Part shown: positions 1 to 64,000 of the stretch, piece after piece
Numbering within the stretch: the first letter of the stretch is position 1
How the letters are laid out: each line of letters opens with the position of its first letter
NCBI RefSeq assembly: GCF_000025345.1
Contig: NC_013757.1
Span: 1,612,001-1,676,000, forward strand
DNA: 64,000 nucleotides
Direction of reading: 5' to 3'
Origin: Geodermatophilus obscurus DSM 43160
GTDB taxonomy: Bacteria; Actinomycetota; Actinomycetes; Mycobacteriales; Geodermatophilaceae
Translations under genes and position numbers: made by a program
The notes under the pieces: model-generated
Seen by the model: the letters and a program-made list of their open reading frames with translations, nothing else
Databases searched by the model: none
Told to the model about the DNA's origin: nothing

Positions 1-310
1 TGTGCCGCCCGAGAGCCGCCCACGCATAGCCCAGCCGCAGGACGTCGTGGCGTGAGGTCAGGAACTCGGTGAACCTCGCGGCCTCGGACAGCACCCTCCG
101 GGCATGCGGCAGCACCTGTTGCCCGGTGCTGGTGAGCTCGCACCCGCGCGGCACCCGCCGCAACAGCCGGTCCCCGAGGGTCTTCTCCAGTCCCGCGATC
201 GTGCGGGAGACCGCGGCCTGCGAGACGTACAACTGCGCGGCGGCGTCGGTGAACGACCCTGCTTCAGCGACCGTGACGAAGAACCGCAGCTCCCGGAGAC
301 TCCACTCCAT
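1..310 (-). CDS. LysR-family transcriptional regulator, N-terminal part (runs off left edge)
   Basis: Reading leftward from an ATG at 310, the frame is open to the window edge for about 103 residues. It begins MEWSLRELRFFVTVAEAGSF and continues with AAAQLYVSQAAVSRTIAGLE, the winged helix-turn-helix of LysR-type regulators, followed by the linker helix. The effector-binding domain lies outside the window. It diverges from an EamA transporter starting 69 bp away, the usual layout for a LysR regulator controlling its neighbour. The effector is unknown. The family call is secure; the role in controlling the exporter is inferred from position. Confidence 0.85.
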   Translation of the reverse strand, partial: MEWSLRELRFFVTVAEAGSFTDAAAQLYVSQAAVSRTIAGLEKTLGDRLLRRVPRGCELTSTGQQVLPHARRVLSEAARFTEFLTSRHDVLRLGYAWAALGRH

Positions 311-379
311 GACCAAAGCGTATGGAAGTGCCAGAACATGCACTAGGGTCATGCGGCGCCACACCCCTACCGTCGGCGC

Positions 380-1339
380 ATGAACGCCCTCGACATCGCT
401 GAACGCGCGCACTCCGCGCCGGCCGGCCGCCGACAGTTCTCCGCTGCCACGGCCACCCCGCGTCAGCGCGGTGCCGGCATCGCGCTGATGCTCGCCAGCT
501 CGGCGTCGAACCAGACCGGCGCCGCCCTGGGTGCGTTGGCGTTCCCGGCCATCGGTCCGGTCGGCGTGGTCGCGGTCCGCCAGTTCGTCACCGCCCTCGT
601 CCTGACGCCGATCGTGCGCCCGAGGCTCCGTGGCCTGCGCCAGGACCAGTGGTGGCCGGTCCTCGGTCTGGTGGTCGTGTTCAGCGTGATGAACCTCAGC
701 CTGTATGCCGCGATCGACCGCATCGGGCTCGGCCTGGCCGTCACCTTGGAGTTCCTCGGCCCGCTCACCGTCGCCATCGCCGGCTCACGGCGGGTGCTCA
801 CCATCGCCTGCGCCGCTCTGGCCGGGATCGGCGTGGTGGTGCTGACCGACCCGGGGCCCAGCACGGACCTCATCGGCATCGCCCTGGCCCTGCTCGCGGC
901 GCTGGCCTGGGGCTCCTACATCCTGCTCAACCGCACCCTCGGCCAGCGGCTTCCCGGCCTGCACGGCACCGCTGTGGCCAGCCTCGTCACCGCCGCCGCC
1001 TGGACCCCCATCGCCGTGACGTGGTTCGCCTTCCACGCCCCCACTGCCGCGGCCGTCGCCCTCGCCGTCGCCTGCGGGCTGATGTCCTCCATCGCGCCCT
1101 ACGTCGCCGACCTGCTCGCCCTGCGCCGAGTACCCGCCCAGGTGTTCGGCACCTTCACCAGCACCAACCCCGTCTGGGCGGTCCTGGCCGGCTGGCTGCT
1201 GCTCCACCAAGCCCTCGACCTCAACGAGTGGATCGGGATCGGCCTGATCGTCACCAGCAACGTCGTCGTCTCCGCAGGGGCACTCACCTCGTCGAGGGGG
1301 GAGGTGCGAGCAGCGGCGCTCCGGGACATCGCAGACTGA
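380..1339 (+). CDS. EamA-family (RhtA-like) metabolite exporter
   Basis: This 319-residue, strongly hydrophobic protein has about ten membrane segments in two EamA repeats (roughly residues 30-160 and 165-305). Recognisable pieces are the first-repeat AIDRIGLGLAVTLEFLGPL and the second-repeat VFGTFTSTNPVWAVLAGWLL, which resemble threonine/homoserine exporters of the RhtA type. The family exports amino acids or related small metabolites across the cytoplasmic membrane; the substrate cannot be read from sequence. It is divergent from the LysR gene and probably under its control. Confidence 0.82.
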   Translation: MNALDIAERAHSAPAGRRQFSAATATPRQRGAGIALMLASSASNQTGAALGALAFPAIGPVGVVAVRQFVTALVLTPIVRPRLRGLRQDQWWPVLGLVVVFSVMNLSLYAAIDRIGLGLAVTLEFLGPLTVAIAGSRRVLTIACAALAGIGVVVLTDPGPSTDLIGIALALLAALAWGSYILLNRTLGQRLPGLHGTAVASLVTAAAWTPIAVTWFAFHAPTAAAVALAVACGLMSSIAPYVADLLALRRVPAQVFGTFTSTNPVWAVLAGWLLLHQALDLNEWIGIGLIVTSNVVVSAGALTSSRGEVRAAALRDIAD

Positions 1340-1525
1340 CCGTGGCCGGGCGGCGATGGCCCGAGCGGCTCCTGGCCCCCGTTGCAGACACGCGTCGTCG
1401 GGGCCTGTGCGCTGATCTGCTCCTGCTGGCTCCCCGCCGTCGTCCTGAGAGGAGTTCTCAGCCTCCAGACGAGGCCCATCCGGACGAGGACGAGGCGGAA
1501 CCCGGCAGGGGGCCACCGCACCGGC

Positions 1526-2377
1526 TCAGCCCTCCCGGACGCCCACCAGCGGCAGGGTGAACGCGCCGGACTGGATGCCGGCCAGATCCAGGGCGAGGAA
1601 CCGGAAGCCGGCGGCCCGCACCACCGAGATCGCCTGCTCCCGCAGCGGGTCCGACACGAGCGCCGGCAGGTCCTCGACCGCGACCTCGAGGCGGGCGACG
1701 TCCCCGTGGTGGCGGACCCGCAGGTCGCCGAGCCCGAGCCGCCGCAGCCCGGCCTCGGCCGCCTCCACCTGGGCGAGCTTCTCGGGGGAGACCTCGCTGA
1801 AGTGCGGGATCCGCGAGGCCAGGCACGGCGCCGCGGGCTTGTCCGCGCAGGGCAGCTCCAGCGCGCGGGCGATCCGGCGCACCGCGGCCTTGTCCAGGCC
1901 GGCGTCGGCCAGCGGGCGCAGCACGGCGTGCGCGGTGGCCGCGCGGGATCCGGGGCGGTCCGGTCTCCGGGCGTCGTCGGCGTTCTCCCCGTAGGCGACC
2001 GCGGTCAGGCCGTACCGGGACACGACGTCCTGGGAGATCCGCTCGAACAGCTCGTCCTTGCAGTGGAAGCAGCGGTCCGGGCCGTTGCGCCGGTAGTCGG
2101 GCCGGTCCCCCTCGAAGGTCGGGACCTCCACCACGGGCACCCCGACGTGCGCGGCGACCCGGTGCGCGGCCGCCCGCTCGTCGGACGCGAGGCTGGGGGA
2201 GACCCCGAGGAGGGCGAGCACCCGGTCGGGACCGAGGGCCTCGACGGCGAGGGCGAGCGTCACCGAGGAGTCGACGCCCCCGGAGAACGCGACCCCCAGC
2301 CGCGCCGTGCCGGTCAGCCCCTGTAGGAGGCCGTCGACCGCGCGGCGGTCCTCCGGCTGCAGTGACGTCAGGGACAC
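1526..2377 (-). CDS. larE: LarE, ATP-dependent sulfur-inserting synthase for the nickel-pincer cofactor
   Basis: The 283-residue PP-loop ATPase carries FSGGVDSS at residues 31-38, the nucleotide-binding PP-loop. A RCFHCK motif sits at 102-107 and a PCLASR motif at 184-189. Family LarE enzymes adenylate the cofactor precursor made by LarB and convert its carboxylates to thiocarboxylates, often sacrificing an enzyme cysteine as sulfur donor. Several cysteines are available here (103, 106, 177, 185). It lies 10 bp downstream of larA on the same strand, so the two are probably cotranscribed, with larB-larC diverging from larA. Confidence 0.9.
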   Translation of the reverse strand: MSLTSLQPEDRRAVDGLLQGLTGTARLGVAFSGGVDSSVTLALAVEALGPDRVLALLGVSPSLASDERAAAHRVAAHVGVPVVEVPTFEGDRPDYRRNGPDRCFHCKDELFERISQDVVSRYGLTAVAYGENADDARRPDRPGSRAATAHAVLRPLADAGLDKAAVRRIARALELPCADKPAAPCLASRIPHFSEVSPEKLAQVEAAEAGLRRLGLGDLRVRHHGDVARLEVAVEDLPALVSDPLREQAISVVRAAGFRFLALDLAGIQSGAFTLPLVGVREG

Positions 2378-2387
2378 GTGTCGCGCC

Positions 2388-3683
2388 TCAGCTGATGTCG
2401 GCGAGGAGCTCGGAGCTCACGTACGGGATGGTCTGCGGCCCCTCGGGCAGCACGCACACCCGCGCGTCCGGCCCCGCCGCGTCGAGCAGCTCCCGGACCG
2501 TGGCCCCGATGTCGTGGGTCTGCTCCAGGTGGGCCGCCTCGAGGGCGTGGTCGGAGAGGTAGGAGGTCTGCATGATCACCCGCGCCCGGCTCTGGATCTT
2601 GGCCTGGACCTGCACCTGCCACTGGTCGGGCACGGTCTTCGGCCGGTTCTCGATCAGGTCGAGCAGGGCCTGGGGGGACTCCGCGGACTCGAGCACCTCG
2701 CGATAGGAGCCGTGGTTGGGGAACCCGTCCCGGCACTCGGCCGCGCAGATGATCGCGCCGCCGTCCTTGACCACCGTGGCCGCCGCGGAGATGCCCTTCA
2801 CCGCCTGGTAGAGGTTCTGGTCGAGGGGGAAGCCGGAGTTCGTGGTGACCACCACGTCGAAGGGCTCCGGCACCGGGGCCATCGCCAGCTCCCGCGCGGC
2901 CTCGCGGGCCGCAGCGTGCATGGCGAACAGCTCCCCGGCGAACGCGCCCACCACCTGCTGGTCCCGGTTGAGGGTGACGTCGAAGCCGAAGTGCACGCCC
3001 CCGACCGCCGCGACGACCGCGCGGATGTCGTCGTGCACGGGGTTGCCCTCGCAGATGCCCCACACGGCCTGGGGCGAGCCGATGCGCTCGGCGTCGTGCA
3101 GGGTCAGCACGGTCTCCAGGCCGGCCAGCCCCGGGACGGCGAGCTTGGGGCCCCCGCTGAACCCGGCGAAGAAGTGCGGCTCGACGAACCCCGTGGTGAT
3201 CCGGACGTCGGCATCCACCCAGTGCCGGTCGAGCCAGACGGGCACGCCGTTGCCGTGGGTGCCCATCCAGACCAGGGACGCCTCGTCGCGCGCGTCGTGG
3301 TTGAGGACGTGGACCCGGTCGACGACGTCGTCGCCGAGCATGCTGCGCAGCTCGGCTTCGGTGTTGCCGCGGTGCGTGCCCGTGGCCACGAGGATGACCA
3401 CGTCGTCCAGGCCGACGATCCCGTCGAGCTCCTCGAGCACGGCCGGGACCATGAGGTCCCGCGGCTGGGCGCGGGTGCCGTCGCAGACCGAGATGGCCAC
3501 CTTCTGGCCCGGTCGCACGATCTCGCGCAGCGGAGGCCCGGCCACCGGTTGACGCAGGGCCGACCGGAGGACCGCGGCCGGGTCCTCCGCGCCGGGCACG
3601 TAGCGGGGCTCGACGACCGTCGTCCGGTCGTCCGGCAGGTCGACGGTCAGACCCTGCTCGCCGTAGGCCAGTTGGACCCTCAT
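2388..3683 (-). CDS. larA: LarA-type nickel-dependent lactate racemase (or related 2-hydroxyacid racemase)
   Basis: The protein has 431 residues. His104, His170, Lys180 and His196 are spaced exactly (66, 10, 16) as the catalytic/ligand residues His108, His174, Lys184 and His200 of Lactobacillus plantarum LarA. The substrate-binding Asp-x-Thr-Arg is present at 68-71. In the family, the lysine covalently anchors the nickel-pincer nucleotide and the histidines ligate nickel and move the proton or hydride. All cofactor-assembly genes adjoin it, so it should be active. Related LarA proteins act on other 2-hydroxyacids, so lactate is only the default substrate. It is divergent from larB across a 135-bp gap. 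Confidence 0.88.
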   Translation of the reverse strand: MRVQLAYGEQGLTVDLPDDRTTVVEPRYVPGAEDPAAVLRSALRQPVAGPPLREIVRPGQKVAISVCDGTRAQPRDLMVPAVLEELDGIVGLDDVVILVATGTHRGNTEAELRSMLGDDVVDRVHVLNHDARDEASLVWMGTHGNGVPVWLDRHWVDADVRITTGFVEPHFFAGFSGGPKLAVPGLAGLETVLTLHDAERIGSPQAVWGICEGNPVHDDIRAVVAAVGGVHFGFDVTLNRDQQVVGAFAGELFAMHAAAREAARELAMAPVPEPFDVVVTTNSGFPLDQNLYQAVKGISAAATVVKDGGAIICAAECRDGFPNHGSYREVLESAESPQALLDLIENRPKTVPDQWQVQVQAKIQSRARVIMQTSYLSDHALEAAHLEQTHDIGATVRELLDAAGPDARVCVLPEGPQTIPYVSSELLADIS

Positions 3684-3818
3684 CTGATCACCCGTCCTGC
3701 CGTCCGGTCGGTTGAGCGTGCTCGGACCCTAACCGGGACCGCCGGTCCCAGCGCCGCCGCGGGCCGTACCAGCAGCAGACCGTCCGCGGAGCCCCGCTGT
3801 GGGCAGCCGGCCGCTGCC

Positions 3819-4544
3819 GTGCAGGATGCCGCTGTGGACGGCGAGGAACGCGATCCGGGGTACGTCGACCTCGGCTTCGCGCGGGTGGACACGGATCGGC
3901 TGTCCCGCACCGGTGACCCGGAGGTGGTCTACGCCGCCGGGAAGACGCCGGAGGAGGTCGTCGCCATCGTCGGGACGATCCGCGAGGCGGCTCCGCACCG
4001 GCCGGCCCTCGTCACGCGCGCGGACCCGGCGACGGTGGCGGCGGTGCGGCTGCGGTGGCCCGAGGTCCGGGTGGAGGCGGCGACGCTGGTCGTCGGGGAC
4101 CTGCCGCCGGCCCGGGGCCTGGTCGCGGTCGTCACGGCCGGGACGTCGGACGCGCCGGTGGCGGCGGAGGCGGCGACCACGGTACGGGTCTTCGGCGCCG
4201 ACGTCGTCCGGGTGGTCGACGTCGGGGTCGCCGGGCTGCACCGCGTGCTCGACGCCCGGCCGGTGCTCCAGGACGCCGACATCGTGATCGTGGTGGCGGG
4301 GATGGAGGGCGCGCTGCCCAGCGTCATCGGCGGGCTGGTCGGCACGCCGGTGGTCGCCGTGCCGACCAGCGTCGGCTACGGGGCCAGCTTCGGCGGTCTG
4401 TCCGCGCTGCTGGGGATGCTCAACTCCTGCGCCGCGGGCGTGGTCGTCTGCAACATCGACAACGGGTTCGGCGCCGGGGTGTTCGCCGCGCGGATCGCAC
4501 GGAGCATCCACGCCGGCGGCTCGGACGTCGGAGAGCCGCGGTGA
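3819..4544 (+). CDS. larB: LarB, nickel-pincer cofactor biosynthesis (NaAD carboxylase/hydrolase)
   Basis: From YVDLGFARVDTDR to the C-terminus the protein matches LarB, including the C-terminal AIR-carboxylase (PurE)-like half: VVTAGTSDAPVAAEAA, GMEGALPSVIGGLVGTPVVA and PTSVGYGASFGGLSALLGML. LarB carboxylates and cleaves nicotinic acid adenine dinucleotide in the first step of cofactor synthesis. The frame is open far upstream with no ATG. Homology begins near residue 12, so GTG at 3819 (241 aa) or 3834 are the plausible starts, and the exact start is uncertain. Its stop overlaps the GTG of larC, indicating translational coupling. Confidence 0.88.
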   Translation: MQDAAVDGEERDPGYVDLGFARVDTDRLSRTGDPEVVYAAGKTPEEVVAIVGTIREAAPHRPALVTRADPATVAAVRLRWPEVRVEAATLVVGDLPPARGLVAVVTAGTSDAPVAAEAATTVRVFGADVVRVVDVGVAGLHRVLDARPVLQDADIVIVVAGMEGALPSVIGGLVGTPVVAVPTSVGYGASFGGLSALLGMLNSCAAGVVVCNIDNGFGAGVFAARIARSIHAGGSDVGEPR

Positions 4545-5767
4545 CCCGGGTCGGGTGGCTGGACCTGAGCAACGGCGTGGCGGGCGACATGCTGCTGGGC
4601 GCCGTGGTGGGCGCGGGCGTGCCGCTTGCTGAGATCGCCGCGGCGCTGGAACCCCTGCGGCTGCCCATCACGCTGCGCGCCGAGGACGTGCAGCGCGGCG
4701 GACTGCGGGCGGTCCGGGTGGTGGTGGAAACCCCGGAGGACGGCCAGCCAGCGCGCAGCTGGTCCGACGTCCGCCGGCTGCTCGGCCGGCTCCCCGAGCC
4801 GCTGCGCTCGTCGGCGGTCGAGGTGTTCGGCGTGCTCGCGCGGGCGGAGGCGGCGGTGCACGGCGTGGCCGAGGAGGACGTGCACTTCCACGAGGTGGGC
4901 GCACTGGACGCGGTCGCCGACGTCGTCGGGGTCTGTGCCGGGGTGGCCGCCCTGCGCCTGGACCGGTTGGTGGCGTCCCCCATCGCACTCGGGGGTGGGA
5001 CGGTGCGGACGGCACACGGGACGATCCCGGTCCCCGGACCGGCCGTGCTGGCCCTGCTGGAGGCGGCGGGGGCGCCCGGGCGAGGAGGCCCCGACGAGGT
5101 GGAACTGGCCACGCCGACCGGGGTCGCGCTCGCCACCGCTCTGGCGGACCGGTTCGGTCCGATGCCGGCGCTGCGCCCGACGGCCACCGGCACCGGCGCC
5201 GGCACCCGGGACCCCGCCGGCCGGCCCAACGTGGTGCGCCTGGTCGTGGGCGAGGAGGCACCGGCCCCGTCCGACACGGCCCAAGGACTGGACACGACGA
5301 CGGCGGTGGTCCTCGAGGCCAACGTCGACGACCTGGATCCGCGCGCCTGGCCGCTGGTCCTCGCCACCCTGCTGGACGCGGGCGCCCTCGACGCCTGGCT
5401 GACCCCCGTGCTGATGAAGAAGGGCCGGCCGGCGCACGTCGTCGCGGCGCTCGCCGGTCCCGCCGAGGTCACCCGGGTCCGGAACGTCCTCCTCCGCGAG
5501 ACCACGACGCTCGGCGTCCGCGAGACGATCGTCGCCCGGCACGCCGTCCGGCGCACGTTTGGCACCGTCGACGTCGACGGGCACCCGGTCGCGGTCAAGC
5601 TCGGGTGGGCGGCCGACGGCTCGGTGGTCAACGCCATGCCCGAGTGGGAGGACGTCGCCCGGGTCGCCGCCGCGCTCGACCGACCGGTCAAGCAGGTGCT
5701 GGCGCAGGCCGTCGGGCTCGCCGAGGCGCTGGCAGCTGACGCCCGGCGCTCGCTCGCTCGGGAGTGA
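4541..5767 (+). CDS. larC: LarC, nickel insertase for the nickel-pincer cofactor, single continuous ORF
   Basis: The 408-residue protein starts at GTG, overlapping the larB stop by 4 bp. The N-terminal half has WLDLSNGVAGDMLLGAVV and HFHEVGALDAVADVVG. The C-terminal half has EANVDDLDPRAWPLVLATLL and VLMKKGRPAHVV. LarC inserts nickel into the dithiocarboxylated nucleotide using CTP. In L. plantarum the two halves are joined by a programmed frameshift; here they form one uninterrupted frame. Family assignment is firm because the larE/larA/larB neighbours corroborate it. Confidence 0.92.
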   Translation: MTRVGWLDLSNGVAGDMLLGAVVGAGVPLAEIAAALEPLRLPITLRAEDVQRGGLRAVRVVVETPEDGQPARSWSDVRRLLGRLPEPLRSSAVEVFGVLARAEAAVHGVAEEDVHFHEVGALDAVADVVGVCAGVAALRLDRLVASPIALGGGTVRTAHGTIPVPGPAVLALLEAAGAPGRGGPDEVELATPTGVALATALADRFGPMPALRPTATGTGAGTRDPAGRPNVVRLVVGEEAPAPSDTAQGLDTTTAVVLEANVDDLDPRAWPLVLATLLDAGALDAWLTPVLMKKGRPAHVVAALAGPAEVTRVRNVLLRETTTLGVRETIVARHAVRRTFGTVDVDGHPVAVKLGWAADGSVVNAMPEWEDVARVAAALDRPVKQVLAQAVGLAEALAADARRSLARE

Positions 5768-5814
5768 CGCGCGACGTCGCGCGTCAGCTACCTCGTCCGA
5801 CCACCCAGGAGGTA

Positions 5815-6045
5815 CGCCGCGCCGGAGCCGCAGTCCACCGAGGGAGTCCACGAGGCGCGCCACCGCGACGGCTCGCTGCGCGCCCGGGGCCCGTCGTCGA
5901 CGGCCGCCTGCACGGCTACTGGGAGTGGTTCCGGCTCGACGGCACCCGGCTGCGGTCGGGCACCTTCGAGGAGGGGCGCCAGGTGGGGGAGTGGACCACC
6001 CACGACCGGACGGGCGCGCCGTACAGGACGACGACGATGCGCTGA
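5815..6045 (+). pseudogene. YwqK/MORN-like small protein, broken reading frame
   Basis: Two adjoining frames together spell one small protein. The first part, ending HRDGSLRARG, is in the larC frame. The second part, starting PVVDGRLHGYWEWFRLDG and ending at the stop at 6043-6045, is one base out of phase. The junction is at the GGGG-CCC run near 5885-5890, consistent with one lost base. The combined protein resembles short YwqK-type/MORN-repeat proteins of about 80 residues. A good AGGAGG lies at 5808-5813, but no ATG/GTG/TTG follows in the first frame. It is either a decayed gene or carries an assembly indel. Function is unknown. Confidence 0.5.
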
Positions 6046-6051
6046 CGGCGC

Positions 6052-7197
6052 TCAGCCGGCCGGCACGCGGGCGACGTCCGCGTAGAGCTGCGTCATCCGG
6101 TCGACGAGCCGCTCGTGCGAGCGGGTCGCGACCAGGCAGCGCCCCCGGGCGCCCAGCCGCCGGGCGGCCTCGGGGTCGAGCAGCAGCGACACCAGGGCCC
6201 GCGCCAGGTCCTCGGCCTCGCCCGGCCGCACCAGCAGCCCGCTGCCGCCGTCCTCGACCAGGTCCGGCAGCCCACCCACCCGGCTGGCGACGACCGGCAC
6301 CCCGGCGGCCATCGCCTCGCACACCACCAGCGGCGAGCCGTCGGAGCGCGAGGGCACGGTCAGCACGTCGAGGCCGGCGAGCAGGCGCGTCGCGTCGGAG
6401 CGGTACCCGGTGAAGGTGACCGCGCCGGCCAGACCCAGCACCGCGGCGCGGTGCTCGAGGTCCGGCCGCAGCGGCCCGTCGCCGACCACGAGGAACGTCG
6501 CCTGCGGGACGACGGCCGACACCAGCGCGGCGGCTCGCAGGAAGACGTCGACGCCCTTCTCCGGGACCAGCCGGCCGACGACCCCCACCACCGGCCGCCC
6601 GGGCGACGGAGGAGGACCGCCCGCGGTGGGAGCCGCGGCCGTCGTCGGCAGCAGCACCTCCACCCGGTCGGGCGCGACCCCGTACTCGGTGACGAGCAGG
6701 TCGCGGATCGCGGTGGAGACGGCGACCACGCGGTCGGCGTGGCGGTAGACCAGGCCGCTGACGGCGCGGGCGCGGGGGTCGCGCCACGGCCCCTCGGTGT
6801 GCTCGGTGACCACGAGCGGGACTCGCACGTCCCGGACGGCGTGCGCGGCCGCGGCCGCGCTGGCGAACAGGTGGGCGTGCACCACGGCCGGCCGCAGCTC
6901 GCCGACCAGCCGGGTCAGCGCCCGGTCGTAGAGGCCGCTGACCCGGCGCTCGACCAGCTCGTCCAGCAGGACGGTCACCGGGACCCCGGCGTCGGCCAGC
7001 ACCCCGGCCCGGACCCCGCCGACCGGGCAGGCCACGTGCACCGGCCAGCCCCGCCGCCACAGCGCGACCGCGAGGTCCACGACGTAGCGCTCGGCGCCGC
7101 CGCCGTCGAGGGAGTCGACGACCAGCAGCACGGGCCGCGGCGGGACGGGGGCCGAGCCGCGCGGGGGGACGGAGGTGTCGAGCCGGGAGGCGGTCAT
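6052..7197 (-). CDS. GT4-family glycosyltransferase
   Basis: The 381-residue protein has a two-domain GT-B fold: an N-terminal acceptor domain with DSLDGGGAERYVVDLA near residue 28, and a C-terminal nucleotide-sugar domain with GRLVPEKGVDVFLRAA and VVGDGPLRPDLE. GT4 enzymes transfer a sugar from a nucleotide donor with retention, typically to cell-surface glycolipids or polysaccharide. The usual E-x7-E donor motif reads D-x7-E here (SDGSPLVVCEAMAAG). The gene stands alone, ending 7 bp from the opposed YwqK remnant. The acceptor and sugar cannot be told. Confidence 0.85.
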   Translation of the reverse strand: MTASRLDTSVPPRGSAPVPPRPVLLVVDSLDGGGAERYVVDLAVALWRRGWPVHVACPVGGVRAGVLADAGVPVTVLLDELVERRVSGLYDRALTRLVGELRPAVVHAHLFASAAAAAHAVRDVRVPLVVTEHTEGPWRDPRARAVSGLVYRHADRVVAVSTAIRDLLVTEYGVAPDRVEVLLPTTAAAPTAGGPPPSPGRPVVGVVGRLVPEKGVDVFLRAAALVSAVVPQATFLVVGDGPLRPDLEHRAAVLGLAGAVTFTGYRSDATRLLAGLDVLTVPSRSDGSPLVVCEAMAAGVPVVASRVGGLPDLVEDGGSGLLVRPGEAEDLARALVSLLLDPEAARRLGARGRCLVATRSHERLVDRMTQLYADVARVPAG

Positions 7198-7787
7198 TGG
7201 TCGCTCCGGGGAGGACGGGACCCGCGGCTGGGGTGTTCACCGACGGTATCGGCTCGACGCGGCCGCGACCCACGCATCAGGGGCGATCACCGTCACCGCC
7301 CGGACCGCCGGCCGGCCTGCACCGCCTCATCGGCCGGGTCGAGGAAGAGCGTGCTGCTGCAACCGCTGGTGATTCATCGAATGACTGCTCATACGATCCA
7401 TGGACTTCGCACCGGAATCCATGCGAAGTCGCTCGGCTGCCGCGGTTTTCGGTCCTTGGTCTTACAATCCTGCTTCGTTTGAAGTGCTCGTAGTCGCACC
7501 CCCTGAGACCATGCTGGACGAAGCGCTCACCAGTACAGCTCGACGAGCTCCGGGTCTGAGGCCGGCCCTGGTGATCGAACTCGTGCACCTGCTCGCGTCA
7601 GGTCCTGTAGCCGTTTCGGAGGATGATGACCCAGGTGGAGCCGTCAGACAGTCGATAGTTCGCCTTGGTCGTTACGCTGGCACTGCCTCGCAAGGGGCGA
7701 AGCCAGGTCGCGCTGCTACACATCGGCTGGCCGCTGTTGCGGATGGCCATTCTCGTGGATGTTGCCGACGATGAGGTAAGATGCACC
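7198..7787. other. intergenic region, AT-richer, no convincing gene
   Basis: From about 7340 the sequence is visibly less GC-rich and its third-position pattern differs from the neighbours. No frame shows a recognisable start plus coding pattern. One possible remnant is a minus-strand stretch (about 7723 to 7598) reading YRLSDGSTWVIILRNGYRT before a stop. It looks protein-like but has no identifiable start or family. The 3' end of the region carries the GAGG ribosome-binding site for the next gene. Confidence 0.4.
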
Positions 7788-8036
7788 ATGAAGTCGACTA
7801 TTCTCTGGCCCCTGGTCGTCGGTGCTGTCGTCGCACTCATCCTTGTCATTACGGCCGTCAGCATGTCGGCGTCTGGCTTCCAGTTGGACGTGGAACGGTG
7901 GGTGCTCATCGGCGCCTTCTTGGTCGTCATCTCCATGGCAGCTGCAGCGGTGGTTTCTGCGCTCAACTCGCTCAAGGAAGTGCGCGAGCGGTCGACTGGA
8001 GACGACAGGAGCAATACGTCTGGGGGTTCGTCCTAG
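7788..8036 (+). CDS. small hypothetical membrane protein
   Basis: An ATG at 7788 preceded by GAGG opens an 82-residue frame beginning MKSTILWPLVVGAVVALILV. There are two hydrophobic segments, at about residues 5-27 and 39-60, separated by a short loop containing FQLDVERW. A charged, serine/glycine-rich cytoplasmic-type tail (SLKEVRERSTGDDRSN) follows. No family is recognised. Codon use is less GC-biased than in the neighbours. It lies just left of the island boundary, in a pocket that itself looks acquired. Confidence 0.5.
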   Translation: MKSTILWPLVVGAVVALILVITAVSMSASGFQLDVERWVLIGAFLVVISMAAAAVVSALNSLKEVRERSTGDDRSNTSGGSS

Positions 8037-8238
8037 CGGTGCCTACGCCCTCTTCGGGTCCTCATGGGGTACACGAGGCAGGCGAGCTGCACCGGGGGCG
8101 CCGGCACGCCCGCGTACTCCTCGATGAGACGAGCGGGGAGTGCGTGATCTCGTAGCCGACGACGTCGGCAGCCCGCAGTGCGAGGAGTCCTCCAGACCTC
8201 CTCCAAAAGCCTGACAGACTGCTGGACCTGCAGAAACC

Positions 8239-8287
8239 CGTGGAGCGGGTGACCGGGATCGAACCGGCATGGCCAGCTTGGAAGGCT
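8239..8287 (-). repeat. left att-like copy of the tRNA-Gly(TCC) 3' half
   Basis: Aligned base by base with 22338-22386, 46 of 49 positions match. The copy covers the anticodon, the 3' anticodon stem, the variable region, the T arm and the acceptor strand with an encoded CCA. The three mismatches fall in the T arm, which can still pair. Identity stops abruptly within the anticodon loop/stem region, and the 5' half of a tRNA is absent. It is therefore an attachment-site remnant, not a functional tRNA. Confidence 0.75.
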
Positions 8288-9254
8288 AGGTTCCCCAGCG
8301 TCTCCTTCGGCTGGTCACAGCCTTTCTTGCCCCTCACCGTGCCTTCGGCATGCCTCTGCCGCCGACGGGGTCCGCGACGGCCGGGGGTGCACTTTGCGTA
8401 CATCGGCGCGCTGATGCCCAAGGCCGCGGCCGTCGTGCCCGGATGGAAGGGCGGGATCAAGCACGTGGTCCGTGACCCAGGACACCCTGCGCACGTCACG
8501 TGTCTTCGTCATCGGCGGTGCCAACGACCCGCATGCCGGTTTGGTGGAGAGACCGTGGTCCGCCATGTCCCCCGGACGGCTGTCGATCGCTCCGTCGAGC
8601 GGGCGCCGTCCGGCAGCGGCTCATGGGGCGGCGCTGCCGACTTCTCGTAGGCAGGCCGGCGGCGGACCGGGTGGCGAAGCTGGCGATGACGGCGCCGGCC
8701 CGGGTCAGGCCCAGGGAGCGCAGCGCGTCAGCGCTCGCCGCGTTCGGCGATCGCCAGCAGCCGCTGGGAGCCACTGTTCTCGGGCGCGGTCGGCGGGTGT
8801 CGCGCGGGATCGGCTGCAGGCCGCCGGGACGTGCGGGCGTGGATTCGCTCGGCCGTGCGGTGGGCCTTCTGTCAGGCGAGCTCCTCCGTGGGAGCGATAA
8901 TGGGCCGGAGGGCGACCTGGATGCGGGGCAGGGTGGTGCGCCCGGACGCGCGGGTCGCGGCGTGCGGCGCGCGTTCACAGGGACCAGCCCGGCTTGAGGC
9001 CGACCGGGCGTGGGGCGGCCCGAACAGACCCCACACAGTCGAACAACAAGATGGCCAAGGCTGGCCTGGACAGGCCCCAGGCCCGCACTGGCCTGCTGTC
9101 TGATGGTGGGCCGCTTGGGGCGAGCGCCTGGGCGCTGGCGCCCTCAGCAGGGTCGTGCCTGCTGACCGGATGCAGGCCATGGATCATCTGCTCCATGGCC
9201 TGGCCCGAATCTCGTCCATGGCCTGGCCCGGATCTCGCTGGCTGATCGGCCGGT
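8288..9254. other. long stretch with no supportable gene
   Basis: All open frames here are typical high-GC shadow frames without family resemblance, coherent starts or ribosome-binding sites. The only structure seen is a tandem duplication of a 23-bp unit at 9192-9214 and 9215-9237 (one mismatch), beginning TCCATGGCCTGGCCCG. It probably represents degraded island DNA. Confidence 0.4.
9192..9237. repeat. tandem 23-bp direct repeat (two copies)
   Basis: Two head-to-tail copies of a 23-bp unit that begins TCCATGGCC and ends ATCTCG differ at one base. They lie directly before the 5' end of the broken GAF-ANTAR gene. This may be a slippage product; no function is evident. Confidence 0.6.
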
Positions 9255-9891
9255 GGGAGACGTGCTGACCGAGATCGTCCAAGTCTCCGAGCGGGATCCC
9301 CGGCGCCGAGGCCGTCTCAGTGACCCTGGTGCACGGTGACCAGGCCTCCACCGCCGCTTGCTCCGCCGAGATGGCTCTGCATGCCGAGGAACTCCAGTAC
9401 GAGCGCGGTTACGGCTCCTGCCTGGACGCCGGCTGAGGGGTGGTGGTCCCGCGCATCGACGACATGGCGACCGAGCAGCGGTGGCGGGACTACACCGCCC
9501 AGGTCCTCCAGCACGGCGTGCCCAGCTCGCTGTCGGTCCCGGTGCCCTGCCAGGGGACGGTCATCGGTGCCCTGTACGCGTACTCGAGCAAGCCGGCGGC
9601 CTTCGCCACCCCCGAGGCTGTGGACGCGACGCTGATCGTCGCCGAGACCGTCGCGGTCGCGATGGTCAACGCCCAGGCACATGGCCGACTCGCGGAGAAG
9701 CGGCCAATCTGCGCCTCGCCATGGAGTCGCGGGCGGTCATCGAGCAGGCCAAGGGCGTGATCATGTCGCAGCGGCGCGTAACCGCCGAACAGGCCTTCGA
9801 GTTCCTGCGGGAGGCGTGGATGCGATACAACCGCAAGCTCCGGGACATCGCGGTGGGCCTCGTCGAGGGGGTGCAGCCCCACCGGGCGTAG
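9255..9891 (+). pseudogene. GAF-ANTAR regulator, multiply disrupted
   Basis: Pieces in three frames reconstruct one GAF-ANTAR protein similar to the intact copies at 10575 and 14525. A start-proximal LTEIVQVSER is followed by a frameshift near 9294. The GAF portion (LQYERGYGSCLDAG) is ended by an in-frame TGA at 9434 and resumes as VVVPRIDDMATEQRWRDY. A second frameshift near 9705 precedes the intact ANTAR part (AVIEQAKGVIMSQRRVTAEQ to the stop at 9891). Three separate lesions make sequencing error an unlikely sole cause. ANTAR domains bind RNA hairpins and act by antitermination, but this copy cannot produce the full protein. Confidence 0.75.
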
Positions 9892-9966
9892 GAGCAGTCG
9901 ACATGCCGTTCCGGTTCAAGCCGGGGCGCGTGCTCGACGCCGTGCCCTCGGGTTACGGTCGCAGTC

Positions 9967-10236
9967 GTGCCCGATGCCAGGGAGATCGAGCCAGCAGACG
10001 CCGACCGGATCCGCGCCGCACTCCTCGGCGTCCGCGATGCCCAGGACGAGCTGGAGAAGGCCGTCGCCCGGGCCCTTGTCAACGGCGCGAGCGTGCGCGC
10101 TGTCGCCGAGCTGGGACTCTCGCCCAACACGGTGCAGAAGTACGGGCGGGCGCATGGCTGGCCCACCGAGGAGAACCGCCGGCGGTTCAACGAGTCCCGC
10201 TGGGACCGGCAGGAACGTCAGCGCGCCGACGGGTAG
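9967..10236 (+). CDS. small helix-turn-helix protein, unknown function
   Basis: This 89-residue frame starts at GTG. An acidic helical N-terminus (DADRIRAALLGVRDAQDELE) is followed by a plausible helix-turn-helix, GASVRAVAELGLSPNTVQKY, as in homeodomain-like or resolvase-type HTHs. The tail is basic. It shows good actinobacterial coding bias. It sits between the broken and the intact GAF-ANTAR genes. It is probably a DNA-binding accessory protein; no named family is recognised. Confidence 0.55.
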   Translation: MPDAREIEPADADRIRAALLGVRDAQDELEKAVARALVNGASVRAVAELGLSPNTVQKYGRAHGWPTEENRRRFNESRWDRQERQRADG

Positions 10237-10574
10237 TGCGGTTGCACCAACCGCCTGCAGTCGGTCGATGACCCCTCGCCGATACAGCTGTTGGTTGAAC
10301 CACACCGGCTGGTGGGGACGGTACGCCCCATCCTACGACCCCAGTACGACAGCGAGTCACCACCTGACCACCTCCGGGGGGCCGCTACGGGACAGGAGGC
10401 GGCCTCAGGACAGGGGAGGGGCGGCCCCGCCGTCCACAGTGTTGGAACGGCGGGGCCTGACCGCGACGGCGCCCGTGGAGGCCGCTGCGGCTGCTCATCA
10501 GTGCCCGCGGTCCCCCGATCCGGGGCGACTCGGCAGGTACCTGGGCCGGGCCAGCATCCGGTGCCGGGCCCGGC
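10237..10574. other. intergenic, contains a terminator hairpin
   Basis: There is no coding frame with support. The stretch lies between convergent genes and contains one strong hairpin at 10423-10457, listed separately. Confidence 0.5.
10423..10457 (-). terminator. hairpin, likely terminator of the GAF-ANTAR gene
   Basis: Eleven-base perfect arms, GGCCCCGCCGT (10423-10433) and ACGGCGGGGCC (10447-10457), enclose a 13-base loop. They lie downstream of the minus-strand gene ending at 10575. There is no U-tract, as is common in high-GC actinobacteria. Confidence 0.55.
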
Positions 10575-11303
10575 TCATCGGAGGGGTAGTTCGCCGGTGT
10601 GGACCAGGGCGTCGGCGACCGCGTGCAGCTTGCGGTTGGTCTTCATCGACATCTGGGCCAGGACCTGGAACGCCTGGTCCGCGGTGAGCTTGTGGCGGTC
10701 CATCAGGATCCCCTTGGCCTGGTCGATGACCCCTCGGGTCTCCAGCGCGGTCTGCAGGTTGTCGGCCCTGTCCCGGGCGCTCTGGTAGGCGTGCAGGTTG
10801 CCGGCGGCGACCGCGGCGTAGGGGGCGAACCGGGTGGCCGCGCTCCGGCTGTCCTCGTCGAAGGCGTGCGGCTCGCGGGCGTAGATGTTCAGGGCGCCGC
10901 AGACCCGCTCGTCCTCGTCGATGGCCAGCGGAACGGACAGGGAGCTCAGGGCACCGTGCTCGGCCGCCCGGGGCAGGTAGTCCGGCCACCGGGAATCGGT
11001 GCGGGCGTCGGCGATCTCGATCAGCTCACCGGTGTGGGCGGCGTGCAGGCAGGGGCCGTGGCCGCGTTCGTACTGGGACTCGTCCAGGTCGGTGGCCAGT
11101 TGGCCGGTGCTGGCCACCGTGGTCGGGTGGTCCTTGACCACCAGCGTCACCGACGCCTCGGGGCTGCCCGGCATCACCGTCTTGGTCAGGTCGGCCACGA
11201 TCTGGAGCAGGCCTTCCATCGACAGCCCGCGCAGGGACAACCGGCCCAGGCGCTCCAGCGCCTCGGTGGCATTCGCCGGTTGCGGGTTCTCGGCACTGCC
11301 CAC
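10575..11303 (-). CDS. GAF-ANTAR domain RNA-binding regulator
   Basis: The protein has 242 residues. An N-terminal GAF sensor covers about 25-165, with DESQYERGHGPCLHAAHTGE and SSLSVPLAIDEDERVCGALN. A C-terminal ANTAR domain covers about 175-235 (ETRGVIDQAKGILMDRHKLT, with FQVLAQMSMKTNRKLHAVAD). ANTAR proteins bind paired RNA hairpins and promote antitermination; the GAF domain presumably senses a small ligand. It is one of three related copies in the island, this one and 14525 being intact. Target transcripts are not evident nearby. Confidence 0.9.
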   Translation of the reverse strand: MGSAENPQPANATEALERLGRLSLRGLSMEGLLQIVADLTKTVMPGSPEASVTLVVKDHPTTVASTGQLATDLDESQYERGHGPCLHAAHTGELIEIADARTDSRWPDYLPRAAEHGALSSLSVPLAIDEDERVCGALNIYAREPHAFDEDSRSAATRFAPYAAVAAGNLHAYQSARDRADNLQTALETRGVIDQAKGILMDRHKLTADQAFQVLAQMSMKTNRKLHAVADALVHTGELPLR

Positions 11304-11641
11304 GGCTCGGCCTCCGGACTGCTGGTACCGAAGGTGGGTGACCTCGGCCGCGGACCTCGATCTGGGGTCCGTGCGCGGTACGCCGACTGTGTGACGCGCC
11401 TCCGACGCCGGGCATCCCGACGTCTCACCCTGACGCTACTCGTCTCGGCGCCTTCCGGGCCCTGGCGATGTCCCTAATGGGCCGCTATGGGATACCGGCC
11501 GGGCTCGCGGTGAGGGCGGCCTGTGGGACGCCCCACCCGGACGGCAGACGATGCGCGCACCGTGGCCGAGCGCCGGACCCGGCCGCCCGCTGGGGTGCGG
11601 CGCTCGGAGGGGCGCCGCACCTCGGCCTCATTCGCCTGACG
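11304..11641. other. intergenic, nothing recognised
   Basis: The stretch lies between the 5' end of a minus-strand GAF-ANTAR gene and the 3' end of a minus-strand SDR gene. No frame has family resemblance. The right part should hold the promoter of the GAF-ANTAR gene, but no clear -35/-10 pair can be asserted. Confidence 0.35.
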
Positions 11642-12496
11642 TCAGGCGTTCGCTGTGGCGTCGTCGCGGGCCAGCGAGCTGGACAGCTCCCGGTGGGCAT
11701 CTACCTGGGCGAGCAGATCCGTCGCCTTCTGCTCGACGCCGGCGACGGCGTCGGCGCCGGCGACCCAGCGCACCGGGGGCTCCTGTGAGCCGGCGAGCTG
11801 CACCAGCGCCTCCGCGAGCTTGGCCGGGTCCCCGCCCTGCTGGCCGTTCATGCTCTTCCACGCCGTGACGGTCTGCCTGGTGCGCTGGGCGTAGTCCTCG
11901 ATCGAGGGCTCGGCGTAGCTCGTCGACTCAGGGGTGAGCAGGTCGGTGCGGAAGAACCCGGGCTCGACGACCATCGTGCGGATGCCGAACGGAGCCACCT
12001 CCGGCGAGAGCGACTCCATCCACCCTTCGAGGGCGAACTTCGACGCGGCGTAGGCGGAGGTGAACTCCTGCCCGATCAGACCTGCGGAGGAACTCATGGT
12101 CACCACGACTCCGGAGCGCTGGGCGCGCATGACCGGCAGCACGGCGCGGGTGACGTTGAGCGGGCCGAACAGGTTGGTGTCGATCTGGGCGCGGAAGTCC
12201 TCCGGGGTGATCTCCTCGAAGAAGCCGGCGTAGAAGTTGCCCGCGTTGTTCACCAGCACGTCGACCCGACCGAACCGGTGCACGGCGGCGTCGACCGCGG
12301 ACTGGACACTGGTGGGGTCGGTGACATCCAGGGCGACGGCCAGCAGGTCCTCGTGCGCGCCGAGTGCCGCGGCGACCCGGTCGGGGTTGCGGCCGGTGGC
12401 CACGACCGCGTGCCCCGCGTCCAGGGCGGCGCGCGCGATGTCGGTGCCCATGCCGCGGCCCGCGCCGGTGACGAGCCAGATCTTCTTGTCAGTCAT
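11642..12496 (-). CDS. short-chain dehydrogenase/reductase
   Basis: The 284-residue classical SDR starts at ATG 12496; the open frame extends further upstream but homology starts at MTDKKIWLVTGAGRGMG. The TGxxxGxG cofactor motif is present at about residues 9-16. NNAG lies near 88, the catalytic Ser in TMSSSAGLIG, and YxxxK in SAYAASKFALEG. The NAD(P)H-dependent oxidoreductase substrate is unknown. It is divergent from an XRE/MmyB regulator across 172 bp, a very common pairing in which the regulator controls the SDR. Confidence 0.9.
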   Translation of the reverse strand: MTDKKIWLVTGAGRGMGTDIARAALDAGHAVVATGRNPDRVAAALGAHEDLLAVALDVTDPTSVQSAVDAAVHRFGRVDVLVNNAGNFYAGFFEEITPEDFRAQIDTNLFGPLNVTRAVLPVMRAQRSGVVVTMSSSAGLIGQEFTSAYAASKFALEGWMESLSPEVAPFGIRTMVVEPGFFRTDLLTPESTSYAEPSIEDYAQRTRQTVTAWKSMNGQQGGDPAKLAEALVQLAGSQEPPVRWVAGADAVAGVEQKATDLLAQVDAHRELSSSLARDDATANA

Positions 12497-12668
12497 CTGA
12501 GTGCAGTCCTTCGGTCTCGAACGAATGGGTGGCGAGGTAGGGCCCGCGGCGGCGGGCGGCTGGTCGAACTCGCTGCGACCGAGGAAACGCCGCTCGGCGG
12601 CGGCGTGGCAGAGCCTGCTGTGAGGGGGTACTGGCAGGGCCCCCCGCGCGGGTCGCGGCGGACCTACC

Positions 12669-13583
12669 GTGGTTGCCGTGGACACCCGGAAGGACCTGCG
12701 CGATTTCCTGGCCACCCGACGGGCCCGGATCACTCCGCAGCAGGCGGGCCTGCCGACCTACGGCGGGCACCGGCGCGTGCCCGGGCTGCGCCGCGAGGAG
12801 GTGGCGCTCCTTGCCGGCGTCAGCGTTGAGTACTACACCCGCCTGGAGCGCGGCAACGCGAACGGTGTCTCCGACAGCGTGCTGGAGGCGCTGGCCCGTG
12901 TCCTGCAGCTCGACGACGCCGAGCGCGCCCACCTCTACGACCTCACCCGAGGCATGACAGCGGCGGCCCGCAGCCGTCGTCGTCCGGCCCGACCCGGCGT
13001 CCGCCCGGGAGTGCAGCAGCTGCTCGATGCGATGACCGTCGTCCCGGCGTTCGTGCAGAACGCTCGGCTGGACGTCCCGGCCGCCAACCCGCTCGCCCGC
13101 GCGCTCTACGCCGACCTGTTCGACGACGCCGAACCCGGCAGCGCCGGCCGCACGCCCAACCACGCCCGCTACGCCTTCCTCGACGCGCGGGCCACCGACT
13201 TCTACCCCGACTGGAACCGGGTCGCCGCCGACATCGTGTCCCAGCTGCGGGCCGAAGTCGGCCGCAGCCCCGACGACCGGGAGCTCACCGAGCTCATCGG
13301 GGAGCTGACCACCCGCAGCCAGCACTTCAGCACCCTGTGGGCCACGCACAACGTGCGCTGGCACACCACCGGCACCAAGCGCTTCCACCACCCGGTCGTC
13401 GGAGACCTCACCCTCGCCTACGAGGGGATGGCGCTCACCGCCGACCGGGGCCAGACGCTCATCACCTTCACCGCGGAGCCAGGCTCACCCTCGCAGCAGG
13501 CACTGGCCTTCCTCGCCAGCTGGGCCACCTCGCCCACACAGCGGGCCGCCCAGGATCGAGCCAACGAGGACCACACGACCTGA
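12669..13583 (+). CDS. XRE/MmyB-type transcriptional regulator
   Basis: The protein has 304 residues from the GTG at 12669 (a second GTG at 12678 is possible). The N-terminal helix-turn-helix includes RVPGLRREEVALLAGVSVEY and YTRLERGNANGVSDSVLEAL. The C-terminal half is the MmyB-like ligand-binding domain (FVQNARLDVPAANPLARALY, FSTLWATHNVRWHTTGTKRF). Such proteins are DNA-binding regulators whose C-terminal domain resembles a PAS-like fatty-acid pocket. It is divergent from the SDR and probably regulates it and itself. Confidence 0.9.
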   Translation: MVAVDTRKDLRDFLATRRARITPQQAGLPTYGGHRRVPGLRREEVALLAGVSVEYYTRLERGNANGVSDSVLEALARVLQLDDAERAHLYDLTRGMTAAARSRRRPARPGVRPGVQQLLDAMTVVPAFVQNARLDVPAANPLARALYADLFDDAEPGSAGRTPNHARYAFLDARATDFYPDWNRVAADIVSQLRAEVGRSPDDRELTELIGELTTRSQHFSTLWATHNVRWHTTGTKRFHHPVVGDLTLAYEGMALTADRGQTLITFTAEPGSPSQQALAFLASWATSPTQRAAQDRANEDHTT

Positions 13584-14003
13584 CCCGCTTTCGCGGCGGA
13601 GCCCTTCCCGCTCAGTGGACAGGATCCGTCGTACCGATGGAACGACGCGCGTGCAGTGACAGGTCAGGCCGCGCCGGGTTGACCACCATTGTTCCCGGTT
13701 CGGGGTCGTTCGCAGGTGACGTCCTCACCGGCGCTGACCGCTGCTCCGGCACGAGCCATTCATGACCCACGCGGGAGACACAGGGCGACAGGGGCCCCAG
13801 ACAGCTCCTTCACGGGACAAGCCGGGGTGGACTCTGCGAGATCAATCAGCCTGGACGACGACGGCGGGTGCGTCGGGGACGTTGGGCGGGATGCGGTTGG
13901 GACCGGCGCTCGGCGGGCGGGGCTTGTCCTGTGGGTGCAGTCGGACGGCGCCGATGGCGACGTGGAGCCTGACCCGGTTTTCCGGACACGTCGGGTTGGG
14001 TGG
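13584..14003. other. intergenic, no gene recognised
   Basis: About 420 bp lie between the regulator and the IS3 remnant. Plus-strand frames here are antisense shadows or random. It may include the outer end of the former insertion sequence, but no terminal inverted repeat could be matched to the opposite end. Confidence 0.35.
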
Positions 14004-14460
14004 TCATGCCGCGGTGCGCGCGTCGGGGTGAAGCTCCTCGAACTGCACGGGACTGCGGTAGCCGAGCGCGGAGTGCCGTCGGCGCGAGTTGTAGAAGGCC
14101 TCGATCCACTCGAAGATCGCCGACCCGAGATCGGCCCGCGTGGCCCATCGCTGCCGGTCGAGCAGTTCCCGCTGCATGGTCGACCAGAAGGACTCCATCA
14201 GGCCGTTGTCGACGCTGCAGGCGACCCGGCCCATCGAGCCCGGCAGCCCGGCGGCACGCAGCCGGTGGCCGAAGATCCACGACGTGTATTGCGATCCGCG
14301 GTCGCTGTGGACGACGGGTACCGGCGGCAGGGCGGCGGCGCCAGCGGGCCATCTCCAAGGCGTCGGCGACCAACTCGGAGCGCATGTGGTCGGCGATCGA
14401 CGGGCGGGGCCCGTCCGGCGCAGTAGCGCCGGGGCTGCCGCCGCCCCGCCACGGCGACAC
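14004..14460 (-). pseudogene. IS3-family transposase (OrfB) C-terminal remnant, frameshifted
   Basis: The minus-strand frame reads VVHSDRGSQYTSWIFGHRLR and SVDNGLMESFWSTMQRELLD, then YNSRRRHSALGYRSPVQFEE to the stop. This is the DDE integrase core of IS3-type OrfB, with the second Asp and the Glu. The preceding segment, SIADHMRSELVADALEMARW, lies in another frame, so a frameshift near 14340 separates them. The first catalytic Asp and everything before it, including OrfA, are missing. The element is dead. Confidence 0.8.
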
Positions 14461-14524
14461 ACGACGCTTAGACGTGCCACTCAACGAGGGCCGCTGGCGG
14501 ACTGGCTGCGAGTAGCTTCCCCGC

Positions 14525-15265
14525 ATGACTGCGGCACCGGACAACACGGCCAACGGCCCAGCCACGGCGGAGCCGCTGGGCGATGTGATGAGCCGCGTAG
14601 CTCGGCAGCTGCAGGAGGAGCACGGCGACGTGGAGGCCACGCTGCAGGCCATCACCAGCTCGGCGACCAGAACCGTGCCGAACGCGGAAGCGTGCGGCAT
14701 CAGCTACGTCATCGGCCGCTCGAAGATCGAGTCCCGGGCCTGGACCAGCGACCTACCGAGAGACGTCGACTCCCTGCAGGAACGACTCAAGCAGGGGCCG
14801 TGCCTCGACGCGGTCTGGGAGCAGGAGGTCGTCCGGGTCGACGACGTGGCCGGAGACGAGCGGTGGCCGGAGTTCGCGCAGGAAGCCTCAGCCCTGGGTG
14901 TGGGCAGCATGATGTGCTTCCAGCTGTTCGTCGACGGCGACCAGCTGGGCGCGATGAACCTGTATGCCCGCATGCCGGGCGCCTTCGATGACGAGTGCGA
15001 GGACATCGGACAGATGCTCGCCGCTCACGCCGCCGTTGCGCTGGCCGGCGCCGAACACGAAGAGAACCTGCGCGCCGGCATGAGCAACCGGGACGTCATC
15101 GGGCAGGCCAAGGGCATCCTCATGGAGCGGCACAAGCTCACCGCGGACCAGGCCTTCGGTGTCCTCAGCCGCGTCTCCCAAGAGTTGAACCGGAAGTTGG
15201 TCGGCGTCGCCCGCGAGCTCACGGACACCGGAGCGGTGCCCGGAGGCGACCGCCGCCGGGATTGA
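14525..15265 (+). CDS. GAF-ANTAR domain RNA-binding regulator
   Basis: The protein has 246 residues from ATG 14525. The GAF sensor spans about 40-175 (LQERLKQGPCLDAVWEQEVV, GSMMCFQLFVDGDQLGAMNL). The ANTAR domain spans about 185-240 (SNRDVIGQAKGILMERHKLT, VLSRVSQELNRKLVGVAREL). It is presumed to bind tandem hairpins in mRNA leaders when the GAF state allows. It is closely related in architecture to the 10575 gene but clearly diverged, so it is not a recent duplication. It is adjacent to the phosphatase/kinase signalling pair. Confidence 0.9.
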   Translation: MTAAPDNTANGPATAEPLGDVMSRVARQLQEEHGDVEATLQAITSSATRTVPNAEACGISYVIGRSKIESRAWTSDLPRDVDSLQERLKQGPCLDAVWEQEVVRVDDVAGDERWPEFAQEASALGVGSMMCFQLFVDGDQLGAMNLYARMPGAFDDECEDIGQMLAAHAAVALAGAEHEENLRAGMSNRDVIGQAKGILMERHKLTADQAFGVLSRVSQELNRKLVGVARELTDTGAVPGGDRRRD

Positions 15266-15560
15266 GCCCTCTGGGCCGACCGCGACGAGCGGTGTGCTTC
15301 GCGGGTGGCCTGTACGCAGCGGCTACTCGCGAACGACCCAACACCTCCCCCGGCCCTGAGAGGTGCCCCGCAGCTACGCAGGCTCGAACGCAGGTAGACG
15401 CCGAACTATCGGGGGCTGTCGTAGAGAGGTCCGCGGACGTCAACAGTTCGGCGGGCAACTCATCGACCTGACCGTGACGCGGGCTCCGGGGAAATCAGCG
15501 ACGGGAGGGGACGCTAGGCGAGCGGCCGCGGTGATGAAGACGGCGACAGGGCCGGCGGGC

Positions 15561-17249
15561 CTAGCGGTCGTGCTCCGGATGGCAGCGGACGGCGAGGAGG
15601 GCGATGTCGTCGTCGGCGCGGCCGGGGACGATGCGGTCGAGCAGCCGGTCGCAGAGCTGGTCGATGGGCACGCCGGCCAGCTCGGTCAGCGCGCCGGTAA
15701 GCCGGGCGAGCCCGGTGTCGATGTCGACCCGGCCGTGTTCGACCACCCCGTCGGTGACCAGGATCAGGGTGTCGCCGGGCTGCAGGGTCGCCTCGTGGTC
15801 GGTGCGGAGGGTCGGCTCATCAGCGCCGAGGAGCCGCTCCGGTGGGCTGTCGAGCAGGTCCGCTGTGCCGTCGGGGTGCAGCAGCAGCGGCGGCAGATGC
15901 CCGGCCGAGGACCAGCGCAGCGTGCGCAGCCCGGCGCGGGCCTGCTCACCCGGCTGCTCGATCCGGGCGAGCAGCACCGTGGCCAGGGTCCCGAAGCCCA
16001 GGCCGGTGAGCACACCGTCGACCCGGGTTAGGGTCTGCGCGGGGCTGTCCGGGCGGTCGTAGGCGAGCGTGCGGACCGCGCTGCGCAGCTGGCTCATCGC
16101 CGCAGCCGCCTCGACCGAGTGCCCGGCCACGTCACCGACTACGAGCAGGGTGGCGCCGTCGGGCTGGGGAAACGCGTCGTAGAAGTCGCCGCCGACCAGT
16201 GCGTGCGCACTAGCCGGCCGGTAGCGCACGGCGATCTCGAGGTGGTCCGGCTGCGGCGGCGGGGTGAGCAGGCTGCGCTGCAGGGTCTCGGCGACCTGCT
16301 GCTGCTGGCCGTAGAGCCGGGCATTGTCCAGCGCCAGCGCGCCGCGGCGCGCGACCTCGACGGTGGTGGCGATCTCCATCTCGGTGTGCGGCGGCCGCCC
16401 CACGGCGTTCATCAGCGCCAGCGCCCCGAAGGTCTCGCCGCGGGCGCGCAGCGGCACGATCGTGCAGCTGGCCGTGTCCAGCCGCCGCCACGCCGCCCGG
16501 ACCTCCTCGGTGGGCAGCGACGGAGCGACCCGCTCCTCGGGGATCGTGGTGATCTGCACCGGCTCGCCGGTGAGCAGCGCGTCGACCATCGCGGCGTCGT
16601 CGCCGGTACCGCGCAGCCGCCCGGTCATGTAGGTGGCCAGGTCGGCGCGGCGGGCCGGATCCCGGTGCGCCCAGGCCTCCTCGCCGGGCCCGTCGTCCTC
16701 GCTGAGCAGCACGACGACCGCCCAGTCGGCCAGCCGCCGCACCACCAGCTCGGCCAGCTGGCCGGCCGACTCGCCCCGGTCCAGGGTGGTGATCAGCGCC
16801 TCGGACACCTCGGCGAGGAAGCGCAGCCGGTCGTGGTCGGCGTCTTCGCCGGCCGCGGCAACCTGTTCGTCGGCCGGGTCGGCGGGGCCTTCGGCGGGCA
16901 GGTCGGCGACCTCGCGGAAGCAGACCTGCAGCAGGTCGTCGGCGAGCTCGGCGGTCGCCGACAGCCACCGGCCGGCGGGGGCGTAGAAGCCGCGCCAGGT
17001 GACCGGGGTGCCCAGGGTCCGGGCGTGCAGCAGGAAGCTGTGGAACACGCTGCCGGCGACCTCGGGGAGCGCGATCCACAGGTTGCGGCCGGCCAGCTCG
17101 GCGCTGTGGGCGCCCAGCAGTCGGGTGGCGGCCCGATTGGCGTAGCGGATGGTCCAGTCGCCGTCGAAGACGGCGACGCCGTCGGGCAGCCGTTCCATCG
17201 CCGCGGCCAGCCACGCCTGCGGCAGTCGATCTGCGGTGGGCTGACTCAC
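15561..17249 (-). CDS. PAS-GAF-SpoIIE-type PP2C serine phosphatase
   Basis: Start chosen at GTG 17249 with GGAG 6-10 bases upstream (562 aa); the frame continues further upstream without support. The N-terminal PAS domain spans about 15-110 (MERLPDGVAVFDGDWTIRYA). GAF follows at about 150-310. The C-terminal PP2C/SpoIIE domain shows LVGGDFYDAFPQPDG, VVGDVAGHSVEAAAAM, ILVTDGVVEHGR and DDIALLAV, the metal-binding motifs. Such proteins dephosphorylate anti-anti-sigma factors in partner-switching pathways. It diverges from an RsbW-like kinase gene, supporting that role; no STAS antagonist gene is visible nearby. Confidence 0.92.
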   Translation of the reverse strand: MSQPTADRLPQAWLAAAMERLPDGVAVFDGDWTIRYANRAATRLLGAHSAELAGRNLWIALPEVAGSVFHSFLLHARTLGTPVTWRGFYAPAGRWLSATAELADDLLQVCFREVADLPAEGPADPADEQVAAAGEDADHDRLRFLAEVSEALITTLDRGESAGQLAELVVRRLADWAVVVLLSEDDGPGEEAWAHRDPARRADLATYMTGRLRGTGDDAAMVDALLTGEPVQITTIPEERVAPSLPTEEVRAAWRRLDTASCTIVPLRARGETFGALALMNAVGRPPHTEMEIATTVEVARRGALALDNARLYGQQQQVAETLQRSLLTPPPQPDHLEIAVRYRPASAHALVGGDFYDAFPQPDGATLLVVGDVAGHSVEAAAAMSQLRSAVRTLAYDRPDSPAQTLTRVDGVLTGLGFGTLATVLLARIEQPGEQARAGLRTLRWSSAGHLPPLLLHPDGTADLLDSPPERLLGADEPTLRTDHEATLQPGDTLILVTDGVVEHGRVDIDTGLARLTGALTELAGVPIDQLCDRLLDRIVPGRADDDIALLAVRCHPEHDR

Positions 17250-17529
17250 CTGTGCTCCATCTCGACGGTCGGCGGATGTCCCACGGCAGAGGACGAGCCC
17301 GGAGGGTACCCGCGCGAGCCGCCGCCACGGCGATCCTCGGGTCCCGCGCGACACTCGTGGCTCTGCCGCCTCCGAGGTCGGGACCGCTGCCGTGCGTCGC
17401 CGGCGTGTCTAGCGTCGGCGAGCGCTGTCAACACTTCTCCGGGACCATCCACGCTTGCAGCGAAACCGCCGATGACGGACGTGGAAATCACGCGGCGCCG
17501 TGCCGTGGCGGGGATCCAGGAGGCGGATG

Positions 17530-18012
17530 GTGAGCGAGGCGCTGTGGGGCCAGCGGCCTCGGCCGACGCCGGGCCCGGATGCGATCGCGGTGGGGCGGTG
17601 GGAGCCGACAACCCCCGCCGAGCTGACCGCCCACCGGCGGCAGCTGTCCGCCGCGCTGCAGGACGGCAGCGGGGCCACTGATGCCGACGAGGTCGCCGTC
17701 GAGCGGCTGCTGCTGGCCTTCGAGGAGCTGGCGTCCAACGCGCTGCGGCACGGCCGCGAACCGATCCGGGTGACCGTGACCGCCGGCCGCGACGAGTGGC
17801 TGCTCGAGGTCAGCGACGCCGCGACCGACCAGCCGCCGACACCCGCGGTGGGCCGCGACGCAGCCGAGGGCGGCCTCGGCCTGTACCTGGTCGCCCGCCT
17901 GTCCGCCGCGCACGGCTGGGACGTCCAGGGTGATCACAAGGTCGCGTGGTGCCGCGCCCAGTACAGCCCCGGCCAGGCCCCGCGCGCCGTAGCCGGTTCC
18001 CGCAGTGCCTAG
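17530..18012 (+). CDS. RsbW-like ATP-binding anti-sigma/serine kinase
   Basis: AGGAGG at 17518-17523 favours the GTG at 17530 over the adjacent ATG at 17527, giving 160 residues. A HATPase_c fold is shown by the N-box FEELASNALRHGREPIRVTV, the G1 box LLEVSDAATDQPP and the G2 box EGGLGLYLVARLSAAHGWDV. Members bind ATP and phosphorylate STAS-domain antagonists or bind sigma factors. It is divergent from the PP2C phosphatase, 280 bp away. Together they look like half of a partner-switching module whose sigma factor and antagonist lie elsewhere. Confidence 0.85.
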   Translation: MSEALWGQRPRPTPGPDAIAVGRWEPTTPAELTAHRRQLSAALQDGSGATDADEVAVERLLLAFEELASNALRHGREPIRVTVTAGRDEWLLEVSDAATDQPPTPAVGRDAAEGGLGLYLVARLSAAHGWDVQGDHKVAWCRAQYSPGQAPRAVAGSRSA

Positions 18013-18328
18013 CGCGGGCACCTGCACCCAGGTCTCATCTCTATCGGCCAGCACGTCGGCCGAGGCTGCTGAGCGCCCGGGGGCTGCCGACCCCCGCCGT
18101 GCTCACCCACCCAGCAGGGTGCCCGCCCAGCCGACGGGGCAGTCACTATCCCGGCACCGGGACGGCAAGTGCCGGGGAGGCCTTCCGCCGGTGGGTCCCC
18201 CCGACCCCAGGTGCAAGATCGGAACGGGCGCCTGGGATTGCCCGTGCCAAGAGTTGCGTGCCAATCCCTGCGCCTGCCAATCGCGCCCGGATCGGCGCGA
18301 CCCAACCCCGGAGGTGGCGTCCCGCTCG
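18013..18328. other. intergenic, no gene recognised
   Basis: The stretch between the kinase gene and the left end of the IS256-type element contains only shadow frames. No terminator hairpin stands out. Confidence 0.35.
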
Positions 18329-19720
18329 GTGGTGTAGCTCTGGCCGGTTCGCGGGGTCTTCTGCGGGTTGAACTATGACGCGATCAGGGCTGGCTGTGCC
18401 ACCTCCTCCGTCGAGTTGTCTGGTCGGTTGAGCAGTGCCATGGAGCCCTCGGAGAGGTAGCGGCGGTCGGGGACCTGCCATTCGTCGTGGGCCTCGACCA
18501 GCACCGCGCCGGCCAGCCGGAGCAGCGCGGCGGGGTTGAGGAAGACGCCGACGACGTCGGTGCGCCGCTTGATCTCCTTGTTCAGCCGCTCCAGCGGATT
18601 GGTCGACCAGATCTTCTTCCAGTGCCAGACCGGGAAGCTCGTGAATGCCAGCAAGTCCTCGGCTGCGTCGCGCAGCATGGCCTCGACCTGGGCAAACTGA
18701 CGGCCGAGCATGCCGGCAATGACGCTCAGCTGGGAATGCACGTGCTCGGCGTCGGGCTGGGCGAAGACGGTGCCGATGGCGGCGGCGACCATCTCGGCGT
18801 TGCCCTTCGGGACGCCGGCGAGCACGTCGCGCATGAAGTGCACCCGGCAGCGCTGCCAGGCAGCACCCAACAGCACCGCGCCGATCGCGGCCTTCAGGCC
18901 GGTGTGGGCATCGGAGATGACCAGCTGGGTGCCGCCCAGCCCGCGGGCCTTCAGCGAGCGCAGGAACGCCGTCCAGAACGCGCCGTCCTCCGAATCGCCG
19001 ACGGCGAAGCCGAGCACCTCCCGGTGGCCGTCGGAGGCTACTCCGGTGGCGATCACGACCGCCTGGGAGACCACTCGGCGGTTGACCCGCGCCTTGCAGT
19101 AGGTCGCGTCGAGGAAGACGTACGGGAAGGCCTGCTCGGCCAGCGAACGGTCGCGGAAGGCGGCCACTTCCTCGTCCAGGTCGGCGCAGATCCGGGACAC
19201 CTCGGACTTGGAGATGCCGTGTCCGCATCGAGGGCCCGGACCAGATCATCGACCTTCCGCGTGCTCACGCCGTGCAGATAGGCCTCCATCACCACCGCGA
19301 ACAGCGCCTGGTCGATCCGCCGGCGCCGCTCCAGCAGCGAGGGGAAGAACGACCCGGCCCGCAGCTTCGGGATCCGCAGCTCCAGGTCCCCGGCGGTGGT
19401 GGTCAGCGTGCGGGGTCGGGAGCCGTTGCGCTGGGCGGTCCGGGCCTCGGTGCGCTCGTGCGGCGCGGCGCCGATCGTGGCGGTCAGCTCGGCTTCGATC
19501 AGCGCCTGATACAGCGTCTCGGTCGCGGCGCGGATGCGGTCGTCGACGTGGGCGAGCTTGAGTGCCTCGAGGAGTTCGAGCAGGGCAGACTGGTCCAGGG
19601 CCATCGCGTGGCCTTTCTCCTACGTGTTCCTTGGCGGGTTCACGCAGAAGATCCACGCGGTGGCCTCTTGCAGGCCAGCACCACGCCGACGAGCTCAAGG
19701 CCTCCACCCAGCTACACCAC
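18329..19720 (-). mobile_element. IS256-family insertion sequence (about 1.39 kb)
   Basis: Perfect 11-bp inverted ends, GTGGTGTAGCT at 18329-18339 and its complement at 19710-19720, flank a single transposase gene. The length is normal for IS256-type elements. The flanking 8-9 bp do not match each other, so no target-site duplication is seen, suggesting an old or rearranged insertion. The transposase carries a one-base frameshift, so the copy is probably inactive. Confidence 0.7.
18373..19604 (-). pseudogene. IS256-family transposase with one-base frameshift
   Basis: The N-terminal part (19604 inward) begins MALDQSALLELLEALKLAHV and contains RKVDDLVRALDADT. The C-terminal part ending at 18373 contains EVSRICADLDEEVAAFRDRS, YVFLDATYCKARVN (first catalytic Asp), VISDAHTGLKAAIG (second Asp) and WSTNPLERLNKEIKRRTDVV. 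The two are joined if one base is restored near 19226, where GCGGACACGGCATC lacks the base needed to read ADTGIS. The combined length, about 410 residues, is typical of the family. It mobilises the surrounding element in intact copies. Confidence 0.85.
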
Positions 19721-19985
19721 TTCCAGGGACGTCACCGCAGCCGGCAGATTCCAGGTGTGCACCGACGTGATGAATCGCCCTTCGGCCGGTATCTGGCAAG
19801 AGTCCGGCAGGTCAGGGGCCGGGATCTCGTCATGCCGAGGACGTTTTGAGGGCGTGTCCCGGGTTGGCGGTGGGTAGCGGTTTGGCAGAGAAACCAGCCA
19901 GGCGAGAGCAGGTCGCGGCGCCCGTCTGCGCCTTCACCGGCGGTGGGCGGCGCCGGCTGCGGTGCCTCGAGGGATGGAGAACCAC

Positions 19986-20711
19986 ATGCCCGCAAGACGC
20001 CCGCTCAGGGGGCGGCGGATCGCCGCCCTGGCGGCCGATGGCTTCGAGAGGGTCGAGCTGGTCATCCCGCTGCGGGCCCTGAAGCGGGCCGGTGCGGGGG
20101 TCGACGTGGTGTCCCTCCGGCACGGACGCATCCGGGGTGTGAACTTGCACATGCCCGCCACCCGGGTGGGCGTCGACAAGACGATCAGCGAGACCGATCC
20201 TGCCGCTTACGACGGGCTACTGCTCCCCGGCGGGTTCATCAGTCCTGATCTGCTCCGCCAGTCCGCCGAGGCACGGGAGTTCGTCCGCGCCTTCGCGGCG
20301 ACTGACCGACCCATCGTCACGCTTTGCCATGGACCGTGGGTCCTCGCGTCGGCGGGAGTCCTCGTGGGACGGACCCTCACTTCCTGGCCCGGCATCCGGG
20401 ACGACCTGGTGAACGCAGGCGCCACGTGGTGGGATCGGCAGGTCGTACGGGACGGGAACCTCACCACGAGCCGAGGGCCCCAGGACATGGCAGCCTTCGT
20501 CCCGGCGATGCTCGAGGCCTTCACCGAGACCTCCCCACAGCCGGCGAGGACGACAGCGGACGACGAGTCCGATCCGCAGCGCGATGCGCCTTCGGGTCTG
20601 GCGGTCACGGCGCTGCGGTGGTCCCCGAAGCCGTCTGCCGTCGCCTTGGTCGGCATCGGACTGGTGGCGGCCGCCCGGGGCGGTTCTCGCGGGCCGGCGC
20701 CGCGGGGGTGA
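19986..20711 (+). CDS. DJ-1/PfpI-family (type 1 glutamine amidotransferase-like) protein
   Basis: Start at ATG 19986, with GGAG seven bases upstream; GTG 19962 and ATG 19974 are in-frame alternatives. It has 241 residues. The core (5-180) matches the PfpI class: GRRIAALAADGFERVELVIP, YDGLLLPGGFISPDLLRQSA and the nucleophile elbow PIVTLCHGPWVLASAGVLVG with the conserved Cys. A C-terminal tail of about 60 residues is low-complexity with a short hydrophobic stretch. The family includes general stress proteins with deglycase, chaperone or protease-like claims; the activity here is unproven. It precedes a stress-type SDR. Confidence 0.88.
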   Translation: MPARRPLRGRRIAALAADGFERVELVIPLRALKRAGAGVDVVSLRHGRIRGVNLHMPATRVGVDKTISETDPAAYDGLLLPGGFISPDLLRQSAEAREFVRAFAATDRPIVTLCHGPWVLASAGVLVGRTLTSWPGIRDDLVNAGATWWDRQVVRDGNLTTSRGPQDMAAFVPAMLEAFTETSPQPARTTADDESDPQRDAPSGLAVTALRWSPKPSAVALVGIGLVAAARGGSRGPAPRG

Positions 20712-21202
20712 CCTGTGCCGCGCAGCGTTCCTGGTCCTGTCGCCGGCGGCAGGTGCGCTTTCCGCGGTGTCGACAGCGGCCGCCTGATCGTCGGGCATGA
20801 ACTGCCCGCTGGAGCGGACGGCGACGACGGCGTCAGCGGGAACGGCCAGCCCCAGACCGGGCGCGTCCACCCATTCGCCTCCACTTCGCCGAGCCGCCGC
20901 TCCGTCCGGACCGTGGCACACCGCAGCGCTGTCGACGGCAGGCCCCACGCCGGGCCGGTCATGTGGCACCCCGGCGAACAGCCGGGATGCGTCTCCGGGT
21001 GCAGGGGCTGGCTATCGCTCGAGCGGGAAGTCCGCCATGCGTCGATCCTGCCCACGCCTGCTCCGTCGCTGCCGTCCCACCGCCCCGGCGGCCGTCCCCC
21101 GGTCATTCGCAGCCTGCCGTGGACTCCGCTGTCCGGGTCCGCGGTCTGCCGGTCCTGCGGCCTGGGTAGGAACCGGTTCCGACCACACGGCGAAGGAGCC
21201 CC
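20712..21202. other. intergenic, no gene recognised
   Basis: About 490 bp lie between the DJ-1 gene and the SDR remnant. No frame with family resemblance was found on either strand. A palindromic GGAACCGGTTCC lies at about 21169-21180, just before the AAGGAG ribosome-binding site of the SDR. It might be an operator, but nothing further supports this. Confidence 0.35.
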
Positions 21203-22086
21203 ATAAGCCAGGACCAGTACTCCCCCCAGGACCCCACCGGGCAGCACGTCAAGCCGGACGCGCTGCCGGAGCAGGAGATCGAGCACCCGGGCCTGGAGTC
21301 CGACATGGCCGTCGAGCCCGACTACGGCGAGGAGACCTATCGGGGCAGTGGTCGGCTCGAGGGGAAGCGCGCCCTCATCACGGGAGGCGACTCCGGCATC
21401 GGGCGCGCGGTGGCGCTGGCCTACGCCCGCGAGGGTGCCGACGTCGTGCTGTCGTACCTGCCCGAGGAGGAGGACGCGCAGGTGACCGCCCGCGTGGTCC
21501 GGGACGCCGGCCGCACCGCCGTGACCGCGCCCGGGGACATCCGGGACGAGGCCTTCTGCCGAGAACTCGTCGAGTGGACCGTCTCCGAGCTCGGTGGACT
21601 CGACGTGCTGGTGAGCAACGCGGCTTACCAGATGACCATCGAGGACCTCAGCACCGAGCAGCTGCTGCGCACGTACTACACGAACGTCTTCGCCACCTTC
21701 TGGCTGTGCAAGGCTGCTGTCGCGCACCTGCAGCCGGGCTCGAGCATCATCATCACGACCTCGATCCAGGCCTACCAGCCCTCCCCGGCCCTGCTGGACT
21801 ACGCCTCCACCAAGGGCGCGCTGGTGAACTTCACGAAGGGGCTGTCCCAGGAGCTCGCCCCCCGCGGGATCCGGGTCAACACCGTGGCCCCCGGTCCGAT
21901 CTGGACCCCGCTGATCTCGGCGACCATGCCCGCCGAGAAGGTGGGATCCTTCGGCGCCGAGACCCCATCGGCCGCGCCGGTCAACCTGCGGAGCTGGCCC
22001 CTGCCTACGTCTTCTCGGCGGCCCAGGAGTCGAGCTACATCACCGGGGAGCGGATCGGCGTCACCGGCGGGATGCCGATGCCCTGA
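21203..22086 (+). pseudogene. general-stress-type SDR oxidoreductase, start codon ATA and 3' frameshift
   Basis: From 21203 the frame reads as a YdaD-type SDR: a polar N-terminus containing [20 protein letters not shown], then [43 protein letters not shown] and [20 protein letters not shown]. The codon after AAGGAG is ATA where an ATG is expected; the next in-frame ATG is at 21305 with its own GGAG. Near 21965 the frame breaks. The conserved end ([16 protein letters not shown] to GVTGGMPMP, stop at 22086) is one base out of phase, consistent with a lost C in a C-run. It is either decayed or carries an indel. Confidence 0.75.
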
Positions 22087-22100
22087 GCCGATCCGCCGCA

Positions 22101-22123
22101 GGAAGGCCCGACGCGGCCTTTCC
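22101..22123 (+). terminator. hairpin after the SDR remnant
   Basis: GGAAGGCC and GGCCTTTCC, separated by a short spacer, pair with one bulged T, 15 bp downstream of the SDR stop. It is a plausible intrinsic terminator. Confidence 0.45.
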
Positions 22124-22337
22124 CTGCTCGTGGCCGAGAGTGGGCCTCGGGGCGTCCGGCGGTGGCTGGACCCTCCTGACCGCCGGTGTCCTCAGGGGCC
22201 GGGCGGTCGCCGCACGGACATGGTCGACCGGCCGTCCTCCGCCAGGCAGTCGACCCCGCGCACCCTCTCGGCTGAGGCACGTAGCAGGGTCAAGACCCGC
22301 GCTCAGCTGGGCGGACACGCAGAGGAGCTGGTCGGGA

Positions 22338-22386
22338 CGTGGAGCGGGTGACGGGAATCGAACCCGCATGGCCAGCTTGGAAGGCT
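22338..22386 (-). repeat. right att-like site (3' half of intact tRNA-Gly)
   Basis: This segment from the anticodon to just past the CCA matches 8239-8287 at 46 of 49 positions in the same orientation. It is the partner of the left att-like copy. Confidence 0.75.
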
Positions 22387-22413
22387 GGGGCTCTACCATT
22401 GAGCTACACCCGC
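22343..22413 (-). tRNA. tRNA-Gly(TCC)
   Basis: On the minus strand the 71-nt sequence starts GCGGGTGTAGCTCAATGG. The acceptor pairs GCGGGTG/CACCCGC, the anticodon stem-loop contains CTTCCAA (anticodon TCC), and the T arm is GCGGG-TTCGATT-CCCGT. The CCA end is encoded at 22340-22342. Its 3' half is the right boundary of the putative island. Confidence 0.97.
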
Positions 22414-22501
22414 GACGGTGCCTCGACAGCGTAGCCGCTGGGGCTCCAGCTCCCCGCGCCGCGTCGTCCCCGTTCGGACGGGACCTAGACTCGACCCGCC
22501 A

Positions 22502-22575
22502 CGGGGTGTGGCGCAGCTTGGTAGCGCACCCGCTTTGGGAGCGGGGGGCCGTGGGTTCGAATCCCGCCACCCCGA
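22502..22575 (+). tRNA. tRNA-Pro(TGG)
   Basis: The 74-nt cloverleaf starts CGGGGTGTGGCGCAGCTTGG. Acceptor arms CGGGGTG/CACCCCG pair, the anticodon loop is CTTTGGGA (anticodon TGG), and the T arm contains GTTCGAATC. CCA is encoded at 22576-22578. It is divergent from tRNA-Gly and immediately upstream of tig. Confidence 0.97.
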
Positions 22576-22691
22576 CCATCGCGGTCCCCGTCCCGCCGGA
22601 CCGGCGCCTCCACGGCTGTCTCTAGACTCGTGGGTCGACCCGGCGTCGTCCGGCGCCCGTCCCCGTCTGTCGATCGAGGAGCACTGCCGCT

Positions 22692-24167
22692 GTGAAGAGC
22701 ACCATCGAGGAACTGGGCCCCACGCGGGTCCGGATGGCGATCGAGGTGCCGTGGGGGGACCTGGACCACGCCTTCGGTGAGGTCTACAAGGAGCTCGGCA
22801 AGCAGGTGCGCGTGCCTGGCTTCCGCCCCGGCAAGGTGCCCAACCGCGTGCTCGACCAGCGCGTCGGCCGGCCGCTCGTCCTCGAGCAGGTCGTCCAGCA
22901 CGCCATCCCGGAGGTCTACTCCGAGGTCGTGCGGGAGAACCAGGTGCGCGTCCTGGGCCAGCCGGACATCGAGGTGACCCGCCTCGACGACAACGACACC
23001 CTCGCCTTCACCGCCGAGGTCGACGTCGCCCCCAAGGTCGAGCTGCCGTCGCTGGACGAGCTCGCGGTCACCGTCGACGACGTCGAGGTCACCGACGAGG
23101 AGATCGACGAGCAGATCTCGGTCATGCGCGAGCGCTTCGGCATGCTCACCGGCGTCGACCGCGCCGCCCAGGACGGCGACTTCGTCTCCATCGACCTGGA
23201 GGCCAAGCTCGGCGACGAGGTCCTCGAGGACGGCTCGACCACCGGCATGTCCTACGAGGTCGGCTCCGGCAACCTCATGGAGGGCCTCGACGACGCCGTC
23301 CGCGGGCTGTCCGCCGACGAGTCCACGACCTTCCAGACCGCGCTGCTGCAGGGGCCGAACGCCGGCGAGACGGCCGACGTCACCGTCACCGTCCGCTCGG
23401 TGAAGACCAAGGAGCTGCCGGAGCTGGACGACGAGTTCGCCTCCACCGCCAGCGAGTTCGACACCCTCGAGGAGCTGCGCGAGGACGTCCGCACCCGGCT
23501 GGCCCGCACCAAGGTGCTGCAGCAGGGGGCGCAGGCCCGCGACAAGCTGGTCGAGCACCTGCTCGAGACCGTCGAGGTGCCGATCCCCGAGAACCTCGTC
23601 GAGCGCGAGATCGAGTTCCGCAACCAGGCGATGCTCAACGAGCTGCAGCAGGCCGGCATGGACTGGGACAGCTTCCTGCAGATGGCCGGTGTCGAGAGCC
23701 GCGAGGCCTACGACGCCGACCAGCGCAAGACCATCGAGGAGGCGGTGCGCACCCAGTTCATCCTGGACGCCATCGCCGACGCCCGTGAGGTCACCGTCGA
23801 CAACGAGGACCTCTCGGCGCAGATCATGGCGCAGGCGCAGCGCAACCGGATGAGCCCGGAGCAGTACGCCCAGCAGCTGCAGCAGGGCGGCAACATCGCC
23901 GAGTTCGTCGCCGACGTCCGCCGCACCAAGACCCTCGCCCAGCTCCTGGAGCAGACGACGATCACCGACGCCTCGGGCAACGTGGTCGACCTCGAGGCGC
24001 TGCGCCCGCGGACGGTGCAGGCCCCGGCCGCCGCCGGGACCGACGCCGACGCCGAGGACGCCGACGCCGACGCCGAGGAGGCCCCCGACGCGGAGGTCGC
24101 GAACGCGGTTGCCGTCGAGGCGGCCGAGGGCGCGACCGAGGACACCGAGGACGTCACCAAGGCCTGA
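22692..24167 (+). CDS. tig: trigger factor, ribosome-associated chaperone and prolyl isomerase
   Basis: The protein has 491 residues from GTG. The N-terminal ribosome-binding domain (1-115) has the signature VPGFRPGKVPNRVLDQRVGR. The FKBP-type PPIase domain (about 155-240) has GDFVSIDLEAKLGDEVLEDG. The C-terminal helical chaperone arms follow. The last about 50 residues are an acidic Asp/Ala/Glu tail, typical of actinobacterial members. It binds nascent chains at the ribosome exit tunnel. It stands upstream of the clpP1-clpP2-clpX genes, the conserved order. Confidence 0.97.
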   Translation: MKSTIEELGPTRVRMAIEVPWGDLDHAFGEVYKELGKQVRVPGFRPGKVPNRVLDQRVGRPLVLEQVVQHAIPEVYSEVVRENQVRVLGQPDIEVTRLDDNDTLAFTAEVDVAPKVELPSLDELAVTVDDVEVTDEEIDEQISVMRERFGMLTGVDRAAQDGDFVSIDLEAKLGDEVLEDGSTTGMSYEVGSGNLMEGLDDAVRGLSADESTTFQTALLQGPNAGETADVTVTVRSVKTKELPELDDEFASTASEFDTLEELREDVRTRLARTKVLQQGAQARDKLVEHLLETVEVPIPENLVEREIEFRNQAMLNELQQAGMDWDSFLQMAGVESREAYDADQRKTIEEAVRTQFILDAIADAREVTVDNEDLSAQIMAQAQRNRMSPEQYAQQLQQGGNIAEFVADVRRTKTLAQLLEQTTITDASGNVVDLEALRPRTVQAPAAAGTDADAEDADADAEEAPDAEVANAVAVEAAEGATEDTEDVTKA

Positions 24168-24170
24168 TCA

Positions 24171-24279
24171 AGGACCCCCCTGCCCCCCACCACTCGCAGG
24201 CTCGCGGCGGGGCCCTGCGGGGGGCCGCCCGTCCGCCTCACCCCGAGCGGGCTCGAGGCGAGCCTCTGGACGGGGGCCG
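24171..24279 (+). repeat. GC-rich intergenic repeat module (family copy A)
   Basis: Immediately downstream of tig, a C-run followed by CCCCCCACCACTCGCAGGCTCG and then a G-rich complement forms a hairpin-capable unit. A second, similar hairpin (CGAGCGGGCTCGAGGCGAGCC) follows. Related modules follow rne (39568), the PEP-mutase gene (44456) and holA (61774). It may act as a terminator or be a dispersed palindromic repeat. Confidence 0.55.
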
Positions 24280-24360
24280 TGCACGACCGACGCCGTCCCA
24301 CCCGGGCTCCGGGGAGGGGCGGCGTCGCTGGTCCCGGGAGGGAACGGAGCGGCCGGCCGC

Positions 24361-24377
24361 TGCGCCGACGGCGAACA
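24361..24377. promoter_or_regulatory. possible ClgR-like operator upstream of clpP1
   Basis: Read on the minus strand, the sequence GTTCGCCGTCGGCGCA resembles the actinobacterial ClgR consensus (GTTCGCY, spacer, GCG), but the spacer is one base short. It lies about 160 bp upstream of clpP1, where ClgR sites are expected. This is a suggestive match only. Confidence 0.25.
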
Positions 24378-24536
24378 CCCCCCGAGTCGGGACTGCCCCC
24401 TCCTGCACGCGCGTTAGGGTCGACGCAGACCCAGATCGGCACCGGGTACACCGCACCGCGGCGGTGCCCGGCCTGCACCACCAGCCCCGCCCAGCGAGAC
24501 CGACTGCACGACAGTCCAACGGAGGTCACCGCACCC

Positions 24537-25172
24537 GTGAGCACCAACCCGAACCAGGCGAGCGCGCCGCTCCTGCGTGGCGCCGCCGGGGGGATGAACC
24601 TCGGCGACTCCGTCTACGAGCGCCTGCTGCGCGAGCGCATCATCTTCCTGGGCACCCAGGTCGACGACGTCATCGCCAACCAGCTGGCCGCCCAGATGCT
24701 GCTGCTGTCGGCCGAGGACCCCAAGCGCGACATCCACCTGTACATCAACTCGCCCGGCGGCTCGGTCAGCGCCGGCATGGCGATCTACGACACGATGCAG
24801 TTCATCGACTGCGACGTCGCCACCTACGGCATGGGCCTGGCCGCCTCGATGGGCCAGTTCCTGCTCACCGCCGGCACCAAGGGCAAGCGCTACGCCCTGC
24901 CGCACGCGCGGATCATGATGCACCAGCCCTCCGCCGGCGTCGGCGGCACCGCGGCCGACATCGCCATCCAGGCGGACCTGTTCCGGCGCACCAAGCAGGA
25001 GCTCAACGAGCTGCAGTCCTTCCACACCGGGCAGCCGGTCGAGCGGATCAACGAGGACTCCGACCGCGACCGCTGGTTCACCGCGCAGGAGGCCCTGGAG
25101 TACGGCTTCGTCGACCACGTCGTCAGCCGTGCCGCCATGACCGACAGCACCAACCCGGTCACCGACAACTGA
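24537..25172 (+). CDS. clpP1: ClpP1, ATP-dependent Clp protease proteolytic subunit
   Basis: Start at GTG 24537 (211 aa), GGAGG 11 bases upstream; the open frame extends further but homology begins near [20 protein letters not shown]. The catalytic triad is Ser104 ([10 protein letters not shown]), His129 (IMMHQPSAG) and an Asp in DSDRDRWF near 177; the Ser-His spacing of 25 equals that of E. coli ClpP. It forms heptameric rings with ClpP2, fed by ClpX or ClpC. It lies 18 bp before clpP2, so the two are one operon. Confidence 0.96.
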
Positions 25173-25190
25173 CGGTTCGGAGGAACTGAC

Positions 25191-25817
25191 ATGAGCTTCG
25201 AGATGCCCTCCAGCCGTTACATCCTGCCCTCCTTCGTGGAGCGCACGAGCTACGGCATGAAGGAGTCCAACCCCTACAACAAGCTCTTCGAGGAGCGCAT
25301 CATCTTCCTCGGGGTGCAGATCGACGACGCGTCGGCCAACGACGTCATGGCCCAGCTGATCACGCTGGAGTCGGCCGACCCGGACCGCGACATCACCATC
25401 TACATCAACTCGCCCGGTGGCTCGTTTACCTCGCTGATGGCCATCTACGACACGATGATGTTCGTCCGGCCCGACATCCAGACCGTCTGCATGGGCCAGG
25501 CCGCCTCGGCCGCCGCCGTCCTGCTCGCGGCCGGCACGCCGGGCAAGCGGCTGGCGCTGCCGTACTCGCGCGTGCTGATCCACCAGCCCTCCGGCGAGGC
25601 CGGCGGTCAGGTCTCCGACCTGGAGATCCACGCCGCCGAGATCCAGCGGGTCCGGGCGCAGATGGAGGAGATCCTCGCGCGGCACACCGGCCGCTCGGTC
25701 GATCAGGTCCGCGCCGACATCGACCGCGACAAGATCCTCACGGCCGAGGAGGCCAAGGAGTACGGCATCGTCGATGCGGTGATCCAGAGCCGGAAGCTCA
25801 ACGCCCTCCCGGCCTGA
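25191..25817 (+). CDS. clpP2: ClpP2, ATP-dependent Clp protease proteolytic subunit
   Basis: The protein has 208 residues from ATG with AGGA 7-10 bases upstream. Ser106 ([12 protein letters not shown]), His131 ([12 protein letters not shown]) and Asp180 (ADIDRDKIL) form the triad. The N-terminal segment [18 protein letters not shown] is the ClpP2-specific processed region. In actinobacteria ClpP1P2 is a mixed tetradecamer and usually essential. A hairpin terminator follows. Confidence 0.96.
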
Positions 25818-25831
25818 TCCGCCGAACCGGG

Positions 25832-25868
25832 ACGGGTCGAGTGCGCGCGTGTCGGGCGCTCGACCCGT
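25832..25868 (+). terminator. hairpin downstream of clpP2
   Basis: Ten-base arms ACGGGTCGAG and CTCGACCCGT enclose a 17-base loop, starting 15 bp after the clpP2 stop. This fits a GC-rich intrinsic terminator separating clpP1P2 from clpX. Confidence 0.6.
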
Positions 25869-26100
25869 ACCGTCGGGGACGCGGGATGCATGTGGTCAAA
25901 GGCGCCGCCCCCGCCGGGCGAGTCATCGCCCTCCGGGGTCGGGGCCGGCAGGTACGGTCGGCGAGCGCCCGATCCCCGGACTGACGTGCCGGGAGGAGAG
26001 CCTCGCCGGAGTGGGGCCGAACGCGGGACATCAGCACCATCAACAGGCGGGCTCCTGAGACACCAGGAGCCTGGAATCCCCCCGAGGTGGAGGTCAGCAG

Positions 26101-27372
26101 GTGGCACGAATCGGTGAGAGCGGTGACCTGCTCAAGTGCTCGTTCTGCGGGAAGAGCCAGAAGCAGGTCAAGAAGCTCATCGCTGGCCCCGGGGTCTACA
26201 TCTGCGACGAGTGCATCGATCTCTGCAACGAGATCATCGAGGAAGAGCTCTCGGAGTCGTCGGACCTGAAGTTCGACGAACTGCCGAAGCCCAAGGAGAT
26301 CCACGACTTCCTCGAGCAGTACGTCATCGGCCAGGACAAGGCCAAGCGTGCGCTCTCGGTCGCGGTCTACAACCACTACAAGCGGGTGCAGGCCGGCGGT
26401 GCCGGCAGCCGCGACGACTCGGTCGAGCTGGCCAAGTCCAACATCCTGCTGATGGGCCCGACCGGCTGCGGCAAGACCCACCTCGCCCAGACGCTGGCCC
26501 GGATGCTCAACGTCCCGTTCGCCATCGCCGACGCCACCGCCCTCACCGAGGCCGGCTACGTCGGTGAGGACGTCGAGAACATCCTGCTCAAGCTGATCCA
26601 GGCCGCCGACTACGACGTCAAGCGGGCCGAGACCGGGATCATCTACATCGACGAGGTCGACAAGATCGCCCGCAAGAGCGAGAACCCGTCGATCACCCGC
26701 GACGTCTCCGGTGAGGGCGTGCAGCAGGCGCTGCTGAAGATCCTCGAGGGGACGACGGCGTCGGTGCCCCCGCAGGGTGGCCGCAAGCACCCGCACCAGG
26801 AGTTCATCCAGATCGACACGACGAACGTGCTGTTCATCGTGGGCGGCGCCTTCGCCGGGCTGGAGAAGATCATCGAGCAGCGGGCCGGCAAGCAGGGCAT
26901 CGGCTTCGGCGCCGAGGTCCGCGGCAAGAAGGAGATCGAGGAGGCCAACGCCTTCGCCGAGGTCATGCCCGAGGACCTCCTGAAGTTCGGGATGATCCCC
27001 GAGTTCATCGGCCGGCTCCCGGTCATCACCAGCGTGGAGAAGCTGGACCGCGACGCGTTGATGAACATCCTGACCGAGCCGAAGAACGCCCTGGTGCGCC
27101 AGTACCGGCGGCTGTTCGAGCTCGACGGGGTGGAGCTGGAGTTCACCGACGACGCCCTCGAGTCGATCGCCGACCAGGCCATCCTCCGCGGCACCGGCGC
27201 CCGCGGTCTCCGCGCAATCATGGAGGAGGTGCTGCAGTCGGTGATGTACGACGTCCCCAGCCGGGACGACGTCGCCTCGGTGGTGATCACCCGAGAGGTC
27301 GTGCTGGAGCACGTCAACCCGACGATCGTGCCCCGCAAGCCCAACCGCGCCCCCCGCGAGAAGTCGGCCTGA
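26101..27372 (+). CDS. clpX: ClpX, ATP-dependent protease unfoldase subunit
   Basis: The protein has 423 residues from GTG with GGTGGAGG just upstream. The N-terminal zinc-binding domain has Cys-x2-Cys ([10 protein letters not shown]) and a second pair ([10 protein letters not shown]) near residue 35. The AAA+ core has Walker [13 protein letters not shown], Walker [12 protein letters not shown], pore loop GYVGEDVE and the R-finger region near [11 protein letters not shown]. It unfolds tagged substrates and threads them into ClpP1P2. It has its own 283-bp upstream gap, suggesting a separate promoter. Confidence 0.98.
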
Positions 27373-27385
27373 GCCCAGGCGCACC

Positions 27386-27423
27386 GCGACGGCCCGTTTC
27401 CCACCAGGGAGGCGGGCCGTCGC
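27386..27423 (+). terminator. clpX terminator hairpin
   Basis: Perfect 11-base arms GCGACGGCCCG and CGGGCCGTCGC flank a 16-base loop, 13 bp after the clpX stop, followed by CGTTTCC. Confidence 0.75.
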
Positions 27424-27447
27424 CGTTTCCGGGGGTCGTGTAGCCGA

Positions 27448-27504
27448 GTGATGTGCACCTGTGGCGCAGCCGGGCGCCGTAGGTGCGCCGGAAGCGCACA
27501 TCAC
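27448..27504. repeat. 57-bp palindromic unit, left of the DUF559 gene
   Basis: The outer arms are GTGATGTGC (27448-27456) and GCACATCAC (27496-27504), with inner complementary blocks GGCGCA and TGCGCC. The same outer arms recur in the unit at 28501-28556. The stop codon of the DUF559-type gene (27501-27503) lies inside this unit. Confidence 0.8.
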
Positions 27505-28418
27505 CTGCGGGTGAGGAGCGTCTCCCGGGCCCTGCAGACCTGCAGGATCTCGCGGCGGCAGCCCGCTGGCTCCCGGGTCAGCCGCCGGTAGCTGAACCGC
27601 AGCACCACCCACCCGAGCGCAGCCAGAGCGACATCACGGCGGGTGTCGCGTTCCCGCGCGTCCACGCTGCCGTGGAAGGCGGCGCCGTCCAGCTCGACGG
27701 CCACCTTCAGCTCGGGCAGCGCGGCGTCCAGGCGGACGACCCCGGTGGGCAGGACGACGTGGTGCTGCTGAACGAAGCGCGGCATCCCCGGTCCCTGGAG
27801 GACCTCGCGCACACCCCAGATCTCCAGCTCGCTCTGGCAGCCCTGCTCGACGAGACCGACCAGCGTCACCAGCTCACCACGGCCCGGCAGTGCCGGCCGG
27901 CGAGTGGCCTCGGCGCGCAGCCGCGCCGCGCCCACCCGACGATCGCGGAGTGTCTCGATCACGGCAGCGCGTGCCCGTTCCACGGCGCGGGGGTGACCTC
28001 GACGGCCGTGCGCCCAGCCCCAGCTGTCGACGAGCGTGCGGGGGAGCGGCGTGACGGGGAGGGGACCGAGCCGGTCGGTGACCAGGTCCTGCACCCGGTG
28101 GACGACGAGGCCCGGACTGTGCAGCGCGCGGCGGTCGGCCGGGACCGACACGTGCACCGGGCCGGCGTCCTCGGCGACACGCCAGGCAGCGAGGGCCGAG
28201 CTGTGGCTCAGTGTCCCGTCGGTCGCGAGGACCCCGGCGAGCGCACGAGTACGCCACTCGGGCCAGCACTCAGGCGCGGCCAGCACGCCACGGTGCGGTC
28301 GCAGCAGCCGGCCGTCGGCGACCCAGCGACCGAGCGTGTGCCGGTCGACCTGGCCGGCCAGCTCGGATGCGCGGGCGACCCCGTGCGGGCCCAGCAGAAC
28401 GAGGAGGTCACGCGCCAC
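27501..28418 (-). CDS. AbiEi-type wHTH plus DUF559 (Vsr-like nuclease fold) protein
   Basis: Start taken as GTG 28418 (305 aa); a GTG at 28484 has a poorly placed ribosome-binding site. The N-terminal winged helix resembles the AbiEi antitoxin domain (LLVLLGPHGVARASELAGQV, WVADGRLLRPHRGVLAAPE). The C-terminus is DUF559-like, a PD-(D/E)xK fold related to very-short-patch-repair endonucleases: RLDAALPELKVAVELDGAAF and RDTRRDVALAALGWVVLRFS. Such genes are frequent single copies in actinobacteria with no established function. Palindromic units flank it on both sides, and no AbiEii toxin gene is adjacent. Confidence 0.75.
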   Translation of the reverse strand: MARDLLVLLGPHGVARASELAGQVDRHTLGRWVADGRLLRPHRGVLAAPECWPEWRTRALAGVLATDGTLSHSSALAAWRVAEDAGPVHVSVPADRRALHSPGLVVHRVQDLVTDRLGPLPVTPLPRTLVDSWGWAHGRRGHPRAVERARAAVIETLRDRRVGAARLRAEATRRPALPGRGELVTLVGLVEQGCQSELEIWGVREVLQGPGMPRFVQQHHVVLPTGVVRLDAALPELKVAVELDGAAFHGSVDARERDTRRDVALAALGWVVLRFSYRRLTREPAGCRREILQVCRARETLLTRR

Positions 28419-28500
28419 CCCACCACCGTGGGTCCCGTGCCGGCCAGGTGCAGCCGGGGTGCCGGTGCTGTGGAGCGCCGGCACTCCTGTGGACGCCAGG

Positions 28501-28556
28501 GTGATGTGCGGTCGTGGCGCATCCCAGGTTCAGGACGCGCCACGGCCGCACATCAC
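28501..28556. repeat. 56-bp palindromic unit, right of the DUF559 gene
   Basis: The outer arms GTGATGTGC and GCACATCAC are identical to those at 27448-27504. Here the complementarity extends inward to about 20 bases per arm (through CGTGGCGC and GCGCCACG) with a 15-base loop. It also lies 15 bp past the valS stop, so it could terminate valS transcription. Confidence 0.8.
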
Positions 28557-28570
28557 CGGAGGGGGAGGGG

Positions 28571-31156
28571 TCAGGCCTCCGCGGGTGGAGCGAGGACGAC
28601 GTCCACGGCGAGCGGGCCCTCACCGGCGACGACGGTCAGCGAGGCGATCCGGCCGGCCTCGGCCAGGTCGCTGCGCGCGGCCTCCACCAGCGGCACCTGC
28701 TCGGCCGGCGCGGTCACCGTCGCGGAGTCGACGTCGGCCCGCATGGAGACCTTGGCGTCGGACTTGGCCTTGCGGACCCCGGCCAGCGCGACCGTCACCA
28801 CCGAGACCACCGCCGGGTCCCCGCCGTCCGGCAGCTCGCTCGCGGTCGGCCACGGCGCGCGGTGCACCGAGCCGGACTGCCACCAGGACCAGACCTCCTC
28901 GGTGACGAACGGCAGCACCGGCGCGAACAGCCGCAGCTGCACCGACAGCGCCAGCGCGAGGGTGGCCCGGGCGGACTCGGCGGCCGGCCCCGACCCGTAG
29001 GCGCGGGACTTCACCAGCTCCACGTAGTCGTCGCAGAACGACCAGAAGAACGCCTCGGACAGCTCGAGCGCCCGGGTGTAGTTGTAGGTCTCCATCGCCG
29101 CGGTCGCCTCGTCGACGACACCCGCCAGCCCGGCCAGCAGACCCCGGTCGACCGGCTCGGTCACAGCCGAGGCCGACAGGTCGGCCGACGCCCCCAGACC
29201 CAGCACGAACTTGCCGACGTTGAGGATCTTGATGGCGAGCCGGCGGCCGACCTTCATCTGCGCCTCGTCGAACGGCGAGTCCGCCCCCGGCCGGGCGCCG
29301 GCGGCCCGCCAGCGCACCGCGTCGGTGCCGTAGCGCTCGAGCACGTCGATCGGCGTGACGACGTTGCCCTTCGACTTTGACATCTTCTTGCGGTCCGGGT
29401 CGACGACGAAGCCGGAGATCGTCGCGTGCGTCCACGGCACGGTCCCGTGCTCGAAGTGCGAGCGGACGACGGTGGAGAACAGCCAGGTCCGGATGATGTC
29501 GTGGGCCTGCGGGCGCTGGTCCATCGGGAAGACGTGCGCGAACAGCTCCGGGTCGGTGTCCCAGCCCGACGCGACCTGCGGCGACAGCGACGACGTCGCC
29601 CAGGTGTCCATGACGTCGGGGTCGGCGGTGAAGCCGCCGGGCTCGCCGCGCTGGTCCTCGGAGAAGCCAGGCGGGACGTCGGACGACGGGTCGACCGGCA
29701 GCGCCTCCTCGGGCGCGAGGATCGGCGAGGACCAGTCCGGGTCACCGGAGGAGTCGAGCCGGTACCAGACCGGGAACGGGACGCCGAAGAACCGCTGCCG
29801 GCTGATCAGCCAGTCGCCGTTGAGGCCCTCGACCCAGTTCTCGTACCGGTACCGCATGTGCTCGGGCACCCACCGGATCTCCCGGCCACGCGCGACCAGC
29901 GCGTCGCGCAGGGCGGCGTCCCGGCCCCCGTTGCGGATGTACCACTGCCGCGTGGTGACGATCTCCAGCGGGCGCTCGCCCTTCTCGTAGAACTTCACCG
30001 GGTGGGTGATCGCCCGCGGCTCGCCGTCCAGGTCACCGGACTCCTGCAGCAGCTCGACCATCCGCTGCTGCGCGCTGAACACCGTCTTGCCGGCCAGCTC
30101 GGCGTACGTCTCGGCGGGCACCCCGGGCGGCGCCTCGGGCAGCAGCCGGCCGTCCCAGCCGACGATCGCGCGGGTCGGCAGCTGCAGCTCCCGCCACCAG
30201 GTGACGTCGTTGAGGTCGCCGAAGGTGCAGATCATCGCGATGCCCGAGCCCTTGTCCGGCTCCGCGAGGCGGTGCGCCACCACGGGCACCTCGACGTCGA
30301 AGACCGGCGTCCGCACGGTCTGGCCGAACAGCGGCTGATAGCGCTCGTCGTCGGGGTGGGCGACCAGCGCGACGCAGGCGGGCAGCAGCTCGGGCCGGGT
30401 CGTCTCGATGAACACCGGGCCGTTGGCGGTGTGGAAGGAGATCCGGTGGTAGGCGCCGGGGCGCTCGCGGTCCTCGAGCTCAGCCTGGGCGACCGCCGTC
30501 CGGAAGGAGACGTCCCAGAGGGTCGGCGCCTCCTGCGCGTAGGCCTCGCCGCGGGCGAGGTTGTGCAGGAACGCACGCTGTGCGGTGGCGCGGGAGGCCT
30601 CCGAGATCGTCCGGTAGACGTTGTTCCAGTCCACCGACAGCCCGACACGGCGCCACAGCTGCTCGAAGGCCCGCTCGTCCTCCTCGGTCAGCCGCATGCA
30701 CAGCTCGACGAAGTTGCGCCGGGAGACCGGCTGCTGGTCCTTGCCCGGCTTGGCCGGTGGCTCGAAGCCCTCGTCGTAGGGGAGCGAGGGGTCGCAGCGC
30801 ACGCCGTAGTAGTTCTGCACGCGGCGCTCGGTGGGCAGGCCGTTGTCGTCCCAGCCCATCGGGTAGTAGACGTGCTTGCCGCGCATCCGCTGGTAGCGGG
30901 CGACGATGTCGGTGTGCGTGTAGCTGAACACGTGCCCGACGTGCAGCGAGCCGCTGGCCGTCGGCGGCGGGGTGTCGATCGACCAGGTCTGCTCCCGGGG
31001 CGCCGCGAGAGCGGCCGCGCGGTCGAAGGCGTAGGTGTCGTCCTCGGCCCAGCGGCCGGTCCACTTGTCCTCGAGCCCGTCGAGCGACGGCTTCTCCGGT
31101 ACGCCGACCGAGGCTCCCGGCGCAGCGGTGTCCGGGGTGCGGGTGTCGGTGACCAT
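28571..31156 (-). CDS. valS: valyl-tRNA synthetase
   Basis: Start set at ATG 31156 (861 aa); the frame is open upstream but opposes folC. It is a class I synthetase, with the HIGH-type motif [15 protein letters not shown] near residue 68 and KMSKS in [11 protein letters not shown]. Between them lies the CP1 editing domain, and the C-terminal anticodon-binding helices follow. The [12 protein letters not shown]-type valine signature appears as [15 protein letters not shown]. It charges tRNA-Val. It is divergent from folC across 42 bp, so the promoters must overlap. Confidence 0.95.
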
Positions 31157-31198
31157 GTCCCTGAGTCTAGGAACCGCGCGGCTGGCATCCTGGGCAGG

Positions 31199-32542
31199 AT
31201 GAGCAGCGACCTGACCCGCGTCGAGAAGGAGCTGCTGGCCCGCTGGCCGGAGACCCGTCTGGAGCCCTCGCTGGCCCGCATCTCCGCCCTGGTCGACCTG
31301 CTCGGATCCCCGCACCGCGCCTACCCCGTCGTCCACGTGGCCGGCACCAACGGCAAGACGACGACGGCGCGGATGGTCGACGAGCTGCTGCGGGGCTTCG
31401 GCCTGCGGGTGGGCCGCTTCACCAGCCCGCACCTGCAGTCGGTGCGCGAGCGGATCGTGCTGGACGGCGAGCCGGTGAGCGCCGAGCGCTTCGTCGAGAC
31501 GTACGACGACATCGCGCCCTACGTGCAGATGGTCGACGCCGCCGGCGAGCACCCGATGAGCTTCTTCGAGGTCATGGTCGGCATGGCCTACGCGACCTTC
31601 GCCGAGGCGCCGGTCGACGTCGCGGTCGTCGAGGTCGGCATGGGCGGCACCTGGGACGCCACCAACGTCGTCGACGCCCGCGTCGCCGTCGTCACCCCGG
31701 TCGCGCTGGACCACGCCGAGTACCTGGGGCCCGACGTCGGCACGATCGCCGGGGAGAAGGCCGGGGTCATCAAGCCCGACGCGGTGGCGGTGCTGGCCCG
31801 CCAGCAGCCCGCGGCGCTGGACGCGCTGGTCCGCCGCGCGGTCGAGGTGGAGGCCGTGGTCGCCCGCGAGGGCACCGAGTTCGGGGTCCTGGACCGCCGG
31901 GTCGCCGTCGGCGGCCAGCAGCTGCGCCTGCAGGGCCTCGGCGGGGAGTACGAGGACGTCTTCCTCCCGCTCTTCGGCGCGCACCAGGCGCAGAACGCCG
32001 CGACCGCACTGGCCGCCGTCGAGGCCTTCCTCGGCGCCGGGGCGGCCACCGGCACGATCGACCGGGAGACCGTGCGCGCCGCGTTCGCCGCCGTCCGCTC
32101 GCCCGGCCGGCTCGAGCGGGTGCGCACCAGTCCGACGGTGCTGGTCGACGCCGCGCACAACCCCGCCGGCATGGCCGCGACCGTCGACGCGATCCGGGAG
32201 TCCTTCGACTTCACCCGGCTGGTCGGCGTGGTGGGCGTGGTCCACGGCAAGGACGTCGCCGGGATGCTCACCGCGCTCGAGGAGGTGTGCGCTGAACTGG
32301 TGGTCACCCAGAACAGCTCGCCGCGCGCGATGCCGGCCGACGAGCTCGGCGCGCTGGCGGTCGACGTCTTCGGCGCCGACCGGGTCAGCGTCTCGCCGCG
32401 GCTGACCGAGGCGCTCACCGAGGCGATCGAGCTGGCCGAGGCCGGGCCGGACGACGCGCTGGGCGGCTCCGGCGTGCTGGTCACCGGCAGCGTGATCACC
32501 GCGGGGGAGGCCCGCACCCTGATGGGCGGGACCACACCGTGA
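31199..32542 (+). CDS. folC: FolC, dihydrofolate/folylpolyglutamate synthase
   Basis: ATG 31199 gives 447 residues. The Mur-ligase-like fold has the ATP loop [14 protein letters not shown] near 45-58, then [27 protein letters not shown] and [11 protein letters not shown]. It adds glutamate to dihydropteroate and/or folates in folate biosynthesis in the cytoplasm. It overlaps DUF4233 by 4 bp, the usual actinobacterial folC-DUF4233-ndk order. It shares a very short divergent promoter region with valS. Confidence 0.95.
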
Positions 32543-32937
32543 CGGCTCCGGACCCGGTGCGGGCGGCCCGGGCGCTCCGCGGGGCCGCGGCCGGCGTGCT
32601 GGTGCTCGAGGGCATCGCCGTCCTGTTCGTGCCGCGCGGCATCGCGCAGACCGAGGAGGGCCTCGGCGGTGTGCGGCTGGCGCTGCTGCTGGTGCTGGCC
32701 GTCGTCCTCGTGCTCGCCAGCGGGGTGCAGCGCCGTCCCCAGGGCCTCGTCGTGGCCACCGCGCTGCAGGTGCCCCTGCTGCTGACCGGTCTGATCAACA
32801 GCGTCATGTGGTTCGTCGGCGGGGTCTTCGTGCTGATCTGGCTGTACCTGCTGCAGGTCCGCAAGGAGCTGCTGGGCTCGCCGTTCGGGGAGCCGGGTCC
32901 CCGTTCGGACGACGACGCCGGCGCGGGCGCCGCGTAG
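32539..32937 (+). CDS. DUF4233 small membrane protein
   Basis: The 132-residue protein has about four hydrophobic segments between residues 15 and 105 (including [19 protein letters not shown] and [20 protein letters not shown]) and a polar C-terminal tail. It matches the DUF4233 family, conserved between folC and ndk in actinobacteria, with no known function. It overlaps the folC stop (GTGA), so it is translationally coupled. Confidence 0.85.
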
Positions 32938-32948
32938 GCTCCGCGCTC

Positions 32949-33371
32949 GTGTCTGAAGCCACCCCCGCCCGCACCCTGGTCCTCGTCAAGCCCGACGGCG
33001 TCGCCCGTGGCCTGGTCGGCGAGGTGATCTCGCGCCTGGAGGCCAAGGGCCTGCGCCTGGTCGCCGCCGAGCTGCGCACCCTGACCCGCGAGGTCGCCGA
33101 GGAGCACTACGGCGAGCACCGCGAGAAGTCGTTCTTCGGCTCGCTGGTCGAGTTCATCACCGGCGGCCCGCTGCTCGCGCTCGTCGTCGAGGGCCCGCGG
33201 GCGATCGAGGCGTTCCGCGCCCTGGCCGGCGCCACCGACCCGGTCAAGGCCGCCCCCGGCACCATCCGCGGCGACTTCGCCCTCGAGGTGCAGAACAACA
33301 TCGTGCACGGCTCGGACTCCGACGAGTCCGCCGCCCGCGAGATCGCGCTGTTCTTCCCGAAGCTGGGCTGA
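32949..33371 (+). CDS. ndk: nucleoside diphosphate kinase
   Basis: Start at GTG 32949 (140 aa), with homology from [20 protein letters not shown]. The phosphorylated histidine lies in [17 protein letters not shown]. It transfers phosphate from ATP to other nucleoside diphosphates. It lies 11 bp after the DUF4233 stop, so it is part of the folC operon. A long hairpin follows directly. Confidence 0.97.
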
Positions 33372-33378
33372 GGCCCGT

Positions 33379-33442
33379 CCGCGAGATCTGCACACTGGTC
33401 GTCATCGGCGCGCTGATGACCGCCACTGTGCAGATCTCGCGG
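33379..33442. terminator. 64-bp extended hairpin after ndk
   Basis: Sixteen-base perfect arms CCGCGAGATCTGCACA and TGTGCAGATCTCGCGG enclose an inner GTCATC/GATGAC hairpin. It starts 8 bp after the ndk stop. It is longer than a typical terminator and resembles a dispersed palindromic repeat, but could terminate the folC-ndk operon. Confidence 0.6.
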
Positions 33443-33471
33443 CGATCGGCGCCGTCTACCCTGGACCGGTC

Positions 33472-35400
33472 ATGAACGGTGAAACGCTGTACCCCCGTCT
33501 CGAACCGCTCCTCGCGCAGGTTCAGAAGCCGATCCAGTACGTCGGCGGTGAGCTGAACGCGCAGGTCAAGCCGTGGGAGGACGTCGCCGTCCACTGGGCG
33601 CTGATGTACCCCGACGCCTACGAGGTCGGGCTGCCCAACCAGGGCCTGATGATCCTGTACGAGGTGCTGAACGAGCGGCCCGACGCCCTGGCCGAGCGCA
33701 CCTACGCCGTCTGGCCCGACCTCGCCGCCCTCATGCGCGAGCACGGCGTCGGCCAGTTCACCGTCGACTCGCACCGCGCGGTCGCCGACTTCGACCTGCT
33801 GGGCGTCAGCTTCGCCACCGAGCTCGGCTACACCAACCTGCTCGAGGCCTTCGACCTCGCCGGCGTCCCGCTGCACGCCGTGGACCGCGATGAGACCCAC
33901 CCGGTCGTGGTGGCCGGCGGGCACGCCGCGTTCAACCCCGAGCCGGTCGCCGACTTCGTCGACTGCGCCGTCCTGGGCGACGGCGAGCAGGTCGTGGGCG
34001 ACGTCACCGACGTGGTGGCCGCGTGGAAGCAGCAGGGCCGGCCCGGCGGCCGCGTCGAGCTGCTGGCCCGCCTGGCCCGGGTCGACGGGGTCTACGTGCC
34101 GCGGTTCTACTCGGTCTCCTACGGTCCGGACGGCGCCATCGCGGCCGTCACGCGCACCCGGGACGACGTCCCCGCGCGGGTCGGCAAGCGGACGGTCATG
34201 GACCTCGACGAGTGGCCCTACCCGAAGACGCCGCTGGTCCCGCTGGCCGAGAGCGTGCACGAGCGGATGAGCGTGGAGATCTTCCGCGGTTGCACCCGCG
34301 GCTGCCGGTTCTGCCAGGCGGGGATGATCACCCGGCCGGTGCGGGAGCGGACCATCACCGGCATCGGCTCGATGGTCGAGCAGGGACTGCGGGCGACCGG
34401 GTACGAGGAGGTCGGGCTGCTGTCGCTGTCGAGTGCCGACCACTCCGAGATCGGCCAGGTCGCCAAGCAGCTCGCCGACCGCTACGAGGGCACCAACACC
34501 GGGCTCTCGCTGCCGAGCACCCGGGTCGACGCCTTCAACGTCACCCTGGCCAACGAGCTGTCCCGCAACGGGCGCCGATCCGGCCTGACCTTCGCACCGG
34601 AGGGCGGCAGCGAGCGGATCCGCCGGGTGATCAACAAGACGGTGTCCAAGGAGGACCTCGTCCGCACGGTCACCACGGCGTACGCCAACGGCTGGCAGCA
34701 GGTGAAGCTCTACTTCATGTGCGGTCTGCCGACCGAGACCGACGAGGACGTGCTGGAGATCGCCGAGCTGGCGGTCGAGGTCATCCGGGCCGGCCGGGAG
34801 GCCAGCGGCCGCAAGGACATCCGCTGCACCGTCTCCATCGGCGGCTTCGTGCCCAAGCCGCACACCCCCTTCCAGTGGGCCGGGCAGGCCGGCGCCGAGA
34901 CGATCGACTCCCGCCTGCGCCTGCTGCGGCAGGCCATCAACGCCGACCGCCGCATCGGCCGCTCGATCGGCCTGCGCTACCACGACGGCAAGCCCGGCGT
35001 GATCGAGGGCCTGCTCTCCCGGGGTGACCGCCGGGTCGGCCGGGTCATCGAGCGGGTGTGGCGCGAGGGCGGCCGGTTCGACGGCTGGAGCGAGCACTTC
35101 TCCTACGAGCGCTGGACCGCCGCCGCCGCCGAGGAGCTGGCGCCCCTCGGCGTCGACCTCGACTGGTACACCACCCGCGAGCGCGGCCAGGACGAGGTCC
35201 TGCCCTGGGACCACCTGGACTCCGGGCTGGACAAGGAGTGGCTCTGGGACGACTGGCAGGACGCGCTCAGCGAGGAGGAGGTCGCCGACTGCCGGTGGAC
35301 CCCCTGCTACGACTGCGGCGTCTGCCCGACCAACGGCACCGAGATCCAGATCGGGCCGACCGGGCGCACCCTGCTCCCGCTCACGGTCGTCGGCCGCTAG
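33472..35400 (+). CDS. TIGR03960-family radical SAM protein with B12-binding-like N-terminus
   Basis: The protein has 642 residues. The N-terminal region (about 30-200) resembles the cobalamin-binding/Rossmann half (WALMYPDAYEVGLPNQGLMI, VAGGHAAFNPEPVADFVD). The radical SAM core has Cys274-x3-Cys278-x2-Cys281 in RGCTRGCRFCQAG. The C-terminus has more cysteines (CRWTPCYDCGVCPTNG). The family is invariably paired with the TIGR03936 protein, whose GTG overlaps this stop by one base, and lies upstream of RNase E/G. A role in tRNA or rRNA modification is suspected but not established. Confidence 0.92.
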   Translation: MNGETLYPRLEPLLAQVQKPIQYVGGELNAQVKPWEDVAVHWALMYPDAYEVGLPNQGLMILYEVLNERPDALAERTYAVWPDLAALMREHGVGQFTVDSHRAVADFDLLGVSFATELGYTNLLEAFDLAGVPLHAVDRDETHPVVVAGGHAAFNPEPVADFVDCAVLGDGEQVVGDVTDVVAAWKQQGRPGGRVELLARLARVDGVYVPRFYSVSYGPDGAIAAVTRTRDDVPARVGKRTVMDLDEWPYPKTPLVPLAESVHERMSVEIFRGCTRGCRFCQAGMITRPVRERTITGIGSMVEQGLRATGYEEVGLLSLSSADHSEIGQVAKQLADRYEGTNTGLSLPSTRVDAFNVTLANELSRNGRRSGLTFAPEGGSERIRRVINKTVSKEDLVRTVTTAYANGWQQVKLYFMCGLPTETDEDVLEIAELAVEVIRAGREASGRKDIRCTVSIGGFVPKPHTPFQWAGQAGAETIDSRLRLLRQAINADRRIGRSIGLRYHDGKPGVIEGLLSRGDRRVGRVIERVWREGGRFDGWSEHFSYERWTAAAAEELAPLGVDLDWYTTRERGQDEVLPWDHLDSGLDKEWLWDDWQDALSEEEVADCRWTPCYDCGVCPTNGTEIQIGPTGRTLLPLTVVGR

Positions 35401-36167
35401 TGGCCCGCCAGCCCGAGGGACCGCCCCCGCCGCCCACCGTGCAGAAGCTGCGGCTGCGCTACGCCAAGCGCGGCCCGCTGCGCTTCGCCTCGCACCGCGA
35501 CCTCGCCCGCGCCCTGGAGCGGGCGCTGCGCCGTGCGCGGGTGCCCATGGCCTTCTCCGCCGGCTTCACGCCGCACCCGAAGATCTCCTACGTCGGGGCG
35601 GCACCCACCGGGGCGGCGAGCGAGGCCGAGTACGTGGAGATCGGGCTGGCGCAGCGGTGCGACCCCGAGCAGGTGCGGGCCGCGCTGGACGCCTCGCTGC
35701 CCCCGGGCATCGACGTCCTCGAGTGCGTGGAGGCCACCGGGGGCAGCGGGTCGCTGGCCGACCGGATCGACGCCGCGACCTGGCGGGTGGAGCTGCCGGG
35801 TGTGCCGCTGGCCGAGCTCGCGCCGGCGGTCGAGGCGTTCCTGGCCGCCGACGTGGTCACCGTCGAGAAGCGCACCAAGAACGGCCTCCGGGACGTCGAC
35901 GCGCGGGCGGCCGTGGCCGGTGCGTCGGCGGCCGAGGAGGCAGGTTGTGCCATACTGCACATGGTCGTCCGGCAGGTGACGCCCGCCGTTCGACCCGACG
36001 ACGTGTTGGCCGCCCTGGCTGCCGTCGCCGACCTGCGCCCGCCGTCGCCCCCACGGGCCGTGCGTGAGGCGCAGGGCCGGCTCGACGACACCGGGACCGT
36101 GGCCGACCCGCTCGGCCCGGACCGCGTTGCGGGCACCCGCTGCCAGGGGGAGCCCGCGGCGGTCTGA
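35400..36167 (+). CDS. TIGR03936/DUF2344 radical-SAM-associated protein
   Basis: GTG 35400 overlaps the TAG of the preceding gene, giving 255 residues. The family hallmarks are KLRLRYAKRGPLRFASHRDL and MAFSAGFTPHPKISYVGAAP. It is encoded with the TIGR03960 radical SAM protein and is presumably a partner subunit or substrate-binding domain, fused to it in some genomes. The C-terminal about 40 residues are poorly conserved. Function is unknown. Confidence 0.9.
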   Translation: MARQPEGPPPPPTVQKLRLRYAKRGPLRFASHRDLARALERALRRARVPMAFSAGFTPHPKISYVGAAPTGAASEAEYVEIGLAQRCDPEQVRAALDASLPPGIDVLECVEATGGSGSLADRIDAATWRVELPGVPLAELAPAVEAFLAADVVTVEKRTKNGLRDVDARAAVAGASAAEEAGCAILHMVVRQVTPAVRPDDVLAALAAVADLRPPSPPRAVREAQGRLDDTGTVADPLGPDRVAGTRCQGEPAAV

Positions 36168-36420
36168 CCGGTGGGCCGGGGCTCCACGCCGTCGCGCGGC
36201 ACGGCTGCCAGACGTGACGCACCCGAGCACCACCTGAGACCTGCACCACCGGCGCCCGGCCGCGGCAACTCCTCGCCCGGACGCCGGCCCACAGACTTCG
36301 CGAGTCGAGCCTGCCGCCGCACCCGGCGCGGGGGCCCGACCCGCCCAACCCCGTGTTCCTGCGCGGCCGCCAGTCCCTGCGATCGGCGCCCGGGAGCACC
36401 ACACAGGAGGCGAGCCACAC

Positions 36421-39400
36421 GTGGCCGACCAGACACAGGACAGCACCCACACCCCGGCCGACGAGGGCCTCGACCCGGCCGCGCTGCCGGAGGGAGCCGA
36501 GACCCCCGCGGCGGAGACCGAGCTCCAGGCCGCCGAGGCCGGCGAGGACGACGACGCCGGCGAGCAGGCTGCCGCGGACGAGGCCGCCGGCGAGCAGGCC
36601 GCCGCGGAGGACGCCGCGGCCGCGGAGCCGGCTCCCGAGCCCGCCGGTGAGCCCGAGGAGCCCCCGGTCTTCCGCTTCGGCGCCCAGTTCAGCTCCCCGG
36701 AGCCCACCGCGGTCATCGCCCGTCCCCGCCGGCGGGCCACCCGCCCGGCCGGCGCGGCCGACCCCGGCGACCACCCGCCGGTGCCGCCGACGGCCCCGGC
36801 CATCCCGGCGTTCGTGAGCTTCGTCGCGCCCACCGAGACCGAGGTCCCACCCCCGCCGCGCCGGCGCAGCCGCCGCGCGCTCGCCGAGTCGCCTCCGGTC
36901 GAGGAGGCCGAGGCGGAACCGGCCGAGGACACCGAGGAGGAGGCCCCGGCGTCGCGCTCGCGGCGCAGCCGCTCGCGGCGGCGCCCCGGCGGCGGCGACG
37001 AGACGCCCGCGGGAACCGAGGACGACGACACCGACGCCGACGAGGACCAGGCCGCCGAGGCCGAGGCCGAGGGCGACACCGGCGCCGACGACACCGACGC
37101 CGACGAGTCCCTGGGCAGCCGGCGCCGCCGCCGGGGCCGCCGCGGCCGGGGGCGTGGGCGCAGCGGCGAGGACACCGCCGACAACGACGAGGACCCCGAC
37201 GAGGACTCCGGCGACGAGCAGGGCGCCGACGAGACCGACGCCGACACCGACGCCGACACCGACGCCGACAGCGGTGAGGACGCCGCCGAGGACGACGAGG
37301 GCGAGGCCGGCTCCAGCACCCGCCGCCGGCGCCGGCGGCGGCGCCGCGGGAGCAGCGGGGAGGGCGGCGAGGCCGTCGCCGAGAGCGACGACGACCGCCC
37401 CGAGCGGGCCGGCCGCAACGGCCGCACCACCAGCGACGAGGACGTCAAGGGCGTCGCCGGCTCCACGCGGCTCGAGGCCAAGCGCCAGCGCCGCCGGGAC
37501 GGCCGGGACAACGGCCGCCGCCGGGCGCCGATCCTCACCGAGGCCGAGTTCCTCGCCCGCCGCGAGGCGGTGGACCGCAAGATGGTCATCCGCCAGCGGG
37601 GCGAGCGCACGCAGATCGCCGTCCTCGAGGACGACGTCCTCGTCGAGCACTACGTGACCCAGGCGCAGGCGACGTCCTTCGCCGGGAACGTCTACCTCGG
37701 CCGGGTGCAGAACGTGCTGCCCAGCATGGAGGCGGCGTTCATCGACATCGGCAAGGGGCGCAACGCCGTCCTGTACGCCGGTGAGGTCAACTGGGACGCC
37801 GCCGGGCTGTCCGGCAAGCAGCGCTCCATCGAGCAGGCGCTGAAGTCCGGCGACAAGGTGCTGGTGCAGGTCACCAAGGACCCGATCGGCCACAAGGGCG
37901 CCCGGCTCACCCAGCAGGTCAACCTGCCCGGCCGGTTCCTGGTCTACGTGCCCGGCGGCTCGATGACCGGGATCAGCCGCAAGCTGCCCGACACCGAGCG
38001 CCAGCGGCTCAAGGACGTCCTCAAGAAGATCGTCCCCGAGGACGCCGGCGTCATCATCCGCACCGCCGCGGAGGGCGCCTCGGAGGAGGAGCTGACGCGC
38101 GACGTCAACCGGCTGCAGGCGCAGTGGGACGTCATCCAGAGGAAGGCGGAGTCCTCCTCCAACGCGCCGTCGCTGCTCTACGGCGAGCCCGACCTGGCCA
38201 TCCGGGTCATCCGCGACGTCTTCAACGAGGACTTCAAGGAGCTCGTCGTCCAGGGCGACGACGCCTGGGACACCGTCGAGGCCTACGTCGCGCACGTCTC
38301 CCCGGAGCTGGTCGGCCGGCTGACCCGGCACACCGGCGAGGGTGACGTCTTCCGCGACCTGCGCATCGACGAGCAGCTGGCCAAGGCGCTGGACCGCAAG
38401 GTGTGGCTGCCCTCGGGCGGCTCGCTGGTCATCGACCGCACCGAGGCGATGACCGTGGTCGACGTCAACACCGGAAAGTTCACCGGATCCGGCGGCAACC
38501 TCGAGCAGACGGTCACGCGCAACAACATGGAGGCGGCCGAGGAGATCGTCCGCCAGCTCCGGCTGCGCGACATCGGCGGCATCATCGTCATCGACTTCAT
38601 CGACATGGTGCTGGAGAGCAACCGCGACCTGGTGCTGCGGCGGCTGACCGAGTGCCTGGGCCGCGACCGCACCAAGCACCAGGTTGCCGAGGTCACCTCG
38701 CTGGGCCTGGTGCAGATGACCCGCAAGCGGGTCGGCCAGGGCCTGCTTGAGGTGTTCTCCGAGCCGTGCGAGCACTGCCGCGGCCGGGGCGTGGTCGTGC
38801 ACATCGACCCGGTGGACGAGAAGCGCCGCGGCGGCGGGAACGCCGGGAGCGGCAACGGCGGCAACGGCCGCCGCGACCAGCAGCGCGGCAAGGACAACGG
38901 CGGCAAGGAGAACGGGGCCAGGGACGCCGGGGCCAAGGACAGCGGCGGCAAGGACGTCGAGCCGGCCGAGGCCGTCGCGGTCGGTGCGGAGGCACCGGTC
39001 CCGGACGGTGCGGACGGCGAGGGCGAGGGCCAGCGCTCCGGCGGGAGCCGGCGCAACCGCGGTCGCCGCAACCGCAGCCAGTCCGGTGAGGAGCGCGCGG
39101 CCGAGGACGCCGCGGTCCTCGCCGCGGCCGCCGAGGACGCCGACGCGCCCGATCCCGAGGTCGCCGTGGTCGAGCCCGACCAGCCCGACGCGGTCACTCC
39201 TGAGCAGGCGCCCGAACCCGTCGCCGAGCTCGCTCAGGAGCCGGTTCCCGCGGAGCCCGCTCAGGGGCCGGCCCCCGCGGAGCAGGCGCTCGCCGAGCCC
39301 TCGCTCGCCGAGCCGGTGGACCGGGCCATGGGCGCCGAGGGGTCCGACGACGAGGCCGTGCCCCCCGGCGCCGGCCCGGACGACCCCGGCCCCATGGACG

Positions 39401-39567
39401 CCGAGCCCCCCGCGGAGCCGGCGCCTGCCGACACGCCGTCGTCCGAGGGAGCGACGGGGGAGACCCAGCCGCCGGTGGCCGACGACGGCAGCGCGACCGC
39501 CGCGCCGGTCACCCGTCCGCGCCGCCGCCGGGCCGCCAGCCGGCCGGCCGGACCGCCGGCCTCCTGA
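36421..39567 (+). CDS. rne: ribonuclease E/G family endoribonuclease
   Basis: The protein has 1048 residues from GTG. An acidic, Glu/Asp/Ala-rich N-terminal extension (1-330) is interrupted by Arg clusters such as [15 protein letters not shown]. The catalytic core spans about 365-805, with the S1 domain (GNVYLGRVQNVLPSMEAAFI), DNase-I-like domain with VVDVNTGKFTGSGGNLE and VIDFIDMVLE, and zinc-link CEHCRGRG. A disordered acidic/Pro-rich tail (810-1048) follows. It cleaves single-stranded RNA in mRNA decay and rRNA processing; the Arg-rich blocks probably bind RNA or partners. It is followed by rplU-rpmA. Confidence 0.95.
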   Translation: MADQTQDSTHTPADEGLDPAALPEGAETPAAETELQAAEAGEDDDAGEQAAADEAAGEQAAAEDAAAAEPAPEPAGEPEEPPVFRFGAQFSSPEPTAVIARPRRRATRPAGAADPGDHPPVPPTAPAIPAFVSFVAPTETEVPPPPRRRSRRALAESPPVEEAEAEPAEDTEEEAPASRSRRSRSRRRPGGGDETPAGTEDDDTDADEDQAAEAEAEGDTGADDTDADESLGSRRRRRGRRGRGRGRSGEDTADNDEDPDEDSGDEQGADETDADTDADTDADSGEDAAEDDEGEAGSSTRRRRRRRRRGSSGEGGEAVAESDDDRPERAGRNGRTTSDEDVKGVAGSTRLEAKRQRRRDGRDNGRRRAPILTEAEFLARREAVDRKMVIRQRGERTQIAVLEDDVLVEHYVTQAQATSFAGNVYLGRVQNVLPSMEAAFIDIGKGRNAVLYAGEVNWDAAGLSGKQRSIEQALKSGDKVLVQVTKDPIGHKGARLTQQVNLPGRFLVYVPGGSMTGISRKLPDTERQRLKDVLKKIVPEDAGVIIRTAAEGASEEELTRDVNRLQAQWDVIQRKAESSSNAPSLLYGEPDLAIRVIRDVFNEDFKELVVQGDDAWDTVEAYVAHVSPELVGRLTRHTGEGDVFRDLRIDEQLAKALDRKVWLPSGGSLVIDRTEAMTVVDVNTGKFTGSGGNLEQTVTRNNMEAAEEIVRQLRLRDIGGIIVIDFIDMVLESNRDLVLRRLTECLGRDRTKHQVAEVTSLGLVQMTRKRVGQGLLEVFSEPCEHCRGRGVVVHIDPVDEKRRGGGNAGSGNGGNGRRDQQRGKDNGGKENGARDAGAKDSGGKDVEPAEAVAVGAEAPVPDGADGEGEGQRSGGSRRNRGRRNRSQSGEERAAEDAAVLAAAAEDADAPDPEVAVVEPDQPDAVTPEQAPEPVAELAQEPVPAEPAQGPAPAEQALAEPSLAEPVDRAMGAEGSDDEAVPPGAGPDDPGPMDAEPPAEPAPADTPSSEGATGETQPPVADDGSATAAPVTRPRRRRAASRPAGPPAS

Positions 39568-39750
39568 GCCCCTCGCAGGGGGCCACGGCCCCGTCCAGAG
39601 GCTCGTGCCGAGCTTGCGAGGGATGAGGGGTCGGGGTCCTTCTCCGGTGGGGGCAGGGGGTCCTTCCCCCGTTCGACCGGAGGAAGGACCCCGCCGCCCC
39701 CCACCGCTCGCGAGCTCGCGGTGGGACCCTGCGGCGGGGCCGTCGGGGCT
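39568..39750. repeat. GC-rich intergenic repeat modules (family copies B and inverted B2)
   Basis: After rne, two modules occur head to head. An inverted copy (about 39570-39645) contains a complement of the copy A second hairpin. A direct copy (about 39681-39742) contains CCCCCCACCGCTCGCGAGCTCG with its G-rich complement, matching modules after tig, the PEP-mutase gene and holA. The rest of the 320-bp gap to rplU holds no gene; the L21 leader/promoter should lie in 39750-39887. Confidence 0.6.
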
Positions 39751-39887
39751 CGGGTACGCTGATCGGGTTGCACCGCCCCGGTGCCGCGCACCGCACGGTG
39801 CCGCCTGGGAGGCGGGCAGCCCGTCCAGCACCCGGCGCCCGACGTCCGGGCGCACGCAGGACATGACAGAGGCGATCGAGGAGTTCA

Positions 39888-40202
39888 GTGGTGTACGCAG
39901 TCGTGAAGGCCGGTGGCCGGCAGCACAAGGTGGCCGTGGGCGACCGGTTCACGGTCAACCGTCTCGTGGGTGAGGCGGGCGACTCCGTCACCCTCCCGGC
40001 CCTGCTCCTGGTCGACGGCGACACCGTCACCAGCGACGCGGAGACGCTGGCGGGCGTGACCGTGACCGGCGAGATCGTCGGCCACGGCAAGGGCCCGAAG
40101 ATTCGCATCCACAAGTTCAAGAACAAGACCGGTTACCACAAGCGTCAGGGGCACCGTCAGCCCCTCACCGACGTCGTGGTCCGCGACATCACGAAGGGCT
40201 GA
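39888..40202 (+). CDS. rplU: 50S ribosomal protein L21
   Basis: The 104-residue protein starts [20 protein letters not shown], and [20 protein letters not shown] is the conserved basic C-terminal loop. Two adjacent GTG codons (39888, 39891) can start translation; GAGG lies just before. It binds 23S rRNA near domain VI. It lies 7 bp before rpmA, in the universal rplU-rpmA-obg order. Confidence 0.97.
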
Positions 40203-40209
40203 CGACGAC

Positions 40210-40467
40210 ATGGCACACAAGAAGGGCGCCTCGTCCTCCCGCAACGGCCGCGACTCGAACGCGCAGCGCCTCGGCGTCAAGCGCTTCGGGGGCCAGGTCG
40301 TGAAGGCCGGCGAGATCATCGTCCGCCAGCGCGGGACCCACTTCCACCCGGGCCTGGGCGTCGGCCGCGGCGGCGACGACACGCTGTTCGCGCTCCAGCC
40401 CGGCGCGGTCACCTTCGGCACGCGGCGGGGACGCAAGACCGTCTCCATCTCCGCGGTCGAGGCGTAA
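40210..40467 (+). CDS. rpmA: 50S ribosomal protein L27
   Basis: The 85-residue protein starts [20 protein letters not shown] and contains [13 protein letters not shown]-like [21 protein letters not shown]27 reaches the peptidyl-transferase centre with its N-terminal tail. There is no cleavable N-terminal extension of the Firmicutes type. A strong hairpin follows before obg. Confidence 0.97.
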
Positions 40468-40486
40468 GCACCACTCAGCTGACGCT

Positions 40487-40521
40487 CACGAGCGCACGGG
40501 CCACCGGCCCGTGCGCTCGTG
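40487..40521 (+). terminator. hairpin between rpmA and obg
   Basis: Perfect 16-base arms CACGAGCGCACGGGCC and GGCCCGTGCGCTCGTG flank a 3-base loop, 20 bp after the rpmA stop. It is a strong terminator or attenuator separating the ribosomal-protein genes from obg-proB. Confidence 0.75.
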
Positions 40522-40557
40522 GCGCTTGACAGACCAGGATCAGGAGGCGGCGCGGAG

Positions 40558-42033
40558 ATGGCCGCTTTCGTCGACCGCGTGGTCGTGCACGTCGCCGCCG
40601 GCAACGGCGGGCACGGCGTCGCCTCGATCCACCGCGAGAAGTTCAAGCCGCTCGGCGGCCCCGACGGGGGCAACGGTGGCAACGGCGGGGACGTCGTCCT
40701 CGAGGTGGACCCCAGCGTGCACACGCTGCTGGACTTCCACCACCGCCCGCACCAGAAGGCCGGCAACGGCCGCCCCGGTGAGGGCAGCAACCGCCACGGC
40801 GCCCGCGGCGAGGACCGCGTGCTGCGCGTCCCCGCCGGCACCGTGGTCAGCACCCCCGACGGCCGGGTGATCGCCGACCTCGTCGGCACCGGCACCCGGG
40901 TCGTCCTGGCGCACGGCGGCAAGGGCGGTCTCGGCAACGCCGCGCTGGCCAACGCCCGCCGGAAGGCGCCGGGCTTCGCGCTGCTCGGGGAGCCGGGCGA
41001 GGCCTTCGACGCCGTCATCGAGCTCAAGAGCATCGCCGACGTCGGCCTGGTCGGCTTCCCGTCGGCGGGCAAGTCCTCGCTGATCGCGGCCATGTCCGCG
41101 GCGCGACCGAAGATCGCCGACTACCCGTTCACCACGCTGGTGCCCAACCTCGGCGTCGTCCGCGCCGGCGACACCGTCTTCACGATGGCCGACGTCCCCG
41201 GACTCATCCCCGGCGCGTCCGAGGGCCGCGGGCTGGGCCTGGAGTTCCTCCGCCACATCGAGCGCTGCGCCGTCCTGGTGCACGTCGTCGACATGGCCAC
41301 GATGGAGCCCGGCCGCGACCCGGAGAGCGACATCGAGGCGCTGCAGCACGAGCTGGCGCAGTACCGCGGGGACCTCGTCGACCGGCTGCGGGTCGCCGTC
41401 CTCAACAAGATCGACGTGCCCGACGGGCGCGAGCTGGTCGACCTGGTCCGCGAGCCGCTGGAGCAGCGCGGCCTGCAGGTGTTCCCGGTCAGCGCCGCGA
41501 CCGGCGAGGGGTTGCGCGAGCTCGGCTTCGCGCTGGCGCAGGCGGTGGAGGAGTACCGCGCCGCGCTGCCGGAGCCCGAGCCGGTGCGGGTCACCCTCAC
41601 CCCGCGCGCGGTCGACGACAGCGGCTTCACCGTCGAGCGCCACCCGGAGGACGAGGGCACCTACCTCGTGCGCGGGACCAAGCCCGAGCGCTGGGTGCGC
41701 CAGACCGACTTCACCAACGACGAGGCCGTGGGCTTCCTCGCCGACCGGCTCAACCGGCTCGGCGTCGAGGACGCCCTGCAGGAGGCCGGCGCGCAGGAGG
41801 GCGACACCATCGTCATCGGCGACGTCGCCTTCGACTTCGTGCCGACGCTGCCGGCCGGCACGTTGAGCGTCGAGGAGACCGCCGGCCTCGGTGGGCGCGG
41901 CACCGACTCCCGCATCGACGCGCCGCACCGAGTGCGCGCCGAAGAGCGGCTGGCCGCCAAGCGGGCCCGCCGGGTGCCCTACGAGCTCACCGAGACCTGG
42001 ACCGACGACGACCTGCCCGAGGACGACGCGTGA
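40558..42033 (+). CDS. obgE: Obg family GTPase
   Basis: ATG 40558 gives 491 residues. The Gly-rich OBG fold (1-158) has [19 protein letters not shown]. The G domain has [13 protein letters not shown] (G1), [14 protein letters not shown] (G3) and NKIDVPDG (G4). A C-terminal OCT domain spans about 350-430, and a basic/acidic tail follows. It couples GTP state to 50S assembly and stress signalling. The GTG of proB overlaps its stop by 4 bp. Confidence 0.97.
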
Positions 42034-43151
42034 GTCTGCGCGCGGAGATCGCCGGTGCGCGCCGGGTCGTGGTCAAGGTCGGCTCGTCGTCGCTGACCAG
42101 CCTGCCCGGTGGGCTGGACGAGCAGCGGCTGGCTGCCCTGGTCGACGTCCTCGGCGCGGTGCACGGGCAGGGCCGCGAGGTCGTGCTCGTCTCCTCCGGG
42201 GCGATCGCCGCCGGGCTGGCCCCGCTCGGGGTCAGCGGCCGGCCGCGGGACCTCGCCACCGCCCAGGCCGCGGCCAGCGTCGGCCAGCTGCGGCTGGTGC
42301 AGACCTACGCCGACGCCTTCGGCCGGCACGACGTCACCGTCGGCCAGGTGCTGCTGACCGCCGACGACCTCACCCGGCGCAGCCACTACCGCAACGCCCA
42401 GCGCACCCTCGAGCGGCTGCTGACCCTCGGCGTGCTGCCGATCGTCAACGAGAACGACACGGTGGCCACCGAGGAGATCCGGTTCGGCGACAACGACCGC
42501 CTGGCCGCGCTGGTGGCGCACGTCGCCCGGGCCGACGCGCTGCTGCTGCTCAGCGACGTGGACGGCGTCTACGACGGCGACCCGCGGCAGGGCCCGGCGC
42601 AGCTGATCGACACCGTGCGCGACCCCGCGGACCTCGGTCAGGTCACCCTCGGCACCGCCCGCCGCAACGGCGTGGGCACCGGGGGGATGGCCACCAAGGT
42701 CGAGGCCGCGCTGATCGCCGCGCACGCCGGCGTCCCCGTCGTCGTGACCTCGACCGCGCAGGCCGCCGCCGCACTGGCCGGGGAGCAGGTGGGCACCCGC
42801 TTCGCCGTCATGGGTCCCCGGCCCCGCGCCCGCCAGTTCTGGTTGCGCTTCGCCACCCGGCCGCGCGGCCGGCTGCACCTCGACGAGGGTGCGGTCCGGG
42901 CGCTGCGCGAGCGCGGCGCCTCGCTGCTGCCGGCCGGCATCACCGACGTGGCGGGGGAGTTCCTCGCCGACGACCCGGTGGAGCTGGTCGGCCCCGACGG
43001 CGTCGTGGTGGCCCGCGGCCTGGTCGCCTACGACGCCCGGGAGCTGCCGCCGCTGCTGGGCCGCAAGACCAGCGAGCTGGACCCCGAGTACCAGCGCGAG
43101 ATCGTGCACCGCGACGAGATGGTGCTGGTCCGGCGTCCGTCCCTGGGTTGA
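42030..43151 (+). CDS. proB: glutamate 5-kinase
   Basis: The protein has 373 residues from GTG. The amino-acid-kinase domain (1-255) has [26 protein letters not shown] and [22 protein letters not shown]-terminal PUA domain spans about 275-360. It phosphorylates glutamate, the first step of proline synthesis; proA, the next enzyme, lies about 6.8 kb downstream. It overlaps obg by 4 bp and is cotranscribed with it. Confidence 0.97.
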
Positions 43152-43164
43152 GAGACTGCTCGTC

Positions 43165-43650
43165 GTGACGATCCGTCCCATCCGCGAGCTCGGTGACCCG
43201 GTCCTCCGCACGCCCGCCGACGAGGTGCGCAGCTTCGACAAGGAGCTCGCCGCACTCGTCCGCGACCTGGAGGACACCGTGGCCGACCCCGGCCGGGCCG
43301 GCGTGGCCGCGCCGCAGATCGGCGTCGGGCTGCGCGCGTTCTCCTACAACGTCGACGGGCGCATCGGGCACGTGGTCAACCCGCGGATCGTCGAGCTGTC
43401 CGAGGAGACCCAGGACGGCGACGAGGGCTGCCTGTCCATCCCCGGCCTGTGGGCGCCCACCGTGCGGGCGATGCACGCGGTCGTCGAGGGCTTCGACGTG
43501 CACGGCGAGCCGGTGCGGCTCGAGGGCACCGGTCTCATGGCCCGCGCGCTGCAGCACGAGGTCGACCACCTCGACGGCAAGGTGTTCCTCGACCGGCTCA
43601 CCGGGGACGCCCGCAAGGCCGCGCTCCGAGCGCTGCGCGACCGCGGCTGA
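43165..43650 (+). CDS. def: peptide deformylase
   Basis: GTG 43165 gives 161 residues. The three family motifs are present: GVAAPQIGVG (motif 1), EGCLSIPG (motif 2, metal-ligand Cys) and QHEVDHLDG (motif 3, HExxH). It removes the formyl group from nascent N-terminal methionine. It follows proB by 13 bp and may be in the same operon. It could be one of several paralogues in the genome. Confidence 0.95.
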   Translation: MTIRPIRELGDPVLRTPADEVRSFDKELAALVRDLEDTVADPGRAGVAAPQIGVGLRAFSYNVDGRIGHVVNPRIVELSEETQDGDEGCLSIPGLWAPTVRAMHAVVEGFDVHGEPVRLEGTGLMARALQHEVDHLDGKVFLDRLTGDARKAALRALRDRG

Positions 43651-43672
43651 CCCGCCTCGTACGGTGGCGCTC

Positions 43673-44455
43673 GTGACCGACCTCGCCACCCGCGCCCGCA
43701 CCCTCCTCGACCTGCACACCGCTCCGGAGATCCTGGTCCTCGCCAACGTGTGGGACGTCGTCTCCGCGCAGGTGGTCGCCGGCACCGAGGGCGTGCGCGC
43801 GCTGGCCACCGCCAGCCACGGCATCGCCGCGACCCTCGGCTACGAGGACGGCGAGAACATCCCGCTCGACCTGCACCTGGACATGGTGTCCCGCATCGTC
43901 GCGGCAGTGGACCTGCCGGTGAGCATGGACATGGAGGCCGGCTACGGGGACGCGGGGGAGACCGCGCGCCGGGCGATCGCCGCAGGCGTCGTCGGCGGCA
44001 ACCTCGAGGACCAGATGAAGCCCCTCGACGAGGCCGTGGCCGCCGTCGAGGCGGTGCTGCGCGCCGGCCGCGACGCCAGGATCGACTTCGTGCTCAACGC
44101 CCGCACCGACACCTTCGTCCGCGCCGCCGGGGACGCCGACCGCGGGGAGCTCGTCGCCGAGGCGATCCGCCGCGGCCGGGCCTACCTGGAGGCCGGCGCG
44201 CCGGTCGTGTTCGTCCCGCGCCTGGTCGACCGCGAGGAGATCGCCGCGGTCGTCGAGGGCCTCGGCCGCAACAAGCTGACGCTGATCAGCGTGCCCGGCG
44301 CCTCGCTGCCCGCCCGCGAGATGCAGGAGCTCGGCGTCGCCCGCGTGTCCACCGGCCCGTTCACCCAGCGGGTCGCGCTCACCGCGCTGCAGGACGCGAC
44401 GATCGAGATGGTGCGCGGCGGCACGCTGCCGGCAGGCACCCGCGCGCTCAACTGA
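43673..44455 (+). CDS. isocitrate lyase/PEP mutase superfamily protein
   Basis: Start taken as GTG 43673 (260 aa); GTG 43664 is also in frame. The TIM-barrel family shows ILVLANVWDVVSAQVVAG, PVSMDMEAGYGDAGETARRA and VLNARTDTFVRAAGDADRGE, the Mg-binding and substrate-loop regions of 2-methylisocitrate lyase/PEP-mutase-like enzymes. The catalytic-loop KKC motif of isocitrate lyase is absent, so it belongs to the broader C-C/P-C lyase group. The reaction is unknown. A repeat module follows its stop. Confidence 0.88.
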   Translation: MTDLATRARTLLDLHTAPEILVLANVWDVVSAQVVAGTEGVRALATASHGIAATLGYEDGENIPLDLHLDMVSRIVAAVDLPVSMDMEAGYGDAGETARRAIAAGVVGGNLEDQMKPLDEAVAAVEAVLRAGRDARIDFVLNARTDTFVRAAGDADRGELVAEAIRRGRAYLEAGAPVVFVPRLVDREEIAAVVEGLGRNKLTLISVPGASLPAREMQELGVARVSTGPFTQRVALTALQDATIEMVRGGTLPAGTRALN

Positions 44456-44523
44456 GGGAGGACCGCCCTTCCCCCCACGCCTCGCCGGCTCGGCGCGGAC
44501 CCCTGGAGGGCGGCCGTTCCCTC
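44456..44523 (+). repeat. GC-rich intergenic repeat module (family copy C)
   Basis: This fills the gap between convergent genes: GGACCGCCCTTCCCCCCACG, then CTCGCCGGCTCGGCGCGGACC, then a G-rich complement. It has the same plan as modules A, B and D. It may form a bidirectional terminator. Confidence 0.55.
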
Positions 44524-44827
44524 ACGTCACCACCCCGCCGGCCGGGACCACCAGGCCGCGGACCTCGAACTCGGTGACCACCTGGGCCGGAGGTGCCTGT
44601 CCCCGCAGGACCTCGGCGACCACCGGCCAGACCACCTCCCGGTTCGCGCGCTCCCACTCCTCGCGCGACTCCCACACCTCGGTCACCTGGAACCCGTCCG
44701 CGGTCGGTCGGGCCAGGTGGAGCAGCAGGCCGTCGACGGCCGTGCCGGTCCGCTCGAGCACCGCCGCGTGCACCGCGTCGTAGGTCTCCACGGGTGCGGA
44801 CACGTCGGTCACCACGCCCAGGGTCAT
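44522..44827 (-). CDS. ABM-like (antibiotic biosynthesis monooxygenase superfamily) small protein
   Basis: The 101-residue protein from ATG 44827 overlaps the preceding MDMPI-like gene by 4 bp. It has the ferredoxin-like pattern of dimeric alpha-beta-barrel proteins: VETYDAVHAAVLERTGTAVD, LARPTADGFQVTEVWESREE, WPVVAEVLRG. It may be a heme-free monooxygenase or a non-enzymatic relative. It is cotranscribed with the MDMPI-like gene and divergent from marR, hence probably MarR-regulated. Confidence 0.6.
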   Translation of the reverse strand: MTLGVVTDVSAPVETYDAVHAAVLERTGTAVDGLLLHLARPTADGFQVTEVWESREEWERANREVVWPVVAEVLRGQAPPAQVVTEFEVRGLVVPAGGVVT

Positions 44828-45480
44828 GTCGTCCTCCTCGAGTCCTCCCGGCGGCCGTCCGCCGCCGGGAGCCGTCGCACACCCTCGCCGGAGAGCCGGT
44901 GCACCGTGGCGGCGCGGCCGGTGACCAGGAGCAGGAGGTCGCCGGTCGTGCCCTCGACCGGTGCCCCCTCTCCCAGCACGAGGTCGCCGTCGGTGGCCCG
45001 CAGTCGCAGGCCGGCCAGCCGCTTCCGCGCCCGGAACGGGAAGCCCATGTCCCAGACCCGCTGCGCCGCCGCAGTCGCGGGGGCCGGGGGGACCGGCCGC
45101 TCCCGGCCCAGCGGGACGGCGATGTCCTGCCCGTGCACGAGGACGTCGATGAGCGGCTCCGTCGGCGTGACGAAGGGGGCCGTGCGCCGCGAGCCGACCA
45201 TCGCCCGCAGCCGCCGCGCGCACTCGCCGGGCGGCAGGGGGGCGGCGCGCAGTGCGCTGTCGCGGATCATCCGGTCGAAGCCGCCGCCCGCGCGCACGGC
45301 GCCGACCAGCGCGGCGCCGAGCCCCATGTGCGCCTGGGTGAGGTGGACGGCGACGTCACCCACCCGCCAGGCTTCGCAGAGCGAGGCCGTCCGCCACTCC
45401 GTCGGGGAGAGGTCCTCGAGGAGGTCGGCGAGGCTGCTGCGCTCCGCATCGATGGTCCGCCACACGTCGTCGAGGTCCAT
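44824..45480 (-). CDS. MDMPI/TIGR03083-type DinB-like protein
   Basis: Start at ATG 45480 (218 aa), where homology begins (MDLDDVWRTIDAERSSLADL). The N-terminal DinB-like four-helix bundle has SLCEAWRVGDVAVHLTQAHM and VLVHGQDIAVPLGRERP, supplying metal-binding histidines as in mycothiol-dependent maleylpyruvate isomerases. The C-terminal part (GDLLLLVTGRAA) is the companion domain. It may be a mycothiol-dependent enzyme. It is divergent from marR with a palindromic operator between them. Confidence 0.82.
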   Translation of the reverse strand: MDLDDVWRTIDAERSSLADLLEDLSPTEWRTASLCEAWRVGDVAVHLTQAHMGLGAALVGAVRAGGGFDRMIRDSALRAAPLPPGECARRLRAMVGSRRTAPFVTPTEPLIDVLVHGQDIAVPLGRERPVPPAPATAAAQRVWDMGFPFRARKRLAGLRLRATDGDLVLGEGAPVEGTTGDLLLLVTGRAATVHRLSGEGVRRLPAADGRREDSRRTT

Positions 45481-45507
45481 GACACCTCCACACAGTTGGT
45501 ACGATGC

Positions 45508-45525
45508 TCTGACCATTTGGTCAGA
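45508..45525. promoter_or_regulatory. probable MarR operator (18-bp palindrome)
   Basis: TCTGACCATTTGGTCAGA has perfect 8-base arms. It lies in the 71-bp gap between the divergent MDMPI-like gene and marR. A further half-site CTGACCAT follows at 45530-45537. Position and symmetry fit autoregulation by the adjacent MarR protein. Confidence 0.65.
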
Positions 45526-45551
45526 CAACCTGACCATCGTCAAGGGGGGAC

Positions 45552-45998
45552 ATGGCCGAGACAGCAGACGAGCGGCAGAACCTCGGGCTGCTCTGCTTCT
45601 ACCCCCACCGCGCCCTGGAGGCCCGTCTCCTCGCGGAGCTGGCCGCGGTCGGGTTCGACAACATCACCCCGGCCCAGGGTCGCATCGCCGCCCGGATCGC
45701 CCCGGGCGGCACCCGGCTGACCGCACTCGCCGAGCAGGCGCTCGTCACCAAGCAGACGGCCGGTCACCTCGTCGACCAACTGGAGCGGGCCGGTTACGTC
45801 CGTCGCGTGCCCGACCCCACCGACGCGCGGGCGAGGCTCGTGCAGATGGCCGATCGCGGCCTGGAGGTCGTCGCGGTGGCCCGCCGGGTCGAGGCCGAGG
45901 TGGAAGCCGAGTGGACGGCGCACCTGGGGGAGGAGGCCGCCGCCCAGCTGCGCGTGGCCCTCGAGCGGCTGCGGGAGATCACCGACCCCTACCGCTGA
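45552..45998 (+). CDS. MarR-family transcriptional regulator
   Basis: The protein has 148 residues from ATG preceded by AAGGGGGG. The winged-helix core reads RLTALAEQALVTKQTAGHLV, then DQLERAGYVRRVPDPTDARA, where the wing carries the family's D-x-R pattern. It forms dimers that repress divergent genes and release on binding aromatic ligands. It presumably controls the 45480-44522 pair through the palindrome at 45508. The 32-bp repeat that bounds vapBC starts 3 bp after its stop. Confidence 0.9.
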   Translation: MAETADERQNLGLLCFYPHRALEARLLAELAAVGFDNITPAQGRIAARIAPGGTRLTALAEQALVTKQTAGHLVDQLERAGYVRRVPDPTDARARLVQMADRGLEVVAVARRVEAEVEAEWTAHLGEEAAAQLRVALERLREITDPYR

Positions 45999-46000
45999 GC

Positions 46001-46032
46001 CTCAGCGCGCGGCGCAGGCCGCGCAGGTGCCG
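46001..46032. repeat. direct repeat, left copy (duplicate of fur 3' end)
   Basis: The 32 bp beginning CTCAGCGCGCGGCGCAGG match 46707-46738 at 31 positions in the same orientation. The right copy encodes the last eight residues and stop of fur; this copy is non-coding and abuts marR. Together they bracket vapBC. Confidence 0.85.
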
Positions 46033-46039
46033 CCGCCCT

Positions 46040-46080
46040 GGCCAGGTTGGCCTGGCCAACCTGGCCGTAAAGCCTTACGG
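46040..46080. promoter_or_regulatory. double palindrome, probable VapB/VapC operator
   Basis: A 27-bp perfect palindrome with 13-base arms (GGCCAGGTTGGCC and GGCCAACCTGGCC, one central T) spans 46040-46066. A second inverted repeat CCGTAA/TTACGG lies at 46065-46080, ending 8 bp before the vapB ATG. Toxin-antitoxin operons are usually autorepressed through such sites. The promoter probably overlaps. Confidence 0.65.
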
Positions 46081-46087
46081 TGGGGAC

Positions 46088-46309
46088 ATGACGCACATCA
46101 ACGTGCAGGAGGCCAAGACGCGGCTGTCCCAGCTGCTCGCGGCCGCCGAGCGTGGCGAGGAGGTCGTCATCGCACGGGGCGGCAGGCCGGTGGTGCGTCT
46201 CGTGCCGGTCGACGAGCCCGCGCCCCGCCCCGTCGGCTTCGTGGCGGGTTCCGTCCCCGAGGCCTTCGCCGAGCCGCTGCCGGACGACGAACTGGCCCGG
46301 TGGGAATGA
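46088..46309 (+). CDS. vapB: VapB/Phd-YefM-type antitoxin
   Basis: The 73-residue protein starts MTHINVQEAKTRLSQLLAAA, the Phd/YefM DNA-binding N-terminus. ERGEEVVIARGGRPVVRLVP follows, and a C-terminal tail (DDELARWE) should bind the toxin. It neutralises and co-represses with the PIN toxin whose ATG overlaps its stop by 4 bp. The cassette sits between direct repeats and between two unrelated convergent genes, indicating an inserted module. Confidence 0.9.
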   Translation: MTHINVQEAKTRLSQLLAAAERGEEVVIARGGRPVVRLVPVDEPAPRPVGFVAGSVPEAFAEPLPDDELARWE

Positions 46310-46698
46310 CCTCGCTCCTGCTCGACACCCACGTCCTGCTGTGGGTCCTGCTGGCTCCGGACCGCCTCCCCGCAGAGACCCTCGCGACCATACGGGCGCC
46401 GGGGACCACCGTGTACGTCTCCGCGGCCAGTGCCTGGGAGATCGCCACGAAGCACAGACTGGGCAAGCTCGAGGGCGCGGCCGCCGTGGTGAGCGGTTAC
46501 CGGGAGCACCTCGCCAGACTGCGGGCCGAAGAGCTCGCCATCACCGGGCACCACGCGCTCACCGCCGGCACCCTGCAGTGGTCCCACCGCGACCCGTTCG
46601 ACCGGGTGATCGTCGCCCAGGCGGTGCTGGAGTCCCTTCCCGTAGTGACGAGTGATGCCGCGCTCGTGGAGTTCCCGGCCATCCGCACCGTGTGGTGA
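46306..46698 (+). CDS. vapC: VapC-type PIN-domain ribonuclease toxin
   Basis: The protein has 130 residues. PIN acidic residues are visible: Asp in LLLDTHVLLWVLLAPD, Glu in ASAWEIATKHRLGKLEG, and Asp in HRDPFDRVIVAQAV and VTSDAALVEF. Family toxins cleave specific tRNA or rRNA sites when the antitoxin is degraded. It is translationally coupled to vapB and ends 10 bp before the opposed fur gene. Confidence 0.9.
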   Translation: MTSLLLDTHVLLWVLLAPDRLPAETLATIRAPGTTVYVSAASAWEIATKHRLGKLEGAAAVVSGYREHLARLRAEELAITGHHALTAGTLQWSHRDPFDRVIVAQAVLESLPVVTSDAALVEFPAIRTVW

Positions 46699-46706
46699 CC
46701 CGCCCG

Positions 46707-46738
46707 CTCAGCGGGCGGCGCAGGCCGCGCAGGTGCCG
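46707..46738. repeat. direct repeat, right copy (3' end of fur/zur)
   Basis: These 32 bp are the fur stop codon and last codons (encoding TCAACAAR). They match 46001-46032 with one mismatch. A hairpin CCGCCCGCT/AGCGGGCGG at 46700-46718 overlaps it. Confidence 0.85.
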
Positions 46739-47115
46739 AAGACCTCCAGCTGGTGCTGGACGTCGGCGAACCCGTGCTCGGCGGCGACGCGGGCGGCCCA
46801 CCGCTCGACCGGCGGGTCGGCCACCTCGACCGTGCGGCCGCAGGAGCGGCACACCAGGTGGTGGTGGTGCACCGGCGAGCAGCGGCGGTAGGCGGCCTCG
46901 CCCTCGGTCCGGAGCACGTCGACCAGGCCGTCGTCCACCAGCGCCTGCAGCGCCCGGTAGACCGTCGCCAGGCCCACGGCGTCGCCGCGCTCGCGGAGCA
47001 GGGCGTGCAGGTCCTGGGCGGTGCGGAAGCCGTCCTGGTCGTCGAGCAGGGCGAGGACGGCGCTGCGCTGCCGGGTCTGGCGGCGCGGCGCCTCGGCCGG
47101 TCCGGACGCGCTCAC
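46708..47115 (-). CDS. zur: Fur-family regulator, probably Zur
   Basis: GTG 47115 gives 135 residues. The N-terminal winged helix is RQRSAVLALLDDQDGFRTAQ and VGLATVYRALQALVDDGLVD. The metal site and CxxC pairs follow: HHHHLVCRSCGRTVEVADPP and FGTCAACAAR. It is coupled (4-bp overlap) to znuB in a zinc-import operon, so a zinc-sensing Zur role is more likely than iron-sensing Fur. With zinc bound it should repress znuACB through the palindrome at 49889. Its 3' end is duplicated on the far side of vapBC. Confidence 0.88.
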   Translation of the reverse strand: MSASGPAEAPRRQTRQRSAVLALLDDQDGFRTAQDLHALLRERGDAVGLATVYRALQALVDDGLVDVLRTEGEAAYRRCSPVHHHHLVCRSCGRTVEVADPPVERWAARVAAEHGFADVQHQLEVFGTCAACAAR

Positions 47116-48131
47116 GGGCGCCCCACCTGTTCCGCCGACGGAGCGTGCTCGCCGTGCTCGTCGTAGTGCACCCCCGCGCCGGTCCGGTGCGGGGCGTGCA
47201 GGTGCCCGTCGTGGTCGTAGTCGACGTGGTCGCCGTGCAGCACCGCCGGGTGCCCGCAGCCCGCACCGTGCTCGTGCGGGTGGGCGGCGTGGACCTCGGC
47301 GCGGCGCCGGTGCCGGCGGCGGGCGGTCGCCTCGCGCACCGCGACCGAGGCCGTGGCCAGCAGGAACAGCGCGATCGCCAGCAGCACGATGGTGCCGCCG
47401 GACGGCGTGCCGGTGTAGTACGACGCGGTGGTGCCGGCGACGCTGGTCACCAGGCCGATGCCGCAGGCCAGGTACAGCGTCTGGCGGAAGCTGCGGGCCA
47501 GCTGCTGGGCCACCGCGCTGGGCACGATCATCAGCGCGCTGATCAGCAGCAGGCCGACGACCCGCATGGAGAGGACGACGGTCGCCGCCACCAGGGCCGC
47601 GAGCACGACGTTGAGCGCCAGCACGGGCAGGCCCACCGCGCGGGCGTACTCCTCGTCGTCGCTGACCGCGTACAGCCGCTGCCCGAGCAGCCACACGACA
47701 CCGAGCACGACGACGGTGATGACGCCGAAGACCGCGACGTCCGCGGTGGTCGTGGTGGTGATCGCGCCGAACAGGTAGGCCTCGAGGTTGGTGGCCTGCC
47801 CCTGCGGGGCGAGGCTCAGCAGCACCACGCCGCCGGCGATGCCGCCGTAGAAGAGGACGGCGAGGGCGACGTCGCCACTGGTGCGGCCGCGGGCGCGCAC
47901 CAGCTCGATGAGCACCGCGCCGAGCACGGCGGCCACCAGCGCCGTCCCGACCGGAGCGGTGGAGGTGAGGACGCCGACCGCGACGCCGGTGAGGGCGACG
48001 TGCCCGAGGCCGTCACCGAGCAGCGACAGCCGGCGCTGCACCAGGAAGACGCCGACCGCGGGGGCCACCAGGCCGACCATCAGCGAGGCCAGCAGCGCCC
48101 GCTGCATGAACCCGTACTCGAGGACCTCCAC
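47112..48131 (-). CDS. znuB: ZnuB, zinc ABC transporter permease
   Basis: The 339-residue ABC-3 permease has about eight membrane segments (for example VGVFLVQRRLSLLGDGLGHV, VGLLLISALMIVPSAVAQQL, GGTIVLLAIALFLLATASVA). The C-terminal tail is strikingly His-rich (HAAHPHEHGAGCGHPAVLHG and more), likely a cytoplasmic metal-binding segment. It forms the membrane channel with ZnuC ATPase and takes zinc from ZnuA. It follows znuC by 1 bp. Confidence 0.92.
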   Translation of the reverse strand: MEVLEYGFMQRALLASLMVGLVAPAVGVFLVQRRLSLLGDGLGHVALTGVAVGVLTSTAPVGTALVAAVLGAVLIELVRARGRTSGDVALAVLFYGGIAGGVVLLSLAPQGQATNLEAYLFGAITTTTTADVAVFGVITVVVLGVVWLLGQRLYAVSDDEEYARAVGLPVLALNVVLAALVAATVVLSMRVVGLLLISALMIVPSAVAQQLARSFRQTLYLACGIGLVTSVAGTTASYYTGTPSGGTIVLLAIALFLLATASVAVREATARRRHRRRAEVHAAHPHEHGAGCGHPAVLHGDHVDYDHDGHLHAPHRTGAGVHYDEHGEHAPSAEQVGRP

Positions 48132-48132
48132 C

Positions 48133-48918
48133 TCAGCGCCCTCCGTCCGTGGTCACCCGGGGCTGGTCCAGGCGGTACCCGCGCGAGGGCGCCAGCCCGG
48201 TGCCCTCGGGGTGGTGGTGCCCGTCGGTCGTGGCCTCGACCCCGGCCTCGGCCAGCGGCCCGTCGTAGCTGATCCGGCCGTGGTCGACGACGACCGCCCG
48301 GGTGAGGACGCCGGCCAGCGCGGCGGTCTCGTGCGTGACGACCAGCAGCGTGGTCCCGGTGGCCGACACGTCGGCCAGGACGGCGGCGAGCGCGTCCTGG
48401 CTGGCGGCGTCCACCCCGGCGGTCGGCTCGTCCATGACCAGCAGCTCCGGCTCGGCGGCCAGTGCGCGGGCCACCAGCACCCGACGCTGCTGGCCTCCGG
48501 ACAGCGAGGCGACCGGGTCGCCGAGCCGGTCGGCCAGCCCGACGGCGGCGACGGCGTCCTGCACCGCGGCGCGGTCGGCCGGGCGCAGCCGGCCGAACGG
48601 GCCCAGCCGGGCCAGCCGGCCGACCCCGACCACCTCGCGCACCGTCGCCGGGACCGCGCCGCTCACCGTGTGCCGCTGGGGCACGTAGCCGATCCGGCCG
48701 CGCTCGCGCGGGCGACCGACCGGGGCGCCGAGGACCTCGACCTCACCGCCCAGCACCGTGGCCAGGCCGAGCAGGCCGCGGGCCAGCGTGGTCTTCCCCG
48801 ACCCGTTGGAGCCCAGGACGGCGATCGCCTCGCCGTCGGCCACGGTGAGGTCGACGCCCTGGACGACGGCGGCGTCGCCGTAGCCGATGCGGGCGTCCCG
48901 CAGCCGGATGGCGCTCAT
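48133..48918 (-). CDS. znuC: ZnuC, zinc ABC transporter ATPase
   Basis: ATG 48918 (261 aa) overlaps the znuA stop by 4 bp. Walker A VLGSNGSGKTTLARG, the signature LSGGQQRRVLVARAL, Walker B LLVMDEPTAGVD and the switch His in VVTHETAA are all present. The C-terminal extension has His residues (TTDGHHHPEGT). It powers ZnuB. Confidence 0.94.
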   Translation of the reverse strand: MSAIRLRDARIGYGDAAVVQGVDLTVADGEAIAVLGSNGSGKTTLARGLLGLATVLGGEVEVLGAPVGRPRERGRIGYVPQRHTVSGAVPATVREVVGVGRLARLGPFGRLRPADRAAVQDAVAAVGLADRLGDPVASLSGGQQRRVLVARALAAEPELLVMDEPTAGVDAASQDALAAVLADVSATGTTLLVVTHETAALAGVLTRAVVVDHGRISYDGPLAEAGVEATTDGHHHPEGTGLAPSRGYRLDQPRVTTDGGR

Positions 48919-49889
48919 GAGCAGGACTGGCCCTCCTGCAGCGTGGCCAGGTTGGCCCGCATGACCTCGAGGTAGTCGCTGCCGGCCGACTCGTCGGTCA
49001 GCCCCTCGACCGGGTCCAGGACGGCGGTCCGCACCCCGGCCTCGGTCGCGACGGTCTCGGCGACGGCGGGGTCGACGAGGGTCTCGGTGTAGACGGTGGT
49101 GACCCCGCGCTCCCGGACGAGGGCGGTGATCTCCGCGAGCTGCGCGGGGTCCGGCTCCTGGGAGGGGCTGAGCCCGCTGATGCCGACCACCTCGAGACCG
49201 TAGCGGTCGGCGAGGTAGCCGAACGCCTCGTGGCCGGTGACCAGGGTGTCCACCGCGCAGCCGGCCAGGCCGGCCTGGATCTCGGCGTCCAGCGCCTCGA
49301 GGTCGGCTCGCAGCGCGGCGGCGTTCTGCTCGTAGCCGGCCGCGCCGTCGGGGTCGGCCTCGGCCAGCCGCTCGGCCAGCGCGTCCCCGACGGACGCGAG
49401 GCGCACCGGGTCCAGCCAGAAGTGCGGGTCGAGCGCCTCGCCGTCCCCGGCGGGCTCCTCCCCGGCGTGCTCGGCGTGCTCCTCGGCGGTCTCGCCCTCG
49501 TGACCGTGCTCCTCGGCGGTCAGGGTGAGGTCGGCGGCCTGGCCGGCGTCCCAGGCGGTGGCGGCGGCCTCGGTCGTGGCGACCTCGTCGAGGGCGGGCT
49601 GGAAGCCCTCCAGGTACACGAGCAGGTCGGCCTCGGCGACCGCCGCGACGTCCTGCGGGGCGAGCTCCAGGTCGTGGGCCTCCGCGCCCGGCGGGGTGAG
49701 CGAGGAGACGTCCAGCCGGTCGCCACCGACGCGCTGCGCCGCCCACTCCAGCGGGTAGAAGCCCGCGACGACCGTGAGCCCGGCCCCGGAGCCACCCGCG
49801 GCGTCGTCGGAGCCACCGCACCCGGCCAGCGCGAGGGCGGCGGCCGAGGCGGTCGCAGCGGTCACGGCACGCGTCGTCCAGGTGTTCAT
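48915..49889 (-). CDS. znuA: ZnuA, zinc-binding lipoprotein of the ABC transporter
   Basis: ATG 49889 gives 324 residues. A lipoprotein signal peptide ends at LALAGCGG (Cys near residue 24). The cluster A-I fold has VVAGFYPLEWAAQRVGGDRL and PPGAEAHDLELAPQDV. A His/Glu-rich loop lies at about 125-155 (EEHGHEGETAEEHAEHAGEE), then PHFWLDP and VTGHEAFGYLADRYGLEVVG. The ligand His residues and the loop indicate zinc. It is first in the operon, and a Zur-box-like palindrome covers its start codon. Confidence 0.93.
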   Translation of the reverse strand: MNTWTTRAVTAATASAAALALAGCGGSDDAAGGSGAGLTVVAGFYPLEWAAQRVGGDRLDVSSLTPPGAEAHDLELAPQDVAAVAEADLLVYLEGFQPALDEVATTEAAATAWDAGQAADLTLTAEEHGHEGETAEEHAEHAGEEPAGDGEALDPHFWLDPVRLASVGDALAERLAEADPDGAAGYEQNAAALRADLEALDAEIQAGLAGCAVDTLVTGHEAFGYLADRYGLEVVGISGLSPSQEPDPAQLAEITALVRERGVTTVYTETLVDPAVAETVATEAGVRTAVLDPVEGLTDESAGSDYLEVMRANLATLQEGQSCS

Positions 49890-49903
49890 GAGAATCATTC
49901 TCG
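49889..49903. promoter_or_regulatory. Zur-box-like palindrome over the znuA start
   Basis: TGAGAATCATTCTCG contains the perfect 13-bp palindrome GAGAAT-C-ATTCTC at 49890-49902, closely resembling actinobacterial Zur/Fur boxes. It is AT-rich against its surroundings and touches the first base of the znuA start codon. Repression by the operon's own Zur is the natural reading. Confidence 0.75.
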
Positions 49904-49963
49904 CACAGCTGCTCCGAGCCGAGGGAGCCGGAGGACCGCGCCCGCCCGCGTACGCTCTCGGGC

Positions 49964-51217
49964 GTGTCCGACGTCTCCGGCCTGCCGCTGATCGGGGCCG
50001 CGGCGCTGCGCGCCCGCGCCGCCGCCCGGGTGCTGCGCACCCTGCCCACCGACACCAAGGACGCCGCGCTGCGCGCCATGGCCGACGCGCTGGTCGAGCG
50101 GGCCGACGAGGTGCTCGCCGCCAACGCCGCCGACGTGGAGGCGGCCGCGGCCGACGGCACCCCGGCATCGGTCCTCGACCGGCTGCGGCTGGATCCCGGC
50201 CGCATCGCCGGCGTGGCCGACGCGCTGCGCCAGCTGGTCGCGCTGCCCGACCCGGTCGGCGACGTCGTCCGCGGGTCGACGCTGCCCAACGGGCTGCAGC
50301 TGCGCCAGGTCCGAGTGCCCCTCGGCGTGGTCGGCATCGTCTACGAGGCCCGGCCCAACGTGACCGTCGACGCCGCGGGCCTGTGCCTCAAGAGCGGCAA
50401 CGCGGCACTGCTGCGCGGCTCGGCCTCGGCGTTCCGGACCAACACCGCGCTGGTCGTCGTCCTCACCGAGGCGGCGCAGAAGGCCGGGCTGCCGCCCGGC
50501 TCGGTCGAGCTGCTGCCGGCCGACCGGGCCTCGGTGGGCGAGCTGCTGAACGCCCGCGGGCTCGTCGACGTGGTGATCCCGCGCGGCGGGGCGTCGCTGA
50601 TCCAGCGGGTGGTGCGCGAGGCGCGGGTGCCGGTCATCGAGACCGGCGAGGGCAACTGCCACGTCTACGTCGACGCCTCGGCCGACCCCGCGACCGCCGA
50701 GGCCATCGTGCTCAACGCCAAGACCCACCGGGTCAGCGTCTGCAACGCCGCGGAGACGCTGCTGGTGCACCGCGACGTGGCGTTCCTGCCACGGCTGCTG
50801 TCCGCGCTCGTGGACGCCGGCGTGACGCTGCACGGCGACGACGCAGCCCGGGCGGCGCACGACGCCGTCGTCCCCGCGACCGACGAGGACTGGGCGACCG
50901 AGTACCTGTCGATGGACATGGCGGTGCGCGTGGTCGACGACCTGCCTGCTGCCCTGGACCACATCGAGCGCTGGGGGAGCGGTCACTCCGAGGCGATCGT
51001 CGCCGACTCCGCGCGCGCCATCGCCGACTTCACCGCCGGGGTGGACGCCGCCGCGGTCCTGGTCAACGCCTCGACCCGGTTCACCGACGGCGGGGAGTTC
51101 GGGTTCGGCGCCGAGATCGGCATCTCCACGCAGAAGCTGCACGCCCGCGGTCCGCTGGGGCTGCCAGAGCTGACCTCCACCAGCTACGTCGTCACCGGCA
51201 GCGGCCACACCCGCTGA
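49964..51217 (+). CDS. proA: gamma-glutamyl phosphate reductase
   Basis: The protein has 417 residues from GTG. The aldehyde-dehydrogenase-like fold has [36 protein letters not shown] and the catalytic Cys in [17 protein letters not shown]. It reduces glutamyl-5-phosphate to the semialdehyde with NADPH in proline synthesis. It is divergent from znuA. It is separated from proB by a zinc/TA insertion region, whereas many actinobacteria have them closer. Confidence 0.97.
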
Positions 51218-51259
51218 GCCCTACATCCGGCCCACCCCGCCACCCGACCGAGGAGCCGC

Positions 51260-52147
51260 ATGCCCCGCCCGCCGTCGCAGTCCCCGCAGTTCTCCTCGGT
51301 CTCCGACGTCGGCAAGCGGCTGGCGGCGGCCGGCTACCTGCCCGACGCCCAGATCTCGACCACCGTGTTCCTCGCCGACCGGCTGGGCAAGCCGCTGCTG
51401 GTCGAGGGGCCGGCGGGCACGGGCAAGACCGAGCTGGCCAAGGCGCTGGCGGCGTCCACCGGCTCGGAGCTGATCCGGCTGCAGTGCTACGAGGGCCTCG
51501 ACGAGGCGCGGGCGCTGTACGAGTGGAACTACAAGAAGCAGCTGCTGCGCATCCAGGCGTCGCAGGGCACCGACGGCGCGGACTGGAACACCGTCCACGA
51601 CGACATCTTCGGCGAGGAGTTCCTGCTCTCCCGGCCGCTGCTGACCGCCATCCGGCGCACCGAGCCGACCGTGCTGCTCATCGACGAGACCGACAAGGCC
51701 GACGTCGAGGTGGAGGGCCTGCTGCTGGAGGTGCTCAGCGACTTCCAGGTCACCATCCCCGAGCTCGGCACGGTGACCGCGGCCCGCCGGCCGATGGTGG
51801 TGCTGACCTCCAACGCCACCCGCGAGCTGTCCGAGGCGCTCAAGCGGCGCTGCCTGTACCTGGCGCTGGACTACCCGTCGGCCCAGCGGGAGCGGGAGAT
51901 CGTGCTGTCCCGGGTGCCCGACCTCGCCCCGGGCCTGGCCGAGCAGCTGGTGCGCACCGTCCGGGCGATGCGCGCGCTGGAGCTGAAGAAGTCGCCGTCG
52001 ATTTCCGAGACCCTCGACTGGGCGCAGACGCTGCTCGAGCTCGGGCTGGACACCCTCGACGAGCCGGCGGTCCGCTCGACGCTGGGCGTGGTGCTCAAGC
52101 ACGCCAGCGACCAGGAGCGGGCCGCGGCCGAGCTGCGGCTCAACTGA
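51260..52147 (+). CDS. MoxR-like AAA+ ATPase
   Basis: The protein has 295 residues. Walker A is LLVEGPAGTGKTELAKALAA, Walker B VLLIDETDKADVEVEGLLLE, and the sensor region VVLTSNATRELSEALKRRCL. The family acts with VWA-domain partners as a chaperone for metal-enzyme or complex assembly. The next gene, overlapping its stop by one base of TGATG, is such a VWA protein. The client is unknown. Confidence 0.92.
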   Translation: MPRPPSQSPQFSSVSDVGKRLAAAGYLPDAQISTTVFLADRLGKPLLVEGPAGTGKTELAKALAASTGSELIRLQCYEGLDEARALYEWNYKKQLLRIQASQGTDGADWNTVHDDIFGEEFLLSRPLLTAIRRTEPTVLLIDETDKADVEVEGLLLEVLSDFQVTIPELGTVTAARRPMVVLTSNATRELSEALKRRCLYLALDYPSAQREREIVLSRVPDLAPGLAEQLVRTVRAMRALELKKSPSISETLDWAQTLLELGLDTLDEPAVRSTLGVVLKHASDQERAAAELRLN

Positions 52148-53601
52148 TGGGGGCCGGGGTGGCGGGCGGGCCCGAGCACACGGCCGCCGTCCCCGAGCCC
52201 GGCGGGCTGGCCGGGCACCTCGACGGCTTCGTCCGCGCGGTGCGGGACGCCGGCATCCCGGTCGGCATCAGCCAGGCCGTCGACGCCGCCGAGATCCTCA
52301 CCGTGGTCGACCTCCTCGACCGCGAGCAGCTGCGGCACGGGCTGGCGGCGGTGCTGCTGCAGCGGGCGGCGCAGCGGCCGGCCTACGACGTGCTGTTCGA
52401 CCTGTGGTGGCCGCTGTCCGACCGGCCGGCGCTCGCCTCGGCCGGCGACGAGGACGACGGCGAGCCGGGGGAGCCCGGCGAGCCGACCCTGGACCTGCCC
52501 GACGGCACCGACCTGGCGCAGCTCATGCGCGAGGAGCTGGCCCGGCTGCTGCTCGACGGCGACGAGGAGGCGCTACGCCGCTTCGCCCGCGACGCGGTCG
52601 ACCAGCTGGGCCGGACGGCGCCGTCGCCCTCGGGGCAGTCCTTCTTCAGCTACCGGGTGATGCGGGCGCTCTCGCCGGACACCCTGGTCGCCCAGCTGCT
52701 GGCCGGCCTGCTCGGGGACGCCGGGCGCGGCGGGCTGGCCGAGCAGGTGGCCCGCCAGACGGTGCGCGAGCGGCTGGCCGCCTTCCGGGCCGCGGTGGAG
52801 GCCGAGGTCCGGCGGCGGACGGCGGCCGAGCGCGGCCGGGACAAGGTGGCGAAGAACGCCGTCCGCCCGCTGGCCGACCAGGTCGACTTCCTGCGCGCCC
52901 AGGCCGCCGACCTCGCCGAGCTGCGCCGGACGGTGGCCCCGCTGGCCCGGCGGCTGGCCGTCCGGCTCTCGGCGCGGCGGCGGCTGGGCCGGGAGGGCCG
53001 GCTGGACTTCCGCAGGACCGTGCGCGCGTCGCTGGGCACCGGCGGCGTGCCGGTGGTGACCCACCACCGGCCGCGGAAGGTGCACAAGCCGGAGCTGGTG
53101 GTGCTCTGCGACGTCAGCGGCTCGGTGGCCGGGTTCAGCCACTTCACGCTCATGCTGACCCAGGCGCTGCGTGAGCACTTCTCCGGCGTCCGGGCCTTCG
53201 CCTTCGTGGACTCCACCGACGAGGTGAGCCGTTTCTTCCGTCCTGGTGCCGACGTCGTCGACGCGGTCGCCCGGATCGGCCGGGAGGCCGACGTCGTCGG
53301 GTTCGACGGGCACAGCGACTACGGCACGGCGTTCGAGGTCTTCGCCGACCGGTGGGCCTCGGTGGTGGGACCCAAGACGTCGCTGCTCGTGCTCGGCGAC
53401 GGGCGCACCAACTACCGCCCGCCGGGGTTGCCGGTGCTGGCCGACCTCGTCCGCCGCTCCCGCACGGCGCACTGGCTCAATCCCGAGCCCCGCCGGCTGT
53501 GGGGCAGCGGGGACTCCGCCGCCAACCGCTACGGCGAGGTCGTCGACATGGTCGAGTGCCGCAACGCCGCCCAGCTCGCGGACTTCGTCACCACGCTCTG
53601 A
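52147..53601 (+). CDS. VWA-domain (CoxE-like) protein
   Basis: The 484-residue protein starts at ATG 52147, overlapping the MoxR stop. The N-terminal part (1-100) resembles CoxE-type proteins (HLDGFVRAVRDAGIPVGISQ), with an acidic linker near 105-120. The C-terminal VWA domain has the MIDAS motif LVVLCDVSGSVAGFSHFT near residue 325, and later GHSDYGTAFEVF and LVLGDGRTNYRP. With the MoxR ATPase it probably forms a maturation or chaperone pair. No CO dehydrogenase genes are nearby, so the client is open. Confidence 0.9.
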   Translation: MGAGVAGGPEHTAAVPEPGGLAGHLDGFVRAVRDAGIPVGISQAVDAAEILTVVDLLDREQLRHGLAAVLLQRAAQRPAYDVLFDLWWPLSDRPALASAGDEDDGEPGEPGEPTLDLPDGTDLAQLMREELARLLLDGDEEALRRFARDAVDQLGRTAPSPSGQSFFSYRVMRALSPDTLVAQLLAGLLGDAGRGGLAEQVARQTVRERLAAFRAAVEAEVRRRTAAERGRDKVAKNAVRPLADQVDFLRAQAADLAELRRTVAPLARRLAVRLSARRRLGREGRLDFRRTVRASLGTGGVPVVTHHRPRKVHKPELVVLCDVSGSVAGFSHFTLMLTQALREHFSGVRAFAFVDSTDEVSRFFRPGADVVDAVARIGREADVVGFDGHSDYGTAFEVFADRWASVVGPKTSLLVLGDGRTNYRPPGLPVLADLVRRSRTAHWLNPEPRRLWGSGDSAANRYGEVVDMVECRNAAQLADFVTTL

Positions 53602-53847
53602 GCGGCCCTCCCGTCGCGGAACCGCGGCGGGCGACGGTCGTCGGACGGGGTGGGTGCCGGGTGTGCCGGCGCCGGTGGCGGTCCCCGTCCGCGGGGGCCG
53701 CTGCCGGCCGCGACCGGCAGCACGGGGGAGCCGGTCGCGCAGGGCCCGCGCTGGTCCCCGGCCGCAGTCCCGGCGGGGAGGCCCGTGCCCGCTGCGCGGG
53801 GCCGGTCCTCGCGGGCCGGTCCCGGACTGCCCGGATAGTCTCGTTTG

Positions 53848-54588
53848 GTGGCAGGTCGGCGGGTCGGGGTGATGGGCGGGACGTTCGACCCCGTCCACCA
53901 CGGGCACCTCGTGGCGGCGAGCGAGGTGGCGGTCCTGTTCGGTCTGGACGAGGTGGTCTTCGTGCCCACCGGCCAGCCGTGGCAGAAGAGCGACCGCGAG
54001 GTGGCGCCGGCCGAGGACCGCTACCTCATGACCGTCATCGCCACCGCCTCCAACCCCCGGTTCTCGGTGAGCCGGGTCGACGTCGACCGCGGCGGTCCCA
54101 CGTACACGATCGACACGCTCAGCGACCTGAAGCGGCAGCGGCCCGACGACCAGCTGTTCTTCATCACCGGCGCGGACGCGCTCTCGCAGATCCTCAGCTG
54201 GCGGGACAGCGACGCCTGCTTCGCCCTGGCGCACTTCATCGGTGTCACCCGCCCCGGCTTCGACCTGGGGGCCTCCCACCTGCCGGAGGGGACGGTGAGC
54301 CTGGTCGAGGTGCCGGCGCTGGCGATCAGCTCCAGCGACTGCCGCGCCCGTGTGGGCCGGGGGATGCCGGTCTGGTACCTGGTGCCCGACGGCGTCGTGC
54401 AGTACATCGAGAAGCGCGGGCTGTACCGCACCCCTGACGCTGCCCCACGCCTCGCCCGCGAGGGTGCGACCGGCGCCGGGCCCTCCGGGGACCGCCCGAC
54501 CTACGACCGCCCGCCGGCGACGACTCCCCAGACCGAGGGTCCGCCTCCCGAACCACCGACCACCGAACTCCAGGAGGTACCCCGATGA
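53848..54588 (+). CDS. nadD: nicotinate-nucleotide adenylyltransferase
   Basis: GTG 53848 (TTG 53845 possible) gives 246 residues. [20 protein letters not shown] is the (H/T)xGH nucleotidyltransferase signature, and [20 protein letters not shown] is the C-terminal ATP-binding motif. It adenylates nicotinate mononucleotide in NAD synthesis. A Pro/Thr-rich tail of about 50 residues after the catalytic domain is not part of the fold. It overlaps rsfS by 4 bp. Confidence 0.96.
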
Positions 54589-55160
54589 CCGCCTCGACCG
54601 AGGCGCGGGAGACCGCACTGCTGGCCGCCCAGGCCGCCGCGGACAAGCTGGCGACCAACGTCGCGATCGTCGACGTCAGCGAGCGGCTGGCCATCACCGA
54701 CGCCTTCGTGCTCGCCTCGGCGCCCAACGAGCGCCAGGTGCAGGCCATCGTCGACGAGGTCGAGGAGCGCCTCCGCCAGCACGGCGTCAAGCCGGTGCGC
54801 CGGGAGGGCGTGGCCGAGGCGCGCTGGGTGCTGCTGGACTTCGTGGACGTCGTCGTCCACGTGCAGCACGCCGAGGAGCGCGCGTACTACGCGCTGGAGC
54901 GGCTGTGGAAGGACTGCCCGACGATCCCCTTCGTCGACAGCGCGGCACCGTCCGCTGCGACGCAGCCCGAGGGGACGCGGTCCGACGGGACGGCTCCCGC
55001 GAGCACCGCGACGCTGTCGGCTGACGACGTCGACCCGGCCAGCGCCGACCCGATGCCCCTGCGGCCCGGGCCCGCGGACGACTCCCCGGTGGGCGGTGCC
55101 CCGGCGGACGGTGGGCCGCCGGAGGACGGCCCGGCCGCGCCGGAGGCGACCGGCAGGTGA
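54585..55160 (+). CDS. rsfS: ribosomal silencing factor RsfS
   Basis: The protein has 191 residues. The RsfS core (1-125) has [20 protein letters not shown] and [20 protein letters not shown], with [12 protein letters not shown]. It binds L14 and prevents subunit joining during starvation. The about 65-residue Ala/Asp/Pro-rich tail is unusual for a protein normally of 110-140 residues and looks disordered. It is between nadD and the phosphatase, with 4-bp overlaps on both sides. Confidence 0.94.
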
Positions 55161-55888
55161 GCGACGTCCCGGCACTGCCGGTCCCGCGGCTGGTGCTCTG
55201 GCGGCACGGGCGCACCGAGTGGAACGCCGCGGGGCGCTTCCAGGGCCAGTTGGACCCGCCGCTGGACGAGGTGGGCCGCCGTCAGGCGCGGCGTGCTGCC
55301 CCGCACCTGGCCGCGCCGCTGCCCGAGGGCACCCTGGTGGTCTCCAGCGACCTCGGGCGGGCCGCCGAGACCGCGGTCGCGCTCACCGACGTGCTCGGTG
55401 TGCCGCTGCGGCTGGACCCCCGCCTGCGCGAGGTCGACATGGGCTCGTGGGAGGGGCTCACCCGGCAGGAGGTCGCCGAGCGCCATCCCGAGCAGTACGC
55501 CGACTGGCTGGCCGGCCGGCCCATCACCGGGCGCGGCGGGGAGGACTCCGCCGACGTACCCGCACGGGCCCTGGCCGCGCTGCGCGACCTCCCCGAGGCG
55601 CCGGCGGCCGTCGTCGTGACCCACGGCGGCACCTCAGCACGCCTGATCGAGGCCCTGCTCGGACTGGGCCCCGAGCACCGCCGCGTCTTCGGCCCCCTGG
55701 CGAACTGTGCGTGGAGCGAGCTGGCCGAGCAGAGCGGCCGGTGGCGGCTGCTGCGGCACAACACCTCCGCACCCGACCTGCCCGACGGTCCCGTCCCTCC
55801 GCCACAGCCGGGCACGCGTCGCCCGGACGCCGGCGCCAGCCCCGAGGAAGGCGCGCCGCGTCACACGCAGGACGCCGACGCCCTGTAA
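55157..55888 (+). CDS. histidine phosphatase (phosphoglycerate mutase) family protein
   Basis: The protein has 243 residues from GTG. The phosphohistidine motif is LVLWRHGRTEWNAAGRFQGQ. Glu lies in LREVDMGSWEGLTRQEV and the second His in VVVTHGGTSARLIEALLGLG. The C-terminal about 40 residues are low complexity. The position after rsfS is conserved in actinobacteria, where some members are glucosyl-3-phosphoglycerate phosphatases; that substrate is only a possibility here. Confidence 0.88.
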   Translation: MSDVPALPVPRLVLWRHGRTEWNAAGRFQGQLDPPLDEVGRRQARRAAPHLAAPLPEGTLVVSSDLGRAAETAVALTDVLGVPLRLDPRLREVDMGSWEGLTRQEVAERHPEQYADWLAGRPITGRGGEDSADVPARALAALRDLPEAPAAVVVTHGGTSARLIEALLGLGPEHRRVFGPLANCAWSELAEQSGRWRLLRHNTSAPDLPDGPVPPPQPGTRRPDAGASPEEGAPRHTQDADAL

Positions 55889-55938
55889 ACCCCGCCGTGG
55901 CCGCTCGGCCGCGGCAGGGCGCGGGCTAGCCTCGCCGG

Positions 55939-56829
55939 ATGCCCGTCGCCGTGGTCACCGACTCCTCGGCGTACCTGCCCGCCCGGCTGCTGGAGCAGTA
56001 CGCGGTCGAGGTCGTCCCGCTCTACGTGGTCCTGGCCGGGCACTCCGGCCGCGAGGGGGACGACATCGGGCCGGCGGACGTCGCCCGGGCGCTCGGCACG
56101 CGCGGGCAGCGCGTCTCGACCTCCCGGCCGACCCCCGGCGACTTCGTCGCCGCCTACCGCCGGCGGCTGGACGCCGGGGCCGACCACATCGTCTCGGTGC
56201 ACCTGTCCGCGGAGCTCTCCGGCACGGTGGACGCGGCCCGGCTGGCTGCCGCCCAGGTCGGCGAGCACATCGTCACGGTCGTCGACTCGCGCTCCGCAGC
56301 GATGGGCAACGGGTTCGCCGTGCTCGCCGCGGCCCGGGCGGCGGCGCGCGGGGAGGACACGGCGACCGTGGCCGCGGCCGCCCGGGACACCGCCGCCGCC
56401 ACCCGCACGCTCTTCGTCGTGGACACCCTGGAGCACCTCCGCCGGGGCGGCCGCATCGGGCACGCCGCCTCGATGATCGGCACCGCACTGTCGGTCAAGC
56501 CGGTCCTGCACGTCGCCGACGGCCGGGTGGTGCCGCTGGAGAAGGTGCGGACGACGGCCCGGGCCCTCGTCCGCCTGGTCCAGCGCGGGGTGGAGGCCGC
56601 GGCCGGCCGGCCGGTCATGGTCGCCGTCCACCACCTGGCCGCACCCGAGCGGGCCGAGCGGCTGGCCGCCGACCTCGAGGAGCGGCTGCCCGGCCTGCGC
56701 GAGCTCTACGTCAGCGAGCTCGGCGCGGCGATCGGCGCCCACGTCGGCCCGGGCGCCGTGGGCCTCGTCGTGGCCCCGGCCGCGACGGCGCCCGCGCAGG
56801 ACCACCCGCAGCAGACGGCGCACCGGTAG
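55939..56829 (+). CDS. DegV-family fatty-acid-binding protein
   Basis: The protein has 296 residues. It starts MPVAVVTDSSAYLPARLLEQ; SVHLSAELSGTVDAARLAAA and HLRRGGRIGHAASMIGTALS are family landmarks. DegV/FakB proteins bind a fatty acid and present it to a FakA kinase for phospholipid synthesis. It has its own short leader after the phosphatase. Confidence 0.92.
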   Translation: MPVAVVTDSSAYLPARLLEQYAVEVVPLYVVLAGHSGREGDDIGPADVARALGTRGQRVSTSRPTPGDFVAAYRRRLDAGADHIVSVHLSAELSGTVDAARLAAAQVGEHIVTVVDSRSAAMGNGFAVLAAARAAARGEDTATVAAAARDTAAATRTLFVVDTLEHLRRGGRIGHAASMIGTALSVKPVLHVADGRVVPLEKVRTTARALVRLVQRGVEAAAGRPVMVAVHHLAAPERAERLAADLEERLPGLRELYVSELGAAIGAHVGPGAVGLVVAPAATAPAQDHPQQTAHR

Positions 56830-56933
56830 CCGGTGGCCTTCGGCTCTGTCCTGCCCCGAGCGCCCGCCAGTGGCTTCGGCCGCCTCAGGGCGACGAGGGG
56901 GGAGACACGAGCGATGGCGGACCGGCGGCCGGG

Positions 56934-57374
56934 GTGGCGGCGGACTGGGCCCAGGCCTACCTGGACGCGTGGAACGCGCACGACAGCGCGGCGGTGACCT
57001 CGTTTTGGGCCGACGACGGGGTGTACCCGGACTTCGCGCTCGGCGAGCGGGTCGAGGGTGCGGCCGCCGTCCGCGCCTTCGTGGACGCCATGGAGACAGG
57101 CTTCTCCTCCGACTACCGGTTCGAGCCGGGCACCGTCGTCGGGGACGGCGAGGGCTACGCGCTGGAGTGGACGATGGTCGGGACCAACGACCGGGCCGAT
57201 CACGAGCACGGCCTGCCGGCCACCGGGCGCTCCTACCGGGTGCCCGGCGTCTCGGTCGGCCGGGTGCGCGACGGCCGGATCGTGGAGAACCGGGACTACT
57301 GGAACCTCGCCGACTACCTCCAGCAGGTGGGCCTCATGCCGAGCCCCGAGGACGCAGTCACGACCGGCGGGTGA
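56934..57374 (+). CDS. SnoaL/NTF2-like protein (start uncertain)
   Basis: The fold pattern is clear: WAQAYLDAWNAHDSAAVTSF, YPDFALGERVEGAAAVRAFV and MVGTNDRADHEHGLPATGRS, typical of polyketide-cyclase/NTF2-like small proteins. In this frame the only start near the fold is GTG 56934 (146 aa), without a good ribosome-binding site. A strong GGGGGGAG lies upstream of ATG 56914, which is in another frame, so a start-codon change or an upstream indel is possible. The ligand is unknown. Confidence 0.7.
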   Translation: MAADWAQAYLDAWNAHDSAAVTSFWADDGVYPDFALGERVEGAAAVRAFVDAMETGFSSDYRFEPGTVVGDGEGYALEWTMVGTNDRADHEHGLPATGRSYRVPGVSVGRVRDGRIVENRDYWNLADYLQQVGLMPSPEDAVTTGG

Positions 57375-57509
57375 CGACCGCCTGCTCGGCCGCTCGAGCG
57401 CTCGGTGGCGCGCACGTGACGACGTCCTCGGGATCCACAGTGGTGGCGGCCGTCCACAGTTCGTCGGCGGCACGGACCATCGAGGGCGTCGCTCCCTAGC
57501 GTCGCGCCG

Positions 57510-58346
57510 GTGCGCCTCTCCTCCCGCCGCAGTGACGACGCCGACCTGATCCGCGAACGGCTGCGGGTCCTGCTGGACGAGCGCCGGCCACCGGGCTGGG
57601 TGCCCGGCGACGAGGCGCTGCACGCCGAAGAGGAGGAGGAGGACGCCGTCGCGGCGGCGGACGACGGGCTGCCCGCCGGCATCGGGCGGCACCGTGTTCC
57701 CGACAGTGCCGTCCGGGTGGCCCCCGGGCGCCGCGCCGCGTGGTCGCTGTGGGTCGTCGGCCTGCTCGCCGCGCTCCTGGTGCTCGGGAGCACGTGGTCC
57801 GGTCGCCCGCAGGTGGAGCCCGCGCCGGTCGAACCGGCACCCGTCGAGTCCCCCGCCGCATCCCCGGCCGCGGAGAGCCCCGCCGCGACGTCGGCGGGGA
57901 TCGCGGCGGACTCCGCGGCCACGGTCGTCGTCTCGGTCGTGGGATCGGTGGCCCGGCCGGGGCTGGTCACCCTGCCCGAGGGGGCGCGGGTCGCCGACGC
58001 GGTGACGGCCGCCGGCGGGCTGCTGCCCGACGCCGACCCCGCCTCGATCAACCTCGCCGCCGTCGTCTCCGACGGCCAACAGGTGGCGGTCGGCGTGCCC
58101 GGCGCCGCGGCGGCCGGCGGAACCGTCGGCGGGACGGACGCCACGTCCGGTGCCGGCCCGGTAGACCTCAACGCGGCCACCGCGCCCGACCTCGACGCGC
58201 TGCCGGGGATCGGGCCGGTCCTCGCCCAGCGGATCGTGGAACACCGCGAGCGCAACGGGCCCTTCCGCACCGTGGAGCAGCTCGACGACGTCCCCGGCAT
58301 CGGCCCGACCACCTACGCCGAGCTCGCCGAGCTGGTGACCGTGTGA
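57510..58346 (+). CDS. comEA: ComEA-like DNA-binding competence protein
   Basis: The protein has 278 residues from GTG. A cytoplasmic N-terminus (1-88) precedes one membrane helix (about 89-106, WSLWVVGLLAALLVLGSTW) and a Pro/Ala spacer. The SLBB domain (about 135-200) has VVSVVGSVARPGLVTLPEGA. C-terminal helix-hairpin-helix repeats (about 215-278) have DLNAATAPDLDALPGIGPVL and QLDDVPGIGPTTYAELAEL. It binds incoming double-stranded DNA outside the membrane for ComEC. It overlaps comEC by 4 bp. Confidence 0.94.
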   Translation: MRLSSRRSDDADLIRERLRVLLDERRPPGWVPGDEALHAEEEEEDAVAAADDGLPAGIGRHRVPDSAVRVAPGRRAAWSLWVVGLLAALLVLGSTWSGRPQVEPAPVEPAPVESPAASPAAESPAATSAGIAADSAATVVVSVVGSVARPGLVTLPEGARVADAVTAAGGLLPDADPASINLAAVVSDGQQVAVGVPGAAAAGGTVGGTDATSGAGPVDLNAATAPDLDALPGIGPVLAQRIVEHRERNGPFRTVEQLDDVPGIGPTTYAELAELVTV

Positions 58347-60767
58347 GGGCGGCGCCGGGGCGCTGGTCGTGGGTGGACCTGCGGCTCGCGCCCGTGGCGG
58401 CGACGGTCTGGGGCGTCACCCTGCTGGCACCGCTGCTGCCGGTCCCGCTGCTGGCCGGCGCGGTACCGGCCGCCGTTGTCGCCGCGGTCTGGGTGTCCCG
58501 GCGCGGCCGGTCACCCGCCGCGGTCGTGCTGTCATGTGTGCTCGCGGCCCTGGCGGTCACCGCCACCACGGCGGCGGTCCGGGAGACCGCCCGCCAGGCC
58601 TCTCCGCTGGCCGGGGCCGCCGAAGGACGACGGACCGTCGACCTCGACCTGGAGCTGGACGGCGACCCGACGGCGGTCCGCGGAGTGGGCCCGCCGCGCG
58701 TCGTCGCCGAGGCCACGGTCACCGGGCTGCACGACGGCGGGACGCGCACCCGGCTGGACGACGCCGTGGTCCTCTTCGGCTCCGCCGACGAGTGGCTCGG
58801 GCTGCTGCCGGGCCAGGCCGTGCGCGTCCGGGCCGCGGTCTCCCCGGCCGCCGCGGACGAGGGGCTGGTGGCCCGGCTGTCGGCGCGGGCGCCCCCGACG
58901 CCGGTGGGCGACCCGCCGTGGGTGCAGCGGGTCGCCGGGGGTCTGCGGGAGCAACTGCGCGAGTCCGCCGTCGACGTGCTCGGGCCCCAGGCAGGTGGGC
59001 TGCTGCCCGGCCTGGTCGTGGGGGACACGCGGTCGATGGACCCGGTGCTCGTCGAGGACTTCCGGCGCGCGGGCCTCGCCCACCTGACGGCCGTGTCCGG
59101 GGCGAACGTGGCGATCGTGCTCGCCGGAGTGCTCGCGCCGCTGCGCAGGCGGGCGGTCGACCGGCGGGTGCAGGCGCTGGTCGCGGTGGTCGCGCTCGCC
59201 GGGTTCGTGGTGCTCGCCCGGCCCAGCGCCAGCGTGGTCCGCGCGGCGGCCATGGGCGGGGTGACGCTGCTGGCGCTGGCGACCGGCCGGTCCCGCGCGG
59301 CGCTGCCGGCACTGGGCGGGGCTGTCGTCGTGCTGCTGCTCCTCGATCCGGGCCTCGCGCGGGACGCCGGCTTCGCACTCTCAGTCGCGGCCACGGCGGC
59401 CATCGTGCTGCTGTCACCGGGCTGGTCCCGGCGCCTGCGTGGCCGCGGCTGGCCGGTGCCGCTGGCCGACGCGGTCGCGGTCGCCGCGGCCGCCGGGCTC
59501 GCCACCGCGCCGCTGGTGGCCGGGCTCTCCGGCCTGGTGAGTCCGGTGTCGCTGCCAGCCAACCTGCTCGCCGCGCCGGCCGTCGCCCCGGCCACCGTGC
59601 TCGGCCTGCTGGCCGCGCTCGCGCAACCGGTCCTGCCACCGGTCGGCGGTGCGCTCGTCTGGCTGGCGGGGTGGCCGGTGCGGTGGCTGGTCGTCGTCGC
59701 TCAGCGCGCCGCGGCGCTGCCCGACGGCGCCACCGGCTGGCCGGCCGGTACCCGGGGCGCGGTGCTGCTGACCGTGCTGATCCTGGCGGTCGGCTGGCTG
59801 CTGTGGCGCTTTCCCCGCGCGCGGCCGCTGGCGCTCGCGGCCCTCGTCGGCGTCGTGGTGCTGGGCTGGCCGCTGCGACAGCTGACCCGCGGCTGGCCGC
59901 CCGAGCGGACCGTCCTCGTCGCCTGCGACGTCGGCCAGGGCGACGCCCTGGTGGTGCCGACCGCGCCGGGGGAGGGGCTGCTCGTGGACGCCGGGCCCGA
60001 CGTCGGTCCGGTCGACCGCTGCCTGGACCGGCTCGGGATCGACACGCTGCCCCTGGTGCTGGTCACTCACCTCGACGCCGACCACGCCGGCGGCCTGGCC
60101 GGGGCGCTGTCCGGCAGGGAGGTCGGCGTGGTCGCCACCGGCACGCTGTCGCCCGCCGAGGACCGGGCCGGCCGCCTGGACGCCGCGGTGCGCCGTGCGG
60201 GTGCCGCGCGGGAGGTCCTCGTCCCGGGGGACCTCCGCACGGTGGGGACGGCGACGATCGAGGTGCTCGCCCCGCCGCCGGAGGTCGCCACGGCCGCGGT
60301 ACCGGCCAACGACCTGTCCCTGGTGGTCCGCGTGACCCAGCGCGGGGTCCGGGTCCTGCTCACCGGCGACCTGAGCGGCGTGGCGGAGGAGCGGATCGTC
60401 GCCCGCGGGGTCGACCTGCGGGCCGACGTGCTCAAGGTGCCGCACCACGGCAGCGCCGACGCCGACCGGGGCTTCTTCGCCGCCACCGGGGCGCGAGTGG
60501 CGCTGGTGTCCGTCGGCGCGGACAACACCTACGGGCACCCGACGGCACGGGTGCTGTCCTGGCTGGCGCAGGAGGGGGTGCGGGTGCACCGCACCGACCG
60601 GGAGGGCGACCTCGCGGTGGCCGGGGACGCCGGGGCCTGGGGCGTCGCCACCCGCGGTCCCGAGGACGCCGTCTCCGCGGCCGGCCGGTCCGGCATCCCG
60701 GGGGAGGAGGCGGTCGGCGGGCCGGCGGTCGTCCGCGCGGGACGGCGGGAGCGTCGGCCCCGCGTGA
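58343..60767 (+). CDS. comEC: ComEC/Rec2 DNA-uptake channel (3' end ambiguous)
   Basis: GTG 58343 overlaps comEA. About the first 120 residues contain membrane segments and an OB-like region. The competence domain has VEDFRRAGLAHLTAVSGANV and several helices. The C-terminal metallo-beta-lactamase domain has LVACDVGQGDALVVPT, LVTHLDADHAGGLAGAL and LKVPHHGSADADRGFF. The channel passes single-stranded DNA inward. The frame itself has no stop until 62287, crossing all of holA. The TGA at 60765 is in the +1 phase and was used as the provisional end; homology fades near residue 770. Confidence 0.8.
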
Positions 60768-60779
60768 CACCATGCCGGG

Positions 60780-61772
60780 GTGGCCGCAGCACCCCCCGCA
60801 CCGACCTCCCGCCTGCGCGCCGTGGTCGGCGAGGAGGAGCTGCTGCGCTCCCGCGCCGTGTCCGCCGTGCGCGCCGCCGTGCTCGAGCGCCACCCCGACG
60901 CCGAGCTGCACGAGCTGCCGGCGCAGGGGCTGCCCGTCGGCCAGCTGGCCGACGTCCTCGCCCCCTCGCTGTTCGGCACGCACCGGCTGGTCGTCGTCAC
61001 GGGGGTGCACGAGGCCGCCGGCGCGCTCGTCGAGGCGCTCACCGGCTACACCAAGGACCCCGACCCCGACCTGACGCTCGTGGTCGTCCACTCCGGCGGG
61101 AAGCGCAACGAGACGCTGGTCAAGGCCTTCACCGCTGCCGGGGCAGCCGTCGACGACTGCCCCAAGGTCAGCTCGGTGGGCGACCGGATCGCCTTCGTGC
61201 GCAACGAGGTCCGCTCGGCGGGTGGCCGGATCACCCCGGACGCGGCGTCGGCGCTGGTCGAGGCGATCGGCGCGGACCTGCGGCAGCTGTCCTCGGCGGC
61301 CACGCAGCTGGTCTCGGACTTCGGCGGCTCGATCGACGCCGACGCGGTCGCCCGGTTCCACCGCGGGCAGGCCGAGGTCAGCGGCTTCACCGTCGCCGAG
61401 CGGGTGCTCGTGGGCGATCGGCAGGGCTCGCTGGAGATGCTGCGCTGGGCCTTGCAGCGCGGCGTCGCCCACGTGCTGATCGCCGACGCGATCGCCGACG
61501 GGGTGCGGACCGCGGCCCGCGTCTCCTCGGTCCGCAGCTCCAACCCCGGCGACCTGGCCCGCACGCTGAAGATGCCGCCGTGGAAGGTCAAGCGGGCGCA
61601 GTCGCAGGCGCGGGGCTGGAGTATCGAGGGCCTGCAGCAGGCGCTCGGCGTGGCCGCCGAGCTCAACGCCGACGTCAAGGGCGCCGCGGCCAGCGCCGAC
61701 TACGCACTGGAGAGCGCCATCCGCCGGATCGTCGCCATCCGGCGGGAGACCGGACGCGGCGTCCGCGGCTGA
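60780..61772 (+). CDS. holA: DNA polymerase III delta subunit
   Basis: The protein has 330 residues from GTG. SRLRAVVGEEELLRSRAVSA begins the AAA-like domain I, with LFGTHRLVVVTGVHEAAGAL. Domain III has GSLEMLRWALQRGVAHVLIA, and LKMPPWKVKRAQSQARGWS is a family landmark. It opens the beta clamp within the clamp loader. It follows comEC, the usual actinobacterial order, and is convergent with rpsT. Confidence 0.94.
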   Translation: MAAAPPAPTSRLRAVVGEEELLRSRAVSAVRAAVLERHPDAELHELPAQGLPVGQLADVLAPSLFGTHRLVVVTGVHEAAGALVEALTGYTKDPDPDLTLVVVHSGGKRNETLVKAFTAAGAAVDDCPKVSSVGDRIAFVRNEVRSAGGRITPDAASALVEAIGADLRQLSSAATQLVSDFGGSIDADAVARFHRGQAEVSGFTVAERVLVGDRQGSLEMLRWALQRGVAHVLIADAIADGVRTAARVSSVRSSNPGDLARTLKMPPWKVKRAQSQARGWSIEGLQQALGVAAELNADVKGAAASADYALESAIRRIVAIRRETGRGVRG

Positions 61773-61773
61773 A

Positions 61774-61945
61774 CGAGGACCCCCCGTCCCCCCACCGTGG
61801 GAGGACCCCGTCCTCCCCACCCCTCGCGGGCTCGGGGCGGGACCCGAGACGGGGCCTGAGCCTCGGGACGGGGCCGCGCGGCGGGAGGAGGCTGCGCGGC
61901 GGGACGGGGCCGCGCGGCGGGACCTCGCAGGGGGCCGCGGCCGCA
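61774..61945 (+). repeat. GC-rich intergenic repeat module (family copy D) with tandem G-rich units
   Basis: After the holA stop, ACCCCCCGTCCCCCCACCG and CCCCACCCCTCGCGGGCTCG with G-rich complements repeat the plan of modules A-C. A short tandem of GCGCGGCGGGACGGGGCC-like units follows. No gene lies in the 242-bp gap. Confidence 0.55.
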
Positions 61946-61950
61946 GAACG

Positions 61951-61988
61951 CGACGAGCCCCCGTCCCGCAGGGGGAGGGGGCTCGTCG
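61951..61988. terminator. bidirectional terminator between holA and rpsT
   Basis: Perfect 12-base arms CGACGAGCCCCC and GGGGGCTCGTCG enclose a 14-base loop, 27 bp from the rpsT stop on its downstream side. It can serve rpsT (minus) and holA (plus). Confidence 0.7.
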
Positions 61989-62014
61989 GACGGCCGCGCG
62001 GACGCGGCCGGGGG

Positions 62015-62281
62015 TCAGCTGGAGAGGTCGGCCAGCCGCTTGGCCATGCCCGACTTGCGGTTCGCCGCCTGGTTCTTGTGGATGACGCCCTTGCTGGCGG
62101 CCTTGTCCAGCGCCTTGCTGGCGGTCTGCAGCGCGGTCGTCGCGGCGGCGGCGTCCCCGGAGTCGGCAGCGGTGCGGAAGCGGCGGACGGCCGTCTTCAG
62201 GGCGGACTTGACGGCGACGTTGCGCTGGCGCGCCTTTTCGTTGGTCTTGATCCGCTTGAGCTGGGACTTGATGTTCGCCAC
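62015..62281 (-). CDS. rpsT: 30S ribosomal protein S20
   Basis: The 88-residue protein starts at GTG 62281: [20 protein letters not shown], then [20 protein letters not shown]. It is basic and helical as expected, and binds 16S rRNA. The frame stays open upstream, but homology and the family length (about 86) fix this start. It is convergent with holA. Confidence 0.97.
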
Positions 62282-62412
62282 GCGTGAGCCTCGGGTGTCT
62301 CTCGGGAGGAGTTCTGGACAGTGCGTCCGGACGGCGTGCGTCAGCGGACCGGTCTGCCAAGATACCAGCGTCGTCCGCCCGGCCCCAACCCGCGGTCGGT
62401 CGGCCGAGCCGG

Positions 62413-63388
62413 TCACCGCGGCCGGGCGAGGCCGCCGTCCACCCGCCGCCGCGCCCAGGCCAGCGCGGCGTCGTGGAACCCGCGCTGGAAGTCCCGCACG
62501 GTCGGCAACCCGGGCGGTGGCGGCCGTCGCATCTCCTGCGCCCACGTCCCGGTCAGCGCGAGCAGCAGGTCGGTCACGTCCGCGGGATCGGCGCCCGCCA
62601 CGACCGGGGAGTCCGCCACCAGCAGCTCCGGGTCCACGCCTCCGTGCACGGCGGGGTCGAGGGCGAACAGCACGGTGTCCACCCAGGCCGCACCGCGGGC
62701 CGCCCGCGGCCAGTCGACGACGAACACGGCGCCGTCCGCGGTGACCAGCAGGTTGTCGGCGCGCACGTCCAGGTGGACCAGCGTCTCCCCGGAGAGCCCG
62801 CCCGATGCCGTCAACCGGTCGGGCACGTCGGCCAGCCGGTCCAGGTGCCGGCGCTCCCAGGGGTCGAGATCCGCCGGCGGCTGCTCGGCCAGCGCCCGCC
62901 ACGCGGCCAGCCCGCCGGCGAGCCGATCCGGGAGGGTGGGCAGGCCCGGGACCGGGCACGGGGTGCCGGCCCGGGCGAGGTCGGTGAGGACCGGCACGAT
63001 CCGCGCCGCGGCCGCCGGCGTCCACGGCAGGGCCGGCGGCTCCCCGTCCACCGCGTCGAAGAGCAGCGCCACCCAGACGTCGCCACCGACGTCGCGCTCG
63101 GTCCACCACCGCAGCCGCGGTGCGGGGAGGTCCGGCGGCAGTGCGGCGGCGACCCCGGCCTCGGTCCGGTGCAGGTCGGGGGTGTCGGGGTTCAGCGGCG
63201 TGCCGACCGCCGCAGACGTTGGCCCGCGTCCCGTCGGAGCAGGTCAGCACGGCCGCCGTCCCGGGGGAGAAGCCCCCGGTGCAGCCGGTCACGGTGGCCA
63301 CGGGCGAGCCGAGCGCTGCCTCGATGTCCGTGCGCAGCAGTGCGGGCAGGTCCGGGTACGGCAGGCGGGGGCTGCCCGCAGGGGTCAT
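62413..63388 (-). pseudogene. aminoglycoside-phosphotransferase-fold kinase, frameshifted
   Basis: From ATG 63388 the frame gives an N-lobe, [20 protein letters not shown] to [12 protein letters not shown], then leaves phase near 63213. The next frame continues sensibly ([40 protein letters not shown]) to the C-lobe with the catalytic loop [12 protein letters not shown] (HxDxxxxN) and [15 protein letters not shown], stopping at 62413. The span is 3n+1, so one extra base would explain it. The fold is that of APH/choline-kinase-like small-molecule kinases with unknown substrate. It is either a pseudogene or an assembly indel. Confidence 0.75.
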
Positions 63389-63464
63389 GACAGAACTGTC
63401 GGCGAGCGCCGCTTCGCAGGCAATCGCCTCACCGGCCCGGGTGCCGTGGGACGATGGGGGCACT

Positions 63465-64000
63465 GTGACGACTCCCGCCTCCACCGACCCGGCCCGCATC
63501 CGGAACTTCTGCATCATCGCCCACATCGACCACGGCAAGTCGACGCTGGCCGACCGGATGCTCGAGGTCACCGGGATCATCGAGGCGCGGCAGATGCGTG
63601 CCCAGTACCTCGACCGCATGGACATCGAGCGCGAGCGCGGCATCACCATCAAGGCGCAGAACGTGCGCCTGCCGTGGAAGGTCGGGGACACCGAGTACGT
63701 CCTCGACATGATCGACACCCCGGGGCACGTCGACTTCACCTACGAGGTGTCCCGGTCGCTGGCCGCCTGCGAGGGCGCGGTGCTGCTCGTCGACGCCGCC
63801 CAGGGGATCGAGGCCCAGACGCTGGCCAACCTCTACCTGGCGCTGGAGAACGACCTCACGATCATCCCGGTCCTCAACAAGATCGACCTGCCCGCCGCGC
63901 AGCCGGAGAGGTACGCGGCCGAGATCGCGCACATCATCGGCTGCGACCCTGCCGAGGTCCTGCGGGTCAGCGGCAAGACCGGCGAGGGCGTGCCCGAGCT
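63465..64000 (+). CDS. lepA: LepA (EF4) elongation factor, N-terminal part (runs off right edge)
   Basis: GTG 63465 opens a frame continuing to the window end (178 residues). [20 protein letters not shown] is the P-loop, with [32 protein letters not shown] and [10 protein letters not shown] the other G motifs. The [14 protein letters not shown] stretch is characteristic of LepA. It is a ribosome-associated GTPase affecting translocation and initiation under stress. The tail beyond the G domain lies outside the window. It is divergent from the kinase-like pseudogene. Confidence 0.95.

What the first reader, a model, noticed from the sequence alone, without database searches (positions are those of the whole stretch)
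8239..22386. 14-kb genomic island delimited by a tRNA-Gly 3'-half direct repeat
A 49-bp segment at 8239-8287 repeats the 3' half (anticodon to CCA) of the intact tRNA-Gly(TCC) at 22338-22386, with 46 identities in the same orientation. This is the classic product of tyrosine-recombinase integration at a tRNA. Everything between is accessory or broken, and the core gene order starts immediately to the right. No integrase, relaxase or replication gene is seen inside.
Basis: partly seen in the sequence, partly recalled or inferred. Interest (0 to 1): 0.75.

Follow-up and report, generated by a model that had tools for sequence, protein, structure and literature searches.

The report
Integrase-less island at tRNA-Gly hotspot
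A 14-kb block of extra genes sits in a soil actinobacterium's chromosome exactly where mobile elements plug into a glycine tRNA gene; it keeps its plug ends but has no enzyme to move it, and the same plug site is re-used in many related bacteria.

Summary
In detail: 8239-8287 repeats 46 of 49 bases of the tRNA-Gly(TCC) 3' half at 22338-22386. The differences are not decay: one compensated T-stem pair and one T-loop base. The left copy equals, 47/47, the intact tRNA-Gly 3' half in 20 of 33 other loci, so integration probably swapped the tRNA's 3' half.
Both ends carry element 'arms' known from relatives' cores: R2 at 8289-8369 (held-out model, E 4e-9) and, weakly, B at 22297-22339 (top hit, E 0.066). 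Elsewhere R2 ends are followed by B/C ends in 15 of 17 classified pairs, R1 ends by A in 12 of 13.
No integrase is inside. In six relatives a tyrosine recombinase, int2, lies inward of an R2 core; the one stretch examined looks like an ICE. Best reading: a decayed CIME-type island in a family-wide tandem hotspot (two or more core matches in 29 of 57 genomes). No strict empty site was found; the left boundary is a re-used scar. New member of a known kind.

The parts
8176..8238 (+). arm A: flank left of the displaced tRNA 3' half; the same flank stands beside intact tRNA-Gly genes in relatives
   Evidence: held-out model hit 8176-8233, E 2.4e-8, only significant hit in 64 kb; joined-flank alignment in 16 genomes
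8239..8287 (-). displaced tRNA-Gly 3' half (distal core, attL-type), allele ACCGGGATCGAACCGG on the plus strand
   Evidence: 46/49 to 22338-22386; 47/47 to 20 of 33 other tRNA-Gly loci
8289..8369 (+). arm R2: element end inside the distal core (CTGGTCA and CGTGCCTTCGGCATGCCTC)
   Evidence: held-out model E 4e-9, only significant hit in 64 kb; 37.4 bits against 0 for R1 and R1b
9358..9891 (+). broken GAF-ANTAR gene (GAF part in frame 9440-9760, ANTAR part in frame 9358-9891)
   Evidence: Pfam GAF and ANTAR in two frames
9967..10236 (+). small DNA-binding-like protein, 89 aa
   Evidence: phrog_664, E 1.6e-4
10575..11303 (-). GAF-ANTAR regulator
   Evidence: Pfam ANTAR 2e-22
11642..12511 (-). short-chain dehydrogenase
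   Evidence: Pfam adh_short, NCBIfam
12669..13583 (+). MmyB-type HTH regulator
   Evidence: Pfam MLTR_LBD 7.7e-59
14004..14480 (-). IS3-type transposase fragment
   Evidence: Pfam rve_3, rve_2
14525..15265 (+). GAF-ANTAR regulator
   Evidence: Pfam
15561..17267 (-). PAS-GAF-SpoIIE phosphatase
   Evidence: Pfam SpoIIE 9.6e-42
17500..18012 (+). HATPase_c_2 protein, anti-sigma-kinase-like
   Evidence: Pfam
18312..19669 (-). Mutator-family IS with its transposase in two frames; 85% copy elsewhere in the genome (in locus L060)
   Evidence: Pfam Transposase_mut in two overlapping frames; blastn 85% over 1369 bp
19974..20711 (+). DJ-1/PfpI family protein
   Evidence: Pfam, TIGR01382 above cut-off
21305..22086 (+). 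short-chain dehydrogenase broken by a frameshift, next to the tRNA
   Evidence: N-terminal part in frame 21305-22351, C-terminal part in frame 20797-22086
22297..22339 (+). arm B: element end abutting the intact tRNA
   Evidence: top hit of the held-out model but weak, E 0.066; junction aligns with 15 genomes, in 9 of them for 40-70 bp beyond the core
22340..22413 (-). intact tRNA-Gly(TCC), inferred chimera: 3' half (ACGGGAATCGAACCCG on the plus strand) from the element, 5' half native
   Evidence: ARAGORN, Rfam, alleles

Best explanation
The 14 kb is an integrase-less genomic island of the CIME type (integration and transfer genes lost, both att ends kept), left by an element with R2 and B arms that integrated by tyrosine recombination into the tRNA-Gly(TCC) gene. 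The crossover lay on the anticodon side of the T-arm: the native 3' half with its A flank was pushed 14 kb away, and the element's 3' half (other T-stem allele, B arm) now completes the tRNA. The likely parent type is an R2-type ICE with the int2 tyrosine recombinase and a conjugation apparatus, seen in relatives. What remains is cargo (GAF-ANTAR, SpoIIE/HATPase signalling, PfpI, dehydrogenases) eroded by IS insertions and frameshifts. It can no longer move unless a related ICE supplies the recombinase. Shown: repeat, alleles, A and R2 arms, hotspot, absence of integrase. Inferred: direction of the exchange, B arm identity, ICE parentage, present immobility.
For: Repeat and orientation. The left copy is the allele of 20 of 33 other tRNA-Gly loci, 47/47; the intact tRNA has the other allele. 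Arm models trained without this genome hit the expected places: R2 E 4e-9, A E 2.4e-8, B weak but top, E 0.066. R2 is followed by B/C in 15 of 17 classified pairs (6 more unclassified), R1/R1b by A in 12 of 13 (1 more unclassified), window excluded; Fisher p 0.008 and 0.011 in two sets of contigs. Joined half-sites align across the joint in 16 genomes, the occupied right junction in 15. int1 lies beside cores; int1 or a piece of it lies within 1.5 kb of 10 of 18 R1/R1b cores. int2, at least 90% identical to that of G013 in G016, G026, G031, G091 and G092, lies inward of an R2 core on the same contig in 6 of 6. In G092 an R2-like arm abuts int2 (E 1.4e-6), and the stretch codes for a VirD4/TraG-like protein, an SCO6880-family protein and a TadA/VirB11-like ATPase. 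GAF-ANTAR and HATPase homologues recur in a 4.8-kb R2..C unit of G031.
Against: No ICE gene or integrase remnant remains in the island, so ICE parentage rests on the arms alone. The window's B arm scores low (10.0 bits; E 0.066), and 6 of the 15 right-junction alignments reach only 13 bp beyond the core. Of 5 int2 copies tested, 1 has a clear adjacent R2 arm, 1 a marginal one, and none a core above 32/47. No strict empty site; the orthologous left site in G016 carries a decayed core of another kind, so the two ends may stem from more than one event. A pair against the rule, G005 70044 R2 to A, was dropped for want of flank. GC of the island is near that of its flanks (0.718 against 0.737 and 0.747). 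No relaxase was identified in the G092 stretch.
Confidence: 0.72

Rival explanations
1. Composite region: several small elements inserted one after another between the two cores and inner cores were lost, so the 14 kb is accreted DNA rather than one island.
For: Tandem cores are usual in relatives (four on one contig, tRNA included, in G008 and G013; five in series in G094); the left flank is an older scar shared with G016; the contents are mixed, with two IS types.
Against: No third core of 34/47 or better lies between the two; R2 to B is the pairing of single units of 4.5-5.4 kb in G023 and G079 and, with B just under threshold, G008.
Confidence: 0.3
2. R2..B/C elements are natively integrase-free satellites moved in trans by int1 or int2 of resident ICEs, not decayed ICEs; the window holds one of them.
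For: Units of about 5 kb in G008, G023 and G031 show regulators, cargo and one IS-type transposase among the 10 ORFs scanned, and PF00589 has no hit inside them or inside the 4.5-kb unit of G079. Toxin genes start within 700 bp of the core in 12 of 30 R2 cores (2 are fragments) against 0 of 18 R1/R1b cores.
Against: int2 lies inward of R2 cores in 6 genomes, so R2 ends also belong to integrase-bearing elements; the toxin queries were themselves found beside R2 cores, so the 0 of 18 is a biased control; no toxin gene follows the window's core.
Confidence: 0.22
3. Remnant prophage integrated at tRNA-Gly.
For: Phages also use tRNA 3' ends (recalled).
Against: No phage structural gene among 10 ORFs scanned with PHROGs, 9 of them in the island; a relative's R2 stretch carries conjugation genes.
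Confidence: 0.03
4. The repeat is a chance or tRNA-paralogue similarity and the 14 kb is ordinary core DNA.
For: None found.
Against: E 2e-16; element arms at the ends; no match above 64% identity to the island's non-IS proteins in the relatives' loci fetched by then.
Confidence: 0.01

Closest known systems
CIME (cis-mobilizable element), as defined in PMC5704250 (passages read)
   Same: att ends retained, no integration or transfer gene found, sits in a tandem-accretion hotspot
   Different: mobilization in cis is not shown; no int1 or int2 relative above 40% was found in this genome
Dehalococcoides ssrA genomic islands, PMC3146451 (passages read)
   Same: tandem islands at the 3' end of one RNA gene, delimited by direct repeats, 15 of them without an integration module
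   Different: there the integrase is a serine recombinase and the target is tmRNA; here tyrosine recombinases and tRNA-Gly
Actinobacterial ICEs, PMC3218068 (listing and a term search only: no mention of Geodermatophilus, Blastococcus or tRNA-Gly)
   Same: the int2 stretch of G092 has a tyrosine recombinase, VirD4/TraG-like, SCO6880 and TadA/VirB11-like proteins
   Different: none of these was found in the window island

Membership tests
CIME (cis-mobilizable element) | retains attL and attR | tested here: met
   core plus R2 arm at the left (E 4e-9), core plus B arm at the right (weak, E 0.066); junction alignments
CIME (cis-mobilizable element) | has lost integration genes | tested here: met
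   no PF00589 hit in the interval; integrase profile best E 0.058, outside the island, against 0.018-0.59 for the best hit of five shuffles and 1.2 reversed; positive control 3.8e-190
CIME (cis-mobilizable element) | has lost transfer genes (relaxase, coupling protein, T4SS) | tested here: met
   none among 20 window ORFs or frames scanned with Pfam, 17 of them in or overlapping the island; short ORFs not scanned
CIME (cis-mobilizable element) | descends from an ICE or IME using the same site | tested here: inconclusive
   R2 and B ends are shared with int2-bearing stretches of relatives, but no backbone gene remains
CIME (cis-mobilizable element) | can be mobilized in cis by an accreted ICE | not testable with these tools
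   needs an excision and mating assay
ICE | own integrase and conjugation module | tested here: not met
Prophage | phage structural genes | tested here: not met
   none in 10 ORFs against PHROGs, 9 of them in the island
tRNA-targeted genomic island | direct repeat of the tRNA 3' end at the far boundary, intact tRNA at the near boundary | tested here: met
tRNA-targeted genomic island | empty site in relatives | tested here: inconclusive
   half-sites joined align across the joint in 16 genomes, but only 28-58 bp beyond the core on the left; no genome joins the larBC side directly to the tRNA

The most novel reading that the evidence does not exclude
One tRNA-Gly(TCC) gene serves as a shared socket for at least two arm-coded element families across Geodermatophilaceae: R1..A units, often with a recombinase at the end, and R2..B/C units that are in part integrase-free cargo cassettes, often capped by a toxin gene at the R2 end and moved in trans. 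Each insertion rewrites the 3' half of the tRNA gene, so tRNA alleles travel with mobile elements (displaced and intact alleles differ in the window, G023 and G027: 3 of 11 scorable neighbouring pairs). Odds lowered from 0.30 on rechecking, because int1 adjoins a core in only 5 of 17 loci and the toxin control is biased.
Probability: 0.27. Interest if true: 0.6.

Novelty: new member of a known kind. Interest (0 to 1): 0.38.

Why it matters
It turns a single repeat into a readable record: the order and type of arms in tandem cores may date successive arrivals at one tRNA gene in a soil family, predict where elements land, and make a testable case of mobile elements swapping tRNA alleles. The anatomy (core, A/B/C and R1/R1b/R2 arms) also gives a way to find integrase-less islands that integrase-based searches miss.

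Tried and rejected
A tblastn match of int2 from G092 at 19739-19879 (E 0.009, crosses a stop) was rejected: neither profile reports it, and the profile hits in the window are of the size found in reversed or shuffled DNA. The first profile was flawed: 6 of its 28 rows were mistranslated; it was rebuilt with 22 rows.

int2 with a good core beside its own gene: not shown. Only G092 has a clear adjacent R2-like arm, and blastn between G016 and G013 shows no alignment beyond the 3' end of int2 except short chance-level ones.

Toxin-antitoxin remnant in the window: no. The search of the whole window used one correct MazF-like query and one mistakenly out of frame; the 1.5 kb right of the window's core was searched again with three correct toxin queries, no hit. 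Those queries come from R2 cores, which biases the comparison with R1 cores. Defence genes: none with PADLOC in the 8 window ORFs scanned. GC shift: slight, not used.

Arm classes. Hand-made motif classes misread some arms (G004 as B) and missed G020's core at 79 kb, so the pairing counts are those of the profile-scored rerun. There, left arms under 8 bits and right arms under 15 bits stayed unclassified (7 pairs). Dropped: G005 70044 (too little flank; by motif an R2 to A pair, against the rule), G066 (fetched, gives no pair), single-core contigs. Three pairs of G082 and G094 (two classified, both B) lie on the 5' side of the tRNA. The first set of contigs was partly in the training set; in the second set G018's tRNA locus and the R1/R1b arms of G061 and G068 (seen as L086 and L082) were also in training, the rest not.

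int1 next to cores is not general: of 17 loci with an int1 of 79% identity or more, 5 have a core 100-137 bp beyond its 3' end, 7 at 2.5-3.6 kb, 1 at 9 kb, 4 none at 34/47 (one of these four, L080 = G020, has a 33/47 core about 140 bp away).

Literature: seven searches, listings capped at 10-20 papers (one search found none). In the titles and abstract starts shown, none describes this hotspot in Geodermatophilaceae; most subscription papers are not held.
Full report
What is there. The window lies in a 5,322,497-base single-contig genome; that size is, from recall, that of Geodermatophilus obscurus DSM 43160. The 17 named records that carry the recombinase int1 at 79% identity or more are Geodermatophilus, Blastococcus and one Trujillonella. 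ARAGORN finds tRNA-Gly(TCC) at 22340-22413 (minus) and tRNA-Pro(TGG) at 22502-22578 (plus), nothing at 8.2 kb. The segment 8239-8287 matches 22338-22386 at 46 of 49 bases, E 2e-16 within the window.

The left copy is the other allele, not a ruin. The three differences are one T-stem pair changed on both sides (G-C to C-G) and one T-loop base, read directly from the sequence. Over 47 bases the left copy is identical to the intact tRNA-Gly 3' half of 20 of the 33 other non-redundant tRNA-Gly loci collected, while the window's intact tRNA has the allele also found intact in G003, G004, G009, G015, G017, G024 and G025. With the crossover on the anticodon side of the T-arm, this is what integration gives: the native 3' half is displaced and the element's 3' half completes the tRNA. 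The direction is inferred.

A family-wide hotspot. A 25-base core pattern (up to 2 mismatches) has two or more matches in 29 of 57 Geodermatophilaceae genomes, and its reversed control none in any. Of 17 int1 loci, 5 have a core 100-137 bp beyond the 3' end of the gene, 7 at 2.5-3.6 kb, 1 at 9 kb and 4 none. larC, left of the island, lies near tRNA-Gly on the same contig in 6 of 37 genomes: 16.6 kb away here, 12.7 (G014), 41 (G009), 46 (G016), 64 (G008) and 112 kb (G013). The contents in between differ: none of the window island's non-IS proteins has a match above 64% in the loci fetched.

Arms. DNA next to the cores falls into left arms A, B, C and right arms R1, R1b, R2. Models trained without any sequence of this genome, run over the 64 kb, hit 8289-8369 (R2, E 4e-9) and 8176-8233 (A, E 2.4e-8), each as the only significant hit; B is the top hit at 22297-22339 but weak, E 0.066. 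Reading each right arm with the left arm of the next core, R1/R1b is followed by A in 12 and by B in 1 (1 unclassified); R2 by B or C in 15 and by A in 2 (6 unclassified); the window is not counted, and one pair against the rule (G005 70044) was dropped for want of flank. Fisher p is 0.008 for the first set of contigs and 0.011 for the second. The window's R2..B is thus a usual pair of one element type.

Empty site. The window's A arm plus left core joined to its own tRNA 5' half aligns across the joint, 82-89% identity, with tRNA-Gly loci of 16 genomes; the occupied right junction aligns with 15 genomes, 9 of them for 40-70 bp beyond the core and 6 for only 13 bp; the occupied left junction aligns with three other places, one of them this genome's own second core at 2.67 Mb. 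The joined match reaches only 28-58 bp left of the core, and A is also the end of R1-type elements, so these loci show the site without an R2..B element rather than a virgin site. In G016, window 7341-8238 has its orthologue at C12:292226-293122 (82%), ending at a decayed core (35/47) with a different right flank, followed 2.3 kb later by A-core-R2 and 40 kb later by B-core-tRNA. The left boundary is therefore an old, re-used scar.

Who moved it. No PF00589 hit lies in the interval. A profile of 22 relatives' integrases finds nothing (best E 0.058, outside the island; best hits of five shuffles 0.018-0.59; positive control 3.8e-190). This genome has no close int1 (best 40%) and no int2 homologue at E 1e-60. 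int2, a second tyrosine recombinase (40-44% to int1), was found at 90% identity or more to the G013 copy in 4 of 57 family genomes (G026, G031, G091, G092) and in G016. In all 6 it lies inward (towards the tRNA side) of an R2 core on its contig; for G026 and G031 the tRNA itself is on another contig. In G092 an R2-like arm abuts int2 (E 1.4e-6); G031 is marginal and G013, G016 and G091 show none. The G092 stretch codes for a VirD4/TraG-like coupling protein, an SCO6880-family protein, an M23 peptidase, a primase and a TadA/VirB11-like ATPase, next to a type IIG restriction enzyme and an E1-E2 protein. I read this as an ICE, though no relaxase was identified.

Cargo. Apparently intact: two GAF-ANTAR regulators, an SDR beside an MmyB-type regulator, a PAS-GAF-SpoIIE phosphatase, an HATPase, PfpI. 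Broken: a third GAF-ANTAR, an SDR beside the tRNA, an IS3 fragment and a Mutator IS. GAF-ANTAR and HATPase homologues (32-61%) stand in a 4.8-kb R2..C unit of G031, and a GAF-ANTAR homologue (52%) lies 2.5 kb from int2 in G013. No transfer, phage structural or defence gene was found in the window ORFs scanned.

Verdict. An integrase-less, CIME-type island in a tandem tRNA-Gly hotspot. The kind is known: CIME as defined in PMC5704250 and the ssrA islands of Dehalococcoides in PMC3146451 (passages read). The locus and its arm code were not seen in the listings of the searches made.

Noticed in passing
genome positions 2671492 and 2740046 (loci L059 and L060), 1 Mb from the window: Two further tRNA-Gly 3'-half fragments in this genome with no tRNA called in the loci; the first has the A and R2 arms and a MazF-like gene. 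How they came to lie away from tRNA-Gly is unexplained.
   Followed up: partly
genome position 1750691 (locus L061:5692): A decayed core whose right flank resembles that of the decayed left core in G016 (L075:7128): possibly an older, third element type.
   Followed up: no
30 R2 cores, e.g. L032, L047, L062, L066, L074, L199, L201: PemK/MazF-like or PIN-domain toxin genes start within 700 bp of the R2 core in 12 of 30, against 0 of 18 R1/R1b cores; the queries came from R2 cores.
   Followed up: partly
G094 C1:1663492-1692626 and 1466944-1522715: Eight tRNA-Gly cores in one genome, the tRNA included: four in series on its 3' side and three on the other side.
   Followed up: no
intact tRNA-Gly of G009, G003, G004, G020, G014: The bases after the discriminator vary (TCG, CGG, AGG, TTG, CGG in place of TGG on the plus strand), so an encoded CCA end seems to come and go at this gene.
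   Followed up: no
L207:769-5607 and 6242-8377 (G092): A type IIG restriction enzyme and an E1-E2 (ThiF plus E2) protein at the tRNA end of the int2 element.
   Followed up: partly
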